The translations under genes and the position numbers were made by a program. A DNA stretch of 64,000 nucleotides from Demequina soli (lineage in GTDB: Bacteria; Actinomycetota; Actinomycetes; Actinomycetales; Demequinaceae). Location of the stretch: positions 421,460-485,459 of the forward strand of contig NZ_BBLZ01000001.1 in assembly GCF_000971195.1 (NCBI RefSeq), read 5' to 3'. Each line of letters opens with the position of its first letter. Within the stretch, counting starts at the first letter, position 1. Of this stretch, positions 1 through 64,000 are shown in pieces. Under the pieces are notes generated by a model. That model ran no database searches, was not told where the DNA came from, and saw nothing but the letters and a program-made list of their open reading frames with translations.

Positions 1-1
1 C

Positions 2-229
2 GCAGACGACCTCGGCCGCCTCGACGCGGGGCTGTTCTTCCTCGCGTACGTCCGCGACCCGCGCGAGCAGTTCGTGCCCATCCAGGACGCGCTGTCGAAG
101 TCGGACGTCATGACGGTCGACTACCTGCGCACCACCGGCTCCGCGCTGTTCGCGGTGCCGCGCGGCCTCGCCCCCGGCTCCATGCTGGGATCCGAGGGCG
201 CGTACGTGGGTCAGGAGCTGTTCGGCTAG
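2..229 (+). CDS. efeB: DyP-type haem peroxidase / deferrochelatase, C-terminal end only
   Basis: Only the last 75 residues are inside the window; the start lies to the left. The visible part has GRLDAGLFFLAYVRDP and TGSALFAVPRG, signature stretches of the C-terminal dye-decolourising peroxidase domain of EfeB. EfeB proteins are haem enzymes exported by the Tat pathway that work with EfeU and EfeO in ferrous iron uptake, or release iron from haem. Whether efeU and efeO lie upstream cannot be seen. The stop codon overlaps that of the convergent flavoprotein gene by a few bases, so there is no room for a terminator between them. Confidence 0.85.
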   Translation, partial: ADDLGRLDAGLFFLAYVRDPREQFVPIQDALSKSDVMTVDYLRTTGSALFAVPRGLAPGSMLGSEGAYVGQELFG

Positions 230-1620
230 GAGGCGGTGCGCCGCTCGCGCATGCCGTGCAGCCGGCGTGCCGCCTCGGACACGGTGCCCGTGAGCGACGG
301 GTAGACCGTGAAGGCGCTGGCGACGTCGTCGACCGTCAGGTGATGCGCGACGGCGAGCGACAGCGGGTAGATGTGCTCCCCCGCCCGCGGGCCCACCACG
401 ACGGCGCCGAACACCTGGCCGGTGACGGTGTGCCCGAAGATCTTCACGAAGCCCTCGTCGATGCCCAGCATCTTGGCGCGCGGGTTGCGCGCGAGGTCGA
501 GCCGTGACACCTCGTAGAACAGGCCGCGGTCGCGCAGCTCGGCCTCGCTGAGCCCGACGGACGCGATCTCGGGCACCGTGAACACGTTCGAGGCGACCAG
601 GTTGAGGTCGATGGGCGTGACGGCGTCGCCGAGCGCGTGGGCCATCGCGATGCGGCCCTGCGTCGCCGCGACCGAGGCGAGGGGCAGCACGCCGGTGCAG
701 TCGCCCGCCGCGTACACGCCGCGCGCGGTGGTGCGGCTGACCTTGTCGACCGCGATGAGGCCGCGGGCGTCGAGCTCGACGCCGGACTCCTCGAGCCCGA
801 TGCCCTCGGTGTTGGGCACCGAGCCGACCGCCATGAGGCAGTGGCTGCCCTCGAGCACGCGGCCGTCCTCCAGCGTGACGCTGACGCCGTAGCCGGTGTT
901 CTCGACGGCGGCGGCACGGCCACCCACGAGGGTCATGCCGCGGTCGAGGAACACGCGGGTCAGCTGCGCCGACGCGTCCGGGTCCTCGCGCGACAGCACG
1001 CGGTCGCCCGAGGCGACGAGCGTGACGCGGGAGCCGAGCAGGTTGTACGCGCCGGCGAACTCGGCGCCGGTGACGCCCGAGCCGACCACGATCAGGTGCT
1101 CGGGAAGCTCCGTGAGGTCGTACAGCTGGGTCCACGTGAGCACGCGCTCGCCGTCGGGCTCGCACCCGGGGACGATGCGCGGGCGGGCTCCCACGGCCAG
1201 CAGCACCGCGTCCGCCTCGAGGCGCTCGTCGCCGACCACCACGCTGCCGGGGCCGTCGAGGCGGGCCTCGCCCGCGATCACGCGGATGCCGTTGCCCTCC
1301 ACGCGGTCGGCGATGTCCTCCGACTGCTTGCGCACCAGCGCCTTGACGCGTGCGTTCACCTGCGCCATGTCGACGGTGAGCGACGAGGCGAGGTCCGCGC
1401 CGTCGGGCCGGCGGATGCCGAGCTCGGGCGCGCGGTACGCGATGGTGAGCCACTCGGCGGTGGCGATGACGGTCTTCGAGGGGACGACGTCGGTGAGGAC
1501 GGCATTGCCGCCGAGGCCGTGACGCTCGACGAGCGTCACCTCCGCCCCGGCCTTGACGGCCACCAGGGCCGCCTCATAGCCGCCCGGACCGCCGCCGATG
1601 ATGACGACGCGAGGGGACAT
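226..1620 (-). CDS. lpdA: LpdA-like NAD(P)H:quinone oxidoreductase, pyridine nucleotide-disulfide family
   Basis: A 464-residue FAD flavoprotein. The FAD motif GGGPGG is at residues 9-14, a second Rossmann motif (VVGSGVTGAEFAG) lies near residue 180, and YAAGDCTG near residue 305 contacts FAD. The C-terminal dimerisation domain is complete. The redox-active CxxxxC of true dihydrolipoamide dehydrogenases is absent: the region reads GGNAVLTDVVPSKT. That matches the family of M. tuberculosis LpdA (Rv3303c), which is not a lipoamide dehydrogenase but reduces quinones with NAD(P)H and affects redox survival. The ATG at 1618-1620 starts exactly at the conserved N-terminus; longer readings upstream have no homology character. 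It is followed on the other strand by purine nucleoside phosphorylase, as in mycobacteria. Confidence 0.9.
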   Translation of the reverse strand: MSPRVVIIGGGPGGYEAALVAVKAGAEVTLVERHGLGGNAVLTDVVPSKTVIATAEWLTIAYRAPELGIRRPDGADLASSLTVDMAQVNARVKALVRKQSEDIADRVEGNGIRVIAGEARLDGPGSVVVGDERLEADAVLLAVGARPRIVPGCEPDGERVLTWTQLYDLTELPEHLIVVGSGVTGAEFAGAYNLLGSRVTLVASGDRVLSREDPDASAQLTRVFLDRGMTLVGGRAAAVENTGYGVSVTLEDGRVLEGSHCLMAVGSVPNTEGIGLEESGVELDARGLIAVDKVSRTTARGVYAAGDCTGVLPLASVAATQGRIAMAHALGDAVTPIDLNLVASNVFTVPEIASVGLSEAELRDRGLFYEVSRLDLARNPRAKMLGIDEGFVKIFGHTVTGQVFGAVVVGPRAGEHIYPLSLAVAHHLTVDDVASAFTVYPSLTGTVSEAARRLHGMRERRTAS

Positions 1621-1716
1621 GCCCCCATTCAACCGCACGGCGTCCCGCCATCCGGACACCCGCATCGTCCCCGGTCCCGCCCTGCCCGGGGCCGACGGCG
1701 CGACTAGGCTCGACCC

Positions 1717-2514
1717 ATGACCACAGCCACCGAGCTCGCCGCGGAGGCCGCGGCCACCCTGGGCGCCGCGACCGGCGTCGACCACCACGACATCGCCCTC
1801 GTCCTGGGCTCCGGATGGGGCGGCGCCGCCGAGCTCATCGGCGAGGAGGCCGCGCGAGTCGACGCGGCCGACATCCCGGGCTTCGACGCCCACGTGGTGC
1901 CCGGCCACCACCCCGTGTTCCGCTCGCTCGTCACGCCCACGGGCAAGCGCGTGCTCGTGCTCGGCGCCCGCCAGCACTACTACCAGGTGCGCGACGCCGG
2001 CAAGGTCGCGCACGCGATCCGCATGGCCGCCGCCGCGGGCTGCACCCAGGTGGTGCTCACCAACGGCTGCGGCTCGACCCGGCCCGAGGTCGGCCCCGGC
2101 TCGGTGGTCCTCCTCGAGGACCACATCAACCTCACGGGGCAGACGCCGCTCGAGGGCGCCACGTTCGTCGACATGAGCCAGGTGTACTCGCCCCGACTGC
2201 GCGACATCGCGCGGTCGATCGACGGCGAGCTCCCGGACGGCGTCTACGCGCAGTTCACCGGCCCCCAGTACGAGACCCCCGCCGAGGTGCGGATGGCCGC
2301 GATCCTGGGCGCCAACCTCGTCGGCATGTCGACGGTGCTCGAGGCCATCGCGGCCCGCGAGGCCGGCATGGAGATCCTCGGGCTGTCGCTCGTCACCAAC
2401 CTCGCGGCCGGGATCGGCGGCGACACCCTCAACCACCAGGAGGTGCTCGACGCCGGCGCCGCCGCCGGCCCCCGCATCTCCGCGCTGCTCGCGGCGATCG
2501 TCAGGGAGATGTGA
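1717..2514 (+). CDS. deoD: Purine-nucleoside phosphorylase
   Basis: 265 residues, the length of the trimeric PNP family. It carries the phosphate-binding LVLGSGWGG near residues 28-36, GPQYETPAEVRM near residue 180, and GMSTVLEAIAAREAG near residue 200. It should split inosine, guanosine and their deoxy forms with phosphate into the base and (deoxy)ribose 1-phosphate. Its TGA stop overlaps the ATG of the following sugar-phosphate mutase (TGATG). This coupling makes sense because ribose 1-phosphate is the natural substrate of a phosphopentomutase. A TAGGCT -10 box ends 7 nt before the ATG (CTAGGCTCGACCCATG), which suggests a leaderless transcript. Confidence 0.93.
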   Translation: MTTATELAAEAAATLGAATGVDHHDIALVLGSGWGGAAELIGEEAARVDAADIPGFDAHVVPGHHPVFRSLVTPTGKRVLVLGARQHYYQVRDAGKVAHAIRMAAAAGCTQVVLTNGCGSTRPEVGPGSVVLLEDHINLTGQTPLEGATFVDMSQVYSPRLRDIARSIDGELPDGVYAQFTGPQYETPAEVRMAAILGANLVGMSTVLEAIAAREAGMEILGLSLVTNLAAGIGGDTLNHQEVLDAGAAAGPRISALLAAIVREM

Positions 2515-4220
2515 TGCAGGAGCTGCTGGCCCGCGCGGAGGCCTGGATCGAGGACGACCCGGACGACGCCACCCGCGAGGAGCTCGCCGCCGTGCTCGAG
2601 GCCGCGGTCGGGGGCTCCGCGTCCGCGGTCGAGGATCTCGAGGACCGCTTCCGCGGCTTCCTCGAGTTCGGCACCGCGGGCCTGCGCGGGCGCATCGGCG
2701 CCGGGCCCAACCGCATGAACCGCGCGGTGGTCATCCGCGCCGCGGCTGGCCTCGCGCGCTACCTCACCGACGCGCTCGCCGGCCTCGGCGTGGAGGGACC
2801 CGGGCGGGTCGCGATCGGCTACGACGCGCGCCACGGCAGCCACGCTTTCGCGCTCGACACCGCGGCGGTCATGACGGCCGCCGGGCACGAGGCGCTCGTG
2901 CTGCCGCGCACGCTCCCCACGCCCGTGCTCGCGTTCGCGACGCGGCTGCTCGACGCCGACGCCGGCGTCATGGTGACCGCCTCGCACAACCCGCCGCAGG
3001 ACAACGGCTACAAGGTCTACCTGGGCGGACGCGTCGTGACCGACGAGGGTCAGGGCGCACAGATCGTGCCGCCGTACGACGCGGAGATCGCCGCACGCAT
3101 CGCCGCCGTGCCGTCCGTCGAGTCCGTGCCCCGCGCCGACGAGGGCTGGCGCGTGCTCGGCGAGGGCGTGCTCGACGACTACGTCACCCAGGTGGCCGCT
3201 CTCGGCGGCCCGGTCGAGCCGGTGGCCGCGCGCCGCGCCGCCACGCGCATCGTCCTCACGCCGCTGCACGGCGTGGGAGGCGAGACCGTCGAGCGGGTGC
3301 TGCGCACCGCAGGGTTCACGGACGTGCATACGGTCGCCGAGCAGGCCGAGCCCGACCCGGACTTCCCCACCGTCGACTTCCCCAACCCCGAGGAGAAGGG
3401 CGCGATCGACCTCGCGCTGGCCCTCGCGGAGTCCGTGGGCGCCGACATCGTCATCGCGAACGACCCCGACGCCGATCGCTGCGCGGTCGCGACCGTCATC
3501 GACGGCGCGTGGACGATGCTGCACGGAGACGTCGTGGGATCCCTCCTGGGCGAGCGGGTCGCCTCGCGCACCCCGGCGGGCTCGCACGTGCTGGCGAACT
3601 CGATCGTGTCGTCGCAGCAGCTCGCGGCGATCGCGTCCGCGCACGGGCTGGGGCACCAGAACACGCTGACGGGTTTCAAGTGGATCGGTCGGACGCCGCG
3701 CATGGCGTTCGGCTACGAGGAGGCGCTGGGCTACTGCGTCGCGCCCGAGCTGGTGCGCGACAAGGACGGAGTCTCGGCCGCGCTGCTCATGGCGGACTTC
3801 GTGGCCGAGCTCAAGTCCGCCGGGCGGACGCTCGCGGACGCGATCGACGACCTCGCGCGGGCCTACGGCGTCTACCTCACGTCGCAGGTGTCGGCCCGGT
3901 ACGCGGATCTCGCGCTCATCCCGGAGACCATGGCGCGGCTCATGGCGTCGCCGCCCGCGACGCTCGCGGGCTCCCCCGTGGTCGCGACCGACGACATGTC
4001 GCTGGGCTTCCGCGGCCTTCCCGGCACCACGGGCCTCCACCTCGCGGCGGAGTCGGGCGCGCGCGTGATCGTGCGGCCGTCCGGAACCGAGCCGAAGGTG
4101 AAGGCCTACCTCGAGGTGATCGTGCCGGTCGCCGACGGCGACGTCGCGGCGGCCCGGGCCTCAGCCGTGGAGACCATGGAGGCGCTGCGCGCCGACGTGA
4201 CGGCGGCGCTGGGGATCTAG
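2514..4220 (+). CDS. pmmB: Phosphopentomutase/phosphomannomutase-type alpha-D-phosphohexomutase
   Basis: 568 residues, within the usual 550-580 of this family. All four signature loops are present: catalytic phosphoserine loop TASHNPPQDNGYK, metal loop NDPDADRCAV, sugar-binding loop GYEEALGYC, and phosphate-binding RPSGTEPKVKAYLE near the C-terminus. The enzyme isomerises sugar 1- and 6- (or 5-) phosphates. Sequence alone does not settle whether mannose, glucose or ribose is preferred. Overlap with purine nucleoside phosphorylase and nearby deoC argue for phosphopentomutase activity feeding ribose 1-phosphate to ribose 5-phosphate. M. tuberculosis has the same deoD-pmmB order. Confidence 0.9.
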   Translation: MQELLARAEAWIEDDPDDATREELAAVLEAAVGGSASAVEDLEDRFRGFLEFGTAGLRGRIGAGPNRMNRAVVIRAAAGLARYLTDALAGLGVEGPGRVAIGYDARHGSHAFALDTAAVMTAAGHEALVLPRTLPTPVLAFATRLLDADAGVMVTASHNPPQDNGYKVYLGGRVVTDEGQGAQIVPPYDAEIAARIAAVPSVESVPRADEGWRVLGEGVLDDYVTQVAALGGPVEPVAARRAATRIVLTPLHGVGGETVERVLRTAGFTDVHTVAEQAEPDPDFPTVDFPNPEEKGAIDLALALAESVGADIVIANDPDADRCAVATVIDGAWTMLHGDVVGSLLGERVASRTPAGSHVLANSIVSSQQLAAIASAHGLGHQNTLTGFKWIGRTPRMAFGYEEALGYCVAPELVRDKDGVSAALLMADFVAELKSAGRTLADAIDDLARAYGVYLTSQVSARYADLALIPETMARLMASPPATLAGSPVVATDDMSLGFRGLPGTTGLHLAAESGARVIVRPSGTEPKVKAYLEVIVPVADGDVAAARASAVETMEALRADVTAALGI

Positions 4221-4537
4221 CCGCACGCCACGTGCACCGACTCAATGGCTTCGGATCATCTGATCCTGCCTGCTCGGATCGGATGACGGCATCGGACCGT
4301 GCGGCCGGCTACCGATCGCCGGCCGCACGAGTCGGGTGGAGCGCCAGGGACGGCTCCTCGCCACCCGTGTCGGTGCGCCGCTCGCGTGCCGAGCGGCGCA
4401 CCCCTCACGGGCACCCTCCACGGCCGCCGGGTGGGGCCGGCTCGCAGGATCCGATGCCATCGGCGCCCACCTGCCTCGCGAATCGCAGCATCCGATGCCA
4501 GAGCACGGATCCACCGCACCGGGCCCAAGGAACCGGC
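4221..4537. terminator. Convergent intergenic region with two strong stem-loops
   Basis: The 317 bp between pmmB (+) and deoC (-) has no credible gene. Two perfect inverted repeats stand out: 11-bp arms at 4299-4309 and 4318-4328 (GTGCGGCCGGC / GCCGGCCGCAC), and 13-bp arms at 4372-4384 and 4390-4402 (GGTGCGCCGCTCG with a 5-nt loop). Neither has a T tract, which is usual in high-G+C actinobacteria. A short direct repeat, ATCCGATGCCA, occurs near 4450 and 4490. A bidirectional terminator for the two converging genes is the simplest reading. Confidence 0.6.
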
Positions 4538-5209
4538 TCAGTAGGTGCCGGTGGCCTCCGAGCCGTCGAGCACCGCGGCGGTGCCGGACAGGCCCAGCCT
4601 GGTCGCGCCGGCCTCGATCATCGCGACCGCGGCGTCCCACGTGCGGATGCCTCCGGAGGCCTTGACGCCGAGGCGTCCGCCCACGGTCTGCGCCATCAGC
4701 GTGACGGCGTGCACGGAGGCGCCGCCGGCCGGGTGGAAGCCCGTCGAGGTCTTCACGAAGTCGGCGCCCGCGGCCTCGGCCGCGCGGCACGCCCCCACGA
4801 TCGCCTCGTCGGTGAGCGCCGCCGACTCGATGATCACCTTGAGGACCCTCGGAGCGGGGACCGCGGCGCGGACCGCCGCGATGTCGGCCTGCACGGCGTC
4901 GAAGTCGCCCCCGAGCGCGGCGGCGACGTCGATCACCATGTCGACCTCGTCGGCGCCCTGCTCGATCGACAGCGCGGCCTCGGCCGCCTTGACCGCCGAG
5001 TGGTGCTTGCCCGACGGGAAGCCGCACACCGTGGCGACGGCGAGGCCCTCGGGGGTCGACACGGGCAGCATCGACGGGGACACGCACACCGAGAACACGC
5101 CCAGCGCGGCGCCCTCCTCGATGAGCGCCGCGACGTCCGCGGGCGTGGACTCGGGCTTGAGGAGGGTGTGGTCGACGTAGCGGGCCAGCTCGGCGCGGGT
5201 GAGTGTCAT
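4538..5209 (-). CDS. deoC: Deoxyribose-phosphate aldolase
   Basis: 223-residue class I aldolase that cleaves 2-deoxyribose 5-phosphate to acetaldehyde and glyceraldehyde 3-phosphate, the last step of deoxynucleoside breakdown. Visible motifs are [10 protein letters not shown] near the N-terminus, [16 protein letters not shown] (the Lys forms the Schiff base), and [10 protein letters not shown] (second active-site Lys). It lies downstream of add on the same strand but is separated from it by a 16-bp-arm stem-loop, so it may be a separate transcript. A promoter-like TAGGCT (reverse of 5218-5223) sits 8 nt before the ATG. Confidence 0.95.
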
Positions 5210-5288
5210 GGACCCAGCCTAGGCCGGACGCGAGCGTGCCACCCGTCCGGACGGCGCGCCTCACGCCCACCTGCGCATGCGTGCCCGC

Positions 5289-5333
5289 AGGTGCTCAGTG
5301 CCCGTTCCGGGCGGATCCGGGCACTGAGCACCT
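5289..5333. terminator. Perfect 16-bp inverted repeat between add and deoC
   Basis: Arms AGGTGCTCAGTGCCCG (5289-5304) and its exact reverse complement (5318-5333) flank a 13-nt loop. It lies 47 bp past the add stop codon and 80 bp before deoC, both on the minus strand. An intrinsic terminator for add is likely, although no U-tract follows. The arms also contain short G/C-balanced half-sites that could bind a regulator. Confidence 0.55.
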
Positions 5334-5379
5334 CGCAGAATGCGCGACGGGACGTGCGACGCGCGACGGGCGCGGGCCG

Positions 5380-6450
5380 CTACAGCTCGAGGCCGTAGCC
5401 CTCGATGACCAGCTCCGCGAGGTCCGCCTTCTCGTCGTACGGCAGGAACGCGCCCCACGCCGCGGCGAGGGTGGCCTCGAACAGGTCCTCCTTGGTCCAG
5501 CCGGCCTCGACGAGCGCGGCCATCTCGGACGTCATCGACACGCCGGAGACCAGGCGGTTGTCGGTGTTGACGGTGACCGCGAAGCCGAGGTTGCGCAGCT
5601 CGTGCATGGGGTGGCCCGCGATGGACGGCGCGACGCCCGTCTGCACGTTGGAGGTGGGGCAGCACTCGAGCGGGATCTGCAGGTCGAGCGCGTGCTGCGC
5701 GATGAGGCCGAGCACCAGCTCCTCGCCGCCGAAGCCGTCGATGTCCTCGTGGATGCGCACGCCGTGACCGATCCGGCGCGCGGAGCCCAGTCCGAGCGCC
5801 TCGCCCACCGACGCGGCGCCGTCCGCCTCGCCCGCGTGGATGGTCACGGGCATGTGGTGCTCGCGGAGCAGCTGGAACGCCTCGCGATGGTCCGAGGCGG
5901 GGAAGCCCAGCTCGGGCCCGGCGATGTCGAAGCCCACGCAGCAGCGGCCGCGGTTGGCCAGCGCGAGCTCCGCGATCTCGACCGAGCGGTCGAGGTGGCG
6001 CATCGCGTCGAGGATCGCGGCGGCGCGGATCGCGTAGCCCGCCTCGAGCGCCTCGGCGACGCCCTCCTCGATGCCGTCCTGCACCGCCTCGACGACCTCC
6101 TGCAGGCTCAGCCCACCCGCGAGGTGCTGCTCCGGCGCGTAGCGCAGCTCGACGTAGATGACGCCGTCGGCCGCGAGGTCGAGCACGGCCTCGCGAGCGA
6201 CCCGGCGGAGATTGTCCGCCGTCTGCATCACCGCGATGGTGTGGGCGAAGGCCTCGAGGTAGCGGACCAGGTCGCCCGAGGCCGCGTTCGTGGCGAAGAG
6301 CCGCGCGAGCTCGTCGGGGTCGGTCGACGGCAGCTCGTGGCCGATCTCGGCGGCGAGCTCGATCAGCGTCGCCGGGCGCAGCCCCCCGTCGAGGTGATCG
6401 TGGAGCAGGACCTTGGGCAGCGCGAGGATCTCGTCCGTGGTGAGGGTCAT
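5380..6450 (-). CDS. add: Adenosine deaminase
   Basis: 356 residues with the zinc-site HDH at residues 17-19 (LLHDHLDGGLRP), the active-site TIHAGEADG, the SARRIGHGVRI loop, CPTSN, and the metal Asp in VNTDNRLVSG. It deaminates adenosine and deoxyadenosine to inosine and deoxyinosine, the substrates of the purine nucleoside phosphorylase encoded at 1717-2514. It is the last gene of a minus-strand run from the nucleoside importer through cdd and deoA. The reverse of AGCCTA at 6457-6462 gives TAGGCT about 6 nt before the ATG, so it may also have its own leaderless promoter. Confidence 0.95.
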   Translation of the reverse strand: MTLTTDEILALPKVLLHDHLDGGLRPATLIELAAEIGHELPSTDPDELARLFATNAASGDLVRYLEAFAHTIAVMQTADNLRRVAREAVLDLAADGVIYVELRYAPEQHLAGGLSLQEVVEAVQDGIEEGVAEALEAGYAIRAAAILDAMRHLDRSVEIAELALANRGRCCVGFDIAGPELGFPASDHREAFQLLREHHMPVTIHAGEADGAASVGEALGLGSARRIGHGVRIHEDIDGFGGEELVLGLIAQHALDLQIPLECCPTSNVQTGVAPSIAGHPMHELRNLGFAVTVNTDNRLVSGVSMTSEMAALVEAGWTKEDLFEATLAAAWGAFLPYDEKADLAELVIEGYGLEL

Positions 6451-6508
6451 GAGCCCAGGCTAATCGCGCCCCTGCCGGTTCGGCGCGCCACGGCCCCTCC
6501 CGGATGCG

Positions 6509-7483
6509 TCAGGCACGCCGGGGCACCGGCAGGACCAGCCACGACGCGCGCGACCAGTTCCCGAGGGCCGGCAGCCGGCCCGCGTCGGGCCGGAGATCGA
6601 CGTCCGCGAGAGGCAGGACCGTGCCGGTGCCGGGCTCGTACACGAGGAAGCCGTCGCCCGTGTCCGCGACGAGCAGCACCACGTGGCGCGGGATCACGGA
6701 GTCGAGCCCGAGCGACGAGTCGCCCGACGTGAACATCGGCACGGGGATGCCGTCGGCCAGCGCCCGCCGCGCGTGCGCGAGCAGGGGCGCGAGAGCCGCG
6801 GGCGACGAGTCGTCCACCAGCGAGCCGCGGAACCGCAGACCCGCGAACCGGGTCGAGTCGTCGACCTTCCACGGCGGGGTGCCGAGCGAGCGCGGCCACG
6901 CGACGGGGCCCAGCGCGGAGGACGTGGTCTGCGCGTGGATGATCCGCTGGAGCGCATGCCAGCGCTCCTCGACCGTGAGCGTCTCGTAGCCCTCGGCCTC
7001 GGCGTGCATCGCCTCGGGGGTGTCGTAGCCAGCGAGCGAGCGACCGGTCGCGACCCACAGCGCCACGAACGGGTCGCCGACCATGAGCATCACGCCCATG
7101 GTCGCGGCGCCGCACGTGGTCTGGTCGACCTGGCGGGCGCGCACCCCCGCCCACTCGAGCGGCCCGGCGGCCGTGCCGGACGCGTGGGCCACTGCGTCGC
7201 GCACCGCGTCGCCGAGGCCGTCCCACGCGGCGGCGAGGGCCGCGACGGCAGACAGCGGCGCCCCGGAGGCCACCGCGCGGTACAGGACCGGCGCATCGTC
7301 TCCCATCTGGTGGCGCGCGACGTCGAGCGCCTTCGCGTCGGCCCCGGCGGCGCGGTCGACCGCACGCTGGAAGGCGCGCTCGAACAGGCTGTCGTCGGAC
7401 GCCGGCTCCTCGGGCGGGCGGCGCTCGGACATGCCGACGAGCGCGCCCACGCGCGCCGCCGCGGAGGTGAGCGACCAGCCCAT
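6509..7483 (-). CDS. Uncharacterised protein with a C39/papain-like core
   Basis: 324 residues, no signal peptide or clear membrane segment. I do not recognise the family with certainty. Residues near 116-130 read QVDQTTCGAATMGVML, and near 265 there is PRHVVLLVADTGDGFLVYEP followed by GTGTV. A Cys after DQTTCGA-type sequence plus a later PRHVVLL His is the pattern of C39-like cysteine peptidase folds and inactive relatives. It abuts deoA with no gap (ATG at 7481-7483, deoA stop at 7484-7486) and lies upstream of add, inside a nucleoside catabolism run. No function is assigned; a hydrolase or peptide-handling role is only inference. Confidence 0.6.
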   Translation of the reverse strand: MGWSLTSAAARVGALVGMSERRPPEEPASDDSLFERAFQRAVDRAAGADAKALDVARHQMGDDAPVLYRAVASGAPLSAVAALAAAWDGLGDAVRDAVAHASGTAAGPLEWAGVRARQVDQTTCGAATMGVMLMVGDPFVALWVATGRSLAGYDTPEAMHAEAEGYETLTVEERWHALQRIIHAQTTSSALGPVAWPRSLGTPPWKVDDSTRFAGLRFRGSLVDDSSPAALAPLLAHARRALADGIPVPMFTSGDSSLGLDSVIPRHVVLLVADTGDGFLVYEPGTGTVLPLADVDLRPDAGRLPALGNWSRASWLVLPVPRRA

Positions 7484-8797
7484 CTAGCGGGTGTGCGCGC
7501 CGACCGAGTCGAGGATGATCTCCCTCGACACGGAGCCGCCGGGGGTGATGTCGAGCGTGCCGGCGCCGTCGCAGGCCTCGGCGAGCGCCGCGATGCCGCG
7601 GGGCATGCGGTCCTCGGTCTCGGTGTGGAGCGTCATGATGACGTCGCCGGCCTTGACGTCGTCGCCCACGACCTTGTGCAGGTACACGCCGGACGAGACC
7701 TCGACCGCGGCGCCCTGGCGCGCGCGGCCGGCGCCCAGGCGCCACGCCGCGACGCCCACGCCGAGCGCGTCCATGCGGGTGATGACGCCGTCGCGGTCCG
7801 CTCGGACCTCCTCGACGTGGGGCGCGTCGGGCATGACCGCGTCGACGTCGCCGCCCTGCGCCGCGATCATGCGGCGCCACGCGTCCATCGCGCGGCCGTC
7901 CCGGAGCGCGTCCGCGGGATCGACATCCCGGACCCCCGCACCGGCGAGCATCTCGCGGGCGAGCGCGAGCGTGAGCTCGACCACGTCCGCGGGGCCGCCG
8001 CCGGCGAGCACCTCGAGCGACTCCGTGACCTCGAGCCCGTTGCCGATGCCGCGTCCCAGCGGGGTGGACATGTCGGTGAGCAGCGCCGACGTCACCACGC
8101 CCGCGTCCGTGCCCAGGTCGACCATGGTCCGCGCGAGCTCGCGCGCCTGCTCGATGTCCTTCATGAACGCGCCGCTGCCGACCTTGACGTCGAGCACGAG
8201 CACGCCCGTGCCCTCCGCGATCTTCTTGCTCATGATGGACGATGCGATGAGCGGGATGGCCTCGACCGTCCCGGTGACGTCGCGCAGGGCGTAGAGCTTC
8301 TTGTCGGCGGGCGCGAGGCCGGAACCGGCGGCGCAGATGACGGCGCCGACGTCCTCGAGCTGGCGCAGCATCGTCTCGTTGGACATGTCCGCGCGCCAGC
8401 CGGGGATGGACTCGAGCTTGTCGAGCGTGCCTCCCGTGTGGCCGAGGCCGCGCCCGGACAGCTGCGGGACCGCGACGCCGCACGCCGCGACGAGCGGCGC
8501 GAGCGGGAGCGTGATCTTGTCGCCGACGCCGCCGGTGGAGTGCTTGTCGGCGGTGGGGCGCGACAGCGACGAGAAGTCGAGCCGCTCCCCCGTCGCGATC
8601 ATCGCCGCGGTCCAGCGCGCGATCTCCGCGCGCGTCATGCCGCGCTGGAGGATCGCCATCGCGAGCGAGCTCATCTGCTCGTCCGCGACCGCGCCGCGCG
8701 TGTACGCGTCGACCACCCAGTCGATCTGGTCGTCGGTCAGGGTGCCGCCGTCCCGCTTGACGCGGATGACGTCGACGGCGTCGTGGCGCTCGGCCAT
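7484..8797 (-). CDS. deoA: Thymidine (pyrimidine-nucleoside) phosphorylase
   Basis: 437 residues, standard length. The family signature SGRGLGHTGGTLDKLESIPG is present near residue 115, with the phosphate-binding KHSTGGVGDK near 84 and the substrate Lys in SSIMSKKIAEG. It converts thymidine, deoxyuridine or uridine plus phosphate to the base and (deoxy)ribose 1-phosphate. Its ATG abuts the stop codon of cdd, which makes the deoxyuridine it consumes. It is followed without a gap by the unknown 324-residue gene. Confidence 0.95.
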   Translation of the reverse strand: MAERHDAVDVIRVKRDGGTLTDDQIDWVVDAYTRGAVADEQMSSLAMAILQRGMTRAEIARWTAAMIATGERLDFSSLSRPTADKHSTGGVGDKITLPLAPLVAACGVAVPQLSGRGLGHTGGTLDKLESIPGWRADMSNETMLRQLEDVGAVICAAGSGLAPADKKLYALRDVTGTVEAIPLIASSIMSKKIAEGTGVLVLDVKVGSGAFMKDIEQARELARTMVDLGTDAGVVTSALLTDMSTPLGRGIGNGLEVTESLEVLAGGGPADVVELTLALAREMLAGAGVRDVDPADALRDGRAMDAWRRMIAAQGGDVDAVMPDAPHVEEVRADRDGVITRMDALGVGVAAWRLGAGRARQGAAVEVSSGVYLHKVVGDDVKAGDVIMTLHTETEDRMPRGIAALAEACDGAGTLDITPGGSVSREIILDSVGAHTR

Positions 8798-9196
8798 TCA
8801 GCCCTCCTCGAGGTGCTGGGGGCCGAAGGCCCAGGGAAGAAGGTCGTCGAGCGTCAGCGTCCCGGACGGCCCGTCGATGAGCAGGCCGGGGCCGCCGAAC
8901 TCGTAGAGCAGCTGGCGGCAGCGCCCGCACGGCTGGAGCGGGGCCCCCGCCGCGTCGACGCACGCGAACGCGACGAGGCGCGAGCCGAGCGCGTCGGTGT
9001 GGAGCTTCGACACGAGCGCGCACTCGGCGCACAGCGTCAGGCCGTAGCTGGCGTTCTCGACGTTGGCGCCGGTGACGATCTCGCCGGTGTCGGTGAGCGC
9101 CGCGGCGCCGACCTTGTACTTCGAGTACGGCACGTAGGCACGGATGCTCGCCTCGCGCGCCCTGGAGCGCAGGAGCTCCCAGTCGACGTCGGTCAT
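8798..9196 (-). CDS. cdd: Cytidine deaminase
   Basis: 132 residues, the homotetrameric type. Zinc ligands and the catalytic Glu are in NASYGLTLCAECAL and PCGRCRQLL. YVPYSKYKVGAAAL near the N-terminus is the substrate-binding stretch. It deaminates cytidine and deoxycytidine to uridine and deoxyuridine for DeoA. It starts 4 bp after the permease gene stop, so it is part of the import operon. Confidence 0.95.
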   Translation of the reverse strand: MTDVDWELLRSRAREASIRAYVPYSKYKVGAAALTDTGEIVTGANVENASYGLTLCAECALVSKLHTDALGSRLVAFACVDAAGAPLQPCGRCRQLLYEFGGPGLLIDGPSGTLTLDDLLPWAFGPQHLEEG

Positions 9197-9200
9197 GGTC

Positions 9201-10487
9201 CTACTTCTTGTACGGGACGCCCTCGGCGGCCGGCGGGCGCGAGTGCCCGACGAGGCCGGCGACGGCGAAGATAGTCGCGAGGTACGGGGTCATCGCGAGG
9301 AACTGCGACGGGATCGGCGAGCCGATCGCGCCGAGCTGGGCGCGCAGCGCGTCGGCGAAGCCGAAAAGCAGCGCGGCGGCGAGGGCGCCGCGCGGGCTCC
9401 AGCGGCCGAGGATCATCGCGGCGAGCGCGATGTAGCCCTTGCCCGCCGTCATCTCCTTGCCGAACGCGAGGCCGGACGCGACGGTGAAGAACGCGCCGCC
9501 GAGGCCGGCGATCGCGCCGCCGAGGACGGTGTTGCGCACGCGCGTGCGGTTGACGTTGATGCCCACGGTGTCGGCGGCCTTGGGGTGCTCGCCCACCGCG
9601 CGCACGCGCAGGCCCCACCGGGACCTGAAGAGCATCACCTGCATGACGGCGACCGCCACGTAGAGGAGGTAGACGAGCAGGTTCTGGTTGAACAGCACGG
9701 GGCCGAGCACCGGGATCTTCGACAGCAGCGGGATGGGCAGCTTCGCCATGCCGAGCGGCTGGTTGAGGTCCCCGTTCTCCGTCATCACCGTGGAGAAGAA
9801 GAAGCTCGTGAGGCCGACGATCAGCATGTTGAGCACCACGCCGACGACGATCTGGTTGACCCAGTACTTGGTGGCGAAGATCGCGAGCACGAGTCCCACG
9901 AGCGCGCCCGCGATCGGGGCCGCGATGAGGCCCACGTACGCGTTGCCCGCGATCGACCCGACGAGCGCGGCGAGGAACGCGCCGGCCAGCAGCTGCCCCT
10001 CGATGGCGATGTTGACGATGCCGGAGCGCTCGCACAGCGTGCCCGCGAGGGCGCCGAAGACCAGCGGCACCGCGAGGAACAGCGACGAGGTGAGCAGGCC
10101 GGTGAGCTGGATGCTCGTGGCGTCGCGGCCCGCGCCGGCCCACGTGAGCAGCGCGCCCATGATGGCCATGCCGTAGACGATCGGCAGCCACAGGCCCACC
10201 TTGCGGCGCTGGTTCGCGCGGTAGCCGGTCCAGCCGGCGAGGGCCAGGCCCACGAGCGACAGCACGATCGCGGCGACGCGCGAGGGCACCGTGAAGTCGG
10301 GCAGGTGGACGAAGTCGGTGCCGCGGGCCACCACGAAGGTGGTGGTCGACCCGGACCCGGTGCCCAGCCCGAAGATGACGAGGGACAGGACCGCGATCAC
10401 CGCGAGGGCGATTGTCGAGCGCCAGGTCTTGGCGGCGACGGGCGCGGTGGAGGCCGCGGGGGCGGCGTCGGCGACGGTCGCGGTCAT
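9201..10487 (-). CDS. Nucleoside ABC transporter, second permease (BmpA-type system)
   Basis: 428-residue polytopic membrane protein of the branched-chain permease superfamily (BPD_transp_2). About ten hydrophobic segments are visible. The conserved CERSGIVNIAIEGQLLAGAF and the VGEHPKAADTVGINVNRTRVRN loop are typical of the YufQ/NupQ class. The ATG overlaps the stop of the first permease (ATGA). With the ATPase and the BmpA lipoprotein it should import nucleosides that feed Cdd, DeoA, Add and the phosphorylases. Confidence 0.9.
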   Translation of the reverse strand: MTATVADAAPAASTAPVAAKTWRSTIALAVIAVLSLVIFGLGTGSGSTTTFVVARGTDFVHLPDFTVPSRVAAIVLSLVGLALAGWTGYRANQRRKVGLWLPIVYGMAIMGALLTWAGAGRDATSIQLTGLLTSSLFLAVPLVFGALAGTLCERSGIVNIAIEGQLLAGAFLAALVGSIAGNAYVGLIAAPIAGALVGLVLAIFATKYWVNQIVVGVVLNMLIVGLTSFFFSTVMTENGDLNQPLGMAKLPIPLLSKIPVLGPVLFNQNLLVYLLYVAVAVMQVMLFRSRWGLRVRAVGEHPKAADTVGINVNRTRVRNTVLGGAIAGLGGAFFTVASGLAFGKEMTAGKGYIALAAMILGRWSPRGALAAALLFGFADALRAQLGAIGSPIPSQFLAMTPYLATIFAVAGLVGHSRPPAAEGVPYKK

Positions 10488-11706
10488 GCCGCCACCTCCT
10501 TCTCGTGGGCGGGGGCGGGCAGGCGGAACATCGCCCGCACGAGCGGGGGCGCCGCGATGAACAGCACGATGAGCGCCTGGATGACCACGACGATGTCGAC
10601 GGGCAGGTTCGCGTTGACCTGGAGGGTCGGGCCGGAGGCCTGGAGCCCGCCGAACAGGATCGCCGCGAGGACGATGCCGAGCGGCCGGGAGCGGCCGAGC
10701 AGCGCCACCGTGATCGCGTCGAAGCCGAGCGAGCCGGCCGTCGAGGCCGACAGGAACTTCTGCGTCCCGAGCACCGGGGCGGAGCCGGCGAGGCCCGCGA
10801 GGCCACCGGCGATCACCATCGTGATGATGGTGGCGCTCGCGATGCTCATGCCGGCCGTGCGTGCCGCGCTCGGGTTGGCGCCCACGGCGCGCAGGCGGAA
10901 GCCGAGCGTCGAGCGCTCCATCAGCCACCACGCTCCCCACGCGCACGCGAGGGCGAGCAGGAAGCCCAGGTGCAGGTTGAACTGCGCGCCCAGGATCTTC
11001 GGGTACTGAGCCGTGTCGGCGACCATCGGCGAGATCGGGTTGTCGCTGCCCTCGCGCTGGAACGCGTCGAGCGACAGCAGCCACGCGACCAGGTAGAGGC
11101 CGATGTAGTTGAGCATGATCGTGACGATCACCTCGTGCGCGCCGGTGCGGGCCTTGAGGACGCCGGGGATGAAGCCCCACAGCGCGCCGCCGAGCGCGCA
11201 GCCGATGACCGCGAGCAGGAGGTGCAGGCCGGCCGGCAGGCTCCACGCGAAGCCGACGTACGCGCCGACGGTCGCGCCGATGAGGACCTGCCCCTGCGCA
11301 CCGATGTTGAACAGGCCGGCGCGGAAGCCGATGCCGAGGCCCAGGCCCGCGAAGATCAGGGGCGTCGCCATGGTCAGGGTCTGCGTGAGCGGCTTGATCA
11401 TGGCCGCGAACGACTCCGCCTGCGTGTTGAGCACCGCGCCGTTGAACATGGCCGAGTAGGCCGAGCCGAGCGCGTCGCCGATCGCGGAGAACGTGTCCCC
11501 GGGGCGCGAGAAGAAGTAGGCGGCGGACTCGCGGACCGCCTGGTCCGCGAAGATGATGAGGACGCCGCCGATGACCATCGACGCCACGATCGCCATGAGC
11601 ACGACCATGCTCGAGCTCTCGGCGATCTCCCTCAGCACCTGCCGCGAGCGGCTCTCCCGGGGCGCCTCCTCGTCGGGCGTCGCCTCGGTGGTCTGACCCT
11701 CGGCGC

Positions 11707-11710
<4 letters not shown>
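10484..11710 (-). CDS. Nucleoside ABC transporter, first permease (BmpA-type system)
   Basis: 408 residues from a GTG that overlaps the ATPase stop (GTGA). A hydrophilic 30-residue N-terminus is followed by about ten membrane segments. GLGIGFRAGLFNIGAQGQVL and VGANPSAARTAGMS are the characteristic BPD_transp_2 loops of the YufP/NupP class. It pairs with the permease encoded immediately downstream to form the membrane channel. Confidence 0.9.
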
Positions 11711-13221
<1,511 letters not shown>

Positions 13222-13328
13222 AGGGGGTCCTCCCACGTCTTTGCCCGGACCACACCGAGCCTACTAGCGCAGACAGCGAGGGGCGCGCCACGGGATCGAC
13301 CCGCGACGCGCCCCCCGGAGCGGCTGCC

Positions 13329-14408
13329 TTACTTGGTGACGTCGACCGAGATCGAGCCGTCGATGATGCCGGCCTTGATGGTGTCGAGGTCCGCCACGAC
13401 GTCGTCCGGGACGGCGCCCGCGGCGAAGTCGGCCAGGCCCACGCCCTCGTTCTCGAGCGTGCCCACGTAGGGCTCGGCCGAGAAGCCGGAGTCGATGGTG
13501 GTCTTGATGGTGTCGAACACCGAGTTCGAGATGTTCTTCAGGACCGAGGTGAGCACGATGTCGCCGTAGTCGGTGGTCTTCGTCCAGTCGGAGTCGACGC
13601 CGATGAGCCAGGCGTCGCCGGCCGACTGCACGGCCGCGGCGGCGCCGAGGCCGACCGGGCCCGCGACGGGCAGCACCACGTCGGCGCCCTGCGAGAGGAA
13701 CTCCTCGGTGACGTTCTGACCCTTCGACTGGTCCTCGAAGTCGCCGGTGAACTGGCCGTCCTTGCCGTCCCAGCCGAGCACCTTGACGTCGCCGCCCTTC
13801 TGGGCGTTGTAGTAGTCGGCGCCGGCGAGGAAGCCGTTCATGAAGATCGTGACGGACGGGATGTTCATGCCGCCGAAGGTCGACAGGGTGCCGGTCTTGG
13901 TGGCGCCCGCGGCCGCGTAGCCCGCGAGGAACGAGGCCTCGTCGGTCTCGAACGTGATGGGCTTGATGTTCGGGGCGTCGGTCTTGCCGTCGTAGTTGTT
14001 GTCGGCGAGGTCGTCGATGATCGCGAACGAGACGTCCGGGTTGGCGATGGCCGCGTCGACCGTCGCCTGCGACAGGAGGAAGCCGACCGTGATGATGAGG
14101 TCGCAGCCCGCCGCGACCTGCGCGTCGATGTTCGGCGCGAAGTCCGCCTCGGAGGAGGACTCGGCCGACGCGATGGTCACGCCGAGCTCGTCGCCGGCAC
14201 GCGTGAGGCCCTCGTAGCCCGACTGGTTGAACGACTTGTCGTCGAAGCCGCCCGAGTCGGAGACCATGCAGGCCTTGTAGTCGACGGAGGGGGCCGCAGC
14301 CGCGGTGGCGGTGTCGGACGAGGTGGTCTCCTCGGGCGCCGAGGCGCACGCGGCCAGCGCGAGCGCCGACACGGCGGCGACCGCACCCACACGGATGGTG
14401 TTCTTCAT
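13329..14408 (-). CDS. BmpA-type nucleoside-binding lipoprotein
   Basis: 359-residue solute-binding protein of the basic membrane protein (PnrA/BmpA) family. It has a type II signal peptide with lipobox LAAC, Cys at residue 21, followed by a Ser/Thr/Ala linker. The mature part shows CMVSDSGGFDDKSFNQSGYE, the ligand-loop motif of this family, and DCxx-type sugar-binding Asp residues further on. It is the first gene of the import operon. A 107-bp gap before the ATPase gene suggests higher expression of this subunit or a processing site. Paired palindromic octamers at 14456-14476 lie in its upstream region. Confidence 0.93.
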   Translation of the reverse strand: MKNTIRVGAVAAVSALALAACASAPEETTSSDTATAAAAPSVDYKACMVSDSGGFDDKSFNQSGYEGLTRAGDELGVTIASAESSSEADFAPNIDAQVAAGCDLIITVGFLLSQATVDAAIANPDVSFAIIDDLADNNYDGKTDAPNIKPITFETDEASFLAGYAAAGATKTGTLSTFGGMNIPSVTIFMNGFLAGADYYNAQKGGDVKVLGWDGKDGQFTGDFEDQSKGQNVTEEFLSQGADVVLPVAGPVGLGAAAAVQSAGDAWLIGVDSDWTKTTDYGDIVLTSVLKNISNSVFDTIKTTIDSGFSAEPYVGTLENEGVGLADFAAGAVPDDVVADLDTIKAGIIDGSISVDVTK

Positions 14409-14455
14409 CAGGTGTTATCCCTTAGCTCTTGTGCCCGGCTGCCACCGGACGTGGG

Positions 14456-14476
14456 TCGTACGAGGTCATCGTACGA
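14456..14476. promoter_or_regulatory. Paired TCGTACGA palindromes upstream of bmpA
   Basis: Two copies of the self-complementary octamer TCGTACGA occur at 14456-14463 and 14469-14476, 5 bp apart, with a partial third (GTTACGAA) near 14484. They lie 48-68 bp upstream of the bmpA ATG. The reverse strand also reads TACGAT here, a possible -10. This looks like the operator of a nucleoside-responsive repressor, but no regulator gene is next to it. Confidence 0.45.
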
Positions 14477-14540
14477 AGGCAATGTTACGAACAACGCCGT
14501 CCAGGCCTCGCCCACGCAACAATCCGGCAACGATTGCGCG

Positions 14541-15638
14541 TCAGGCGCCCTCGAGGGCGTGCGCGGCGTCCTTGACCCGCTGCGCGGAGGCGCGCACCGT
14601 CACCAGGATCGCCTCGTCGGACTCGACCACCACCGCATCGTCCACCCCCACGACCACGACGGGCTTGGTGCCGCCGACCACGAGCGGGCCGCGCGCCGCG
14701 ACCGCGCCCACCGGCGCGGTGCGGCCGATCGAGACCGCGTCGGCGCCCGTGCCCGACAGCTCGGCGAGCGAGTCGAAGTCGCCGACGTCGTGCCACTCGA
14801 ACGAGGCAGGCACCACCGCGACGCCACCCTCGGCGGCGACGGGCTCGGCGATCGCGTGGTCGATGGCGATGCGCGTGAGGGTGGGCCACACGCGGGCCAG
14901 CACCTCGGCGCGCGCGGGGCCGTCCCAGGCCGCCGCGATCTCGCGCACGCCCGCGGCGAGCGTCGGCTGGAGCCGGTCGAGGTGGCCGAGCAGCACGTCG
15001 GTGCGCACGACGAACATGCCGGCGTTCCACGCGTAGCCGCCGCGCGCGAGCATCGCGGCCGCGGTCTCCGCGTCGGGCTTCTCGGTGAACGCGGCGACCT
15101 CGCGGGCGTCGCCGGACAGGGCCCCACCCATCTCGATGTAGCCGAACGCGGTCGACGGCTCGGTCGGCTCGATGCCGATGACCACCACCTTGTCGTCCCG
15201 CGCCACCCGCGCGGCCTCGCGCACCACGGCCCGGAACGATGCGGCGTCGGGGATGAGGTGGTCGGCAGCGAAGGAGGCCATCACCTGGGATCCCCAGCGC
15301 TCCTCGATCAGCGCGGCGGCGAGCGCGATCGCGGCCATCGAGTCGCGCGGGCTGGGCTCGGTCACGAGGTTCTCGCGCGGCACGTCCACCTGCGCGGCGA
15401 CCGCGTCGGCGTGGCGCTCCCCCGTCACGACGAGGACGCGCGTGCTCAGCGGCGCCACGCGCGCGACGGTGTCCTGGATCAGCGTCGCCCCGGTGCCGAG
15501 CAGGTCAAGCAGGAACTTCGGACGGTGCGGCTGCGACAGCGGCCACAGGCGGGAGCCGACGCCTCCGGCCGGGATCACGGTGACCAGATCCTCGACCGGG
15601 TCGGACGCGGGGGCGGGGTGGGTGTTCTCAGCCGTCAT
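14541..15638 (-). CDS. manC: Mannose-1-phosphate guanylyltransferase
   Basis: 365 residues, the short form without a fused isomerase domain. The nucleotidyltransferase motif VIPAGGVGSRLWPLSQPHRPK starts near residue 22, with FAADHLIPD (metal Asp), FGYIEMG, and ADAAML-WNAGMFV further on. It makes GDP-mannose from mannose 1-phosphate and GTP for glycan and phosphatidylinositol mannoside synthesis. The ATG at 15636-15638 is preceded by TAGTGT and a 7-nt gap, so the mRNA is probably leaderless. Longer upstream readings run antisense through sdhC and are rejected. Confidence 0.92.
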   Translation of the reverse strand: MTAENTHPAPASDPVEDLVTVIPAGGVGSRLWPLSQPHRPKFLLDLLGTGATLIQDTVARVAPLSTRVLVVTGERHADAVAAQVDVPRENLVTEPSPRDSMAAIALAAALIEERWGSQVMASFAADHLIPDAASFRAVVREAARVARDDKVVVIGIEPTEPSTAFGYIEMGGALSGDAREVAAFTEKPDAETAAAMLARGGYAWNAGMFVVRTDVLLGHLDRLQPTLAAGVREIAAAWDGPARAEVLARVWPTLTRIAIDHAIAEPVAAEGGVAVVPASFEWHDVGDFDSLAELSGTGADAVSIGRTAPVGAVAARGPLVVGGTKPVVVVGVDDAVVVESDEAILVTVRASAQRVKDAAHALEGA

Positions 15639-15645
15639 GGCGACC

Positions 15646-15692
15646 ACACTAGGATGACCGTCAAGCCCGGAGAAGTGCTGATGAGGAGTCCT
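15646..15692. promoter_or_regulatory. Divergent manC/sdhC promoters with overlapping -10 boxes
   Basis: On the minus strand TAGTGT (15651-15646) lies 7 nt before the manC ATG. On the plus strand TAGGAT (15650-15655) lies 38 nt before the chosen sdhC start. The two hexamers share the bases at 15650-15651, so binding of RNA polymerase in one direction should exclude the other. The sdhC leader contains AGGAG at 15684-15688. Confidence 0.5.
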
Positions 15693-16064
15693 GTGTCCCC
15701 GACGACGTTGTACCGAGGCCACGAAGGCATGTGGATGTGGGTCGTCCATCGTGTCACCGGCGTGGCCATCTTCTTCTTCCTGTTGATCCACGTGCTCGAC
15801 ACGTCGCTCGTGCGCGTGTCGCCCGAGGCGTACAACGAGATCATCGGGTCCTACAAGACCCCGATCTACGGCCTCGTCGAGGCGGGTCTCGTCGCCGCGA
15901 TCGTGCTGCACGCCTTCAACGGCCTGCGCATCGTGGCCGTCGACCACTCCACGTGGGCGCTGCGCCACCAGAAGCAGCTGGTCTGGGCCGTGTGGATCAT
16001 CTTCGTGATCCTCATGGCCGGCTTCCTGCCGCGGCACCTCATGAACGTCTTCGGGGGTGCGTGA
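15693..16064 (+). CDS. sdhC: Succinate dehydrogenase cytochrome b556 subunit
   Basis: 123-residue membrane anchor with three hydrophobic segments, around residues 20-40, 55-75 and 95-115. [15 protein letters not shown] carries the conserved HRxTG, and [12 protein letters not shown] holds the haem-ligand region His. The GTG at 15693 follows AGGAG by 4 nt; an ATG at 15681 is an alternative that adds four residues. The stop overlaps sdhD (TGATG). It passes electrons from SdhB to quinone together with SdhD. Confidence 0.92.
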
Positions 16065-16531
16065 TGACCGCCTCCTCCGAGTTCGTGCCCGGCCCCAAGA
16101 TCAAGGAGCCGCGCGTCCGCTCCGGCCGCCTGCGTCCCGGCGCCGAGCAGTGGTCGTGGCGCTTCATGCGCATCTCGGGCCCGATCCTCGTGATCCTCAT
16201 CCTCACGCACCTCTTCATCAACCTGGTGACGGGCGACGGCGTGAGCCAGATCGACTTCGCGTTCGTCGCGGGCAAGCTCGCCAAGCCGCTGTGGCAGTGG
16301 TGGGACTTCGCGATGCTCACGCTCGCGCTCCTGCACGGCGGCAACGGCATGCGCCTGCTCATCAACGACTACGCGCGCCGGCCGTGGCTCAAGAAGCTGC
16401 TCCACGGCGCCCTCGGCGTCGCGGTGATCGGCATCATCGTGCTGGGCTCGCTCGTCATCTGGACCTTCGACCCGTGCCCCACCGGCGCCGACCCGTCCCT
16501 CATCCCCAGCTTCTGCGAGGCCGTTTCATGA
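16064..16531 (+). CDS. sdhD: Succinate dehydrogenase hydrophobic membrane anchor subunit
   Basis: 155 residues with a hydrophilic N-terminus of about 40 residues and three membrane segments. [21 protein letters not shown] contains the haem-ligand His region of this subunit. The gene overlaps sdhC at its start and sdhA at its stop (ATGA), so the four sdh genes should be translated from one message. Confidence 0.9.
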
Positions 16532-18297
16532 CCCACCACGAGTACGACGTCGTCATCGTCGGCGCCGGCGGCGCCGGCATGCGCGCGGCCCTGGAGAGCT
16601 CCCAGCGCGCGCGCACCGCGGTGCTCACCAAGCTCTACCCCACCCGCTCCCACACGGGCGCGGCGCAGGGCGGCATGGCCGCCGCGCTCGCCAACGTCGA
16701 GGACGACAACGCCGAGTGGCACGTCTTCGACACCGTCAAGGGCGGCGACTACCTGGTCGACCAGGACGCGGCCGAGATCCTCTGCAACGAGGCCATCGAC
16801 GCGGTGCTCGACCTCGAGAAGATGGGCCTGCCGTTCAACCGCACGCCCGACGGCAAGGTCGACCAGCGCCGCTTCGGCGGCCACACGCGCGAGCACGGCC
16901 AGGCGCCGGTGCGTCGCGCCTGCTACTCGGCCGACCGCACGGGCCACATGATCCTGCAGACGCTGTACCAGCAGTGCATCAAGCAGGAGGTCGAGTTCTT
17001 CAACGAGTACTACGTGCTCGACCTGATCCTCGACAAGGACCCGCAGGCGACCCCCGAGGGCGAGGACGTCACCGTCGCGGGCGTGGTCGCGCTGGAGCTG
17101 TCGACCGGCGAGATCCACACGTTCCGCGCCAAGTCCGTGATCTTCGCGACCGGCGGCGCCGGCAAGGTCTTCAAGACCACGTCGAACGCGCACACCCTCA
17201 CGGGCGACGGCATGGGCATCGCGCTCAACGCGGGCCTGCCGCTCGAGGACATGGAGTTCTTCCAGTTCCACCCGACAGGCCTCGCGGGCCTGGGCATCCT
17301 CCTGTCGGAGGCGGCGCGCGGCGAGGGCGGCATCCTGCGCAACAGCGAGGGCGAGCGCTTCATGGAGCGCTACGCCCCCACCATCAAGGACCTCGCGCCG
17401 CGCGACATGGTCGCTCGCGCGATGGCCAGCGAGGTGCGCGAGGGACGCGGCGCCGGCCCCCACAAGGACTACGTGCTGCTCGACCTCACGCACCTCGAGC
17501 CGGCGCACATCGACGAGAAGCTGCCGGACATCACCGAGTTCGCGCGCACCTACCTGGGCGTCGAGCCGTACACCGAGCCGGTGCCCGTCTACCCGACCGC
17601 GCACTACGCGATGGGAGGCATCCCCACCACCGTCCAGGGCGAGGTGCTGCGCAACAACACCGACACCGTCAAGGGCCTCTACGCGGCTGGCGAGTGCGCG
17701 TGCGTGTCCGTCCACGGCGCCAACCGCCTGGGCACCAACTCCCTGCTCGACATCAACGTGTTCGGCCGCCGCGCCGGCATCGCCGCCGCGGACCACGCGA
17801 ACGCGACCGCCGACGCCGCCGCCCTCCCGGACGATGCGGCGGCCCGGGTGGAGGGCATCGTCTCCCGCCTGCTGTCGACCGTCGGCACCACGGGCAGCGA
17901 GCGCGTGGCCGACGTGCGCAAGGCGCTGCAGGAGACCATGGACCGCAACGTCCAGGTGTTCCGCGACGCGGCCTCGCTCGAGGAGGCGACCGAGGTGATC
18001 GCGGAGCTGCGCGAGCGCTACGCGCGGGTCGCGATCCACGACCGCGGCAAGCGCTTCAACACGGACCTGCTCGAGGCGATCGAGCTGGGCTTCCTGCTCG
18101 AGATCGCCGAGGTCGTGGTGGCGGGCGCGCTGGCCCGCCAGGAGTCCCGCGGCGGCCACTACCGCGAGGACTTCCCCACGCGCGACGACGTCAACTTCAT
18201 GCACCACACCATGGCCTACGCGACCGGCGAGGGTGTCCGACTGGGCGCCAAGCCGGTGGTGGTGACCAAGTACCAGCCCATGGAGAGGAAGTACTGA
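16528..18297 (+). CDS. sdhA: Succinate dehydrogenase flavoprotein subunit
   Basis: 589 residues. The FAD fold [15 protein letters not shown] begins at residue 8. The covalent-FAD His is H42 in [16 protein letters not shown]. Active-site stretches [23 protein letters not shown] and [14 protein letters not shown], and the C-terminal capping part are all present. It oxidises succinate to fumarate in the citric acid cycle and complex II. The partner cycle gene gltA lies at 29445-30740. Confidence 0.96.
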
Positions 18298-18298
18298 C

Positions 18299-19063
18299 AT
18301 GACCGCCACCGCCGAGTCCCCGGCAGCGGATGCCGTCGCCACCATGCGCGTCGAGATCCAGATCCTGCGCATGAACCCCGAGGGCACGCACGAGCGCGAG
18401 CCCGGCGAGGAGTACTGGGAGAGCTTCGTGGTCGAGGCGCTGCCGACCGACCGCGTGCTGGACGCCCTGCACAAGATCAAGTGGGACCAGGACGGCTCGC
18501 TCGCGTTCCGCCGCTCGTGCGCGCACGGCGTGTGCGGCTCGGACGCGATGCGCATCAACGCGCGCAACCGCCTCGCGTGCAAGACGCTGCTCAAGGACCT
18601 CAACCCGGCCCGCCCCATCAAGATCGAGCCGATCAAGGGCCTGCCGGTCGAGAAGGACCTGATCGTCGACATGGAGCCGTTCTTCGCCTCCTACCGCGAG
18701 ATCATGCCGTTCCTCATGACCACCGGGAACGCGCCCGAGCGCGAGCGCCTGCAGTCCCCCGAGGAGCGCCACCGCTTCGACGACACCACGAAGTGCATCA
18801 TGTGCGCCGCGTGCACCACGTCGTGCCCCGTGTTCTGGACCGACGGCCAGTACTTCGGCCCGCAGGCGATCGTGGGCGCCCACCGCTTCATCTTCGACTC
18901 GCGCGACGAGGGCCAGTGGGACCGCCTCGAGATCCTCAACGACAAGGCCGGCGTGTGGAAGTGCCGCACGGCCTTCAACTGCACCGAGGCGTGCCCGCGC
19001 GGCATCGAGGTCACCAAGGCGATCTCCGAGGTCAAGAGGGCGCTCACGACCGGCGAGATCTAG
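18299..19063 (+). CDS. sdhB: Succinate dehydrogenase iron-sulfur subunit
   Basis: 254 residues. The N-terminal ferredoxin domain has RRSCAHGVCGSDAM and NRLACKTL for the [2Fe-2S] cluster. The C-terminal domain has CIMCAACTTSCPVFW and CRTAFNCTEACPRGI for the [4Fe-4S] and [3Fe-4S] clusters. The ATG is 1 nt after the sdhA stop. A long inverted repeat follows the gene. Confidence 0.96.
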   Translation: MTATAESPAADAVATMRVEIQILRMNPEGTHEREPGEEYWESFVVEALPTDRVLDALHKIKWDQDGSLAFRRSCAHGVCGSDAMRINARNRLACKTLLKDLNPARPIKIEPIKGLPVEKDLIVDMEPFFASYREIMPFLMTTGNAPERERLQSPEERHRFDDTTKCIMCAACTTSCPVFWTDGQYFGPQAIVGAHRFIFDSRDEGQWDRLEILNDKAGVWKCRTAFNCTEACPRGIEVTKAISEVKRALTTGEI

Positions 19064-19100
19064 CCTTCCCGATCGCGTCCCCACCGGCCCGCGCACCTGT

Positions 19101-19183
19101 TCGCAACCGCCGTATGGGCCGACGCCCACCGAGCGGGACCAGGCACGATGCGGTCCCAACGGCCGCTTGTACGGCGGTTGCGA
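19101..19183. terminator. Long stem-loop between sdhB and the YihY-like gene
   Basis: Perfect 14-bp arms TCGCAACCGCCGTA (19101-19114) and TACGGCGGTTGCGA (19170-19183) enclose a second inverted pair (GGGACC/GGTCCC). It sits between converging genes and probably ends transcription from both sides. No U-tract is present. Confidence 0.6.
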
Positions 19184-19199
19184 CCGCGCGGGAGGGCGG

Positions 19200-20219
19200 T
19201 CAGTCGTCGGCCTCGGGGTTGCGCACCGCGACCCGCGTGGTGGTGATCGGCGTGGCGCCCCGTCGCGGCCCCTCGAGGATCAGCGTGGGCGGCTCGACGC
19301 TCTCAGGGTGGATCTGACCCTCGTGGTGCTCGCGGTGATGCGCCCCGAGCCATGCGGCGCACATGAGGATGATCCGGTTGACGTAGTCGACGAAGACGAG
19401 CAGCGTGATGATCGCCGCGAACGGCGCGAGCACCGGGCTGTCGACGGCCCCCTGCACCACGAGCGAGACCGCCAGGCGCAGCACGCCGATGGCGAGCGCC
19501 GCGAGCAGGATCACCCAGAAGACGCGCCATGACATCCGCGCGCCGCCCAGCAGCATGAGCACGAGCGCGACGTAGAGCATGTCCGCGACCACGCCCGCGA
19601 GGTAGCCGATGAGGCGGATCTCCCACGCGGGCACGGTGACGCCCACCGCGTCGGCGATGGTGCGCGCCGCGCCCGACGCGACCACCTGGATGGTGACGCC
19701 GACGAGCGCGATGAGCAGCAGCGCGAACAGCCCGCCCACGTCGCGCACCTTGCCCAGCACCGGCGAGGCGACCTCGTTGCCGAGCATGGTGCGCGTGGAG
19801 GTGCGCAGCCCGCGGATGAACTTGGTGGCGCTGTTGATGAGGATGACGAACGAGATCACGCCGATGATGCCCGCGACCGAGGTGGCGCTGCCGGAGCCCA
19901 GGTCGTCGGGCTTGATGATCCCGTTCTGCCCGTTCTCCGCGATGAGGCCGGGGACCGCGGTCGCGAGGTAGTCGACCAGCGACTGGCGCAGCTCGTCGTT
20001 GCCGGCGAGGAAGACGGTCGCGAGCGTGGTCGCGACGACGAGCCCCGCCGCCACCGACGCGAGCGTGAAGTACGCGATGCCGGCGGACAGCACGGCGCCG
20101 TTCTGCACGGAGAAGCGCTTGATGCCCCTGCCCCACGACGACCCGTCCCACCACAGCTTGAGGCCCTTGCCCCGCTCGACCGCGTCGACGGCCTTCGCCT
20201 TGACGTCGTCGGTGGTCAT
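19200..20219 (-). CDS. YihY/virulence factor BrkB family membrane protein
   Basis: 339 residues with about six membrane segments. FSVQNGAVLSAGIAYFTLAS near residue 35 is the conserved entry segment of the YihY family, and FVDYVNRIILMCAAW closes the membrane part. A basic, disordered C-terminus of about 50 residues follows. The family is inner-membrane and of uncertain function. The gene starts 17 bp after trpS on the same strand and is probably cotranscribed with it, as in many actinobacteria. Confidence 0.85.
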   Translation of the reverse strand: MTTDDVKAKAVDAVERGKGLKLWWDGSSWGRGIKRFSVQNGAVLSAGIAYFTLASVAAGLVVATTLATVFLAGNDELRQSLVDYLATAVPGLIAENGQNGIIKPDDLGSGSATSVAGIIGVISFVILINSATKFIRGLRTSTRTMLGNEVASPVLGKVRDVGGLFALLLIALVGVTIQVVASGAARTIADAVGVTVPAWEIRLIGYLAGVVADMLYVALVLMLLGGARMSWRVFWVILLAALAIGVLRLAVSLVVQGAVDSPVLAPFAAIITLLVFVDYVNRIILMCAAWLGAHHREHHEGQIHPESVEPPTLILEGPRRGATPITTTRVAVRNPEADD

Positions 20220-20236
20220 GGTTCTCCTCGGGCGGG

Positions 20237-21244
20237 TCAGCGGTGCAGACGGGGCAGCAGCCCCAGCCTGTCGTAGATCCGGTCGAGCGTCGACTGGGCG
20301 ATCGCCGAGGCCTTCGCCGCGCCGTCCGCGAGGACCGCGTCGAGCCGGTCGGGCGAGTCGATCCACTCCATCGCGGCGTCGTGGAACGGCGTGAGGTAGT
20401 TCACCACCACCTCGGCGAGGTCCACCTTGAGGTGGCCGTACATCTTGCCCTCGTAGTCCGCGACGAGCGTCTCGACCGACTGCCCCGACAGCGCCGAGTA
20501 GATGGTGAGCAGGTTCGACACGCCCGGCTTGTCCTCGCGGTCGAAGCGGATCACGGTGTCGAGATCCGTCACCGCGGACTTCACATGCTTGGCGACCTTC
20601 TTCGGGTCGTCGAGCATCTCGATGATGCCCTTGGGGTTGCCCGTGGACTTCGACATCTTCTTGGTCGGGTCCTGCAGGTCGTAGATCTTGGCCGTCTCCT
20701 TGACGATGTGCGGCTCCGGCACCACCACGGTGCCCTCGCCCAGGCGCGCGTTGAGGCGCTCGGCGAGGTTGCGGGACAGCTCGAGGTGCTGGCGCTGGTC
20801 CTCCCCCACCGGCACGACGTCGGTGTCGTACAGGAGGATGTCCGCCGCCATGAGGATCGGGTACGTGAACAGGCCGACGTTCGCGCCCGACTCGCCGGTC
20901 TTCTGCGCCTTGTCCTTGAACTGCGTCATGCGCGACGCCTCGCCCATGCCCGTGAACGTGGAGAGCACCCACGCGAGCTCGGCGTGCTGCGGCACGTGCG
21001 ACTGCACGAAGCACAGCGAGCGGTCGGGGTCGACGCCCGCGGCGAGGTACTGGGCGGCGGTGCGGCGCGTGCGCGCGCGCAGCAGCACGGGGTCGGGCGC
21101 CTGCGTGAGGGCGTGCAGGTCGACCACCGAGTAGATCGCGTCGTGGGTGTCCTGGAGCTTCACCCACTCGACCAGCGCGCCCAGGTAGTTGCCGAGGTGC
21201 AGAGAGTCTGAGGTGGGCTGCATGCCCGAGAAGACGCGCGTCAT
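20237..21244 (-). CDS. trpS: Tryptophanyl-tRNA synthetase
   Basis: 335 residues, class I synthetase. The HIGH-like motif is HLGNYLGAL near residue 16, and [11 protein letters not shown] near 205 is the KMSKS loop. [22 protein letters not shown] is the family signature. It charges tRNA-Trp in the cytoplasm. The upstream gap contains one copy of the GGACGATGCG decamer (21291-21300). Confidence 0.96.
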
Positions 21245-21300
21245 GGGCCCATTGTTGCAAAGCCGGGCCGGTGCTTCCGACGCGGACGGGGGACGATGCG

Positions 21301-21627
21301 TCAGGTGGCCTCGGCGTCGAACGGCGCCTGGCCGGGGGGCGCCTCGGTGAGGCGACGAACCGCCGCCGCCCTGGTGGGCGGCGACGGCTCGTTGAGCGCC
21401 TCGCGGACGATGCGGCGCGGGTCGTACTGACGGGGGTCGAGCTGGTTCCAGTCGACCTCGTCACCGACCTCGTTCTTGATCGCGGCCTTGCCCTCCTGGA
21501 GCATGTCGCGTCCGCGCACGACGAGGGAGCGAAGCTGCTTCGCGTACTCCGGCATCCTCTCGGGCCCGATCACGATCACCGCGACGAGCACGAGGATGAG
21601 GAACTCCCCGCCGTTGATATCGAACAT
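21301..21627 (-). CDS. tatB: Twin-arginine translocase subunit TatB
   Basis: 108 residues. It begins [20 protein letters not shown], one membrane helix, followed by the [13 protein letters not shown] amphipathic helix and a charged tail, the TatB pattern (E and P at the hinge). TatB with TatC recognises Tat substrates, for example the EfeB-type peroxidase at the left edge. It follows htrA by 4 bp at the end of the sigE-rseA-htrA-tatB run, the order seen in mycobacteria. Confidence 0.9.
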
Positions 21628-21631
21628 GTGC

Positions 21632-23104
21632 CTATTGTGACGGCTGCGGAAGGATGCCGCCGCCAGTGCCGTTCTGGTCCTGCTGACCCGAGTCGCCGAA
21701 GTTGACGTCCGTGTTGGGCACGAGCGTGACGGAGATGTCCTGCTCCTTGTTGTCACGCTTGACGGTGAGGGTCACCGTGTCGTTCGGCGCCTTGGCCCGG
21801 ATCGCCACGATCAGCTCGTCGGCGCGGGTGATGGGGCGTCCGTCGATCGCGGTGATGATGTCGCCGGCCTTGATGCCGGCCTCGGCGGCCGGGCCGCCGG
21901 AGACGACCGCGTTCGGCGTGGTCGCGACCTGCACGCCCTCGCCCGTGTACGAGCTGTCGAGCTGGACGCCGATGACGGGGTAGGTCGCGGTGCCGGTCGC
22001 GATGAGCTCCTCGGCGGTGCGGCGCGCCTGGTTCGACGTGATCGCGAAGCCGAGGCCCACCGAGCCGGACTGCGACGACGACGAGCCGCCCAGCGTGGCG
22101 ATCGCCGAGTTGATGCCGATCACCTCGCCCTTCGAGTTGATGAGCGGGCCGCCCGAGTTGCCGGGGTTGATCGCGGCGTCGGTCTGGATCGCGTCGATGT
22201 AGGCGCTCGAGCCGGTGTCGCCCGCGGTGACGGGGCGGTGCAGCGCGGACACGATGCCGGTGGTGACGGTGGACTCGAGGCCCAGGGGCGAGCCGACCGC
22301 GATGACGTCGTCGCCGACGACGAGCTTGTCGGAGTCGCCCAGCACCAGCGGCGTCAGGCCGGTCTTGTCGATCTTCACGACAGCGAGGTCGTAGTCGGCG
22401 GTGGCGCCGACGACCTTGCCCTGGTACTCGGTGCCGTCGCTCATCACCACGGTGACGGTGTCGTTGTCCGAGCCGTCGACCACGTGGTTGTTGGTGAGGA
22501 TGTAGCCGTCCTCGCGGATGATGAAGCCCGAGCCCTCGGCGGCCTCCTGGCCGTTCTGGATGTTCTCGATGGACACCACCGACGGCATGACGGCGGACGC
22601 GATCGCCGCGACCGTGTTCTCGTCGGTGCGGGAGATGGTGGAGCTGCTCTCGGTGGGCAGCGTCGACGTGGTCGAGCCGCCGCCGGACGACGACGTCGCC
22701 GAGTCGGTGCTCACCTGGTCGTAGGCCCACGCGCCGCCGAAGCCGGCGACGCCGCCGACGAGCAGCGCGCCGACCGCGATCGCGGCGATCGTCCCGCGAC
22801 GCAGGCGACCCGGCTGCGGGGACGAGGAGGCGGGAGGCGCATCGGCCGGGGGCTCGGCGGGCGGCACGAACGAGGCACCGGGCTGCGTGTCCGAGGCCGG
22901 CTGCGCGGCCGGCGCCGCGGGCGAGATCGCCGGCGGGAGCTCCATCGTGTCGTTGGTGGCGGGCGCGTCGGCGGGCGGCATGGTCTCGGTCGGCGCGTCG
23001 GGCTCGCTCTGGTGCACCCGGACGGTCGACGCCGTGTCGTTGGCAGTCGGCTCGGACGAGGAGCCTGACGGGTCACGCGGCGGCGCGAAGGGGTTGTCGT
23101 TCAT
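21632..23104 (-). CDS. htrA: HtrA/DegP-type membrane-anchored serine protease
   Basis: 490 residues. A low-complexity cytoplasmic N-terminus (about 100 residues rich in Pro, Ala and Asp) is followed by one membrane helix at about 104-128, a trypsin-like domain and one PDZ domain. The catalytic triad is visible: H207 (NNHVVDG), D239 (DYDLAVVKID) and S317 (NPGNSGGP). It degrades or refolds damaged exported proteins and is a typical SigE target. It lies 18 bp downstream of rseA. Confidence 0.95.
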   Translation of the reverse strand: MNDNPFAPPRDPSGSSSEPTANDTASTVRVHQSEPDAPTETMPPADAPATNDTMELPPAISPAAPAAQPASDTQPGASFVPPAEPPADAPPASSSPQPGRLRRGTIAAIAVGALLVGGVAGFGGAWAYDQVSTDSATSSSGGGSTTSTLPTESSSTISRTDENTVAAIASAVMPSVVSIENIQNGQEAAEGSGFIIREDGYILTNNHVVDGSDNDTVTVVMSDGTEYQGKVVGATADYDLAVVKIDKTGLTPLVLGDSDKLVVGDDVIAVGSPLGLESTVTTGIVSALHRPVTAGDTGSSAYIDAIQTDAAINPGNSGGPLINSKGEVIGINSAIATLGGSSSSQSGSVGLGFAITSNQARRTAEELIATGTATYPVIGVQLDSSYTGEGVQVATTPNAVVSGGPAAEAGIKAGDIITAIDGRPITRADELIVAIRAKAPNDTVTLTVKRDNKEQDISVTLVPNTDVNFGDSGQQDQNGTGGGILPQPSQ

Positions 23105-23122
23105 CGGGTCTCTTCCCTGGGG

Positions 23123-23965
23123 CTAGTGGCCGGTCAGCGCGTCGGAGAAGACGGCGAACCCTGCCATGACTTGGTCGACGGGGCCTGCCTCGCCGTCCTG
23201 GGGGAATGCGGCCGCCACGTCCTCGAGCGTCTGCACCGAGCAGTCGCACGAGACGAGGACCACGACATCGCCCGCCTGCCAGACGAGGCTGATCGGGTCG
23301 GTGGCGGCCACGTACGCGTCGAGATCGCCCACGGTGATCACGGGCAGCCTTGCCGCCAGATCACGCGCGAGCCGTCCCTGCTGCTCGTGCACGAGCACGG
23401 GCTCGGCGTCGGAGAGCAGGGTGTAGTCGAGCACGCGAGCACCGTTCGATGTCTCGCGCACCGCGGCCTCGACAGGGGCGAATCCACTCGACTGCCAATC
23501 CGGGTGGATCCAGCCGCCCGTCTGGTCCCAGGCACGCATCGTGCTGGAGTCCATCCGGGAGACGCTGAGGAGCCCGGACTCGGAGGAGGCCGCGAGCCCG
23601 GGGTCGATGTCGTCGGGTGCGCCCGCCACGTAGGCGGCGCCGATCACGGCGACGAGGACGAGGGTGAGGGACAGCGTGATGAGGACCGGGCGACGGTCGC
23701 GGCCGCGGGCCGCGCGCGCGTGACGGCGCGTCTCCTGCTGCGCGATCCGCTCCATCCGCTCGCGGTCGAGCAGCAGGCGCGCGAACGTCATGTCGATTCC
23801 GGCCTCGGACGAGTTGAGCGCCTCGCGCGCGGCGCGCAGCTCGTCCCAGCGGACCGTGCACCCCTCGCATCCCTCGAGATGCGCCATCGCCTCGGCGGTC
23901 GCCTCACGCGAGAGGCGATGGTCGAGCAGATCGTGGATCCGGTCGCCGAGGTGCCGATCGGTCAC
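23123..23965 (-). CDS. rseA: Zinc-containing anti-sigma factor, RseA-like
   Basis: 280 residues from a GTG overlapping the sigE stop (GTGA). The N-terminal ZAS domain has the HxxxCxxC motif in AHLEGCEGC near residues 28-35. One membrane helix lies around residues 93-115, with an extracytoplasmic domain of about 165 residues. It should bind SigE at the membrane and release it on envelope stress. The extracytoplasmic domain is long for an RseA (about 140 residues in total in mycobacteria), so its sensor may differ. Confidence 0.82.
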
Positions 23966-24549
23966 GCGCCGCTCCTCACGGGCGCGCGGTGCGCGAGCGA
24001 CTCGCGGAGCCGGGCGCGGGCGCGTGACAGGCGCGAGCGGACCGTGCCCATCTTGATGCCGAGCGTCGCGGCGATCTCCTCGTAGGACAGGCCCTCGATG
24101 TCGCTGAGCACCACGGCGGCGCGGTACTCCGGCGGCAGGTCGGCGAGCGCCGCGATGATGTCGTCGCCCAGGTTGGACATGTCGAACGCGTCCTCGGGCT
24201 GGCCCGAGCGCTCGTGGCGGTCGAAGCTGTCCGCGGTGGCGACGGCCGCGTCGTCGTCGGCCATGAAGTCGAAGCGGATGCGCTTCTTGCGGCGCATGCG
24301 GTCGAGGAACAGGTTCGTGGTGATGCGGTGCAGCCAGCCCTCGAAGGTGCCGGGCTTGTACTGCGACAGCGAGTTGAAGACGCGGACGAAGACGTCCTGC
24401 GTCAGGTCCTCGGCATCGTGCTGGTTGCCGGTGAGGTGGTAGGCGAGGCGGTAGACGCGCGCCGAGTGGTTCTCGACGATGCTCTCCCACGTCAGCTCTG
24501 GCGCACCGGCAGGAGCGATCTCCGCGGCCGGGACTGCGGTCTCGGTCAT
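23962..24549 (-). CDS. sigE: ECF sigma factor, SigE-like
   Basis: 195 residues. Region 2 has [18 protein letters not shown] and [16 protein letters not shown]. Region 4 has [22 protein letters not shown] followed by the helix-turn-helix up to [10 protein letters not shown]. The ATG at 24547-24549 is preferred because GAGGAGGGC lies upstream; a GTG at 24570 would add seven residues. It directs the envelope-stress response with RseA and HtrA. A divergent O-methyltransferase gene next door matches the M. tuberculosis Rv1220c-sigE arrangement. Confidence 0.9.
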
Positions 24550-24638
24550 GGTGCTGCCCTCCTCGATCACGTCGTGTCAACGGGTCCTGACCCCTCCATG
24601 TTCCCACGCACACCTGAGAGTTCGCTGGGACCCCCCGC

Positions 24639-24668
24639 TAGGCTGGCCCCCATGAGGGAGGCGTGATG
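24639..24668 (+). promoter_or_regulatory. Promoter with a four-codon leader ORF coupled to the methyltransferase gene
   Basis: TAGGCT at 24639-24644 is a -10 box. Seven nucleotides later an ATG (24652) opens a tiny frame, M-R-E-A-stop, whose TGA overlaps the ATG of the methyltransferase (TGATG at 24664-24668). GGGAGG inside the tiny frame doubles as the ribosome binding site for the main gene. Initiation at a leaderless ATG and re-initiation at the overlap are both possible. Confidence 0.4.
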
Positions 24669-25298
24669 AGCATCGAGGCAGCGAACTGGGCTTTCGCCGA
24701 GGACTTCGTCGAGGAGGATCGGGTGATCCTCGAGGCGCGGGACCTGGCCGACCAGCTGGGCTGCGTGCCCGTGCTGCCGGGCGCGGCGCGCACCATCGAG
24801 GTGCTCGCGCGCGCCATGCGCGCGGCCACCGCGGTGGAGATCGGCACGGGCGCGGGGGTGTCCCTCACGTACCTGCTGCGGGGCATGGCCCCCCACGGCG
24901 TGGTCACCACCATCGACATGGAGCCCGAGCACCACAGGGCCGCGCGGCGGACCGTCGCGGCCGGCGGCTTCGCCCCGGAGCGGGCGCGCATGATCACGGG
25001 CCGCGCCCTCGACGTGCTGCCGCGCCTCACGGACGGCGGCTACGACATCGTCCTCATCGACGCCCGCAAGTCGGAGTACCCGGCCTACCTCGAGCACGCG
25101 ATGCGCCTGCTGCGCTCGGGCGGCCTGCTGCTCATCGACAACTCGCTGTGGCACGGCCGCGTGCCCGACCCGGCGCAGCGGGACAAGGACACCACCGCGG
25201 TGCGCGAGACCCTCAAGGCGGTGCGCGAGGACGAGCGGCTCGCCGCGGTGTCGCTGCTCGCCGCCGGCGACGGCCTGCTGGCCGCGATCAAGGACTGA
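24666..25298 (+). CDS. SAM-dependent O-methyltransferase, family 3 (Rv1220c-like)
   Basis: 210 residues. The SAM-binding motif VEIGTGAGVSLTYLL is near residue 58, IDMEPEHHRAAR follows at the end of strand 2, and DIVLIDARKSEYP and LLLIDNSLWHGRV carry the metal-ligand region of catechol-type methyltransferases. The substrate is not known. It is divergent from sigE, a neighbourhood conserved across actinobacteria. The ATG at 24666 is chosen over a GTG at 24663 for its spacing to GGGAGG. Confidence 0.88.
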   Translation: MSIEAANWAFAEDFVEEDRVILEARDLADQLGCVPVLPGAARTIEVLARAMRAATAVEIGTGAGVSLTYLLRGMAPHGVVTTIDMEPEHHRAARRTVAAGGFAPERARMITGRALDVLPRLTDGGYDIVLIDARKSEYPAYLEHAMRLLRSGGLLLIDNSLWHGRVPDPAQRDKDTTAVRETLKAVREDERLAAVSLLAAGDGLLAAIKD

Positions 25299-25300
25299 CG

Positions 25301-25333
25301 CCGCGCATCGTCCCCACCCGGGACGATGCGCGG
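25301..25333. terminator. Stem-loop built from two inverted GGACGATGCG decamers
   Basis: Perfect 14-bp arms at 25301-25314 and 25320-25333 with a 5-nt loop, 2 bp after the methyltransferase stop codon. Each arm contains one copy of the decamer that is over-represented across the window. It should terminate the methyltransferase transcript and possibly the converging DUF3117 gene. Confidence 0.65.
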
Positions 25334-25391
25334 GTACGCGGAGGCCGCCGCCCCGAGAGGGACGGCGGCCGAGGCGTGGGTGAGGCGGCGC

Positions 25392-25559
25392 CTACTGGAG
25401 CGCGTTGTGGAGCGCGTCGCCGAGCTCCTTGACCTCGTCGGCGGAGATCTCGACCACGAGGCGGCCGCCGCCCTCGAGCGGGACCCGCATCACGTAGCTG
25501 CGACCCTCCTTCACGACCTCCATGGGGCCGTCACCGGTGCGGGGCTTCATTGCAGCCAT
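25392..25559 (-). CDS. DUF3117 small conserved actinobacterial protein
   Basis: 55 residues, MAAMKPRTGDGPMEVVKEGR at the N-terminus and GGGRLVVEISADEVKELGDA towards the end. This size and sequence match DUF3117, a family found across Actinomycetota and of unknown function. The ATG at 25557-25559 has GAGGAGAA upstream (reverse of 25567-25574). It stands alone between converging neighbours on one side and the LOG gene on the other. Confidence 0.88.
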   Translation of the reverse strand: MAAMKPRTGDGPMEVVKEGRSYVMRVPLEGGGRLVVEISADEVKELGDALHNALQ

Positions 25560-25691
25560 CGTGTCGTTCTCCTCGAGTGGATGGATAGCGCGTCGCCCGA
25601 CGCGACGCTGCACCCGATTCTACTGCGAGCGCGGGAGCGTTCCCAAATCCCTCCTGCTCCGAGGCGTGGCGCGGCGGACCGGCCGGAGACG

Positions 25692-26417
25692 TCAGCCCTC
25701 GTGGTGGCGCGCGGTCGCGAGCCGCACCGCCTCCTCCGGGTCGTCGGTGACGTGCAGCAGGTCCATGTCGTGGTGAGCGATCTTGCCCTCGGCCGCGAGC
25801 GTGTGCCGCAGCCACCCCACCAGGGGCCCCCAGTACTCGCGGCCCAGGAGCACGATCGGGAACCGGCGCACGGTGCGGGTCTGGACCAGCGTGAGGCACT
25901 CGAACAGCTCGTCGAGCGTGCCGAACCCGCCGGGCAGCGCGATGAAGCCCTGCGCGTACTTCACGAACATGGTCTTGCGCACGAAGAAGTAGCGGAAGTG
26001 GATGCCGAGGTTGACGTGCTCGTTCATCCCCTGCTCCATGGGCAGCTCGATGCCGAGGCCCACCGACACCCCGCCCGCCTCCGCGGCGCCCTTGTTGGCG
26101 GCCTCCATGAGGCCCGGGCCGCCTCCGGTGATGACCGCGTAGCCCGCCTCGACGAGCATCCGTCCGACGTCGACTCCCTGCTCGTACTCGGGCGTGCCGG
26201 GCGCGGTGCGGGCCGAGCCGTAGACGGTGATCGCGGGGCCGAGCTCCGCGAGGGCGCCGAAGCCCTCCACGAACTCGGACTGGATGCGCAGGACGCGCCA
26301 CGGGTCGCCGTGGACCCAGTCGGCGTGCGGGGCCTCGTCGAGGAGCCGCTCGGACGTCGACGTGGTGGGGACGTTGCGCCCGCGCAGCAGCACGGGCCCC
26401 TTGCGGTACTCCTTCAC
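25692..26417 (-). CDS. LOG-family (TIGR00730) nucleoside 5'-monophosphate phosphoribohydrolase
   Basis: 241 residues. GGGPGLMEAANKGA and ALPGGFGTLDELFE are the nucleotide-binding and PGGxGTxxE catalytic motifs of the LOG family. Family members cleave cytokinin riboside 5'-monophosphate or plain purine mononucleotides to the base and ribose 5-phosphate. A 70-residue extension before the Rossmann core is normal for the actinobacterial group. The GTG at 26417 starts at KEYRKGPVLLRG and has GAGGA upstream. It lies 31 bp after dapE on the same strand; in M. tuberculosis a LOG gene (Rv1205) is also close to dapE. Confidence 0.87.
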   Translation of the reverse strand: MKEYRKGPVLLRGRNVPTTSTSERLLDEAPHADWVHGDPWRVLRIQSEFVEGFGALAELGPAITVYGSARTAPGTPEYEQGVDVGRMLVEAGYAVITGGGPGLMEAANKGAAEAGGVSVGLGIELPMEQGMNEHVNLGIHFRYFFVRKTMFVKYAQGFIALPGGFGTLDELFECLTLVQTRTVRRFPIVLLGREYWGPLVGWLRHTLAAEGKIAHHDMDLLHVTDDPEEAVRLATARHHEG

Positions 26418-26448
26418 GGCGGTCCTCCTCGGGTGGTGCGGGTGGTGC

Positions 26449-27537
26449 TCAGGCGGTGAGCCAGGCCTCCAGGCCGGCGCGGCAGTTCCGGATGTCGGCG
26501 ACAGGGCAGCGCTCGTCGTCGGCGTGCGCGAGCTCGGGGTCGCCCGGCCCGTAGTTGACGGCGGGGATGCCGAGCTCGCCGAACCGCGCGACATCGGTCC
26601 AGCCCTGCTTCGCGCGCGGCGCGTCCACGCCGGTCGCGGCGACGGACGCGGCGAACGATGCGGCGAGCGGGGCGTCGAGGCCCGGCCGGGCGGCGCCCGA
26701 CAGGTCGGTGAACTCCATGCCCCAGTCCGCGAGGCCGGCGGACGCGACGAACGCCTTGAGCCGGTCCTGCGCCTCCTCGAGGCTCCAGCGGGGCGAGAAG
26801 CGGTAGTTCACGGTGACGACGCACTCGTCGGGGATGACGTTGGTGGCGACGCCGCCGCGGACGAGGACGGCGTTGAGTCCCTCGCGGTACGTCAGGCCGT
26901 CCACCTCGTGACTCTCGGGCGCGTGGGCGGCGAGCGCGGCCAGCAGCGGGGCGGCGCCATGGATCGCGTTGACGCCCTTCCACGCGCGGGCGCTGTGCGC
27001 GGCGACCCCGCCGGTGCGGATCTCGGCGCGCAGCGTGCCGTTGCAGCCGCCCTCGATCACCCCGGAGGTGGGCTCGCACAGCACCGCGAAGTCGGCCTCG
27101 AGGAGGTCGGGTCGCTCGCGCGCGATCCGGCCGAGGCCGTTGCGCACCGCCTCGACCTCCTCCTGGTCGTAGAACACCCAGGTGACGTCGCGCGTCGGCG
27201 CGGTGAGCGCGGCCGCGAGCGAGAGCTGGACGGCGACCCCGGCCTTCATGTCGACCGAACCGCGGCCCACCAGCGCATCGTCCTCCCACCATCCAGGCAC
27301 GTTGCCCTTGATGGGCACCGTGTCGAGGTGGCCCGCGATGACCACGCGCTCGGCGCGGCCGAGGTGCGTGCGGGCGACGATCGCGTTGCCCAGGCGGATC
27401 ACCTCGAGGTGCGCGTACGGGGCCAGCGCCGCCTCGACCGCATCCGCGATGCGGTCCTCGTTGCCGGACACGGAGGGGATGTCGACCAGGGCCTTCGCCA
27501 GATCCTCCACGGGCGCGGTCAGGTCCAGGTGAGTCAT
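26449..27537 (-). CDS. dapE: Succinyl-diaminopimelate desuccinylase
   Basis: 362 residues of the M20 metallopeptidase family. AGHLDTVPIKGN (metal His and catalytic Asp), YDQEEVEAVRNG (Glu base and metal Glu), and the C-terminal His near NYGPGDPELAHADDE are present. The enzyme removes succinate from N-succinyl-LL-diaminopimelate to give LL-diaminopimelate for lysine and peptidoglycan. It is divergent from dapD, 30 bp away, with a leaderless-type TAGGCT 6 nt before the ATG. Confidence 0.93.
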   Translation of the reverse strand: MTHLDLTAPVEDLAKALVDIPSVSGNEDRIADAVEAALAPYAHLEVIRLGNAIVARTHLGRAERVVIAGHLDTVPIKGNVPGWWEDDALVGRGSVDMKAGVAVQLSLAAALTAPTRDVTWVFYDQEEVEAVRNGLGRIARERPDLLEADFAVLCEPTSGVIEGGCNGTLRAEIRTGGVAAHSARAWKGVNAIHGAAPLLAALAAHAPESHEVDGLTYREGLNAVLVRGGVATNVIPDECVVTVNYRFSPRWSLEEAQDRLKAFVASAGLADWGMEFTDLSGAARPGLDAPLAASFAASVAATGVDAPRAKQGWTDVARFGELGIPAVNYGPGDPELAHADDERCPVADIRNCRAGLEAWLTA

Positions 27538-27567
27538 GGTGTCAGCCTAGCCACGTACCCTTGACCC
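27538..27567. promoter_or_regulatory. Back-to-back leaderless promoters of dapE and dapD
   Basis: In only 30 bp there are two -10 boxes: TAGGCT on the minus strand (27549-27544), ending 6 nt before the dapE ATG, and TACCCT on the plus strand (27556-27561), ending 6 nt before the dapD ATG. Both spacings predict transcripts that begin at the start codon. Confidence 0.55.
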
Positions 27568-28515
27568 ATGACTCGACCCGCCTTCGGATTCGGCCTCGCG
27601 ACCCTCGACAACACCGGGACGGTGCTGGACACCTGGTATCCCTCCCCCGCGCTCGGCGAGCCCAAGGCGCGCGACGACGCATCGCCCCAGCTCAAGGCGG
27701 CCGAGCGCACCGACGACCTGCGCGACGTGCGGATCCGCGTGGTCAAGACGGTGATCGACCTGGACGAGGCGCCCGCCTCCGTCGAGGACGCCTACCTGCG
27801 GCTGCACCTGCTCAGCCACCGCATCGTCCCCCCGCACGGCGTCAACCTCGACGGCATCTTCGGCGCGCTCACCAACGCGGTGTGGACGTCGGACGGACCG
27901 TGCGCGATCGAGGGCTTCGAGCAGGTCCGCCTGCGCTACCGCGCGTTCGGGCGCCAGCTGACCGTCTACGGCATCGACCGCTTCCCGCGCATGGTCGACT
28001 ACGTGGTCCCCACCGGCGTGCGCATCGCGGACGCCGACCGCGTGCGCCTGGGCGCGCACCTGGCCGAGGGCACCACCGTCATGCACGAGGGCTTCGTCAA
28101 CTTCAACGCCGGCACGCTCGGCCACTCGATGGTCGAGGGTCGCATCTCCGCGGGCGTCGTGGTGCACGACGGCGCGGACATCGGCGGCGGCGCGTCCATC
28201 ATGGGCACCCTGTCGGGCGGCGGCAAGGAGGTCGTGTCGATCGGCGCGCGCTCGCTGCTGGGCGCCAACGCGGGCGTCGGCATCGCGCTCGGCGAGGACT
28301 GCGTGGTCGAGGCCGGCCTCTACATCACCGCGGGCACCAAGGTCACCCTCAAGGGCCGCACCGACGAGGACGGCAACCCGGTGGTCGTGAAGGCGCGCGA
28401 GCTGTCGGGCCAGGACGGCATCATGTTCTGGCGCAACTCCGTGACCGGCACCATCGAGGCGGTCGCGCGCGAGGGCAAGGGCATCGAGCTCAACTCCGCG
28501 CTCCACGCCAACTGA
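27568..28515 (+). CDS. dapD: Tetrahydrodipicolinate N-succinyltransferase
   Basis: 315 residues, the actinobacterial DapD type (Rv1201c-like). A globular N-terminal domain is followed by a left-handed parallel beta-helix with hexapeptide repeats ([19 protein letters not shown] onwards), and [17 protein letters not shown] is the CoA/substrate-binding stretch. It transfers succinate from succinyl-CoA to tetrahydrodipicolinate. DapC (30793-31902) and DapE complete the branch within this window. Confidence 0.94.
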
Positions 28516-28516
28516 C

Positions 28517-29383
28517 GTGAGCGCGCGGCGGTCGCTCGCCGCGATCGCGGTGCTGGCGGTCGCGGGCGGCGCCGCCGTGTACGGGTCCTACCTGTACAGC
28601 GAGCGGCACTCCTCCGCCGCGGCCTCGGGACGATGCACGGCGAGCCTCGACGGTTCCACCTCCACCCTCACGGCGGAGCAGGCGCAGAACGCCGCGCTCA
28701 TCGCGGCGGCCTCGCAGCGCCTGGGCCTGCCGGCGAGGGGTGCGACCATCGGCATCGCGACCGCGCTCCAGGAGTCGCGCCTGGTCAACATCGACTACGG
28801 GGACCGCGACTCGATCGGGCTGTTCCAGCAGCGCCCGTCGCAGGGCTGGGGCACCGTCGAGCAGATCATGGACCCGTACTACTCCGCCGACCGGTTCTTC
28901 ACCGCGTTGGCGAGGGTCGACGGCTGGCAGGACATGGCCGTGACGGTCGCCGCGCAGCGCGTCCAGCGGTCCGCGTTCCCGGACGCGTACGCGCAGCACG
29001 AGACGGGCGCCCGGCTGTGGGCGTCGGCGCTGCGCGGCTACTCCGGCGCGATGGCGGTCGACTGCGACGTCGCGGCCGGCGCAGGCACCACGGTGCGCGA
29101 CTTCGCGGGCCGGATCGAGGCCGACTTCGGCCCGGACGTCTACGCGGTGCGACGCCTGGCGAGCCCCTCAGGCGACCTGTGGATCGACGTGGTGCCGCGG
29201 TCCGGCGACGCGGCCCAGCGCGACGCGTTCGCCGCGTGGGCCGTCGCCGTCGCCGGCTCCGAGTCCGTCGAGGAGGTCGCCGACGGCACCGCCGGGTGGC
29301 GTCGCGGCGTGGGGGCCGCCCCGGTGGACGCGCCGGGCGTCGTGATGGGCGTGGCGGTGAGGCTCCGGCCCGGTTCCCAATGA
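28517..29383 (+). CDS. Membrane-anchored or secreted lysozyme-like protein of unknown role
   Basis: 288 residues from a GTG 1 nt after the dapD stop. A single N-terminal hydrophobic helix (about residues 7-27) is followed by an extracellular domain. ATIGIATALQESRLVNIDYG, then DSIGLFQQRPSQGWG, resembles the catalytic Glu and GLFQ motifs of lytic-transglycosylase folds. I know similar uncharacterised proteins in actinobacteria but not an established function. The C-terminal 90 residues are a separate small domain. Its last codons (S-Q-stop) come from the palindromic element at 29375-29436. Confidence 0.7.
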   Translation: MSARRSLAAIAVLAVAGGAAVYGSYLYSERHSSAAASGRCTASLDGSTSTLTAEQAQNAALIAAASQRLGLPARGATIGIATALQESRLVNIDYGDRDSIGLFQQRPSQGWGTVEQIMDPYYSADRFFTALARVDGWQDMAVTVAAQRVQRSAFPDAYAQHETGARLWASALRGYSGAMAVDCDVAAGAGTTVRDFAGRIEADFGPDVYAVRRLASPSGDLWIDVVPRSGDAAQRDAFAAWAVAVAGSESVEEVADGTAGWRRGVGAAPVDAPGVVMGVAVRLRPGSQ

Positions 29384-29436
29384 CAGATGTGACGGATGTG
29401 ACGCGCGCGTCACATCCGTCACATCTGTCATTGGGA
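29375..29436. repeat. 62-bp perfect palindrome between converging genes
   Basis: Arms of 31 bp with no loop, centred between 29405 and 29406. Each arm runs TCCCAATGACAGATGTGACG and on to the CGCG centre, and carries a 9-bp direct repeat (ATGTGACGG/ATGTGACGC). It lies between the lysozyme-like gene (+) and gltA (-) and supplies the TCC CAA TGA end of the former. As RNA it would form an exceptionally stable hairpin. A diverged relative lies at 36766-36862. Confidence 0.9.
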
Positions 29437-29444
29437 GTCGCTCG

Positions 29445-30740
<1,296 letters not shown>

Positions 30741-30792
30741 GTTCTCCCCTTCGAAACCCATGCCACCGCCCCCGAATTGCTTGGGCGCGGGT

Positions 30793-31902
30793 TTACTCGC
30801 GTTTTGCGAGCCTACTAGATGCAGAAGACACTCCCGCATCGCTTGCGGTGAGGGCGATCCGCACGTGACGGCGTGCCGCCTCGCCGTAGAACGCCCCCGG
30901 GGCCGCCAGTATGCCCCGGTCTGCCAGGTAGGACAGCGTGTCCCAGCAGTCCTCGTCGCGCGTGGCCCACAGGTACAGGCCGGCCTCGGACCGCTCGACA
31001 CGGAACCCGGCCGCCTCGACGGCGGGCAGCAGCATGGCGCGGCGCGCGCGGTACCGCTCCTTCTGCTCGGCGACGTGCGCATCGTCCCGCAGCGCGACCG
31101 CCATCGCGGCCTGCACCGGGGCCGGCACGATGAGCCCGGCGTGCTTGCGCACCTCGAGCAGCCCGGCCACCACGGCGGGGTCGCCCGCGACGAACGCGGC
31201 GCGGTAGCCCGCGAGGTTGGACTGCTTGGACATCGAGTAGACGGCGAGGACGCCGTCGTGGCTGCCGCCGCACACGCGCGGGTCGAGGATCGACGGCACG
31301 GGGACGTCCGTCCACGCCAGCTCGGCGTAGCACTCGTCGGACGCGACGAGCGCGCCGATCTCGCGGGCGGCCGCGACCACCTCGGCCAGGTGCTCCGCGG
31401 GGGCGACGGCGCCCGTCGGGTTCGACGGCGAGTTCACCCACACGAGCCTGACGGCGGGGTTGCCGCGCCAGTCGTCGACGTCGTCCGTCGCGAGCGGCGT
31501 CGCGCCCGCGAGGCGCGCACCCACGTCGTACGTGGGGTACGCGGCGCGCGGGTGGACGACCACGTCGCCCTCCCCGAGCCCCAGGTAGGCGGGCAGCGTC
31601 GCGACGAGCTCCTTCGAGCCGACGGTCGGCAGCACGGCCATCGGGTCGACGCCCGGGGCGCCGCGCCGGCGCGCGAACCACCCCGCGACCGCCTCGCGAA
31701 GGTCGGCGGTGCCGTGCGTCGTGGGGTACCCGTGCGCGTCCGATGCGGCCGCCAGCGCCTCGCGGATCACCGTGGGTGTGGGGTCGACGGGCGTGCCGAC
31801 CGAGAGGTCGACCAGCCCGTCGGGGTGCGCCGCGGCGCGCGCGCGGTACGGCGCGAGGGAGTCCCAGGGGAAGTCGGGAAGCGCGCGAGGGCTGAGCCCC
31901 AT
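30793..31902 (-). CDS. dapC: N-succinyldiaminopimelate aminotransferase
   Basis: 369 residues, fold-type I PLP aminotransferase. VNSPSNPTGAV, SDECYAELAW and YSMSKQSNLAGYRAAF (PLP Lys in SMSKQ) are the active-site motifs, and the close link to fdxA matches M. tuberculosis Rv1177-Rv1178. It makes N-succinyl-LL-diaminopimelate between the DapD and DapE steps. The ATG lies 7 bp after the ferredoxin gene, so the two are cotranscribed. A small CTCGC-GCGAG hairpin overlaps its stop region. Confidence 0.92.
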   Translation of the reverse strand: MGLSPRALPDFPWDSLAPYRARAAAHPDGLVDLSVGTPVDPTPTVIREALAAASDAHGYPTTHGTADLREAVAGWFARRRGAPGVDPMAVLPTVGSKELVATLPAYLGLGEGDVVVHPRAAYPTYDVGARLAGATPLATDDVDDWRGNPAVRLVWVNSPSNPTGAVAPAEHLAEVVAAAREIGALVASDECYAELAWTDVPVPSILDPRVCGGSHDGVLAVYSMSKQSNLAGYRAAFVAGDPAVVAGLLEVRKHAGLIVPAPVQAAMAVALRDDAHVAEQKERYRARRAMLLPAVEAAGFRVERSEAGLYLWATRDEDCWDTLSYLADRGILAAPGAFYGEAARRHVRIALTASDAGVSSASSRLAKRE

Positions 31903-31909
31903 GCGCCCG

Positions 31910-32230
31910 TCAGCCGTTCTGGGGCGCCAGCGACTTGATGAGGTCGTGGTCGTGCTCGATCAGACCCATCTTCGCGGCGCCGCCGGGCGAGCCGATCTCC
32001 GAGAAGAACTCGACGTTGGCGTTGTAGTACTCGGCCCACTTGTCCGGGACGTCGTCCTCGTAGTAGATGGCCTCCACGGGGCACACCGGCTCGCACGCAC
32101 CGCAGTCGACGCACTCGTCGGGGTGGATGTAGAGCATGCGCTCGCCCTCGTAGATGCAGTCGACCGGACACTCGTCGATGCACGCCTTGTCCTTGACGTC
32201 GACACAGGGCAGGGCGATGACGTAGGTCAC
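31910..32230 (-). CDS. fdxA: Seven-iron ferredoxin
   Basis: 106 residues, size of actinobacterial FdxA/FdxC. The first cluster motif is CVDVKDKACIDECPVDC ([3Fe-4S] and [4Fe-4S] ligands mixed), the second CVDCGACEPVCPVEA. The C-terminal acidic stretch is typical of this class. It is a small cytoplasmic electron carrier. Start is the GTG at 32228-32230, with GGAGG upstream. A TATGAT -10 (reverse of 32270-32275) lies about 40 nt upstream. Confidence 0.93.
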   Translation of the reverse strand: MTYVIALPCVDVKDKACIDECPVDCIYEGERMLYIHPDECVDCGACEPVCPVEAIYYEDDVPDKWAEYYNANVEFFSEIGSPGGAAKMGLIEHDHDLIKSLAPQNG

Positions 32231-32269
32231 GGCGCCTCCTTCAACCATTCATCTGCGGGGGTCGCGCTC

Positions 32270-32315
32270 ATCATACCGCCGGCCCCGGGCGCTCCCGCCA
32301 GCCCCCTCCGGGGGC
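32270..32315 (-). promoter_or_regulatory. fdxA-dapC promoter and upstream stem-loop
   Basis: TATGAT on the minus strand (32275-32270) is a near-consensus -10 for the fdxA-dapC unit; no clear -35 is seen. Just upstream GCCCCC-TCC-GGGGGC (32301-32315) forms a compact hairpin that could end the preceding VanW-protein transcript. One decamer copy lies beside it (32326-32335). Confidence 0.5.
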
Positions 32316-32338
32316 CCGCGAGACGCGCATCGTCCCCG

Positions 32339-34411
32339 CTAGGGGGCCGTGCAGGTGACGCCGTCGTCGGGCACGTACGTCCACGTGTAGGACGACTTGT
32401 CGACCTGCTTGCCCTTGAGGTAGACCTCGCGCGTGTTCGTGATCGTGAAGCCGGGGTTGCCGACGGGCGTGGCGATGCAGCCCTCGCGGTCCGACTCCGT
32501 CATCTTCGCCTGCACGACGTTGGTCTTGTCGGAGGCGTAGGTCTTGACCGTGAAGTACTTGGTGGACCAGACGTCGACGTGGAGGCTGTTGTTCTCGACG
32601 TACGAGTTGAGCACGAGCGCGTAGGGCGTGTTGTTCTTGAAGCGCATGTCGAGCGAACCGACGTAGATGGTCGCCTCGCGGCCCGCGGGATAGCGGGTGA
32701 ACCACTTGGTGTGGGGGCGGTGCTCGACGTCCTCGAGGCCCGCGAAGTAGGCCGCGTTGTAGGTCGTGGTGGCCATCTGGGACAGGCCACCGCCGATGCC
32801 GTTGATGAGGTGCCCGTTCTCGATGATGTGCGCCGGCTGGTAGCCGCCCGCCTCGGTGATGGGGCTGAGCGCGTCGATGAGCGAGAAGGTCTCGCCCGGC
32901 TTCACCACGGATCCGGTGACGTGACGGGCGCCCACGACGAGGTTCTGCGTGCGGATGGGCTCGGGCGTGAGGGGCGTGTCGAAGGACGAGACGATCGTCT
33001 TGAAGTCGTCGACCCCGAGGTCGTCGCTCGTGACGTCGGCGTCCGTCTCCTTGTACGGCAGCTCGCCCGTGCGCCCGGGGCTCTCGGCCGCGGTGACCAC
33101 CGCGGCTCCCAGCTTGCCGCCGGCGATCTCCTTGCCGGTGGTCGACTTGGTGACGTGGATCTGGTGGGACGCGTCGAAGCGGAACGATGCGGGCGACGGG
33201 TCGCTCACGAGGCCAGGGTCGTTCGACTGGAGCTCCGCGGCGAGGCCCTTGCCGTCGACCACCAGCGTGAGGGTGCCGTCCTTGTCCTCGACGGACGAGT
33301 AGCGCACGAGCTGCTCGGACGTGACGGTGACGTCGCCGTTCGGGCCCGTGAGGTGCACGTCGGCGGCCAGCGTCTGCGAGTTGAGCTCCTTCACGAACGC
33401 GTCGGCGTCCTCCGTGGTGACGGTCGCGGGCTTCGCGTCCATGACGGCGGCGTAGGTGTCGACGGGCCACGCGGGGCCGAGCCCGTCGGCGGTCGCCTGG
33501 GCGTCGAGGGCCTGTCCATCCACCGCGGGGGTCGCGCTGGCGCCGGTGTCGGAGATCTGGACGGAGGCGTCCTGGCCGTCGACCTCGAGCTGGTCGCGCG
33601 TGCCGTCGATCGCCTTGACGAGGGCGTCGGAGTCGACCACCGTGACGAGCTCGACGGTCTCGCCGCGACCCGTGAACGCGCGGAGCACGTCGTAGGGCGC
33701 CAGGCTGAAGCGCAGCAGCTGGTCGACCGTCGCGCCCGCGCCGGCGGCGAGGCCGGAGTCGGTCGGCTGGATGGTCGCCGTCTTGTCCCCCGCCGTGAGC
33801 GTGATGGGGGTGGTGTTGATCTCGCGGACGGTCGGCTTGAGCGCGGTGACCGCCTCGTCGCGCGTCATGCCGCCGATGTCGACGCCCTCGACGGTGGTGC
33901 CGGCCGGGATGCGACCCGACGCGTAGACGGCGGCCGCGCCGTAGCCGACCACGAGCAGCACCACGATGGCGGCGAACACCCACCGGCCCCAACGGACCTT
34001 GCGGCGCGGCTCCTCGGGCACGGGCTCCTCCTCGACGGGGGTCGGCGCCGTCGCGGCCGCGGCGGGGGTGGGGTCGGGCTGCGGCTCCGCGATCGGCTCG
34101 GTCACGACGGGCAGGACGGCCGTCGGCTCGTCGTCGCCGGCGGGCGCATCGTCGGCCGGGGCGTCGGCGGACGATGCGGCGCCCGGCTCGGGCTCGGCCG
34201 GCGGCTCCGCGAGGAAGGATGGGACGCGCTCCTCGTCGGGCTCGTCGCCCTCGGCGACCGGCGCATCGTCCCCGTCGGGCTCGTCGCCCTCGGCAACCGG
34301 CGCATCGTCCACCGTGTCGTCGCGGTCGAGGTCCGCGTCGATCTCGGCCTGCGCCTCGTCGTAGTCCTCGGCGTCGAACCCGTCCTGCGCATCGTCCCGG
34401 CGGTCCGTCAC
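32339..34411 (-). CDS. VanW family protein with acidic N-terminus and one membrane helix
   Basis: 690 residues from a GTG that overlaps the upstream gene (GTGA). The first 130 residues are acidic and Pro/Ala-rich and hold a tandem repeat of DDAPVAEGDEPD. One membrane helix follows (WVFAAIVVLLVVGYGAAAVY), then putative peptidoglycan-binding repeats (GTTVEGVDIGGMTRDEAVTA pattern), and the VanW domain near residues 500-640 with GETFSLIDALSPITEAGGYQ and NGIGGGLSQMATTTYNAAYF. VanW proteins are linked to the cell wall; the biochemical role is not established. Transport or wall binding is inferred only from topology. Confidence 0.82.
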   Translation of the reverse strand: MTDRRDDAQDGFDAEDYDEAQAEIDADLDRDDTVDDAPVAEGDEPDGDDAPVAEGDEPDEERVPSFLAEPPAEPEPGAASSADAPADDAPAGDDEPTAVLPVVTEPIAEPQPDPTPAAAATAPTPVEEEPVPEEPRRKVRWGRWVFAAIVVLLVVGYGAAAVYASGRIPAGTTVEGVDIGGMTRDEAVTALKPTVREINTTPITLTAGDKTATIQPTDSGLAAGAGATVDQLLRFSLAPYDVLRAFTGRGETVELVTVVDSDALVKAIDGTRDQLEVDGQDASVQISDTGASATPAVDGQALDAQATADGLGPAWPVDTYAAVMDAKPATVTTEDADAFVKELNSQTLAADVHLTGPNGDVTVTSEQLVRYSSVEDKDGTLTLVVDGKGLAAELQSNDPGLVSDPSPASFRFDASHQIHVTKSTTGKEIAGGKLGAAVVTAAESPGRTGELPYKETDADVTSDDLGVDDFKTIVSSFDTPLTPEPIRTQNLVVGARHVTGSVVKPGETFSLIDALSPITEAGGYQPAHIIENGHLINGIGGGLSQMATTTYNAAYFAGLEDVEHRPHTKWFTRYPAGREATIYVGSLDMRFKNNTPYALVLNSYVENNSLHVDVWSTKYFTVKTYASDKTNVVQAKMTESDREGCIATPVGNPGFTITNTREVYLKGKQVDKSSYTWTYVPDDGVTCTAP

Positions 34412-34773
34412 GAGGCCGCCACCTTCGCGCCCACGAGCAGGCGGCGCGGCACCACCGCGACGATCGCGATCACCGCGGCGCCGCCGTAGACCCACGTGAG
34501 GCCCAGGCGGTCGCCGGCGATGAGGACGGACCCGCCGGGCCCGGTCTGCGCGAGCACCATCGTCATGACGACCCACGCGGCGCCCATCACGCCGAGCCCG
34601 GAGAACCCGCTCCAGGCCCGCGCGAAGACGCTCGCGGAGGCCACCAGCAGCAGGGACGCCGTCAGGCCCACCCAGCCGTAGGCGCGGTGCGAGCCCGCGC
34701 CTACGAGCGCCACGATCGCGCCGATGAGGGCGATCACCAGGTGGGACCAGACGATGCGTGCCATGCCAGACAT
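34408..34773 (-). CDS. Small four-helix membrane protein, unknown
   Basis: 121 residues with four hydrophobic stretches (about residues 10-27, 32-50, 58-76 and 92-110). I do not recognise the family; the length and DUF6113-like hydrophobic profile are common in actinobacteria. ATGs at 34773 and 34764 are both possible starts. Its stop overlaps the VanW gene start, and it lies 13 bp after typA, so the three form one run. Confidence 0.75.
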   Translation of the reverse strand: MSGMARIVWSHLVIALIGAIVALVGAGSHRAYGWVGLTASLLLVASASVFARAWSGFSGLGVMGAAWVVMTMVLAQTGPGGSVLIAGDRLGLTWVYGGAAVIAIVAVVPRRLLVGAKVAAS

Positions 34774-34786
34774 GGTAGGTGCGGCG

Positions 34787-36688
34787 TCAGGCGTTCTGGC
34801 GCTTGGCGCGCGACGCCGCGCGAGCCCTCTCCGTCTGATCGAGGATCACCTTGCGGATGCGCACCTTCTCGGGGGTCACCTCGACGCACTCGTCCTCGCG
34901 CGCGAACTCGAGGGACTCCTCGAGCGTGAGGCGGCGCGGCGGGGCCAGGCGCTCCAGCTCCTCCGCCGTGGACGAGCGGATGTTGTTGAGCTTCTTCTCC
35001 TTGGTGATGTTGACGTCCATGTCCTCGTTGCGAGCGTTCTCGCCGACGACCATGCCCTCGTAGGTCTCCTCGGTGGGGCCCACGAAGAAGGTGCCGCGGT
35101 CCTGCAGCGCCATGAGGGCGTTGGAGGTGACGGCGCCGGCGCGGTCCGCGACGAGCGAGCCGTTGGTGCGGTACTCGATCAGGCCGGTCCACGGCTCGTA
35201 GCCGTGCGCGATGGAGGACGCGATGCCGGTGCCGCGCGTGTCGGTGAGGAACGTCGAGCGGAAGCCGATGAGGCCGCGCGCCGGGACGATGAACTCCATG
35301 CGGACCCAGCCGGTGCCGTGGTTCGACATGGACTCCATGCGGCCCTTGCGGGACGCGAGGAGCTGGGTGACGGCGCCGAGGTGCTCCTCGGGCACGTCGA
35401 TGGTCATGTGCTCCATCGGCTCGTGCAGCTTGCCGTCGATCTCCTTGGTGACGACCTGCGGCTTGCCGACGGTGAGCTCGTAGCCCTCGCGGCGCATCTG
35501 CTCGACGAGGATCGCGAGCGCGAGCTCGCCGCGGCCCTGGACCTCCCACGCGTCGGGACGCTCGGTCGGGAGCACCTTGATCGACACGTTGCCGATGAGC
35601 TCCTTCTCGAGGCGGTCCTTGACCTGGCGCGCGGTGACCTTGGCGCCCTTGACGCGGCCGGACAGCGGGGACGTGTTGATGCCGATGGTCATCGAGATGG
35701 CCGGGTCGTCGACCGTGATGAGCGGCAGCGGGCGCGGGTCCTCGAGGTCGGTGAGGGTCTCGCCGATGGTGATGTCCTCGATACCGGCGACGGCGACGAT
35801 GTCGCCCGCCTTGGCGGACTCGGCGGGCACGCGCTCGAGGCCCTTGGTCTCGAGCAGCTCGGTGATCTTCACCTGCTTGATGGAGCCGTCCTTGCGGGCC
35901 CACGCGACCTGCTGGCCCTTGCGGATCTCGCCGTTGAAGACGCGCAGCAGCGCGAGGCGGCCGAGGAACGGCGACGCGTCGAGGTTGGTGACGTGCGCCT
36001 GGAGCGGGGCGTCCTCGTCGTACGACGGGGCGGGGATGCGCTCCATGATGACCTGGAACAGGGGCTCGAGGTTGTCGCCCGCGGGCAGCGAGCCGTCGCC
36101 CGGCTGCTCGAGCGAGGCGATGCCGGCCTTGGCCGAGGCGTAGATGACGGGCACCTCGAGGAGGGCGTCGACGTCGAGGTCCGGGACCTCGTCGTGGAGG
36201 TCGGACGCGAGGCCGAGCAGCAGGTCGTGGGTCTCGTCGACCACCTCGGAGATGCGCGAGTCGGGGCGGTCGACCTTGTTGACGACGATGATGACCGGCA
36301 GGTGCGCGGCGAGGGCCTTGCGCATGACGAAGCGGGTCTGGGGCAGCGGGCCCTCCGACGCGTCGACGAGCAGCACGACGCCGTCGACCATGGACAGGCC
36401 GCGCTCGACCTCGCCGCCGAAGTCCGCGTGGCCCGGGGTGTCGATGACGTTGATCGTCACGCCCTCGGGGCCGGCGGCCTCGCCGGTGTACCGGATCGCG
36501 GTGTTCTTCGCGAGGATCGTGATGCCCTTCTCACGCTCGAGGTCGCCCGAGTCCATCGCGCGGTCCTCGACGTGGGCGTGGTCGCCGTAGGCGCCGCCCT
36601 GGACGAGCATGGCGTCCACCAGGGTGGTCTTGCCGTGGTCGACGTGGGCGACGATCGCGACGTTGCGCAGGTCGGAGCGCAGAGGCAT
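34787..36688 (-). CDS. typA: GTP-binding protein TypA/BipA
   Basis: 633 residues. G motifs are present: AHVDHGKTT (G1, near residue 15), [16 protein letters not shown] (G3), NKVDRPDSR (G4) and YASAKAG (G5). Domains II and III and the TypA-specific C-terminal domain ([18 protein letters not shown]) follow. It is a ribosome-associated translational GTPase needed in stress and for ribosome assembly at low temperature. The ATG at 36686-36688 is the start of conserved sequence. Confidence 0.95.
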
Positions 36689-36765
36689 GCGGGGATCTCG
36701 TTTCGTGTGAGGGAGTCTTCGGTCCGACATGGACCGCCGATCCATTGTACGCGTGCGCGGGAAGG

Positions 36766-36862
36766 TTCCCAATGACAGATGTGACGCATGTGACTTTCGC
36801 GTGGACGATGCGGCCGTCTCACGATCCCCACGAGCCGCACCGGCCACAACTGTCATTGGGAA
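36766..36862. repeat. Diverged copy of the TTCCCAATGACAG palindromic element
   Basis: Outer arms TTCCCAATGACAG (36766-36778) and their exact reverse complement (36850-36862) match the ends of the 62-bp palindrome at 29375-29436. The next stretch ATGTGACGCATGTGAC also resembles that copy, but the centre has diverged and is 71 nt long. The right arm supplies the TCC CAA TGA end of the RamB-like gene. It may act as a terminator for that gene. Confidence 0.75.
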
Positions 36863-38289
36863 TCGTCCCCGTGGGCCTCGAGGAAGGCGTACAGCTCGCG
36901 GTCGTCGATGCCGGGGTAGGTGCCCCGCGGCAGCGGGGAGAAGATGTGCGCGTGCACGCGGGCGCTCGCCCATGCGCGGCCCGACCAGCGGCGCGCGACG
37001 TCGGCGTCCGGGCGGCGGCAGCAGCTGAGGTCGGGGCACCGCGAGACCGCGCGGTTCTGCGTCTCGCGCCCGCGGAACCACTTCGACTCGTCGAACGGGA
37101 CGCCGAGCGTGATGGAGAAGTCCTCCGCCTCCGTGGTGCCGGTCTGCGTGGCCTCGAAGAAGGTGCCCGCGGGCGTGTCGGTGTACTGGAAGTACTCGGT
37201 GGTGCGTGTCGAGCGCGCGAACGCGCGCCGGGCGCTCCAGTGGCGGCACACGATCTGCCCCTCGGTCGAGCCGGTGACGTCGACGGGCAGCGGGAGGCCG
37301 TCGTTCTCGTAGGCGCGCACCACGGCGCCGTCGCCCCCGGCGCGCAGGAAGTGCGTCCGGATGCCCAGGTGCACGGTCGCGAGGTTGGTGAAGCGCAGCG
37401 CGGCGGCCTCGTGGGTGACGCCGAACGCGTCGCGGAAGTCCTCGATCGCGATGTCCCGCTCGCGCTTGGCGCGCTCGAGGAACGCGACCGAGGGCCCCTC
37501 GGGCATGAGGCAGGCCGCCGCGTAGTAGCTGGCGTCCTGGCGCTGGCGCAGGAAGTCGGCGTAGTCGCGGGGCTCGCCGTGACCGAGGCGCATGTGCGCC
37601 ATCGCCTGCAGCGCGAGCGAGCGCAGGCCGTGGCCGCCGGGGATCGAGGCGGGCGGGATGTAGATGCGCCCGTTCTCGAGGTCGAGCACGCAGCGCGCCG
37701 AGTGCGGCAGGTCGTCCGCGTGGACGATCTCGAGGCCCAGCCGCTCCGCCATGAGGCTCACCGTGCGGTGCGTGAGCGCGCCGCCCCCGTGGCCGACGGC
37801 GGCGACGTCCTCGCTCGCGAGCGCCTCGATCCCGGGCACATGGTTGTCGATCGCCTCCATGCGCAGGCGCTGTCGCGTGTTGGCGCGGCGCGCCTCCTCG
37901 GGCGTCGCGATCGCGAGCCGCGCGCGCCGGTCGAGCTCGCGGTGCAGGCCCACGAGCGTGGCGAGCACGTCGTCGGGCATGCCGCGCGTGGGCCGCAGCT
38001 CCGGCAGCCCGAGCTCGCGGTAGGCGGCGCCGGCCTGGGCGCGCTCGAGCTCGAGCTCGAGCGCGGCGCGGGGGTTGGGCGGTGTCGCGTCCAGCAGGTC
38101 GGCGACGGAGACGCCCAGCCGGTCCGCGAGCGCGGACAGCAGGGTCACGCGCGGCTCGCGCCGGCCGTTCTCGATGAGCGAGAGCTGGCTGGGGGCGACG
38201 TCGACGTCGCGGCCCAGCTGCTCGAGGGTGAGGCCCGCCTCGGTGCGGAAGTGGCGCACCCGGCGCCCGAGCGTCGAAAGATCCGGCAT
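36853..38289 (-). CDS. ramB: RamB-like transcriptional regulator (XRE plus ImmA/IrrE plus ScfR domains)
   Basis: 478 residues. An XRE helix-turn-helix occupies about residues 6-65 ([20 protein letters not shown]). An ImmA/IrrE-like metallopeptidase-like part lies near 160-260, but the usual HExxH reads [10 protein letters not shown] and is altered. The C-terminal part (residues 300-478) is the ScfR/DUF2083-type domain with SRCPDLSCC cysteines. RamB and its relatives control acetate, glyoxylate and propionate genes in Corynebacterium and Mycobacterium. It is divergent from pckG, with an inverted repeat between them, so control of pckG and of itself is likely. Confidence 0.85.
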
Positions 38290-38302
38290 GGATTTCACGT
38301 TA

Positions 38303-38325
38303 GCGAAAGAAACGCAGAATTTCGC
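38303..38325. promoter_or_regulatory. Inverted repeat between the RamB-like gene and pckG
   Basis: GCGAAA (38303-38308) and TTTCGC (38320-38325) are inverted around an 11-nt centre, 14 bp upstream of the regulator ATG and about 100 bp upstream of pckG. The stretch is A-rich compared with its surroundings. RamB sites in Corynebacterium are also A/T-rich with GAAA/TTTGC parts, so an operator for this regulator is a reasonable inference. Confidence 0.45.
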
Positions 38326-38421
38326 GGCCGAATCGACCCCAAGACCCCGCAGAGGGCCCCTAGCGTCGAGAACAGGCGGATCCTTCACCTGGCCGCCGGA
38401 CAACCTGGCAAGGGAGCGATC

Positions 38422-40272
38422 ATGGCGATCATCGAGCAGCCGCTGCGCACGACGCACGCGTCCATCGAGGACGCGCACCCGGATGGGGCCGACCCGAGCA
38501 TCGTCGCCTGGGTCGAGCGCCTCGCCCTCCACGCGACGCCCGAGGAGGTGGTGTGGTGCGACGGCTCGCAGCCCGAGCGTGCGCGCCTCATCCGCGAGAT
38601 GGTGGACGCCGGCACGCTCGAGGCGCTCGACCCGGAGGTGCGTCCCGGCAGCTACCTCGCGCGCTCGCACCCCGACGACGTCGCCCGCGTCGAGTCCCGC
38701 ACCTTCATCTGCTCGGCCCGTGAGGAGGACGCCGGCCCCACGAACAACTGGGTGCCGCCGTCGCAGATGCGGGAGACGATGCACGGCCTGTTCCGCGGCG
38801 CGATGCGCGGCCGCACGATGTACGTCGTACCGTTCGCGATGGGCCCCATCGGAGGCCCGCTCACCCGCTACGGCGTGCAGGTGACGGACTCCCCCTACGT
38901 GGTGGTGAGCATGGGCACCATGACCCGCATGGGCGCGGACGCGCTCGCCCGCATCGACTCCGACACCGAGTGGGTGCGCTGCGCGCACACCGTCGGCGCG
39001 CCGCTCGCGCCAGGCGAGGCCGACGTCCCGTGGCCGTGCAACAGCATCAAGTACATCTCGCACTTCCCGGAGAGCCGCGAGGTGTGGTCGTACGGCTCCG
39101 CGTACGGCGGCAACGCGATCCTCGCGAAGAAGGCGTTCGCGCTGCGGATCGCGAGCGCGATCGGTCAGGATGAGGGCTGGCTCGCGGCGCACATGCTGCT
39201 GCTCAAGGTGACGAACCCCCGCGGCCGCGCCTTCCACGTCGCCGCCGCGTTCCCGAGCGCGTGCGGCAAGACGAACTTCGCCATGCTGCAGCCCACGCTT
39301 CCCGGCTGGACCGTCGAGACGCTCGGCGACGACATCGCCTGGCTGGCACCCGGCCCCGACGGCCGCCTCCGCGCGATCAACCCCGAGGCCGGCTTCTTCG
39401 GCGTCGCCCCGGGCACGGGCCGCGGCACCAACCCCGTCGCGATGGACACGCTCGAGCACGACGTCATCTTCACCAACGTCGCCCGCACCGATGACGGCGA
39501 CGTGTGGTGGGAGGGCATGACGGACGAGGCGCCCGCGCACCTGACCGACTGGCTCGGCCAGGACTGGACCCCCGCATCGTCCACCCCGGCGGCGCACCCG
39601 AACTCGCGCTTCACCGTCGCGGCCGCACAGTGCCCGACCATCTCGGACGACTGGGACGACCCGCGGGGCGTCGTCGTCGACGCGATCATCTTCGGCGGCC
39701 GCCGCGCGACCAACGTGCCGCTCGTGTCGCAGGCGCGCGACTGGGAGCACGGCATGCTCATGGGCGCGACGCTCGCGTCGGAGCGCACCGCGGCGGCGGA
39801 GGGCACGGTCGGCGAGCTGCGCCGCGACCCGTTCGCGATGCTGCCCTTCTGCGGCGTGCACATGGCCGACCACTGGGCGCACTGGCTGCGCGTGGGCGCC
39901 AAGGCCGACGCCGCGGGCGGCGCCCCGGCCGTCTTCCAGGTCAACTGGTTCCGCAAGGGCGCCGACGGCCGCTTCCTGTGGCCGGGCTTCGGCGAGAACA
40001 TCCACGCGCTGGCGTGGATGCTCGAGCGGATCGAGGGCCGCGTCGAGGGCGTCGAGAACCCGTTCGGCCTCGTGCCGGCGGAGGGCGAGATCGACCACGC
40101 CGCCGCCGGGGTGGACGATGCGCGCTGGGCCGAGCTGTTCGGCCTGGACAAGGCTGCGCTCACCGCGGAGGCGGACGATGCGCAGGCCTTCCTGGACTCC
40201 TACGGCGCCAAGGTGCCGGGCGCCATCCGCGAGGGCCTGGCGCGGATGCGCGCGGACATCGACGCGCTGTAG
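38422..40272 (+). CDS. pckG: Phosphoenolpyruvate carboxykinase (GTP)
   Basis: 616 residues, normal for the GTP-dependent enzyme. [15 protein letters not shown] (about 276-290) holds the P-loop and the reactive Cys, [20 protein letters not shown] and [15 protein letters not shown] bind substrate and metal, and [19 protein letters not shown] is the C-terminal guanine-binding part. It converts oxaloacetate to PEP and is gluconeogenic. AGGGAGC precedes the ATG. Two GGACGATGCG decamers near its end (40113 and 40173) both encode D-D-A. Confidence 0.96.
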
Positions 40273-40293
40273 CCCCGGGGGCTCGACGGTCGG

Positions 40294-40324
40294 GAGGCCG
40301 GGCACGCATGGCGTGCCCGGCCTC
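40294..40324. terminator. Perfect 14-bp stem with 3-nt loop after pckG
   Basis: GAGGCCGGGCACGC (40294-40307), loop ATG, then GCGTGCCCGGCCTC (40311-40324). It lies 21 bp after the pckG stop and 58 bp before the end of the converging EamA gene. A bidirectional intrinsic terminator is the natural reading. Confidence 0.8.
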
Positions 40325-40382
40325 GTCGCGTCCCGGCCCGGGAGAGTAGGAGGGAGTCAACGATCCCAGGCCGGAGACGTCT

Positions 40383-41408
40383 CTACGCGGCCGCCGGGAG
40401 CGGCTCGCGCGGGCCGTCGACGGGCTCGTCGACCGCGAGGGGCATCCCGGGCTCGACCTCGTGGGCGACGGCGGGCTCCGCCGGCTCGCCCAGGCGGATG
40501 AGCACCACGCCCGCGAGGATGAGCGCCGCGCCGCCGAACTGGATGGGCGCCGGGACCTGCCCGATGAACAGCCACGCGAAGCCGGCGGCGGCGATGACCT
40601 CGAACAGGGCGACGAACGAGCCGAGGCGGGCGCCGAGGCGGCGGGTCGCGGCGATGCCCGCGACGTAGGACACCGCACCGGAGATCGCGCCGAGCGCGAG
40701 CACCACGAGCCACGCGGGCACGGTGAAGGGCAGGAGGTGGACCTCGTTCGCGGTGAACGTCATCGGCAGGATGCCGGCCACGCCCGCGAGCGCGAGCATC
40801 GCGGTCGCGAGCACCAGGCCGCCCCACGCGAGCGCCACGGGCGGCAGCCCGGTGGAGGTGTCGGCGGAGATGACGAAGTAGACCGCGGCGCCGACCATCG
40901 CGAGCAGGGCCCAGCCCACGCCGACGAGGTCGATCGACACGGAGCCCCCGAACAGGTCGAGCAGCAGCGCGAGGCCCGCGAGCGCGAGGCCCGCGCCCGC
41001 GAGCGTGAGGACGCCGGGCCTGCTGCCCTGGACGATCCACAGGTAGCCGATCACGATCACGGGCGCCATGTACTCGACGAGCAGCGCGACGCCGACGTCG
41101 AGCGTGCCGACCGCGAGGAAGTAGAAGAGCTGCGCGCCCGCGACGGCGAAGACGCCGTACGCCACGATGGTGCCCGCGGCGCGGCGCATGAGCGCCCACC
41201 GGCCGCGCATCGTCACGATCGCGGGTCCGGCGAGCACGATCGCGGCGATCAGCACGCGCGCGAGGGTCGCGGCGCCCGCCGTCCAGCCGGCGTCGAGCAG
41301 ACCTCGGGCGAGCGACCCGGACAGGCCGAACGCGGTGGCTGACAGCAGCGCGAAGCCGATGCCGCCGAGGCGCGAGGCGCGCGCCGTGTCATGAGTCAAC
41401 GAGGTCAT
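40383..41408 (-). CDS. EamA/DMT-superfamily transporter
   Basis: 341 residues with ten hydrophobic segments in two EamA repeats (about residues 14-145 and 165-300) and a short acidic C-terminal tail. Family members export amino acids, metabolites or drugs; the substrate cannot be read from sequence. It is divergent from a CGNR zinc-finger regulator with shared CTCATGAC sites, which points to substrate-responsive control by that regulator. Confidence 0.85.
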   Translation of the reverse strand: MTSLTHDTARASRLGGIGFALLSATAFGLSGSLARGLLDAGWTAGAATLARVLIAAIVLAGPAIVTMRGRWALMRRAAGTIVAYGVFAVAGAQLFYFLAVGTLDVGVALLVEYMAPVIVIGYLWIVQGSRPGVLTLAGAGLALAGLALLLDLFGGSVSIDLVGVGWALLAMVGAAVYFVISADTSTGLPPVALAWGGLVLATAMLALAGVAGILPMTFTANEVHLLPFTVPAWLVVLALGAISGAVSYVAGIAATRRLGARLGSFVALFEVIAAAGFAWLFIGQVPAPIQFGGAALILAGVVLIRLGEPAEPAVAHEVEPGMPLAVDEPVDGPREPLPAAA

Positions 41409-41465
41409 GGCTCATGACTCTAGATGCCGAAATGGTAATGTGTCAAAATGACGTTCGCTCATGAC
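41388..41465. promoter_or_regulatory. CTCATGAC sites and leaderless promoter between EamA and CGNR genes
   Basis: The octamer CTCATGAC or its complement occurs three times: GTCATGAG at 41388-41395, and CTCATGAC at 41411-41418 and 41458-41465. The first two are inverted 15 bp apart and flank the EamA ATG; the third lies just inside the CGNR gene. TAATGT (41436-41441) ends 6 nt before the CGNR ATG. This fits autoregulation plus control of the transporter. Confidence 0.5.
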
Positions 41466-41981
41466 ACCGCCGAGGCGCTCGAGTCGGGCGTCTTCCTGTC
41501 CAACTCCGAGCTCGAGCCCGACACCCTCACCACGCTCGAGGAGCTCGTCGAGTTCTTCGAGCGCTTCGGCTACACCGGCCGCCACCCCGAGCCCGGCGAC
41601 CTCGAGCCCGTGCGCGCGATCCGCGCCCCCCTGCGCCGCCTGTTCCTGTCGAGCCGGGACGATGCGGTGCCCCAGATCAACGCGATCCTCGCCGAGCAGC
41701 GCGCGGTCCCCCGCCTGGTGCGCCACGGCGAGAGCGACTGGCACATCCACGCCACCTCGGACGACCGGCCGCTTCACGAGCGCATCCTCGTGGAGACCGC
41801 GATGGCGATGACCGACGTGGTCCGCGAGCAGGAGATGCAGCGCTTCTCGCGGTGCGCGATGGAGGACTGCGAGGGGGTCGTGCTCGACCTCAGCCGCAAC
41901 CGCTCCCGCAAGTACTGCACCGTGACGTGCACCAACCGCGCGGCCCAGGCGGCGTTCCGTGCGCGCCAGGCGGAGGACTGA
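41448..41981 (+). CDS. CGNR zinc-finger transcriptional regulator
   Basis: 177 residues. An N-terminal ABATE-type ligand-binding domain (about residues 1-120) is followed by the CGNR zinc finger with CAMEDCEGVVLDLSRNRSRK and YCTVTCTNRAAQ. CGNR proteins in actinobacteria often stand divergent to a transporter gene, as here. The likely role is sensing a small molecule and regulating the EamA exporter. Confidence 0.88.
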   Translation: MTFAHDTAEALESGVFLSNSELEPDTLTTLEELVEFFERFGYTGRHPEPGDLEPVRAIRAPLRRLFLSSRDDAVPQINAILAEQRAVPRLVRHGESDWHIHATSDDRPLHERILVETAMAMTDVVREQEMQRFSRCAMEDCEGVVLDLSRNRSRKYCTVTCTNRAAQAAFRARQAED

Positions 41982-42022
41982 TCTCCCAGGTCCGCGCCCG
42001 TCCCGCATGGGAGCATGAGGGC

Positions 42023-42628
42023 ATGCACACGTATCGCGCGCGCTCGTCCACGGTCTGGGGCTGGATCGCCATCGGCATCGGCGCGCTGGTCGCCGTCCTC
42101 CACATCCTCAGCGTCGGGATCACGCACGCGCACGGGGGCATCGGCCTGGGCGGGGCGGTCGCGCTGTTCGGCTGGGCGGCGTTCCTGCGGCCGCACGTCG
42201 CGGCCGGCGAGGACGCGGTCGAGATCCACAACGTCACGCAGACCGCATCGGTCGCCTACGCGCGCCTCGAGAGCCTCGATACGCGCTGGAGCCTCGAGGC
42301 GGTGGGCGACGACGGCACGAAGGTCGGCGCCTTCGCGGCCCCCGCCCCCGGGGCGAGGGCGGCCCGCCGGCCCGCACGCCCGGAGGAGGCCGAGTCCGCG
42401 GCCGCCGGCGTCGCGATGGTCGGGCGCGCGGGCGACCGCATCGGCACGCCGTCGGGCGACGCCGCCGCGATGGTCCGCGCGCGCTTGGACGCGTGGCGCG
42501 CCGCCCACCCCGACGCTGCCCCCGCGGCCGGCGATGCCTCGCCCGCGGTCGTGCGACGCCCCGACTGGATCGGTATCGGCGCGATGACGGCCGGTACGGC
42601 GCTGGCGATCTGGGGCGGGTTCTTCTAG
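42023..42628 (+). CDS. Membrane protein with a PH-like domain
   Basis: 201 residues with two N-terminal membrane helices (about residues 12-30 and 38-56), then RPHVAAGEDAVEIHNVTQTA, the pattern of small bacterial PH domains, a variable Ala-rich linker, and a third helix at the C-terminus (IGIGAMTAGTALAIWGGFF). Such proteins are common and unstudied in actinobacteria. No function is assigned. It is 41 bp downstream of the CGNR gene. Confidence 0.7.
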   Translation: MHTYRARSSTVWGWIAIGIGALVAVLHILSVGITHAHGGIGLGGAVALFGWAAFLRPHVAAGEDAVEIHNVTQTASVAYARLESLDTRWSLEAVGDDGTKVGAFAAPAPGARAARRPARPEEAESAAAGVAMVGRAGDRIGTPSGDAAAMVRARLDAWRAAHPDAAPAAGDASPAVVRRPDWIGIGAMTAGTALAIWGGFF

Positions 42629-42644
42629 GAGGCCCGGCCCCGCG

Positions 42645-43007
42645 TCAGCCGCGGTAGGCGGTGGCCTCGATCTCGATCCGCATCGCGGGGTCGAGCAGCG
42701 GGCACTGCTGCATGGTCGCCGCGGGCCGGACATCGCCGAACCACCGGCGCAGCACCGGCCAGCAGTCCTCGAAGTCGGCGGCGTCGGGCAGCAGGTAGCG
42801 CACGCGCACCACGTCGGTCATCGCGAAGCCGCCCTCCTCGAGCGCCGCAGCGATGGTGGCGAGGGCCGCGTCGGCCTGCTCGGCGACGTCGTCGCTCGCG
42901 GTGGAGGTGGTGCCGGACACGAACGCCCAGTCCCCCTGCACCACGGCGCGCGAGTAGGCGATGCGGTCCTCCCAGGGGCCGCCGGACGAGATCAGCTGTC
43001 GGCTCAC
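42645..43007 (-). CDS. RidA family protein
   Basis: 120 residues. GDWAFVSGTTSTASDDVAEQ and the C-terminal AMRIEIEATAYRG (the Arg is the conserved RidA residue) match the YjgF/YER057c/UK114 fold. RidA proteins hydrolyse reactive enamine/imine intermediates from PLP enzymes. This subgroup often lacks a known substrate. Confidence 0.88.
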   Translation of the reverse strand: MSRQLISSGGPWEDRIAYSRAVVQGDWAFVSGTTSTASDDVAEQADAALATIAAALEEGGFAMTDVVRVRYLLPDAADFEDCWPVLRRWFGDVRPAATMQQCPLLDPAMRIEIEATAYRG

Positions 43008-43075
43008 GACGCGAGACTACCGTCACGCACCAGGGGTAACGTCGTCCCTGGAAGGGCGACGATGCGCGACCCGGC

Positions 43076-43804
43076 TCAGGCGACCCGCGCGCGATACGCG
43101 TGGGTGCGGTAGTGCATGTCGACCGTGCCGCCGTCCGCGAGGCCCGGGGTGCGGGCGACCATCACGTCGAGTGCGGCGTCGATGTCGCGCCGGAGCGCCT
43201 CCGAGCCCGTGATGTAGCTGCTGCGCGAGCGCACGAGCGCGCGCAGCGCCTCCCCGGTGACGGCGCGCGTCCACGCGCTCTCCCACGCCTCGAGCGGACC
43301 GAGCGGCGCGGCGACGCGCGGCCCGTCGCCGTCGATGAGGCTCTCCGCCGTCGAGTGGCCGATCACCCGGGTGAGGCCCGCCATCCACGGGTCGCGCTCG
43401 TCGCGGATGTTCCAGACGAGGCCGAGCACCCCGCCGGGCGCGAGCACCCGCGCGATCTCCGCGCTGGCGGCCTCGACGTCGACCCAGTGCCACGCCTGGC
43501 CCAGCACCACGGCGGCGACGCTGCCGTCCTCGAGGGGGATCTCCTCCGCCCGACCGCGCATCGTCGCCGCGCGCGGCACATGCGCCTCAAGGGTGGCGAG
43601 CATGACGGGGTCGGGGTCCATCGCGAGGACCTCGTGGCGGGTGCGCAGAACCGACTCGGTGAGCTTGCCCGTGCCGGCACCCAGGTCCAGCACGCGCCCC
43701 TCGACGCCGTCGAGCAGCCAGGCCACCGCATCGTCCGGATAGCCGGGACGGCCGCGCGCGTAGTCGTGCGCGGCTCGCCCGAAGCTCGTCGACCGTTCGG
43801 CCAC
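43076..43804 (-). CDS. Class I SAM-dependent methyltransferase
   Basis: 242 residues from GTG at 43802-43804. FGRAAHDYARGRPGYP at the N-terminus, VLDLGAGTGKLTESVL (motif I, near residue 40), AMDPDPVMLATLE and VVLGQAWHWVDVE are typical of the methyltransferase 11/25 type. Substrate unknown. A longer start 57 bp upstream would add a non-conserved stretch and is less likely. Confidence 0.82.
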   Translation of the reverse strand: MAERSTSFGRAAHDYARGRPGYPDDAVAWLLDGVEGRVLDLGAGTGKLTESVLRTRHEVLAMDPDPVMLATLEAHVPRAATMRGRAEEIPLEDGSVAAVVLGQAWHWVDVEAASAEIARVLAPGGVLGLVWNIRDERDPWMAGLTRVIGHSTAESLIDGDGPRVAAPLGPLEAWESAWTRAVTGEALRALVRSRSSYITGSEALRRDIDAALDVMVARTPGLADGGTVDMHYRTHAYRARVA

Positions 43805-43876
43805 GATGCCACCGTACCGGCCGTCCGGGCCCGGGCGTAGCCTGGTCGGGACGACCGGCACGACGGGGAGACGGCG

Positions 43877-44290
43877 GTGACGGGGCTGGAAGGCACGGGC
43901 CTGGGGATGTGGCGGGCGGCCACCACATACGGGCTGCTGCTCCTGTTCGCGTCATGCGTGATGCCCGTCTACGGCGCCGAGCCCGTCTCGGCCGGCGGCG
44001 GCTACGTGGTCGCGCGCAGCCTGCTCCAGGTCCACGGCGGCTGGTCGGTCCTCGTGTTCGCGGCCCCGCTGATCGTCACGCTGACGATGCGGGCGCTGCT
44101 CACGTCCGGAGCGCCGTGGTCACCCGCCGCGGCGTGGGCGCTGTGGGCGGGGTTCGCGCTCGCATGCGTGCTGTCGCTGCTGACGGTCGGCGTGGCCGCG
44201 GCCCCGCTCGCGGCGCTGCTCCTGGTGATCCTGCTGCGGACCGATGCGGCGCGGGACCGGGTGGGCACCGGTCGCCGCGCGATGGCATGA
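43877..44290 (+). CDS. Small membrane protein, unknown
   Basis: 137 residues from a GTG with GGGAGA upstream. Three to four hydrophobic segments are visible (about residues 15-35, 52-72, 85-105 and 106-120). No recognised family. It lies divergent to the methyltransferase gene and converges with the next gene, leaving only 7 bp between stops. Confidence 0.65.
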   Translation: MTGLEGTGLGMWRAATTYGLLLLFASCVMPVYGAEPVSAGGGYVVARSLLQVHGGWSVLVFAAPLIVTLTMRALLTSGAPWSPAAAWALWAGFALACVLSLLTVGVAAAPLAALLLVILLRTDAARDRVGTGRRAMA

Positions 44291-44297
44291 GCCGGCG

Positions 44298-44759
44298 TCA
44301 ATACTCGCCCTTGATCACGAAGAACGAGCCCCGGATCTCCCCCGCGAGCTTCGAGCGCTGACGCGCGAACTTGAACTTCGCGGCGAGCTCCTGGGGCACA
44401 TCCATACCCTCCGAGAGCTTGAAGCCGACCGCGCGCTTGCCGCCGGCCTCGAGCGTGTACATGACGTTGAGCGCGAGGCCCGACTCGTAGAAGACGTACG
44501 AGAAGCGGATGCCGCCGGCCTCGAACTCGGTGGCCTCGAGCGGGCGCGACGCGATCACGAGGTCGCGCTCGGCGAGGATGCGGGCCACGCGATCGATCAC
44601 CTCGGGCGCCTCGTCGGCGGGTACCACCGAGAAGGCGTGGCCGTACTTGTTGGTGATGTACCGGGCCTCGTTCGCGCGGAGCCCGGCGAGCGCCTCGGCG
44701 ACCGGCGAGGACTCGAGGCCGACGGTGGAGACCTCGGTGAAGTCGACGAGGTACGGCAT
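44298..44759 (-). CDS. Conserved hypothetical protein
   Basis: 153 residues, no signal peptide or membrane helix. Mixed alpha/beta composition with ITNKYGHAFSVVPADEAPEV in the middle and GEIRGSFFVIKGEY at the end. I have no firm family assignment. It has its own ribosome binding site (AAGGGGAT before the ATG). Confidence 0.65.
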   Translation of the reverse strand: MPYLVDFTEVSTVGLESSPVAEALAGLRANEARYITNKYGHAFSVVPADEAPEVIDRVARILAERDLVIASRPLEATEFEAGGIRFSYVFYESGLALNVMYTLEAGGKRAVGFKLSEGMDVPQELAAKFKFARQRSKLAGEIRGSFFVIKGEY

Positions 44760-44814
44760 GGGGCATCCCCTTCGCTGCGGAGCACTGCGGACCGTCCCGA
44801 CAGTAGCGCGCGGC

Positions 44815-45303
44815 TCAGGCGGTGCGCACCATCCTGATCGCGGGGATCCCGTGGCCGCTCACGGTGTGCGTCTCGGCGGCGCCGTCCGGGGCGAAGCCGT
44901 GCCGCGCGTAGAAGGCGATCGCCCGCGCGTTGTCACGCCATACCCACAGGTACGCGGGCGCGTCGCCGAGCGCGGCCGCGAGCAGCGCAGCGCCGTCGCC
45001 GCTGCCATGGCGCGCGGCGACCACGTAGAGGCCCTCGAGCTCGCGCGGTGCCGGCGCCTGCGCGTGACGCCCGGAGCCCGCCGCGGCGAAGCCGACGACC
45101 TCACCCTCCGCCCGGGCGACCCATACCTCGGTCACGCCGGCGCCCACGATCTCGCGCCACCGGACGATGCGGGCCTCGAGATCGAGCCCGGCCAGCACCT
45201 GGGCGGGCAGCACCGGGTGATAGGTCTCCCGCCACGACTGGAGGTGGACGCGGGCGATGCCCGGCGCATCGTCCACGGTGGCGCGGCGGATCTCGGAGGT
45301 CAC
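44815..45303 (-). CDS. GNAT family N-acetyltransferase
   Basis: 162 residues from GTG. IRRATVDDAPGIARVHLQSWR at the N-terminus, LEGLYVVAARHGSGDGAALL (the acetyl-CoA loop, in a slightly altered R/Q-x-x-G-x-G/A form), and WRDNARAIAFYARHGF are clear GNAT motifs. The acceptor substrate is unknown. Confidence 0.85.
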   Translation of the reverse strand: MTSEIRRATVDDAPGIARVHLQSWRETYHPVLPAQVLAGLDLEARIVRWREIVGAGVTEVWVARAEGEVVGFAAAGSGRHAQAPAPRELEGLYVVAARHGSGDGAALLAAALGDAPAYLWVWRDNARAIAFYARHGFAPDGAAETHTVSGHGIPAIRMVRTA

Positions 45304-45346
45304 GCGGGCACCCTACCCGCGAGGCCCGCCGGCGCCGGCCGCTCCG

Positions 45347-45394
45347 TACGATGCTGCACGTGCCTCCCTCCCCCGCAGCCGCGGCCGCCTGATG
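45347..45394 (+). promoter_or_regulatory. Promoter and leaderless ten-codon leader ORF before the pseudouridine synthase
   Basis: TACGAT (45347-45352) is followed after 7 nt by GTG at 45360. This opens a ten-codon frame rich in Pro and Ala (V-P-P-S-P then five Ala) whose TGA overlaps the ATG of the next gene (TGATG at 45390-45394). No Shine-Dalgarno sequence is present for the main gene, so translation may depend on coupling. Confidence 0.4.
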
Positions 45395-46339
45395 CCGCTC
45401 CCCTCCCCGCTGCCGCAGCGCCACGGGCTCGACGCGTCGTGGGTGCGCACGCCCGACCACGGACCCGCCGGGCCGCCGCCGTGGACAACGATGCGGGAGT
45501 TCCTGGTGGACCGGCTGCCCGCCCACGCCGAGGTCGAGCGGCGCCTCGCCGCGGGCGAGTTCGTCGGCCAGGACGGACGGGCGTGGACCGGCGACGAGGC
45601 GTACCGGCCGCACACGTTCGTGTGGTTCCACCGCCCGCTCGCACCCGAGGAGCCGGTGCCGTTCCCCCTCGGGATCCTCGACCGCACGGACAACCTCCTG
45701 GTGGTCGACAAGCCCCACTTCATGGCAACCACCCCCCGCGGGGCGCACGTGCGCGAGACGGCGCTCGTCAAGCTCCGGCTCGCGCTCGACCTGCCGGAGC
45801 TCGCTCCCGCGCATCGCCTCGACCGGCTCACCGCGGGGGTGCTGGTGCTCACGACACGCCGCGCGTGCCGCGGCGCGTACGCCGGGGTGTTCCAGTCGCG
45901 TCAGGTGTCCAAGACGTACGAGGCGCTCGCGCCGTTCGACCCGTCCCTCGCGTTCCCCCTGCGCCTGGTGGGGCGGATCGAGAAGCGTCGCGGGAGCCTT
46001 CAGGCGTCGCTGGTGCCCGGGGACCCCAACGCGGAGACGCTGGTCGAGCTGGTGGAGGTGCGCGGGGTCCACGCGCTCTACCGGCTCACGCCGATCACGG
46101 GGAAGACGCACCAGCTGCGGCTGCAGATGGCGGACGCGGGCCTGCCGCTCGTGGGGGACCCGCTCTACCCCCACGTCCTCGCGGACGGCCCGGACGACCT
46201 CGCCTCGCCGCTGCGGCTCGTCGCGCGGCGCCTGCGGTTCACGGACCCGGTCGACGGGGTCGAGCGGGATTACGTCAGCGGCCGCGCGCTCGCGTGGCCC
46301 ACGCCGACCCGCGCGGATGCGCACCGCGCGGGAGCCTGA
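45392..46339 (+). CDS. RluA-family pseudouridine synthase
   Basis: 315 residues. LVVDKPHFMATTP and PAHRLDRLTAGVLVL (catalytic Asp in HRLD) are motif I-II of the RluA family, KTYEALAPF and TPITGKTHQLRLQMA complete the core. An N-terminal extension of about 100 residues contains an S4-like region. It modifies uridines in rRNA or tRNA; the exact target is unknown. It is the last ordinary gene before the cassette region. Confidence 0.85.
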   Translation: MPLPSPLPQRHGLDASWVRTPDHGPAGPPPWTTMREFLVDRLPAHAEVERRLAAGEFVGQDGRAWTGDEAYRPHTFVWFHRPLAPEEPVPFPLGILDRTDNLLVVDKPHFMATTPRGAHVRETALVKLRLALDLPELAPAHRLDRLTAGVLVLTTRRACRGAYAGVFQSRQVSKTYEALAPFDPSLAFPLRLVGRIEKRRGSLQASLVPGDPNAETLVELVEVRGVHALYRLTPITGKTHQLRLQMADAGLPLVGDPLYPHVLADGPDDLASPLRLVARRLRFTDPVDGVERDYVSGRALAWPTPTRADAHRAGA

Positions 46340-46382
46340 AGCCCCACGCGGTCCGGAGCCGTGCGGCCGGGGCCCGAGCACG

Positions 46383-46480
46383 TAGGTTGCTGTGCATGGG
46401 GGAGCCGCGCGATGCCCTCGACCGGCCGCGCGTCACGGCCGACGCCGCGCTGGCGCTCGACAGCCAGGGGCGCGCGTCCC
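46383..46480 (+). pseudogene. Leaderless promoter and truncated gene start at the left edge of the accessory region
   Basis: TAGGTT (46383-46388) ends 7 nt before an ATG (46396). The frame begins MGEPRDALDRPRVTADAALA and is plausible for about 28 codons. It then becomes arginine-rich and antisense to the membrane-protein gene at 46481-46804, which looks like loss of the real continuation. The same 17-nt start, TAGGTTGCTGTGC plus RTGG, recurs at 48288. A remnant of a host gene cut by the accessory region is my inference. Confidence 0.35.
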
Positions 46481-46804
46481 TCAGGCGCCGGACCGGTCGC
46501 CGATCGCGTACGAGAGCACGAACCCGAGCGCGATCACCGCGGCCACCGCGATGGTCACCAACCGTCGAGTCCCGTCGTGAGCGCATCGGGACTCGCGGTG
46601 CGACGTCGAACGAGCGCGCCACTCGTCATGCTGGAGGGGGCCACCCGGCGCGGCCCGTCGCGCTACGTCGGCACCGGCAGATCGCGCGTCACGGATGCCA
46701 TCGCGCACGCCGTAGCGGATCACCCAGTAGAGAACGTACATCGAGATCGCCCACAGGCCACCGTGTACGGTGAAGCAAGGCGCCAGGGTGACATCGCTCG
46801 ACAT
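46481..46804 (-). CDS. Small two-helix membrane protein, unknown
   Basis: 107 residues. LWAISMYVLYWVIRYGVRDG near the N-terminus and LVTIAVAAVIALGFVLSYAI near the C-terminus are hydrophobic helices separated by a basic loop. No family recognised. It starts 11 bp from the divergent gene at 46816. An in-frame start at 46849 is possible but has no hydrophobic or conserved character. Confidence 0.5.
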   Translation of the reverse strand: MSSDVTLAPCFTVHGGLWAISMYVLYWVIRYGVRDGIRDARSAGADVARRAAPGGPLQHDEWRARSTSHRESRCAHDGTRRLVTIAVAAVIALGFVLSYAIGDRSGA

Positions 46805-46815
46805 GGGGGTAGCGG

Positions 46816-47277
46816 ATGTCTGTTCGAACCGATCAGTCGCCCGAAGCACCGCCGACAGCCGTGAGGTTCGAGCGACCGATGGGCGTCGGCATCGGTGTCA
46901 CCGGGGCGATCACGATGGTCGCGCTGTCGATGCTCACACCCAGCGTGGTCCCCGTTCTCGTGATGCCCCTTGTCGCAGCCGCGCTCATCGTGGGAGCCGT
47001 GGCGATGGCAGCGTGGAACCCCACGATCGCGCTGACCGCCGCGGTCAGCGTCGCGATCGCCAACATCCTCGCCTTCGTCGCCCAGGCCGCGATCGGGCTC
47101 TCCGGAGCGCTCATCGACGACGGGACGCTCTCGAATGCCGCCACCACGTGGCTCGGCGTGCTGATCACCCTGGGCACATCGTGGCTCGTCACGAACCTCG
47201 CGGCAGCCTTCCTCGGCGGATGGCTGCTTGCGCGAATCCTTGCGCGCCGCGGATCTCGTGCCGCCGAGACGGCTTAG
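46816..47277 (+). CDS. Four-helix membrane protein, unknown
   Basis: 153 residues with four hydrophobic segments (about residues 25-45, 48-68, 75-100 and 112-142) and a basic C-terminus (ARILARRGSRAAETA). No family recognised. Its stop overlaps the stop of the extended HepT gene from the other strand. It lies just outside the leftmost repeat (R1) and may be the rest of an older cassette or host DNA. Confidence 0.55.
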   Translation: MSVRTDQSPEAPPTAVRFERPMGVGIGVTGAITMVALSMLTPSVVPVLVMPLVAAALIVGAVAMAAWNPTIALTAAVSVAIANILAFVAQAAIGLSGALIDDGTLSNAATTWLGVLITLGTSWLVTNLAAAFLGGWLLARILARRGSRAAETA

Positions 47278-47810
47278 GGCGACCCTGAGCAGGTCTCGCG
47301 GAAGGCGTCGCGGGACGCGCGCATCCAGGTGGCGTGAGGCGACGGCCGAGGCTCAGCAGACGCGGCAGGCGCCCTCTCGGCAGCTCCGGCCGGGCCGGAG
47401 CTGCACGTTGAACCTGAACTCCACCGCATTCCGCAGCCGACCAACCTCACCGCAGACTTCAGACCTCTGACGCCGAGCCACCCTCCACGTGCCGGCGTCG
47501 CCTCAGCCAGCGGTGGCAGATGGTTCTCCACCACATCTCGGATAACGTCGAGGTCGACGCCGAAGTACTGGTGGACGAGGATGTTCCGGAAGCCGCGGAT
47601 CTGGGGCCAGGCGATCTCGGGGTGTGCATCGACCACTTCCGGGGTCAGGTGGTTCGCCGCCTCGCCGATGATCTGGAGGTTGCGCTCGATCGCATCCTCC
47701 GCCGTCCCCACGACGTCGACAGCTCCCGCGTCGAGGAGGGCGACGTAACGACGACACCGGTCGATCGAATCGAGGATGTCCACGATCCGTCGCTCGACGC
47801 CTCGCGTCAC
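47274..47810 (-). CDS. hepT: HepT-like HEPN toxin (RNase), C-terminus extended through a repeat
   Basis: 178 residues from GTG at 47808-47810, overlapping mntA by 4 bp. Residues 1-105 form a HEPN domain with the RX4HXY active site R75, H80, Y82 in FRNILVHQYFG. HepT toxins cleave RNA and are silenced by MntA. The usual length is about 110-140 residues. Here residues about 122-135 are encoded by repeat R1 and the last 43 come from sequence beyond it, so the native end has been replaced. Toxicity of the long form is uncertain. Confidence 0.85.
   Translation of the reverse strand: MTRGVERRIVDILDSIDRCRRYVALLDAGAVDVVGTAEDAIERNLQIIGEAANHLTPEVVDAHPEIAWPQIRGFRNILVHQYFGVDLDVIRDVVENHLPPLAEATPARGGWLGVRGLKSAVRLVGCGMRWSSGSTCSSGPAGAAERAPAASAEPRPSPHATWMRASRDAFRETCSGSP
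47407..47445 (-). repeat. Cassette repeat R1
   Basis: Most distal copy. Consensus on the plus strand is GTTGAACCTGAACTCGACC followed by GCGTTCCGTAGCCGAACAAC; R1 differs at four positions. Read as ychF codons it gives EFRFNV but the stop is lost (CAG). It is embedded in the reading frame of hepT. Confidence 0.85.
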
Positions 47811-48136
47811 AGGACGACCGAATCCTCGACGGCCGACTTAGAGATCGGCCGCTTGAGCAGCTGCTCCGGGAACACATCGATGTCGTCACGGCCGAACAGC
47901 GCCCGGACCTCCTCGAGGAGACCGGAGGCACGCATGAAGACGTTGCCGTCGGCGGGGTCCATGTCCACGAGGATGTCGATGTCGCTGCCCGCGTGCGCCG
48001 TTCCACGCGCGACGGAGCCGAACAATCTTGGACGAGTCGCCCCGTAGCGCGCCAGCAGCGCGTCGAACTCCTCGCGACGCGCGTCGATGAGCCCGCGCAG
48101 CGCGAGCGTCTCGGGCGTCACGTCGACCTCGGACAT
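47807..48136 (-). CDS. mntA: MntA-like minimal nucleotidyltransferase antitoxin
   Basis: 109 residues. LFGSVARGTAHAGSDIDILV (residues 39-57) is the GSxARG...SDxD motif of minimal nucleotidyltransferases, with a third Asp near residue 88. MntA AMPylates the HepT tyrosine next to the HEPN active site and neutralises it. The gene overlaps hepT (antitoxin first), and its ATG is 60 bp from repeat R2. It is one complete cassette with hepT. Confidence 0.88.
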   Translation of the reverse strand: MSEVDVTPETLALRGLIDARREEFDALLARYGATRPRLFGSVARGTAHAGSDIDILVDMDPADGNVFMRASGLLEEVRALFGRDDIDVFPEQLLKRPISKSAVEDSVVL

Positions 48137-48195
48137 AGGCCCAGGATAACGAGGCCCACCGAGACAGGCGAGGACGCTGCTCCTGGCCGCCAGAG

Positions 48196-48252
48196 GTTGA
48201 ACGGGAACTAGACGTTGAACCTGAACTCGACCGCGTTCCGTAGCCGAACAAC
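48196..48252 (-). repeat. Cassette repeat R2 with upstream tandem unit
   Basis: The 39-bp core (48214-48252) is identical to the consensus. It is preceded by GTTGAACGGGAACTAGAC (48196-48213), an 18-bp relative of the core start. In ychF frame the core plus flank spell EFRFNV then TAG. Confidence 0.9.
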
Positions 48253-48300
48253 CACTGAGGTCCTGCACGCAGCTGATCGGCTGCGCGTAGGTTGCTGTGC

Positions 48301-48573
48301 GTGGCAGAGACCGGCGACATCCTCGAGGAGCTCCATGCGACGGCGTCCAAGGCGCTGGCCAGCGGCGGCCGCGATGGCGCGTCCGCGCCAGAACTGGTCG
48401 AACGGCTAGAAGCCCTCGTGTCGGCAGCCTCGGAGGCCGGCCATAGCATCGAAGAGATCGCCGTGGCCGCTCACCTGAGCTACCACCACGTTTGCGCGCT
48501 CGCGGGTGTCGCGCCACCTGAGCCAGATCGGACGTCCGACGGACGTCAGACGTGGCGACTCGACCTCGGCTGA
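48301..48573 (+). CDS. Small helix-turn-helix-like cassette protein
   Basis: 90 residues, helical and acidic. SIEEIAVAAHLSYHHVCALA (about residues 49-68) looks like a helix-turn-helix; the rest is not recognised. Start is the GTG at 48301, 7 nt after the -10 box TAGGTT (48288-48293), so the transcript is probably leaderless. It is one of two cassette genes running against the ychF direction and is followed by its own stem-loop. Confidence 0.65.
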   Translation: MAETGDILEELHATASKALASGGRDGASAPELVERLEALVSAASEAGHSIEEIAVAAHLSYHHVCALAGVAPPEPDRTSDGRQTWRLDLG

Positions 48574-48596
48574 GCGCCCCCCTGCTCGCGGTGACG

Positions 48597-48650
48597 CGCT
48601 GACATATGAGTGCCTGCATACCGCTATGTGCGGGCACTCATGTGTCAGCG
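48597..48650. terminator. Stem-loop closing cassette 2
   Basis: Imperfect inverted repeat CGCTGACATATGAGTGCC / GGGCACTCATGTGTCAGCG, with the remaining centre also partly paired (TGCATA/TATGTG). It lies 23 bp after the small HTH-like gene and before repeat R3. It would stop transcription from entering the convergent VapBC cassette. Confidence 0.65.
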
Positions 48651-48672
48651 AAGCGCCAGGCTCCGCCTAGAC

Positions 48673-48711
48673 GTTGAACCTGAACTCGACCGCGTTCCGT
48701 AGCCGAACAAT
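48673..48711 (-). repeat. Cassette repeat R3
   Basis: Differs from consensus only at the last base (T for C). Preceded by CTAGAC, giving the ychF-type end EFRFNV-TAG. The vapC stop codon begins 2 bp away. Confidence 0.9.
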
Positions 48712-48712
48712 G

Positions 48713-49111
48713 TCAGTCCGACGGCGCGATCACGTCAAGGCCCACGGCTCGGGCCGCGTCGCCGAGCCTATGGTCGTAGGTGAGAATTGCAGTGGCATTC
48801 AGCCTCATCGCCGCCTCGAGATGCAGCGCGTCGATCGTCCGGAGGTACGGCATCGGGAGGAAGCCAGCGCCGCGATACACGGCACGGTCGAGAGCAGCAA
48901 GCGCAACACCATCGAGGACGCGCGTCACGTCGGCCTGGTCAAGCCCCTCGCGAACCGCCACGCGACGCAGCTCGGTCTCGAGAAGGTCACTGGAGACGAG
49001 CGCCGAGGGAGTGCCGTCGAGCCAGTCCAATAGCGCCTCGCTCTCGGCCTGCTCTATGAGCAACGCGCCGAGCGCCGAGGTGTCGACGTAGACGACCGTG
49101 CGGGCAGTCAC
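48713..49111 (-). CDS. vapC: VapC-like PIN-domain toxin
   Basis: 132 residues from GTG, overlapping vapB by 4 bp. PIN acidic residues: D10 (VYVDTSALGALL), E45/E47 (SSDLLETELRR), D in LRTIDALHLEAA near 93, and D in LTYDHRLGDAA near 112. PIN toxins are Mg-dependent RNases that cut tRNA or rRNA. With the upstream antitoxin gene it forms cassette 3. Confidence 0.9.
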   Translation of the reverse strand: MTARTVVYVDTSALGALLIEQAESEALLDWLDGTPSALVSSDLLETELRRVAVREGLDQADVTRVLDGVALAALDRAVYRGAGFLPMPYLRTIDALHLEAAMRLNATAILTYDHRLGDAARAVGLDVIAPSD

Positions 49112-49389
49112 AGTCGGTCGCCACGGAGGTCGTCGAGGGTCGCTGCAAGGCCCCGCCGCGAGGCCTTGCGTCGGATGCCCAGCGCCGCCCAGCCGCCCTC
49201 GCGCCGAGCCGGACGAGTGATCGGCAGCGGCGGAACCAGCACATCGAGCGGCACAAGACGCCCCACCGGCACGCCACCATTGGTCAGCACGAACGAATGG
49301 CCCTCGCTCACCGCCCGGAGCACACGACCAGACTCGTTGCGCAGCTCACGCTGCGACAGACTCTCGATGGCACTCTCGGACGTCTCCAC
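49108..49389 (-). CDS. vapB: VapB/Phd-type antitoxin
   Basis: 93 residues. SQRELRNESGRVLRAVSEGH followed by FVLTNGGVPVGRLVPL is the Phd/YefM DNA-binding fold; the C-terminal part would wrap VapC. It should neutralise VapC and repress the operon. The ATG is 97 bp from repeat R4; the interval is too short for more than a promoter and operator. Confidence 0.88.
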   Translation of the reverse strand: METSESAIESLSQRELRNESGRVLRAVSEGHSFVLTNGGVPVGRLVPLDVLVPPLPITRPARREGGWAALGIRRKASRRGLAATLDDLRGDRL

Positions 49390-49485
49390 ACTTCACCGTA
49401 GCACGCGTGCTACACGAGCGACCAGGGGCCACCGCCGACCACGTCAACTCCGGACGCTCAAGCCATGGGCTGAGCGTCAGCTACA

Positions 49486-49524
49486 CATTGAACCTGAACT
49501 CGACCACGTTCCGTAGCCGAACAA
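49486..49524 (-). repeat. Cassette repeat R4
   Basis: Two differences from consensus (A at the first base, A in GACCACG). With its CTACAC flank it is identical to the resident ychF end over 29 bp, so its ychF-derived part came from this host's gene. Confidence 0.9.
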
Positions 49525-49569
49525 CGTGTGGGGGTCATCGATGAGCGACGCACGCCCCACCGTGGCCGC

Positions 49570-50805
49570 TCAGCGCCCGGCCTCTACCGCGGACGTCTGC
49601 TGCTCGTGGACCTCACTGACGGACTGCGACGGACTTGGCCGCCCGCTCGCCAGCCACCATGCCACGACCACGACGACGAGAGCGGAGAGTCCGACGAGCA
49701 ACGCCGAGGCTTGTGCACCCAAGTGTGCGATCAGCGCGCCGGCCGCCGCGGTGACCGCCGCTGAGCCGATGTTGTAGCTCGTGTTCACCCACGTGGTCGC
49801 GCTGTTCTGGCGATCGGGTGGCGCGATGCGAGGAGCGAGGAGGTACGCCACCACCATCGCCGGCGAGAGGAGCATGCCCGCGACGGACGCTGGGCTCCCG
49901 GCGAACGCGAGGCAGGCGGTAGCGCCTGCAAGGCCCACCGCAAGGACACCCAGGTGCGCTGGCGGTCCCCCCTTCACTCGCATCGTGCCGTAGGCGAGCC
50001 CGCCGAGCGCGCTTCCTACAGCGAACACCGCAAGCACGAGTCCCGCGACGGCAGGTCCGCTGAGCGCGGTGGCGGCGGGCACGTAGATGGTGACGAACCC
50101 CGCCAGACCGCCGGCGACCAGGGGGAACACGAGCAGAGGGACGAATCCACGCGCGCGCAAGGGAGAACGGCCGCGACCCGCTTCCCGGCTCTGCTCCGAC
50201 CCCATGGGGGCCACAGCACCGGACCGCGCGAAGACCACGCCTCCGATCACGATCAGGGCTGCCGGAACCAGCAGCACAGCGCCTGGCTCAAGCTTCCACA
50301 GGAGCGCGCCGGCGATGGCGGGACTCGCGAGATAGAACACCTCCTCGACCGTGGCGTCCAGGCTCAGCGCAGTCTTGAGATCTTCGTGTTCCGGCACGAG
50401 CGTGGCCCAGGCGACACGCATGGTCGGGCCAAGCGGTGGTGCGACAGCGCCCGCGAGGCCGGCCAGCACCACGACACCCGCCGCGGGAGCACCCAGGAGG
50501 GATGCAAGCGCGAGGCAGGCCAGCACGGACCCGAACAGCGCCGACATGGCGGTCAGCATCGGCCTCGGCCCAAAACGATCGATCAAGGCAGCGCGCCCCG
50601 GCGCGAGCATCCCTGCGCCCGCGCCGTACAGACCGAGCGCAGCGCCGGCCACCGCGATCGATCCCGCGGCGGCATGGGTCACATAGAAGAGGGGTAGATA
50701 CACGAACGTGTACGCGATACGCCCGATCGAGGATGTTGCGAAGGCGCGAACAGCCTGGGGGTACGCGAGCACGCGTCGATATGCGTGGACATCGAACGAA
50801 GACAA
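49570..50805 (-). CDS. MFS transporter
   Basis: 411 residues with twelve hydrophobic segments, in two groups of six. GLYGAGAGMLAPGRAALIDRFG after the second helix resembles the MFS loop 2-3 motif. It resembles drug- or metabolite-efflux proteins, but the substrate is unknown. The apparent start is TTG at 50803-50805 with AGGAA upstream. It is the single gene of the largest cassette (about 1.6 kb). Its stop lies 45 bp from R4. Confidence 0.85.
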   Translation of the reverse strand: MSSFDVHAYRRVLAYPQAVRAFATSSIGRIAYTFVYLPLFYVTHAAAGSIAVAGAALGLYGAGAGMLAPGRAALIDRFGPRPMLTAMSALFGSVLACLALASLLGAPAAGVVVLAGLAGAVAPPLGPTMRVAWATLVPEHEDLKTALSLDATVEEVFYLASPAIAGALLWKLEPGAVLLVPAALIVIGGVVFARSGAVAPMGSEQSREAGRGRSPLRARGFVPLLVFPLVAGGLAGFVTIYVPAATALSGPAVAGLVLAVFAVGSALGGLAYGTMRVKGGPPAHLGVLAVGLAGATACLAFAGSPASVAGMLLSPAMVVAYLLAPRIAPPDRQNSATTWVNTSYNIGSAAVTAAAGALIAHLGAQASALLVGLSALVVVVVAWWLASGRPSPSQSVSEVHEQQTSAVEAGR

Positions 50806-51102
50806 GAGAGGTTCCTAGCGGTTGCGGTCGGCCACTTGGGCATGACTGAGACGCCCGCCACCGTCACGCGGCGGCGGGCCGACCACTCCTAGGGCAACCG
50901 AATAGGCACGTGCGAAAGAGCACAGCCCGAACTGCGCCCGCAAGCCGCAGCGGCGATGCGGCGACGACGCACCGCGTGGCAGGCGCGCGCTCGCCGCTGG
51001 CGGGATGTCCGTCGACGCGGGAGCTCAAGGCGTGTCGCGCGCATCGAGGACCCGCGGACGCGTGCGCGACCGAGGTGCCTTAGCCAGCGACGATGCTCAG
51101 AC
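50806..51102. other. Non-coding part of cassette 4
   Basis: 297 bp between the MFS start codon and R5. No credible reading frame. GCCCGCC (50853-50859) and GGCGGGC (50873-50879) form a small hairpin about 50 bp upstream of the MFS gene; a promoter or operator role is possible. The codon-like third-position G+C bias of the neighbours is absent. Confidence 0.5.
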
Positions 51103-51141
51103 GTTGAACCTGAACTCGACCGCGTTACGTAGCCGAGCAAC
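51103..51141 (-). repeat. Cassette repeat R5
   Basis: Two differences from consensus (A in GTTACG, G in GAGCAAC). The CTCAGAC flank gives EFRFNV followed by TGA, a different stop codon from the TAG used in most copies. Confidence 0.9.
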
Positions 51142-51342
51142 CTCAAGGTCTCGACGCCGGGAAGCCGACGGCACCGCGCACCGATCCCTGTCATGCCTCA
51201 TCGTGCCGACCACCTCGAGCGGCGGCTCGCTTCCGCCCGCATGCGCCCGCGCGCGAAGCATCGGTGACGTTGCGACACGCCGCCTGCCCGGGGCCTTCCT
51301 CGGGTCGGCACGGGTCGCTGCCATCATGGGCCGATGGCGCTG
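51142..51342. other. Leader region of cassette 5
   Basis: About 200 bp between R5 and the cassette-5 gene with no recognisable gene or strong hairpin. A five-codon frame (ATG at 51326, M-G-R-W-R) ends in TGA that overlaps the chosen start codon (TGATG), but no -10 box is seen at the right distance. Confidence 0.35.
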
Positions 51343-51858
51343 ATGACCAGTTACTTCATTGCACCGTCAGCGACCGCGGCGGCGGCAGTGATCGATCACG
51401 ACGGCGGACCGTCAGCGCTGGGCGCACGTGCAGTGAAACCGCGGCGCGGGTTCCTTCGCCGCAAGCCCGCACCCGCGCTGCCGGACTCGCACGCGCAACC
51501 GTTCCCCACCGTCGACGGTCGGGGCGTCGAGCCTGTCGTGCAGATGGCGGAAGTCGAGGCCCTGCTCACCGGACGCGCCTCCGACGACCTGATCGCCGAA
51601 GACTCCATCGGGCAGGTCATCGCCGACCGTGGCAACGGCGAGCGGCTCGTCGTGAAGCTGACAGATGCGCTGTCGGGCGCGCTTGCGAATGCGACCGACG
51701 ACGACCTCAGGGAGATCGCGCGGCCCTGGGCGGCCACTGAGGAGTTCTGGGGCGAAGGTGACCCAGACGACCTTGCCGCGCTCCTGCAGAGCTTGGCGGG
51801 CCTTGCCCGCCGGGCCCGCGAGAACGGGGATTCCCTCTACTGCTGGTTGTCGCTGTAG
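51343..51858 (+). CDS. Cassette protein of unknown function
   Basis: 171 residues. The N-terminal MTSYFIAPSATAAAAVIDHD and the C-terminal ATEEFWGEGDPDDLAALLQS then LYCWLSL recall uncharacterised streptomycete proteins, but I have no family name. No signal peptide or membrane helix. An ATG at 51334 would add three residues. It runs against the ychF direction. Confidence 0.6.
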   Translation: MTSYFIAPSATAAAAVIDHDGGPSALGARAVKPRRGFLRRKPAPALPDSHAQPFPTVDGRGVEPVVQMAEVEALLTGRASDDLIAEDSIGQVIADRGNGERLVVKLTDALSGALANATDDDLREIARPWAATEEFWGEGDPDDLAALLQSLAGLARRARENGDSLYCWLSL

Positions 51859-52033
51859 CGGAACTCACACGTGGCGCGTGCGGCACGATGCTCCCGCAAG
51901 CCCGTGTTCATCGCTTCCCCGAGCCCGACGTGTCCTTCTCACCCCGCCGCCGCGGACGCTCCTGTCCGACCGCCTCGCTGGGAGCAGGCGCTGAAGGCAG
52001 CCCGCTCGCCTCGAGTCAGAACCGGAACTACAC

Positions 52034-52072
52034 GTTGAACCTGAGCTCGACCGCGTTCCGTAGCCGAACAAC
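52034..52072 (-). repeat. Cassette repeat R6
   Basis: One difference from consensus (G in CTGAGCT), which changes EFRFNV to ELRFNV in the ychF reading; the stop TAG is intact. It is preceded by GGAACTACAC, part of the upstream tandem unit. Confidence 0.9.
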
Positions 52073-52122
52073 CTCAGCCGCGAATCACCGCGCATCGGCG
52101 ACGTACACACCATGATCGGCTA

Positions 52123-52908
52123 TCAACGCCGCCAGACATATGGCGTGGTGGTGGAGACGCGTACGAGTCCCGATCGCTCAAGGATGGGTCGGGAGTACTC
52201 GGTGGAGTCGGAGTGGATCAGTGTCTTCCCCGAGGCGAGGGCCGATCGTGCCCGTGCGGCCGTCAGCGCGCGGTAGATCCCCTTGCCCCGCCATTCCTCG
52301 ACAGTCGCGCCTCCCCAGATACCGGCGAATTGTGTTCCGACAACAGGTTCGAGCCGTCCGGCGCTCACGACCTTGCCATCGAGCTCCGCGATCCAGAGTT
52401 CCATGCCATCGTCCCTGGCAAGGCGCTCAAGGATCGCATCCGCGTACGACTCGCTCACCTCGTCGCCAAACACGCGATCCTGCATCGCGCACATCTCGCG
52501 GACATCGGCCTCCGCCGTGACCGTCCGGAGCACCACGCCCGTCGGCACGTCCACATCGGCGACGAGCCGCTGGGTCTCCCCAATCATGATCGACTCGGGC
52601 TCTTGGGGAACGAAGCCGTGCGCAATCAACGTGTCGTGAAGCCCGGGCGCGCGGTCGTGGCCGCGGGCCTTCCACTCGACGCTCCGAATCGACGGATCGG
52701 ACTCGTAGAACGTACGTGCTGCGGCGACCAGGCGCACGATGCGCCGCTCGTCCGCGCCGCCCAGGTCGCGATAGGTGACGAAGCCTCGCCCGCCGGCGAA
52801 CTCGACCAAGCGCAACGGACCAAGCAAGGTCACCGCGACGGCGCTCGGAGTCTCTGCCGCTGAGCGGAGCTGTTGGTCGTACGCATTCAGCAACGCTGTC
52901 GTGTTCAT
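52123..52908 (-). CDS. GNAT family N-acetyltransferase (cassette)
   Basis: 261 residues. A mostly helical N-terminal half (NTTALLNAYDQQLRSAAETP) is followed by a second GNAT fold with GIWGGATVEEWRGKGIYRAL, where the acetyl-CoA loop reads RGKGIY, and a C-terminal SRPILERSGLVRVSTTTPYV. The arrangement resembles two-domain GNATs. Substrate unknown. The ATG at 52906-52908 lies 29 bp from R7; the frame stays open through R7 but the part upstream is not conserved. Confidence 0.8.
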   Translation of the reverse strand: MNTTALLNAYDQQLRSAAETPSAVAVTLLGPLRLVEFAGGRGFVTYRDLGGADERRIVRLVAAARTFYESDPSIRSVEWKARGHDRAPGLHDTLIAHGFVPQEPESIMIGETQRLVADVDVPTGVVLRTVTAEADVREMCAMQDRVFGDEVSESYADAILERLARDDGMELWIAELDGKVVSAGRLEPVVGTQFAGIWGGATVEEWRGKGIYRALTAARARSALASGKTLIHSDSTEYSRPILERSGLVRVSTTTPYVWRR

Positions 52909-52936
52909 CGACGCCACCATAGCCTCTTGCTCAGAC

Positions 52937-52975
52937 GTTAAATCTGAACTCCACGGCGCTCCGTAGCGGAGCAAC
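52937..52975 (-). repeat. Cassette repeat R7 (most diverged)
   Basis: Seven differences from consensus, yet the ychF reading is still EFRFNV (GAG TTC AGA TTT AAC GTC TGA): nearly all changes in the coding part are synonymous. This favours descent from another organism's ychF rather than random decay. Confidence 0.85.
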
Positions 52976-53023
52976 CTCTCGGCAAGCGGAACCCCCAGCC
53001 CTCCCGCTAGCGTGACGTGCGCA

Positions 53024-53452
53024 CTACGACAGGTCCAAGCCGACCCGTGGTGCCGCAGGCTTGACCCTGAGCCCGGGTCCCCCGCCCACCGTGCGGAGTT
53101 GCCGGCGACCGGCGAGCCGAGGACGGCGTTGAACGGTCCAGCGTCCCGCAACGAGATCCACGAGCCAGTTGCGACCCTCGTCCGTGTCGAGCCAGTCCCC
53201 TCTGAAATCGGCTAGCTCCGAGGAGCGCCATCCGCGCCCGCGAACCTCTACCCATATGAGCAACGCATCCTCGACAAAGAGGAAGACTTCGACATCCGTG
53301 CCAACCGCGCGGAAATGCAACGCAGGCATGGTCCGCGCGCCAGTGGCCGGCATCTCGCGAGCATCGATCACGACCTCCACCCCGAAGGCCGCCATCGCAC
53401 GCTCAAGGCGGCACCGAAGCCCGGCGATCACATCGGCATCTCGGGAATTCAT
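53024..53452 (-). CDS. Cassette protein of unknown function
   Basis: 142 residues, alpha/beta composition: an N-terminal helix, then strand-rich VEVFLFVEDALLIWVEVRGR, then FRGDWLDTDEGRNWLVDLVA. The C-terminal 35 residues are basic and probably disordered. No recognised family. It is a one-gene cassette whose stop lies 48 bp from R7. Confidence 0.6.
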   Translation of the reverse strand: MNSRDADVIAGLRCRLERAMAAFGVEVVIDAREMPATGARTMPALHFRAVGTDVEVFLFVEDALLIWVEVRGRGWRSSELADFRGDWLDTDEGRNWLVDLVAGRWTVQRRPRLAGRRQLRTVGGGPGLRVKPAAPRVGLDLS

Positions 53453-53610
53453 AGGCGGATCGTACTTGCGGACACGAAGCGCGCGACGCGCTCAGGCCGC
53501 GCCGACGCGCCGCGGCCTCACCCGCGCGCCGCAACGGCGTTCCACGCGGGCCACGATCACGGCATCGCCTCGTCGAATTCCGCGAGTGAGGAGCCGCTCA
53601 CACCCCAGAG

Positions 53611-53667
53611 GTTGAACCGGTACTACACATTGAACCTGAACTCGACCACGTTCCGTAGCCGAGCAAC
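53611..53667 (-). repeat. Cassette repeat R8 with upstream tandem unit
   Basis: Core 53629-53667 has three differences from consensus. An 18-bp upstream unit, GTTGAACCGGTACTACAC, precedes it. The first 23 bp of the core and the CTACAC flank are identical to the resident ychF end. Confidence 0.9.
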
Positions 53668-53684
53668 GTCTGAGCGCGAGCGGC

Positions 53685-54005
53685 TCAGACGACCTGGAGT
53701 GGCGCGATCGCCGCCAATTGTTCGCGTAGGGCACGGCGCTCAAGCCGCAGCTCGTAGTGCGACTGCAGGTTCATCCAGAACTCCGCCGTGGTGCCGAAGT
53801 ATGCGCTCAGGCGTACCGCCGTGTCGGCAGTGATCCCGCGCTTGCCGTGGACGATCTCATTGATGCGTCGCGGCGGCACACCGATGGCGATCGCGAGCTT
53901 GTTCTGCGTGATCCCGAATCCCTCGATGAAGTCCTCCATGAGGACCTCGCCCGGATGGATCGGCTGAATCAGGCCGTCGTCAGTGGTAGTCGACGAGCTC
54001 GACAT
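53685..54005 (-). CDS. higA: HigA-like XRE antitoxin
   Basis: 106 residues from the second of two adjacent ATGs (54003-54005; the other is 54006-54008). IHPGEVLMEDFIEGFGITQN and LAIAIGVPPRRINEIVHGKR form the helix-turn-helix of the HigA/VapI family; TAEFWMNLQSHYELRL is the dimerisation end. It should neutralise HigB and repress the operon. It overlaps the end of higB by about 25 bp, with the toxin gene first, as usual for higBA. Confidence 0.92.
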   Translation of the reverse strand: MSSSSTTTDDGLIQPIHPGEVLMEDFIEGFGITQNKLAIAIGVPPRRINEIVHGKRGITADTAVRLSAYFGTTAEFWMNLQSHYELRLERRALREQLAAIAPLQVV

Positions 54006-54261
54006 CATCCGCACCTCCGTCCTTCCATCGAAAGCAGATTCTCCATTGGTCATTGACACGGATGGAGTGCTGACCCGCGCGATCGCCCTTGAGAAGTTCA
54101 AGACGGTTCCCTGGCGGGATCCGAAGGTCGTCGACCTCGGCTGCAGCATGGAGCGCCTCGAGCTTCCGGAGCGCGGAACGCTGGATCCGACGATCGATGC
54201 CCTTCACGAACCGCTCGGCCCAGATCCGCTCAGCCTTCTTGTCACTGAAGGATCTGATCAC
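53980..54261 (-). CDS. higB: HigB-like RelE-superfamily mRNA interferase toxin
   Basis: 93 residues from GTG. MIRSFSDKKAERIWAERF at the N-terminus and GQHSIRVNDQWRICFRWKDG in the second half are HigB signatures (the last gives the catalytic Arg/Tyr-like face). It cleaves mRNA on the ribosome. TACGAT on the minus strand ends 6 nt before the GTG, so the transcript is leaderless. An operator-like inverted repeat lies just upstream. Confidence 0.92.
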   Translation of the reverse strand: MIRSFSDKKAERIWAERFVKGIDRRIQRSALRKLEALHAAAEVDDLRIPPGNRLELLKGDRAGQHSIRVNDQWRICFRWKDGGADDVELVDYH

Positions 54262-54272
54262 ACGAGCATCGT

Positions 54273-54289
54273 ATAACGGAGAGCGTTAT
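54273..54289. promoter_or_regulatory. higBA operator-like inverted repeat
   Basis: ATAACG (54273-54278), spacer GAGAG, CGTTAT (54284-54289). It overlaps the promoter region immediately upstream of the TACGAT -10 of higB. HigA-type antitoxins bind such short palindromes, so autoregulation is likely. Confidence 0.6.
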
Positions 54290-54300
54290 TACCGCTAGAC

Positions 54301-54339
54301 GTTAAACCTGAACTCGACCACATTCCGTCGCCGAACAAC
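54301..54339 (-). repeat. Cassette repeat R9 (adjacent to the newest cassette)
   Basis: Four differences from consensus. The ychF reading is VEFRFNV then TAG, with TTT instead of TTC for one Phe. It closes the cassette that lies directly next to ychF. Confidence 0.9.
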
Positions 54340-54372
54340 CTTTGGGTGTCCACGCCTAGGGAACTCGCTGAC

Positions 54373-55104
54373 CTACAGTCCGTCCGCGTCCACGACCCGT
54401 TCGCAAAGCTCGCGGACGATCTCGACTGCCTGCACGCGCACAGGCAAGTCTCCGATGGCCTGCAGGTAGTCGTGGGCCTCGGCGTCGAGCGTCGAAACCG
54501 CTCCGATTTGGTTCAGTGTGACGTTGCCCTCGGCAAGTGCAACCACTAAACGCAGCGCCCCGGCGAGTCTTGGGTCCTCGTTCGGAAGGACCTGAACGAC
54601 CTCGCCCAGTTCCTCGGATGTCAGACCAGCAGCAGCCGCAGCCATGGCTGCGACAAGTGCCGCTCGAACCTGCACCGGGGCTCGCAGCGTTGCGCGGGCC
54701 AGCAATGAAGCATGCGCCTCCGTAGCCCTGCGCGACTCCTCTGCCAGGTCCCGAGCAGAGACAGGCTTGGCCCCGTCAGCGAGCCACTTCGCCTGGCGCA
54801 TCGTGCGCGGCGAGTCGGGAAGAACAAACGAGTTCGCACCCGTGATCGAAGCGAGCAACAGTCCCGCTTGCGAACGCGCCGCCGGAGGACAGCACTCGTC
54901 GCACGCCATGTCAACCAAGTAGGGCACTACGACAGGGCTCACCTCATAGACCGTGCCCTGATGCCAGACCGTTCCCCACAGTTCGAACCATGCGTCACTA
55001 TCGCCGCCCCTGGCTGAGAGCAACAGCTGAGGAACTTCCGTCGCGGGCCCGTATGCGCCCTGGATATCGCCCCAGTTCAAGGCTTCGAGCCTCCCGATCT
55101 CCAT
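54373..55104 (-). CDS. HEAT-repeat-like cassette protein
   Basis: 243 residues, all helical. It begins MEIGRLEALNWGDIQGAYGP and then WHQGTVYEVSPVVVPYLVDM, the opening of a widespread but uncharacterised family of HEAT-like actinobacterial proteins. Helical pairs continue to the end. Such folds bind proteins, and an immunity or regulatory role is only inference. Start ATG at 55102-55104, 55 bp from R10. It is the cassette next to ychF. Confidence 0.7.
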   Translation of the reverse strand: MEIGRLEALNWGDIQGAYGPATEVPQLLLSARGGDSDAWFELWGTVWHQGTVYEVSPVVVPYLVDMACDECCPPAARSQAGLLLASITGANSFVLPDSPRTMRQAKWLADGAKPVSARDLAEESRRATEAHASLLARATLRAPVQVRAALVAAMAAAAAGLTSEELGEVVQVLPNEDPRLAGALRLVVALAEGNVTLNQIGAVSTLDAEAHDYLQAIGDLPVRVQAVEIVRELCERVVDADGL

Positions 55105-55158
55105 CGGCACAGCGTCTCACGCCTGCAGGCGAACGCCGCCTAGCTGTGGGAGTCGGAG

Positions 55159-55199
55159 GTTGAACGGGAACTACACATTGAACCTGAACTCGACCACGT
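55159..55199 (-). repeat. Entry site R10: the native 3' end of ychF
   Basis: The last 23 bp of the shared region (55177-55199), the stop codon 55171-55173, and the upstream tandem unit GTTGAACGGGAACTACAC (55159-55176) make up the site. Beyond 55199 the sequence continues as ychF coding sequence and no longer matches the repeats. The crossover must therefore lie inside the shared stretch. Confidence 0.85.
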
Positions 55200-56265
55200 C
55201 GCCGTCCTGCATGACGTAGTCCTTGCCCTCGATGCGGACCTTGCCCTTGGACTTCGCCTCGGCCATCGAGCCGGTCTCGAGCAGGTCGTGGAAGTGGACC
55301 ACCTCGGCCTTGATGAAGCCACGCTCGAAATCGGTGTGGATCACGCCGGCGGCCTGCGGGGCGGTCCAGCCCTTGTGGATCGTCCAGGCACGCGCCTCCT
55401 TGGGGCCCGCGGTGAGGTACGTCTGGAGGCCGAGCGTGTCGAAGCCGACGCGCGCGAGCTGATCCAGACCCGACTCGTCCTGGCCGTTCTCGGCGAGCAT
55501 CTCGCGCGCCTCCTCCTCGGTCAGCTCGACCAGCTCCGCCTCGAACTTCGCGTCGAGGAAGATCGCCTCGGCGGGCGCGACCTGCGCCGCGAGGGCCTCG
55601 CGCTTGGAGGCGTCGGCGAGGACCGCATCGTCCACGTTGAAGACGTAGATGAACGGCTTGGCGGTGAGGAGGTTGAGCTCCTTCACGTCCGCGAGGTCGA
55701 GCTTGGCCGCGGCGGCGCCGGCGCTGAGCGCCTTGCCCGACTCGAGGATCTCCTTGGCGGTGGTGACCGCGGCGAGGAAGTTGGGGTCGGCCTTCTTGGC
55801 GCGCACCTCCTTCTCGAGGCGCGGGATCGCCTTCTCGACGGTCTGGAGGTCCGCGAGGATGAGCTCGGTGTTGATGGTCTCGATGTCGCTCGCCGCGTCG
55901 ACCTTGCCGTCGACGTGGATGACGTCGGGGTCCTCGAAGCCGCGGGTCACCTGGCAGATCGCGTCCGCCTCGCGGATGTTCGCGAGGAACGCGTTGCCCA
56001 GGCCCTCGCCCTCGGACGCGCCCTTGACGATGCCCGCGATGTCGACGAACGACACCGTCGCGGGGACCTCGCGCTCGGAGCCGAAGACCTCGGCGAGCTG
56101 GCCGAGGCGCGCGTCCGGCAGCGGGACGACGCCGACGTTGGGCTCGATGGTCGCGAACGGGTAGTTCGCGGCGAGCACCTCGGCGCGGGTGAGGGCGTTG
56201 AACAGGGTCGACTTGCCGACGTTCGGGAGACCGACGATTCCGATGGTAAGAGCCACGGGCGTCAA
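55171..56265 (-). CDS. ychF: Redox-regulated ATPase YchF (OLA1 family)
   Basis: 364 residues. GIVGLPNVGKSTLFNALTRA (P-loop, residues 9-28), FVDIAGIVKGASEGEGLGNA (G3 region), a coiled-coil insertion, then the TGS domain ending GKDYVMQDGDVVEFRFNV. YchF/OLA1 hydrolyses ATP rather than GTP and binds ribosomes. The last eight codons are part of the cassette entry site and are repeated across the next 8 kb. The resident gene is intact. Confidence 0.97.
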   Translation of the reverse strand: MTPVALTIGIVGLPNVGKSTLFNALTRAEVLAANYPFATIEPNVGVVPLPDARLGQLAEVFGSEREVPATVSFVDIAGIVKGASEGEGLGNAFLANIREADAICQVTRGFEDPDVIHVDGKVDAASDIETINTELILADLQTVEKAIPRLEKEVRAKKADPNFLAAVTTAKEILESGKALSAGAAAAKLDLADVKELNLLTAKPFIYVFNVDDAVLADASKREALAAQVAPAEAIFLDAKFEAELVELTEEEAREMLAENGQDESGLDQLARVGFDTLGLQTYLTAGPKEARAWTIHKGWTAPQAAGVIHTDFERGFIKAEVVHFHDLLETGSMAEAKSKGKVRIEGKDYVMQDGDVVEFRFNV

Positions 56266-56297
56266 GTCTACCGGCGGCGGGTCCCGCCTCCCGCCCG

Positions 56298-56335
56298 GGG
56301 ACGATGCGCGGGGACGGTGACACGCGCATCGTCCC
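56298..56335. repeat. Inverted pair of decamers upstream of ychF
   Basis: GGGACGATGCGCG (56298-56310) and its reverse complement CGCGCATCGTCCC (56323-56335), 12 bp apart. Unlike the pair at 25301-25333, this one lies between divergent genes (ychF and a small protein gene). A terminator role is therefore unlikely here; an operator or DNA-structure role is possible. Confidence 0.7.
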
Positions 56336-56351
56336 GACGTACGGTGGCGGG

Positions 56352-56543
56352 ATGAGCTTCGAGGAGCTGTTCAACCAGGGCGTCGCGCACGCGCGCGAGC
56401 AGAAGGACTGGGACAAGGTGCGTCCAGCGACGGAGCTGATCGCCGAGGCCCCGGACGGGGACCACGACCCGATCGCCGGCCTGGTCATCCCGACGCCCGA
56501 CATGATCGAGCCGTTCCGGCTGAAGCGCCCCGAGGACGCCTGA
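56352..56543 (+). CDS. Small conserved hypothetical protein
   Basis: 63 residues, MSFEELFNQGVAHAREQKDW at the N-terminus, then LVIPTPDMIEPFRLKRPEDA at the end. Acidic and soluble. No family name recognised. TACGGT (56340-56345) ends 6 nt before the ATG, so the mRNA is probably leaderless. Confidence 0.65.
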   Translation: MSFEELFNQGVAHAREQKDWDKVRPATELIAEAPDGDHDPIAGLVIPTPDMIEPFRLKRPEDA

Positions 56544-56560
56544 CCCCGCCGGCTTGCACG

Positions 56561-56596
56561 AGGGCCCCGCCCTCCCTCGCGGGAGACCGGGGCCCT
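56561..56596. terminator. Bidirectional terminator after the small gene and the peptide ATPase
   Basis: AGGGCCCCG (56561-56569) and CGGGGCCCT (56588-56596), with a further pairable centre (CCCTCCC/GGGAG). It sits between converging stop codons at 56543 and 56608. Confidence 0.7.
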
Positions 56597-56607
56597 GTGG
56601 CTGACGC

Positions 56608-58344
56608 TTACGCGCCGAGCGGGATGTTCGCGCCGGGGATGGCGTCGAGCAGCTTCTGCGTGTACTCGGTCTGGGCGTTCGAGAAGATGCTCTCGACCGA
56701 GCCGTGCTCGACGATCTTGCCCTTCTCCATCACGGCCACGTCGTCGGCGACGACGCGCACGACCGCGAGGTCGTGGGTGATGAAGAGGTAGGACAGCCCC
56801 AGCTCCTCCTGCAGGTCCGCGAGGAGCTGCAGGATCTGCGCCTGGACCAGCACGTCGAGGGCGGAGACCGCCTCGTCGAGGATCACCACGTCGGGCTTGA
56901 GCGCGAGGGCACGCGCGATGGCGATGCGCTGGCGCTGACCGCCCGAGAGCTCGTTCGGGTAGCGGGACAGCACGGTGCGCGGGAGGGCGACCTCGTCGAT
57001 GACCTCGTTGACGCGCTGCTCGCGCGACTTGCGGTCGCCGATCTTGTGGACGTCGAGGGGCTCCTGGATGATCGAGCCGATCGACTGCATCGGGTCGAGC
57101 GAGCCGTACGGGTCCTGGAACACCGGCTGCATGCGGCGGCGGTGCTCGAGCATCTCCTTGCCGGTGAGGACGGTGGCGTCCTTGCCGGCGACGAAGATCT
57201 CGCCCTCGGTCGCGGTCTCGAGGCCGAGCACCATCTTGGCGACGGTGGACTTGCCGGAGCCGGACTCGCCCACGAGCGCCATGGTGGTGCCACGCGGGAC
57301 CGTGAAGTTGACCTTGTCCACCGCGGTGAACGGCTCCGAGCGGAAGCTCCCGCGACGGATCGAGAACACCTTGGTGAGGTCCTTGACCTCGATGGCCGGG
57401 GTGCCCGCGTGGTCCGCGTGCTCCACCACGTCGTGGCGGTGGGCAGCGGCCGCCACCAGGTCGATCTCGTCGCCCTGCGGCGCCTCCGCGACCTCGACCC
57501 GCGACGACTTGAGGCGCTGCGACGCGAGGCTCGGGGCCGCCGCGATGAGGCGCTTCGTGTACGGGTGCTGCGGGTTCTGCAGCAGCTCGAGGCTCGGGCC
57601 GGACTCGACGATCTTGCCCTGGTACATGACGATGACCTTGGACGCGCGCTCGGCGGCGAGGCCCAGGTCGTGCGTGATGAGCAGCAGCGCCGTGTCCTTC
57701 TCACGCGTGAGCGACTCGAGGTGGTCGAGGATCACGCGCTGGACGGTGACGTCGAGCGCCGACGTGGGCTCGTCGGCGATGAGCAGCTTGGGGTCCGCGG
57801 CCAGGCCGATGCCGATGAGCACGCGCTGGCGCATGCCGCCGGAGAACTGGTGCGGGTACTGCTTCACGCGGCGCTCGGCGTCGGCCAGGCCGGCCTCCTT
57901 GAGCACCTCGACGACGCGCTTGTCGGCGTCCTTCTTGTTCTTGGCCATGCCGTTCGCGAGGACGGCCTCGCGCACCTGGAAGCCCACGTTCCACACGGGG
58001 TTCAGGTTGGACATCGGATCCTGCGGGACGTAGCCGATCTCGCGGCCACGGATGCCCACCATCTCCGACTTCGAGACCTTGGTGAGGTCCTTGCCGTTGA
58101 ACATGACCGTGCCGCCGGTGATGCGGCCGTTGCTCGGCAGCAGGTCCATGAGGCCGGTGGCCGTGGTGGACTTGCCCGAGCCGGACTCGCCGACGATCGC
58201 GACGGTCTCGCCCGGGAAGATGTCGAACGAGACGCCCTTCACCGCCTGGACGAAGCCGTTGCCGGTCTGGAAGCCGATCTGCAGGTCCTGGACGGAGACG
58301 AGCGGCTCGTGGGTGTCGGTCACGGGGGTGGACTCCTGGGTCAT
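56608..58344 (-). CDS. Peptide ABC transporter, fused double ATPase (DppD-DppF type)
   Basis: 578 residues with two complete ABC modules. First: GESGSGKSTTATGLMDLLPS, signature FSGGMRQRVLIGIGLA, Walker B LLIADEPTSALD. Second: GESGSGKSTVAKMVLGLE, signature LSGGQRQRIAIARALA, VVILDEAVSALD. Both Walker motifs are intact except that the second D-E-A replaces D-E-P. The oligopeptide-binding C-terminal stretches (NPQHPYTKRLIAAAP) follow each module. It overlaps dppC by 4 bp. Confidence 0.93.
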   Translation of the reverse strand: MTQESTPVTDTHEPLVSVQDLQIGFQTGNGFVQAVKGVSFDIFPGETVAIVGESGSGKSTTATGLMDLLPSNGRITGGTVMFNGKDLTKVSKSEMVGIRGREIGYVPQDPMSNLNPVWNVGFQVREAVLANGMAKNKKDADKRVVEVLKEAGLADAERRVKQYPHQFSGGMRQRVLIGIGLAADPKLLIADEPTSALDVTVQRVILDHLESLTREKDTALLLITHDLGLAAERASKVIVMYQGKIVESGPSLELLQNPQHPYTKRLIAAAPSLASQRLKSSRVEVAEAPQGDEIDLVAAAAHRHDVVEHADHAGTPAIEVKDLTKVFSIRRGSFRSEPFTAVDKVNFTVPRGTTMALVGESGSGKSTVAKMVLGLETATEGEIFVAGKDATVLTGKEMLEHRRRMQPVFQDPYGSLDPMQSIGSIIQEPLDVHKIGDRKSREQRVNEVIDEVALPRTVLSRYPNELSGGQRQRIAIARALALKPDVVILDEAVSALDVLVQAQILQLLADLQEELGLSYLFITHDLAVVRVVADDVAVMEKGKIVEHGSVESIFSNAQTEYTQKLLDAIPGANIPLGA

Positions 58345-59279
58345 CCGCGGGCCCTCGCCTTCGGGTCGAGGGCATCGCGCACCAGCTCGCCGAGCGTGAT
58401 GAACGCGAGCACGGTCACGGTGAGGAAGATCGACGGCCAGATGAGGGTCATCGGGGCCGTGCGCAGGCTGCTCTGGGCCGCGCTGATGTCGTTGCCCCAC
58501 GACATCACGCTCGGGCCGAGCCCGACGCCGAGGAAGCTCAGCGTCGCCTCCGCCACGATCGCGCCGCCGAGCGAGATCGTCAGGTACACGATGACCGGGG
58601 TCATCGAGTTCGGCAGCACGTGCGACAGCAGCGTCTTGAAGCGCGTGCGGCCCGTCGCGATGGAGGCCATCACGAAGTCGCCGGACTTCACGCGCAGGAT
58701 CTCCGAGCGGAGGATGCGCGCGAGCGAGGCCCACGCGAAGCCACCGATCGCGAACGCGAGCGTCCACACCGAGCGGTAGTCGGCGAGCGTGGTCATGATG
58801 ACCACGGCGGCGAGGATGTAGGGGATCGAGAAGAAGATGTCGCCGATGCGCGAGAGCACCGAGTCGACCCAGCCGCCGTAGAAGCCGGCCAGCGCGCCCG
58901 TGATGATGCCGATGACTCCGGAGATCACGGTGGCGAGGACGCCGACCGTGAGCGAGGTGCGCGCACCCCACACCACGCGGGCGTAGACATCGCATCCCTG
59001 GCGGGTGAAGCCCATCGGGTGGCCCGCGGCGGGCCCGCCGTTGGAGTTGGCCAGCTGGCAGTCGTCCGTGGGCGACACGTGGGTGAACAGCGTCGGGAAC
59101 AGCGCCATCAGGACGATGACGAGGACCGCGGCGAGCGAAAGGTAGAACAGCGGGCGCGTCCGAAGCGAGCGCCAGGCGTCGCGCCAGAGGTTCGACGGCT
59201 TCTCGTTGAGCTTGACCTTGTCGACCTCGGCCATCTCGTTCTCGTCGAACGGGGCGACGAAGTGCTCGGGCTTAGGCAT
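58341..59279 (-). CDS. dppC: Peptide ABC transporter, permease DppC
   Basis: 312 residues with an N-terminal tail, six membrane helices and the EAA loop ILRSEILRVKSGDFVMASIA before the fourth. HPMGFTRQGCDVYARVVWGA is the DppC/OppC extracytoplasmic signature. It overlaps the dppB stop by 8 bp and the ATPase ATG by 4 bp. Confidence 0.92.
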   Translation of the reverse strand: MPKPEHFVAPFDENEMAEVDKVKLNEKPSNLWRDAWRSLRTRPLFYLSLAAVLVIVLMALFPTLFTHVSPTDDCQLANSNGGPAAGHPMGFTRQGCDVYARVVWGARTSLTVGVLATVISGVIGIITGALAGFYGGWVDSVLSRIGDIFFSIPYILAAVVIMTTLADYRSVWTLAFAIGGFAWASLARILRSEILRVKSGDFVMASIATGRTRFKTLLSHVLPNSMTPVIVYLTISLGGAIVAEATLSFLGVGLGPSVMSWGNDISAAQSSLRTAPMTLIWPSIFLTVTVLAFITLGELVRDALDPKARARG

Positions 59280-60198
59280 AGCGGATCCTCGGGTCGAGAA
59301 TGGCGTACAGGAGGTCCACCAGGATGTTGATGACCACGTAGGCGAGCACCATGACGGTCACGAAGGACACGACCGTGGGGCCCTCGCCTCGGATGATCGC
59401 CTGGTAGAGCGTGTTGCCGACGCCGGGGATGTTGAAGATGCCCTCGGTCACGGTCGCGCCGACCATCAGGACGCCGAAGTTGGCGGCCGAGTTGGTGACG
59501 ACCGGGATGAGCGAGTTGCGGAGCACGTGGACCGGGATCACGCGGCGGCCCGGGAGGCCCTTCGCGTAGGCGGTGCGCACGAAGTCGCGGCTGCGGGTGT
59601 CGATGACGGTGCCGCGCATGAGGCGCATGCCCGTCGTGAAGAGGCTCAAGGCCAGGACCACCGCCGGCAGCCACATGTTGCCCACGCTCGTGTCGGCTCC
59701 CACGGTCGGGGAGGCCCAGCCCCACTTGATGGCGACGAAGTACTGCGCCACGAAGCAGAGCACGAAGATCGGCACCGACAGCAGGATGAGGCCGACGACC
59801 AGCATCACGTTGTCGAACAGCTTGCCCTTGCGCAGGCCCGACACGAGGCCGACGACCACGGAGAGCACGAACTCGAGGCTGATGGCCATCGCGGCGAGCT
59901 TCAGCGTCACCGGGAAGGTGCGCGCGAGCACGTCGGCGACGCTCTGTCCCGAGAAGGTGGTGCCCAGGTCGCCCGAGAAGAGGTCCTTCATGTACAGCGC
60001 GTACTGCACCAGGAACGGCTGGTCCAGGTGGTACTGCTGCTGCAGCGCCTCATAGACGGCCGGGTTGGGCGTCTTGTCGCCGAACATCGCGAGGATCGGG
60101 TCCCCGGGCATCGCGAAGACCATGAAATAGATGAGGAAGGTGGTGCCGAGAACCACCGGAACCGCCTGGAGGATGCGGCGAACCACATACATCAGCAT
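59272..60198 (-). CDS. dppB: Peptide ABC transporter, permease DppB
   Basis: 308 residues, six membrane helices. MYVVRRILQAVPVVLGTTFL opens the protein and DFVRTAYAKGLPGRRVIPVH is the EAA loop, both typical of DppB/OppB. A 200-bp gap with a terminator precedes it, so it may have its own promoter in 60199-60359, although no strong -35/-10 pair is obvious. Confidence 0.92.
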   Translation of the reverse strand: MLMYVVRRILQAVPVVLGTTFLIYFMVFAMPGDPILAMFGDKTPNPAVYEALQQQYHLDQPFLVQYALYMKDLFSGDLGTTFSGQSVADVLARTFPVTLKLAAMAISLEFVLSVVVGLVSGLRKGKLFDNVMLVVGLILLSVPIFVLCFVAQYFVAIKWGWASPTVGADTSVGNMWLPAVVLALSLFTTGMRLMRGTVIDTRSRDFVRTAYAKGLPGRRVIPVHVLRNSLIPVVTNSAANFGVLMVGATVTEGIFNIPGVGNTLYQAIIRGEGPTVVSFVTVMVLAYVVINILVDLLYAILDPRIRYA

Positions 60199-60359
60199 GG
60201 GCGCGCTCCTCGGATGTGTTTCGTCTGGAACATATGGTGTCCGATTCTACTGTGCGTGTCGCCTGCGTCCGCACCGCAAGGCGAGGATAGCCCCGCACCG
60301 GCCGCGGCGATGCGACATGGACGATGCGGGGCCGGGGTGCCCTGGGGGTGAACGCACGA

Positions 60360-60389
60360 TGGCCCGCCCCGTCGGAACGGGGCGGGCCA
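60360..60389 (-). terminator. Terminator of the peptide-binding protein gene
   Basis: TGGCCCGCCCCGT (60360-60372), loop CGGA, ACGGGGCGGGCCA (60377-60389): perfect 13-bp arms, 9 bp after the stop codon of the substrate-binding protein gene. It would limit readthrough into dppBC and the ATPase and explain unequal subunit levels. Confidence 0.8.
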
Positions 60390-60398
60390 CCAGGCGGT

Positions 60399-62051
60399 TT
60401 ACTTCTTGGTGATCTCGTAGAAGAGCGGGACCGAGTGCCAGTCGAACTGGACGTTCTCGACGTTCTCCGAGTAGCCACCGGTCACGTTGGAGTACCAGAG
60501 CGGGATCGCCGGCAGGTCCTTGAACAGGACCTCCTGGGCCTTCTGGAAGTCCTCGATCGCGGTCGCCGAGTCGGTGGCCTGCTTGCCCTCGTCGATGAGC
60601 TTGTCGAACTCCTTCGACGAGTAGTCGCCGTCGTTCGAGCCGGCACCGGTGTAGTAGATCGGGCCGAGGAAGTTCTCGAGCGACGGGTAGTCCGCCTGCC
60701 AGCCGGTACGGAACGCCGTGCCGATGGTGCGGTTGGTCACCTCGGTGCGGAAGTCGCCGAACGTCGCGAACGGGTTGCCGAGCGCGTCGATGCCGAGCGT
60801 GTTCTTGATCGAGTTGGTGACAGCGTCGACCCAGGTCTGGTGGCCACCGTCAGAGTTGTAGCCGATCTCGAAGGTGCCGGACCACGGCGAGATCGCGTCG
60901 GCCTCGGCCCACAGCTCCTGCGCCTTCTCGGGGTCGTACGCGAGGACCTCGGAGCCCGGGATGGAGTCCGACCAGCCGTCGATGACGGGCGAGGTGAAGT
61001 CCGACGCGGGGGTGCGGGTGCCCTGGAAGATCACGTCGGTGATCTCCTGGCGGTTGATCGCCATCGAGATCGCCTGGCGACGGAGCTGGCCCTCCTCGCC
61101 CGTGAAGTGCTCGAGCGTCTGCGGGATGGTGAACGACTGGAAGATCGCGGCGGGCTGGTTGACCGCGCGGTCGCCCAGGTCCGTCTCGAAGGTCGCCATC
61201 GCGGAGTCCGGGATGCCGTCGATCACGTCGACGTTGTTCGCGAGGAGGTCGGCGTACGCCGCGTCCTGGGTCGCGTAGAAGACGATCTCGAGGCCGTCGT
61301 TCTTGGCGGTGCGCTCACCCGCGTAGTCGGGGTTGACCGAGAGGTCGATCTGGACGTCGTGCTGCCAGTCCGACGGGTCCGCGAGCATGTAGATGCCGTT
61401 GCCGACCGGGTTCTTGCCGAACGCCTCGGGGTCCGCGAAGAAGGACTCGGGGAGCGGGTAGAACGCCGAGTAGCCCAGCGACAGCGGGAACTCCGAGTTC
61501 GGGGTGGCGAGCGTGATCGTGAAGGTCAGGTCGTCGACGACCTTGAGGCCCGACATGGTCGGGTTCGAGGCGCCCTCGTCCGAGTTGTAGCCGTCGAAGC
61601 CCTCGATGTTCTCGAAGAAGTAGCTGTTGAGGGCGGTCGCCGAGTTGGCCGGGTCCGCGCCCCAGTTCCACGCGTCCACGAAGGAGTTCGCGGTGACGGG
61701 GGTGCCGTCGGTGAACGTCCAGCCGTCCTTGAGCTTGACCGTGAAGGTCTTCGAGTCGTCGGTGGTGATCGAGTCGGCGACCTCGTTGTGGGCCGCACCC
61801 GTGGCGTCGTAGTAGACCAGGCCCGCGAAGAGCGAGTCGATGATCTTGCCGCCACCGGTCTCGTTCGTCGCGACCGGGATGAGCGGGTTCTGCGGCTCGG
61901 AGCCGTTGGTCTTGATGATGGCGTCACCGGTCGAGCCGCCGGCCGAAGCCGAAGCGTCGGTCTCGGAGCCGTTCGACGAGCAGCCGACGAGGACGAGGGC
62001 CGACGCCGAGGCGATGGCCGCGCCCCCGAGCACGGACTTGCTGAGCTTCAC
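60399..62051 (-). CDS. dppA: Peptide-binding lipoprotein of an ABC importer
   Basis: 550 residues from GTG with AGGAGG upstream. Type II signal peptide with lipobox LVGC, Cys at residue 24. The mature protein is an SBP_bac_5 (DppA/OppA) fold: the NPLIPVATNETGGGK start, LKDGWTFTDGTPVTANSFVD, and LPAIPLWYSNVTGGYSENVE near the end. It captures oligopeptides outside the membrane for DppBC. It is the first gene of the unit, followed by a strong stem-loop. Confidence 0.93.
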   Translation of the reverse strand: MKLSKSVLGGAAIASASALVLVGCSSNGSETDASASAGGSTGDAIIKTNGSEPQNPLIPVATNETGGGKIIDSLFAGLVYYDATGAAHNEVADSITTDDSKTFTVKLKDGWTFTDGTPVTANSFVDAWNWGADPANSATALNSYFFENIEGFDGYNSDEGASNPTMSGLKVVDDLTFTITLATPNSEFPLSLGYSAFYPLPESFFADPEAFGKNPVGNGIYMLADPSDWQHDVQIDLSVNPDYAGERTAKNDGLEIVFYATQDAAYADLLANNVDVIDGIPDSAMATFETDLGDRAVNQPAAIFQSFTIPQTLEHFTGEEGQLRRQAISMAINRQEITDVIFQGTRTPASDFTSPVIDGWSDSIPGSEVLAYDPEKAQELWAEADAISPWSGTFEIGYNSDGGHQTWVDAVTNSIKNTLGIDALGNPFATFGDFRTEVTNRTIGTAFRTGWQADYPSLENFLGPIYYTGAGSNDGDYSSKEFDKLIDEGKQATDSATAIEDFQKAQEVLFKDLPAIPLWYSNVTGGYSENVENVQFDWHSVPLFYEITKK

Positions 62052-62340
62052 TGTTCCTCCTACTGGGACCCACCGGGCGGCGGGCGTTGATAGGCGCCGA
62101 ACCGGGGTGTCGGAACGACGACTGGGATGCACGCTGATGACGTGCAACCCGGCCAGGCTAAACGCGGTCTCGTTAACGAATTGTTTCCGGACCGCGAATC
62201 ACCGGGCTTTGTGACCAAATAGTAATCACGCGTCCCACCATGCGAGACGAGTGTGATCAGGGTCACAGGACGCCCGTCCCAGGCAGGCGTCGGCGGGCCG
62301 TGGTGGGGCCTTGTCGGACCCCGGTGGGACAGTCGTGACC
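62052..62340. promoter_or_regulatory. Divergent region between dppA and rmuC
   Basis: 289 bp without a gene. The stretch 62161-62235 is the most A/T-rich of the neighbourhood (GTTAACGAATTGTTTCC and CAAATAGTAATCACG) and probably carries the dppA promoter on the minus strand. No convincing operator was found. Confidence 0.4.
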
Positions 62341-63582
62341 ATGGTCACCCTTCTGTCCTCGCTCCTCTGTCTCGTCGTCGGGGCCGCCCTCGGGGCCCTC
62401 GTCGCCACGCGCCGCGCGGCCGCCGCATCGTCCCGCGACGCCGCCACGCTGCGCGCCGAGCGCGACGCCCTCCGCCAGGAGTTCCGGGCGCTCAGCGGCG
62501 AGGCGCTGCGCGCGAGCCAGGAGCAGTTCCTCGACCTCGCGCACGAGCGGCTCAAGCGCTCCGAGCAGGAGGGCGGGGCCGCGCTGCTGCGACGCGAGCA
62601 GGCGATCCGCGAGATGGTCGAGCCGCTGTCGCGGTCGCTCGAGGCGATCCGCGAGCAGACGATGCTCGCGGACCGGGCGCGCGCGGCCGGCCACGCCGCG
62701 CTGGGCGAGCAGGTGCGGCACATGCTCGAGGCGTCCGAGCGGGTAGGCCGCAAGGCCGACGACTTCGTCAACACGCTGCGCCGCTCGGACGTGCGCGGCA
62801 ACTGGGGCGAGGTCCAGCTGCGCCGCGTGGTCGAGCTCGCGGGGATGCTCCCCCACGTGGACTTCACCGAGCAGGACGTGGTGCGCGACGCCGAGGGACG
62901 CAACCTGCGCCCCGACATGACGGTCCGGCTCGCGGGCGGGCGGACCATCGTGGTCGACTCGAAGGTCGCGCTCGTGGGGCTGCTCGAGGCCTTCGAGGCG
63001 GAGGACGAGGCGGTGCGCGCCGAGCGCCTGCAGGCTCACGCCCGCCACGTGCGCCGGCACATCGACGACCTCGCGTCGAAGCGCTACTGGGAGCAGTTCG
63101 ACTCGGCGCCCGAGTTCGTGGTGATGTTCGTGCCCTCGGAGGCGTTCTACCAGGCCGCGGTCGAGCAGGACTCGTCGCTGCAGGAGTACGCGTACGGCCG
63201 CGGCGTGATGATCGCGACGCCCACCACGCTCGTCGCGATGCTGCGCACCGTCGCGCACGCGTGGAAGGAGGACGCGCTGGCGCGCGACGCGCAGCAGGTG
63301 CTGGCGCTGGGCAAGGAGCTGTACGACCGCCTGTCGACCATGGCCGGCCACCTCGCGAAGGTGGGCCGTGCGATCGACCAGGCGGGCAAGGCCTACAACT
63401 CGACCGTGGCATCTCTTGAGTCGCGCGTGCTCGTGAGCGCGCGCAGGTTCGGCGAGATGCAGCACATCGCCGCCGAGATGCCGCCCGTCGAGCAGGCGGA
63501 GACCGACATCCGCGTCCTCGCCGCGCCCGAGCTGCTCGAGGCCGACCTCGAGCGCGCGGCCCAGGCGTCGCCTCAGGACTAG
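62341..63582 (+). CDS. rmuC: DNA recombination protein RmuC
   Basis: 413 residues. One N-terminal membrane helix (MVTLLSSLLCLVVGAALGAL) is followed by a coiled coil (about residues 35-140) and the RmuC domain with RGNWGEVQLRRVVELAGML and GRTIVVDSKVALVGLLEAFE, a restriction-endonuclease-like fold. RmuC limits DNA inversions at short repeats in E. coli. The ATG at 62341 is chosen; a GTG at 62335 is equally in frame. Its stop is 4 bp from ispH on the other strand. Confidence 0.9.
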   Translation: MVTLLSSLLCLVVGAALGALVATRRAAAASSRDAATLRAERDALRQEFRALSGEALRASQEQFLDLAHERLKRSEQEGGAALLRREQAIREMVEPLSRSLEAIREQTMLADRARAAGHAALGEQVRHMLEASERVGRKADDFVNTLRRSDVRGNWGEVQLRRVVELAGMLPHVDFTEQDVVRDAEGRNLRPDMTVRLAGGRTIVVDSKVALVGLLEAFEAEDEAVRAERLQAHARHVRRHIDDLASKRYWEQFDSAPEFVVMFVPSEAFYQAAVEQDSSLQEYAYGRGVMIATPTTLVAMLRTVAHAWKEDALARDAQQVLALGKELYDRLSTMAGHLAKVGRAIDQAGKAYNSTVASLESRVLVSARRFGEMQHIAAEMPPVEQAETDIRVLAAPELLEADLERAAQASPQD

Positions 63583-63586
63583 GACG

Positions 63587-64000
63587 TCACGCGCGCGTGG
63601 CGCGCTCTGCCTCCTTGGCCTTGAGGTCGGCACGGATCTCGCGCGGCAGGGAGAACATGAGGTCCTCGGTGGCGGTGCGGACCTCCTCGACGGTCGCGAA
63701 GCCGCGCGCCGCGAGCGCCTCGACGACGTCGCGGACGAGGATCTCCGGCACGGACGCGCCCGACGTGACGCCGACGGTGGCGACGCCGTCGAACCACTCG
63801 TCGCGGATCTCGGTCGCGCGGTCGATCCGGTGGGACGTGCGCGCGCCGGACTGCAGCGCGACCTCGACGAGGCGCACGGAGTTCGACGAGTTCGCCGAGC
63901 CCACCACGATGACGAGATCGCACTCGGGCGCGAGCTTCTTGACCGCGACCTGGCGGTTCTGCGTGGCGTAGCAGATGTCGTCGCTCGGCGGATCCTGGAG
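63587..64000 (-). CDS. ispH: 4-hydroxy-3-methylbut-2-enyl diphosphate reductase, C-terminal part
   Basis: 137 residues visible; the start lies beyond the right edge. [20 protein letters not shown] includes a cluster-ligand Cys region, [18 protein letters not shown] and [14 protein letters not shown] contain the Ser-x-Asn and the third Cys-region equivalents of the IspH fold. The enzyme makes isopentenyl and dimethylallyl diphosphate, the last step of the non-mevalonate pathway. ispH and ychF are also neighbours in M. tuberculosis. Confidence 0.94.

Follow-up and report, generated by a model that had tools for sequence, protein, structure and literature searches.

The classic example of gene-cassette capture is the integron, which is bound to one family of tyrosine recombinases. 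Integron attC sites carry a 5′ RYYYAAC box and a 3′ GTTRRRY box, and cassette arrays without an integrase are termed CALINs. The staphylococcal and enterococcal cassette chromosomes (SCC and ECC) are described, in excerpts of one account (PMC6222049), as being inserted at the 3′ end of rlmH by the large serine recombinases CcrA/B/C, with direct-repeat att sites of ~50 bp that contain inverted repeats and with highly variable cargo; excerpts of the SCC literature also report composite islands and contexts without ccr genes. An attB beside ychF is recorded for a pneumococcal prophage in the excerpted text of PMC8637289, and no description of ychF arrays such as those below was found among open-licence PMC papers. 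The array analyzed here most probably consists of non-autonomous cassettes that were docked at the ychF 3′ end through site-specific recombination by a phage-type large serine recombinase (LSR).

The window (the whole 64,000-nucleotide stretch of Demequina soli DNA analyzed) carries ychF, which encodes the redox-regulated ATPase YchF, on the minus strand at 55171–56265 (TIGR00092, 435.9 bits; cut-off 279.2). A repeat search of the window revealed ten direct copies of a core sequence in a single orientation, spaced 459–1616 bp apart: the 3′ end of ychF itself, which forms the attachment site (attB; B|B′, 55171–55215), and nine repeats (P|B′), all on the minus strand. Moving away from ychF, these are repeats 1 (54295–54339), 2 (53623–53667), 3 (52931–52975, the most diverged), 4 (52028–52072), 5 (51097–51141), 6 (49481–49525), 7 (48667–48711), 8 (48208–48252) and 9 (47401–47445, the distal end of the array). 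The nine-unit, one-orientation array behind ychF proposed in the initial annotation is therefore real, given these ten direct copies and the empty reversed and shuffled controls described below.

Gene calls likewise bear out that the main gene of seven of the nine units runs in the ychF direction. Cassettes 1 (54373–55110, minus strand), 3 (53024–53452, minus), 5 (51334–51858, plus) and 8 (48292–48573, plus) encode proteins of 245, 142, 174 and 93 amino acids, respectively, without a family match. Cassette 2 (53685–54261, minus) is a two-gene unit with a HigA antitoxin (53685–54005; TIGR02607, 105.5 bits, cut-off 47.7) and a 93-residue partner without an NCBIfam match (53980–54261) that we take for HigB. 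Cassettes 4 (52123–52911, minus) and 6 (49570–50805, minus) encode a GNAT acetyltransferase and an MFS transporter, cassette 7 (48713–49389, minus) a PIN-domain toxin with a Phd/YefM-like antitoxin that scores under its curated cut-off, and cassette 9 (47274–48139, minus) a HepT-like (HEPN) and nucleotidyltransferase pair. Gene ends had been said to adjoin the repeats, which needs correcting for the last gene: the HepT-like frame has no stop of its own before repeat 9 and reads through it. A G+C-rich hairpin past this repeat is, by eye, read as the terminator of ychF itself, and beyond it lies a conserved neighbor (45257–46339, plus) that we take to be RluA-like. Nothing in Rfam exceeded its gathering score in 45000–57000 of the window.

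The conserved part of the repeat is ~45 nt long, rather than the 39 bp first given, and its reported division holds: ~29 nt are the end of ychF, and the other 16–17 nt are common to the repeats only. Each repeat is a P|B′ hybrid of a 22-nt P half-site (GTTATTCGGCTACGGAACGTGG) and the B′ half, the 3′ end of ychF. The P half is missing from ychF: with up to 5 mismatches in 22 allowed, it matches none of 39 ychF ends. A repeat profile was run over the DNA downstream of ychF in 40 Demequina genomes (714,886 nt). It gave 118 plus-strand matches, including the ychF ends themselves, versus 0 minus-strand matches at E<1e-3; seven weaker minus-strand matches appeared only at E<10, and controls made by reversing this DNA or by shuffling it in blocks of three gave none.

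Arrays behind ychF occur in many actinobacteria and hold small swappable genes whose cargo turns over and is shared. An array is present in 31 of the 40 Demequina genomes examined, each time anchored at ychF and in one orientation, with differing cargo; it sits between ychF and rluA, which in one repeat-free genome (G032) lies 474 bp from ychF. Its repeat-to-repeat units measure 0.3–3.7 kb, hold a few genes each and number up to nine per array. The five relatives closest in YchF sequence (96–99% amino acid identity) carry one to five mostly different cassettes, so that the same genes in the same order are not what close relatives show at the species level. The 78 Demequina cassettes fall into 48 clusters, nine of which are common to at least two genomes. 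Among 87 same-cluster pairs, cassette DNA is more alike than ychF DNA in 39 (for example, 97.8% versus 84.8%) and less alike in 48. The same type of cassette turns up at differing array positions and beside differing neighbors, across many species as well as in further genera. Forty regions behind ychF in named genomes of other genera yielded 85 repeats in the ychF direction and 0 in reverse (E<1e-2); these genomes were picked because they bear the repeat and are therefore uninformative on prevalence. A HigA-type cassette start is common to Demequina, Microbacterium, another member of the Microbacteriaceae, Brachybacterium and Brevibacterium. Downstream of ychF in other species, the repeat thus recurs with differing genes between its copies, which supports the proposal that the ychF 3′ end is the entry site of the cassette array.

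LSR elements occupy this same site, with half-sites and an exchange region that match those of the arrays. In Brevibacterium casei (L185), the P half of the repeat lies 20 nt from the start of an LSR gene, and a repeat lies at most 45 nt from the LSR start at five other loci (L113, L117, L218, L219 and L220); the LSR start in A. echini (L271) is not adjoined by a repeat. Seven full-length LSRs with at least 46% identity, from a search with the B. casei protein, all lie 0.04–14.4 kb downstream of ychF, and two genomes (G242 and G282) have LSR elements directly behind the gene. Such LSRs reside in elements inserted at ychF and also on two viral contigs; two with 42–45% identity, L221 (in G320) and the viral L217, have no ychF site. 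The enzymes of L113, L117 and L185 combine resolvase and recombinase domains (PF00239 and PF07508), and all 16 LSRs from ychF sites group in a single clade (support 100/99). LSR elements replace the last codons of ychF, whereas cassettes retain them. Of 79 Demequina repeats, 67 are closest to the P half of the B. casei LSR, within 5 mismatches of 22. The P-half types distinguished are TTCGGCTACGG, TTCTGTGACGG and CTACGTGCCGG. LSR homologs were detected in 19 of 44 Demequina genomes (E<=1e-3; highest identity, 46% across the aligned portion), with no repeat within 1.5 kb on either side save for an LSR remnant inside one array (G007). The B. casei query matched 312 phage and 136 plasmid collection records, all below 60% identity (23–31% among the matches listed), and a viral scan with the LSR of L113 gave its own contig and L217.

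We rebuilt attP from attL and attR for six LSR elements. The rebuilt sites are inverted repeats centered on GTGG|TGGA, with 21, 21 and 20 of 27 positions matching in three elements (shuffled mean, 6.8). In five of the six, at most 7 of 5,000 shuffles were as good; the exception, in G242, reached 10 of 27, which 595 of 5,000 shuffles equaled. The B. casei attP was assembled from two contigs, so its ends need not come from one element. This center displaces GAGTTC, a mistaken earlier candidate for the exchange point, and an imperfect 69-bp palindrome over the circular junctions initially looked attC-like but more plausibly represents the P and P′ arms. Within the repeat, most of columns 3–16 follow the left cassette and several of columns 36–45 follow the right one, in comparisons whose cassette pairs are not independent. 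The side of linkage switches at GTGG|TGGA, and columns 30, 31, 33, 44 and 45 are linked to both sides. An outer P′ motif marks 19 of the 78 cassette starts; at 18 of these it has the same offset, against 0.19 expected.

Several other origins can be set against docking by an LSR. Simple tandem duplication of the end of ychF, coupled with gene import through homologous recombination, draws on the ychF end contained in the repeats and on a plain second copy of that end in G036, but it does not account for a P half absent from ychF, for the single orientation or for LSR elements that use the same point, and we give it practically no credence. Host XerC and XerD could instead act on the repeats, as in dif/pdif modules, and five array-bearing genomes (G002, G003, G014, G030 and G043) yielded only two tyrosine recombinases at E<=1e-3, both in the XerC/XerD score class. 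The half-site beside the LSR genes, however, is the repeat's own, and the repeat, judged by eye, presumably differs from dif; Xer action is accordingly highly improbable. The kinship with integrons drawn in the initial annotation would make the array an odd integron, its units being cassettes of an IntI-type tyrosine recombinase that has since been lost. Layout, cassette size, toxin–antitoxin cargo and an entry site at one end fit this idea, as does one cassette protein that matches Pfam Cass2 ('integron-associated'). Nevertheless, none of the six tyrosine-recombinase frames examined in the window's own genome reaches the integron-integrase cut-off (the best TIGR02249 score, 121.0 against 265, is from a protein that passes as XerD), and six queries, run with no positive control, found no tyrosine recombinase in 12,482 frames of 149 array-region entries. 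Of 164 repeats, none contains RYYYAAC followed by GTTRRRY in either strand; with flanks of 30 nt included, the counts are 3 and 3 of 164, against 0.6 and 0.6 in random windows. The annotated lack of intI and of the attC box order is thus confirmed, and with serine recombinases sitting at the ychF site, the fitting enzyme is an LSR rather than IntI and an integron origin is very unlikely. Separately, a 329-residue tyrosine integrase of the window's genome (L012), matched in 9 of 44 genomes, has a distribution that does not follow that of the arrays.

The arrays might also be made by LSRs and yet be dead, in that separate LSR elements decayed in place and their sharing reflects homologous recombination or inheritance. 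Five loci from four genera have truncated LSR genes at the site, and one array (G007) holds an LSR remnant. Moreover, no LSR candidate was found in the window's genome or in seven further genomes with arrays (G001, G003, G024, G027, G029, G030 and G031), and the arrays may therefore be old and immobile. Decay in place sits poorly with one cassette type recurring at varied positions across species and genera, with the 39 of 87 pairs that are more alike than their ychF genes and with linkage that changes sides inside the core. Of 73 Demequina cassette frames, listed for 44 of the 78 cassettes, 49 were scanned, and none of these has an LSR domain. We regard this account as unlikely, if still worth some weight.

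We therefore favor docking of recombinase-free cassettes by LSR-mediated recombination. The P half-site would belong to the mobile unit and matches the half-site beside the LSR gene of autonomous elements, the B′ half of each repeat is the end of ychF, and strand exchange is placed within GTGG|TSGA. Autonomous elements, phages or islands that encode an LSR, enter at this very point, and ychF loses its last codons to them. An incoming cassette would carry a copy of the gene's own end; ychF would thus stay intact, the docking site would be remade and units could pile up. Because no serine recombinase was detected in the window's genome, and its cassettes hold no recombinase gene of their own that we could find, the cassettes would need to be moved in trans, by LSRs that visiting elements may supply. 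Three steps are inferred here: movement of the small cassettes by the LSR itself, their circulation as circles and renewed use of the remade docking site. Such trans mobilization is not what the published site rules for LSRs would predict. As stated in the excerpted text of PMC3783163, serine integrases without a directionality factor recombine only attP with attB; most cassettes would offer an attR-like P|B′ site, so this standard pairing fails to explain their insertion. On balance, we lean toward the broader view that Actinobacteria share a dock in the 3′ end of ychF. Small cassettes without a recombinase would bear phage-type half-sites, be moved by the serine integrases of phages and islands in transit, leave ychF restored on landing and thereby form integron-like arrays in hosts with no resident recombinase, crossing genera by the same route.

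If this is true, Actinobacteria have arrived at the economy of integrons (small units, a fixed dock and a growing row) through serine-integrase chemistry, with accessory and defense-type cargo served by the helper enzymes of phages or islands. It would also raise the question of whether a P|B′ site can serve as donor. A natural LSR family that pairs with an attB inside a conserved gene, and that comes with several types of P half, may be of use in genome engineering, and the arrays offer a hunting ground for new accessory and toxin–antitoxin genes.

We judge this integron-like array, whose sites are of the phage serine-integrase type, to be a new variation on known systems, with SCC/ECC as its closest kin by mechanism and integrase-less integron arrays by layout. 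It shares with integrons small units in one-orientation repeats, entry at a fixed end and toxin–antitoxin pairs in the cargo, but no IntI was found, attC box order and a dedicated attI are lacking, the dock is the 3′ end of a protein gene and the enzyme is a serine rather than a tyrosine recombinase. With SCC/ECC it has in common serine-recombinase att sites at the 3′ end of a housekeeping gene, tandem units and variable cargo. It differs in that the gene is ychF rather than rlmH, the hosts are Actinobacteria and the ychF-site LSRs fall outside the Ccr models (32–68 bits for three LSRs; cut-offs 700–900). Its units of 0.3–3.7 kb contrast with the 32-kb element in the excerpts of PMC6222049, up to nine of them adjoin one another, and no serine recombinase was found in the window's genome. 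The serine integrases of A118/LI-type phages resemble it in their pseudo-palindromic attP, half-sites of ~25 bp and PF00239 and PF07508 domains; what sets the ychF site apart from them is that phage and island elements share it with small, recombinase-free cassettes assembled in arrays.

Downstream of ychF (55171-56265, minus strand), the window carries nine units, each consisting of a single gene or one gene pair and ending in a direct repeat of ~45 nt; a tenth copy of the repeat is ychF's own end. Repeat-to-repeat distances are 459-1616 bp, and the main gene runs in the ychF direction in seven of the nine units. Counted from ychF, cassettes 1, 3, 5 and 8 each encode an unknown protein (245, 142, 174 and 93 aa, respectively). 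The others encode HigA with a HigB-like partner (cassette 2), a GNAT protein (4), an MFS transporter (6), PIN alongside a weakly Phd-like protein (7), and HepT together with a nucleotidyltransferase (9). The HepT-like frame of cassette 9 (window 47274-47810) has no stop ahead of the distal repeat and runs through it into the flank. HigA-type cassettes (window 54262-54294 and others) open, directly after the repeat, with an operator-like palindrome, CGTTATTnACG..CGTTAT, discernible by eye, as if these cassettes brought their own promoter region.

The array recurs across the genus. Among 44 Demequina genomes, 27 contain the strict repeat pattern, and 40 have a full or near-full ychF (it is broken in G011 and has no close match in G013, G035 and G040). 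From these 40 we took up to 20 kb behind ychF, shorter at contig ends, giving 41 entries because G043 is split over two contigs. A profile of the repeat found 78 copies at E<1e-3 besides ychF's own ends, in 31 of the 40 genomes (32/41 entries), all within 8 kb of ychF. The same threshold returned none on the opposite strand of this DNA, and reversed or shuffled versions of the regions also gave none. The copy counted in G036 is a plain second ychF end without the P half, the part of the repeat that comes from the mobile unit; this partial 3' end (L098, 1449-1541) spans 31 codons at 65% identity, 2.4 kb behind ychF. Nine genomes (G009, G012, G023, G026, G032, G033, G037, G038 and G041) have no repeat behind ychF; in G032, an rluA-like gene lies 474 bp from ychF. 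This neighbour, located in 29/41 entries, is always past the last repeat, overlapping its final bases in G015.

When named genomes were searched for the P-side pattern, 68 loci came up; besides Demequina, they belong to Brevibacterium, Arthrobacter, Kocuria, Brachybacterium, Nesterenkonia, Corynebacterium, Microbacterium, Cryobacterium, Acidipropionibacterium and others. For 49 of the non-Demequina loci, the analysis covered 48 genomes, all of which contain ychF. The DNA behind it, taken for 40 of them, holds 85 repeats in the ychF direction and 0 in reverse (E<1e-2), with at least one in 36/40 regions (none in L271, L282, L286 and L292); because these genomes were selected for possessing the repeat, the counts speak for anchoring rather than prevalence. 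A HigA-type cassette start following the repeat (a cluster of 18) is common to Demequina, Microbacterium, another Microbacteriaceae, Brachybacterium and Brevibacterium. Repeats of these other-genus regions (L257-L296) show several P-half types, CTACGTGCCGG, TTCTGTGACGG and TTCGGCTACGG, as if the arrays were tied to different recombinase specificities.

The excised cassettes, 78 sequences, fall into 48 clusters, nine of which (39 cassettes) are common to at least two genomes, with differing positions and neighbours; one type, encoding an aldo/keto reductase and measuring 1859-1891 bp, occurs in eight genomes. Cassette DNA is closer than ychF DNA in 39/87 same-cluster pairs (for example, 97.8% over 633 bp versus 84.8%) and not closer in the remaining 48 (at the extreme, 74.0% versus 94.0%). 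The closest relatives by ychF (99-96% amino acid identity), G019, G024, G042, G006 and G008, have 2, 2, 5, 1 and 4 closed cassettes, sharing with the window's genome only the types of cassettes 2 and 9. Of 49 mechanically chosen cassette frames, 26 match Pfam at E≤0.001 and 23 do not; the matches include HEPN, a zeta-like kinase, AbiH, TIR/SEFIR (bSEFIR in PADLOC), SelO, glyoxalase, methyltransferases and regulators, and no recombinase occurs among the 49. Defence- or integron-like cargo genes lie at L072 (6417-7730), L084 (17454-18614) and L088 (17777-18736): bSEFIR/TIR, AbiH and an AraC-type gene with a Cass2 domain.

Scanning viral sequences for the ychF end returned six contigs. On two, L113 and L117, a large serine recombinase (LSR) of 454/455 aa starts 22-25 nt from the repeat; the two LSRs are 65% identical, and L117 further encodes terminase, portal and head genes, which identify it as phage DNA. 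At L117 1386-4007, a ychF-type site is flanked by a tyrosine integrase on one side and a serine integrase on the other. Queried against 396 genomes of the order, the L113 LSR gave four matches at E≤1e-80. In G242, G282 and G255, the LSR starts no more than 45 nt from the repeat; in G320 it does not. The G242 and G282 elements (~8.3 and ~11.8 kb) sit directly behind ychF; the G255 contig stops short of it. In Brevibacterium casei (L185), a 514-aa LSR begins 20 nt from a canonical repeat. This LSR matches 24/396 genomes at E≤1e-30: seven full-length matches (46-66% identity, tblastn) are all downstream of ychF, at 0.04-14.4 kb; an eighth near relative (G098) is broken, on a short contig without ychF; and among 16 further matches, more distant or incomplete, follow-up covered G242, G255 and G282. 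The same truncated version of the B. casei LSR gene, again 20 nt from the repeat, is present at five loci (L134, L147, L156, L157 and L172): two in Acidipropionibacterium and one each in Brachybacterium, Brevibacterium and Kocuria. It retains approximately the first 57 codons, followed by an unrelated frame; this is a deletion derivative that has spread and that may represent a stage between element and cassette. In a tree of 34 LSR rows, omitting the split L296, the 16 labelled ychF-site LSRs form one clade (support 100/99; 0/500 shuffles as good), which reflects cohesion rather than frequency because the set was collected with queries from that clade. Within one Demequina array (L085, G007), ~3.1 kb behind ychF, lies an N-terminal remnant of an LSR resembling those of the ychF clade, adjoined by an apparent decayed site.

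Every one of the ten LSR elements whose ychF end can be read, including that of B. casei with its LSR on another contig, replaces the gene's last codons: VVEFRFNV becomes VVEFRSGLTSGGKK, VVEFRHGITSAAQGKK and similar. Replacement occurs in 10/40 ychF genes of the other-genus regions and in 0/39 classified in Demequina. The far end of the elements reads P-B', B' being the true ychF end. Joining the two element halves yields inverted repeats centred between GTGG and TGGA, with 21 (G321), 21 (G289), 20 (B. casei), 15 (G243), 14 (G282) and 10 (G242) matches of 27. Shuffling gave means of 6.3-7.1, and the G242 value does not reach significance. These rebuilt sites share the architecture that one account gives for serine integrases, ~25-bp half-sites around a central dinucleotide (PMC3783163). 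It follows that the canonical array repeat is P-B'. For 67 of the 79 Demequina repeats, the nearest P half, at no more than 5 mismatches, is that of the B. casei LSR; 4 lie nearest to another LSR-linked P half and 8 are unassigned. The 85 repeats of other genera divide into 53, 12 and 20, and 0/39 ychF ends come within this limit. When repeats with the same cassette on one side are compared, most of columns 3-16 track the left cassette (61 pairs). The right cassette (252 pairs) is tracked by columns 36, 39, 42, 44 and 45, and there is little signal at 17-29; columns 30, 31, 33, 44 and 45 rise on the other side too. This switch of linkage independently points to exchange within the core. An outer P' motif lies just behind the restored ychF end in 19/78 cassettes, 18 at one offset (0.19 expected), and cassette sites may thus be modified attP sites with the ychF end built in.

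The window's own genome (3.0 Mb, 99.28% complete) has no match to PF07508 or PF00239 and no integron integrase, and seven further array genomes have no PF07508 candidate. The helper recombinase must either be supplied externally or have disappeared from the genome. Two adjoining unusual genes of the same genome (L013, 431-2922) encode 336 and 494 aa; the longer has weak tyrosine-recombinase matches and the shorter has none. To our knowledge, P-B' × ychF is absent from known LSR reactions, so the insertion of small cassettes at the ychF end, which would proceed by this reaction, is a step that we infer. The standard rules, as one account states them, permit only attP × attB (PMC3783163).

By mechanism, the nearest known systems are SCC/ECC elements, for which one source describes Ccr serine recombinases that act at the rlmH 3' end (PMC6222049). 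The ychF-site LSRs, however, fall outside the Ccr models, ychF takes the place of rlmH, and the units are rows of small cassettes. In layout, integrons without an integrase come nearest. Because the ychF array fails a defining test of SCC/ECC and one of integrons, we call it an integron-like cassette array built on phage-type serine-integrase sites.
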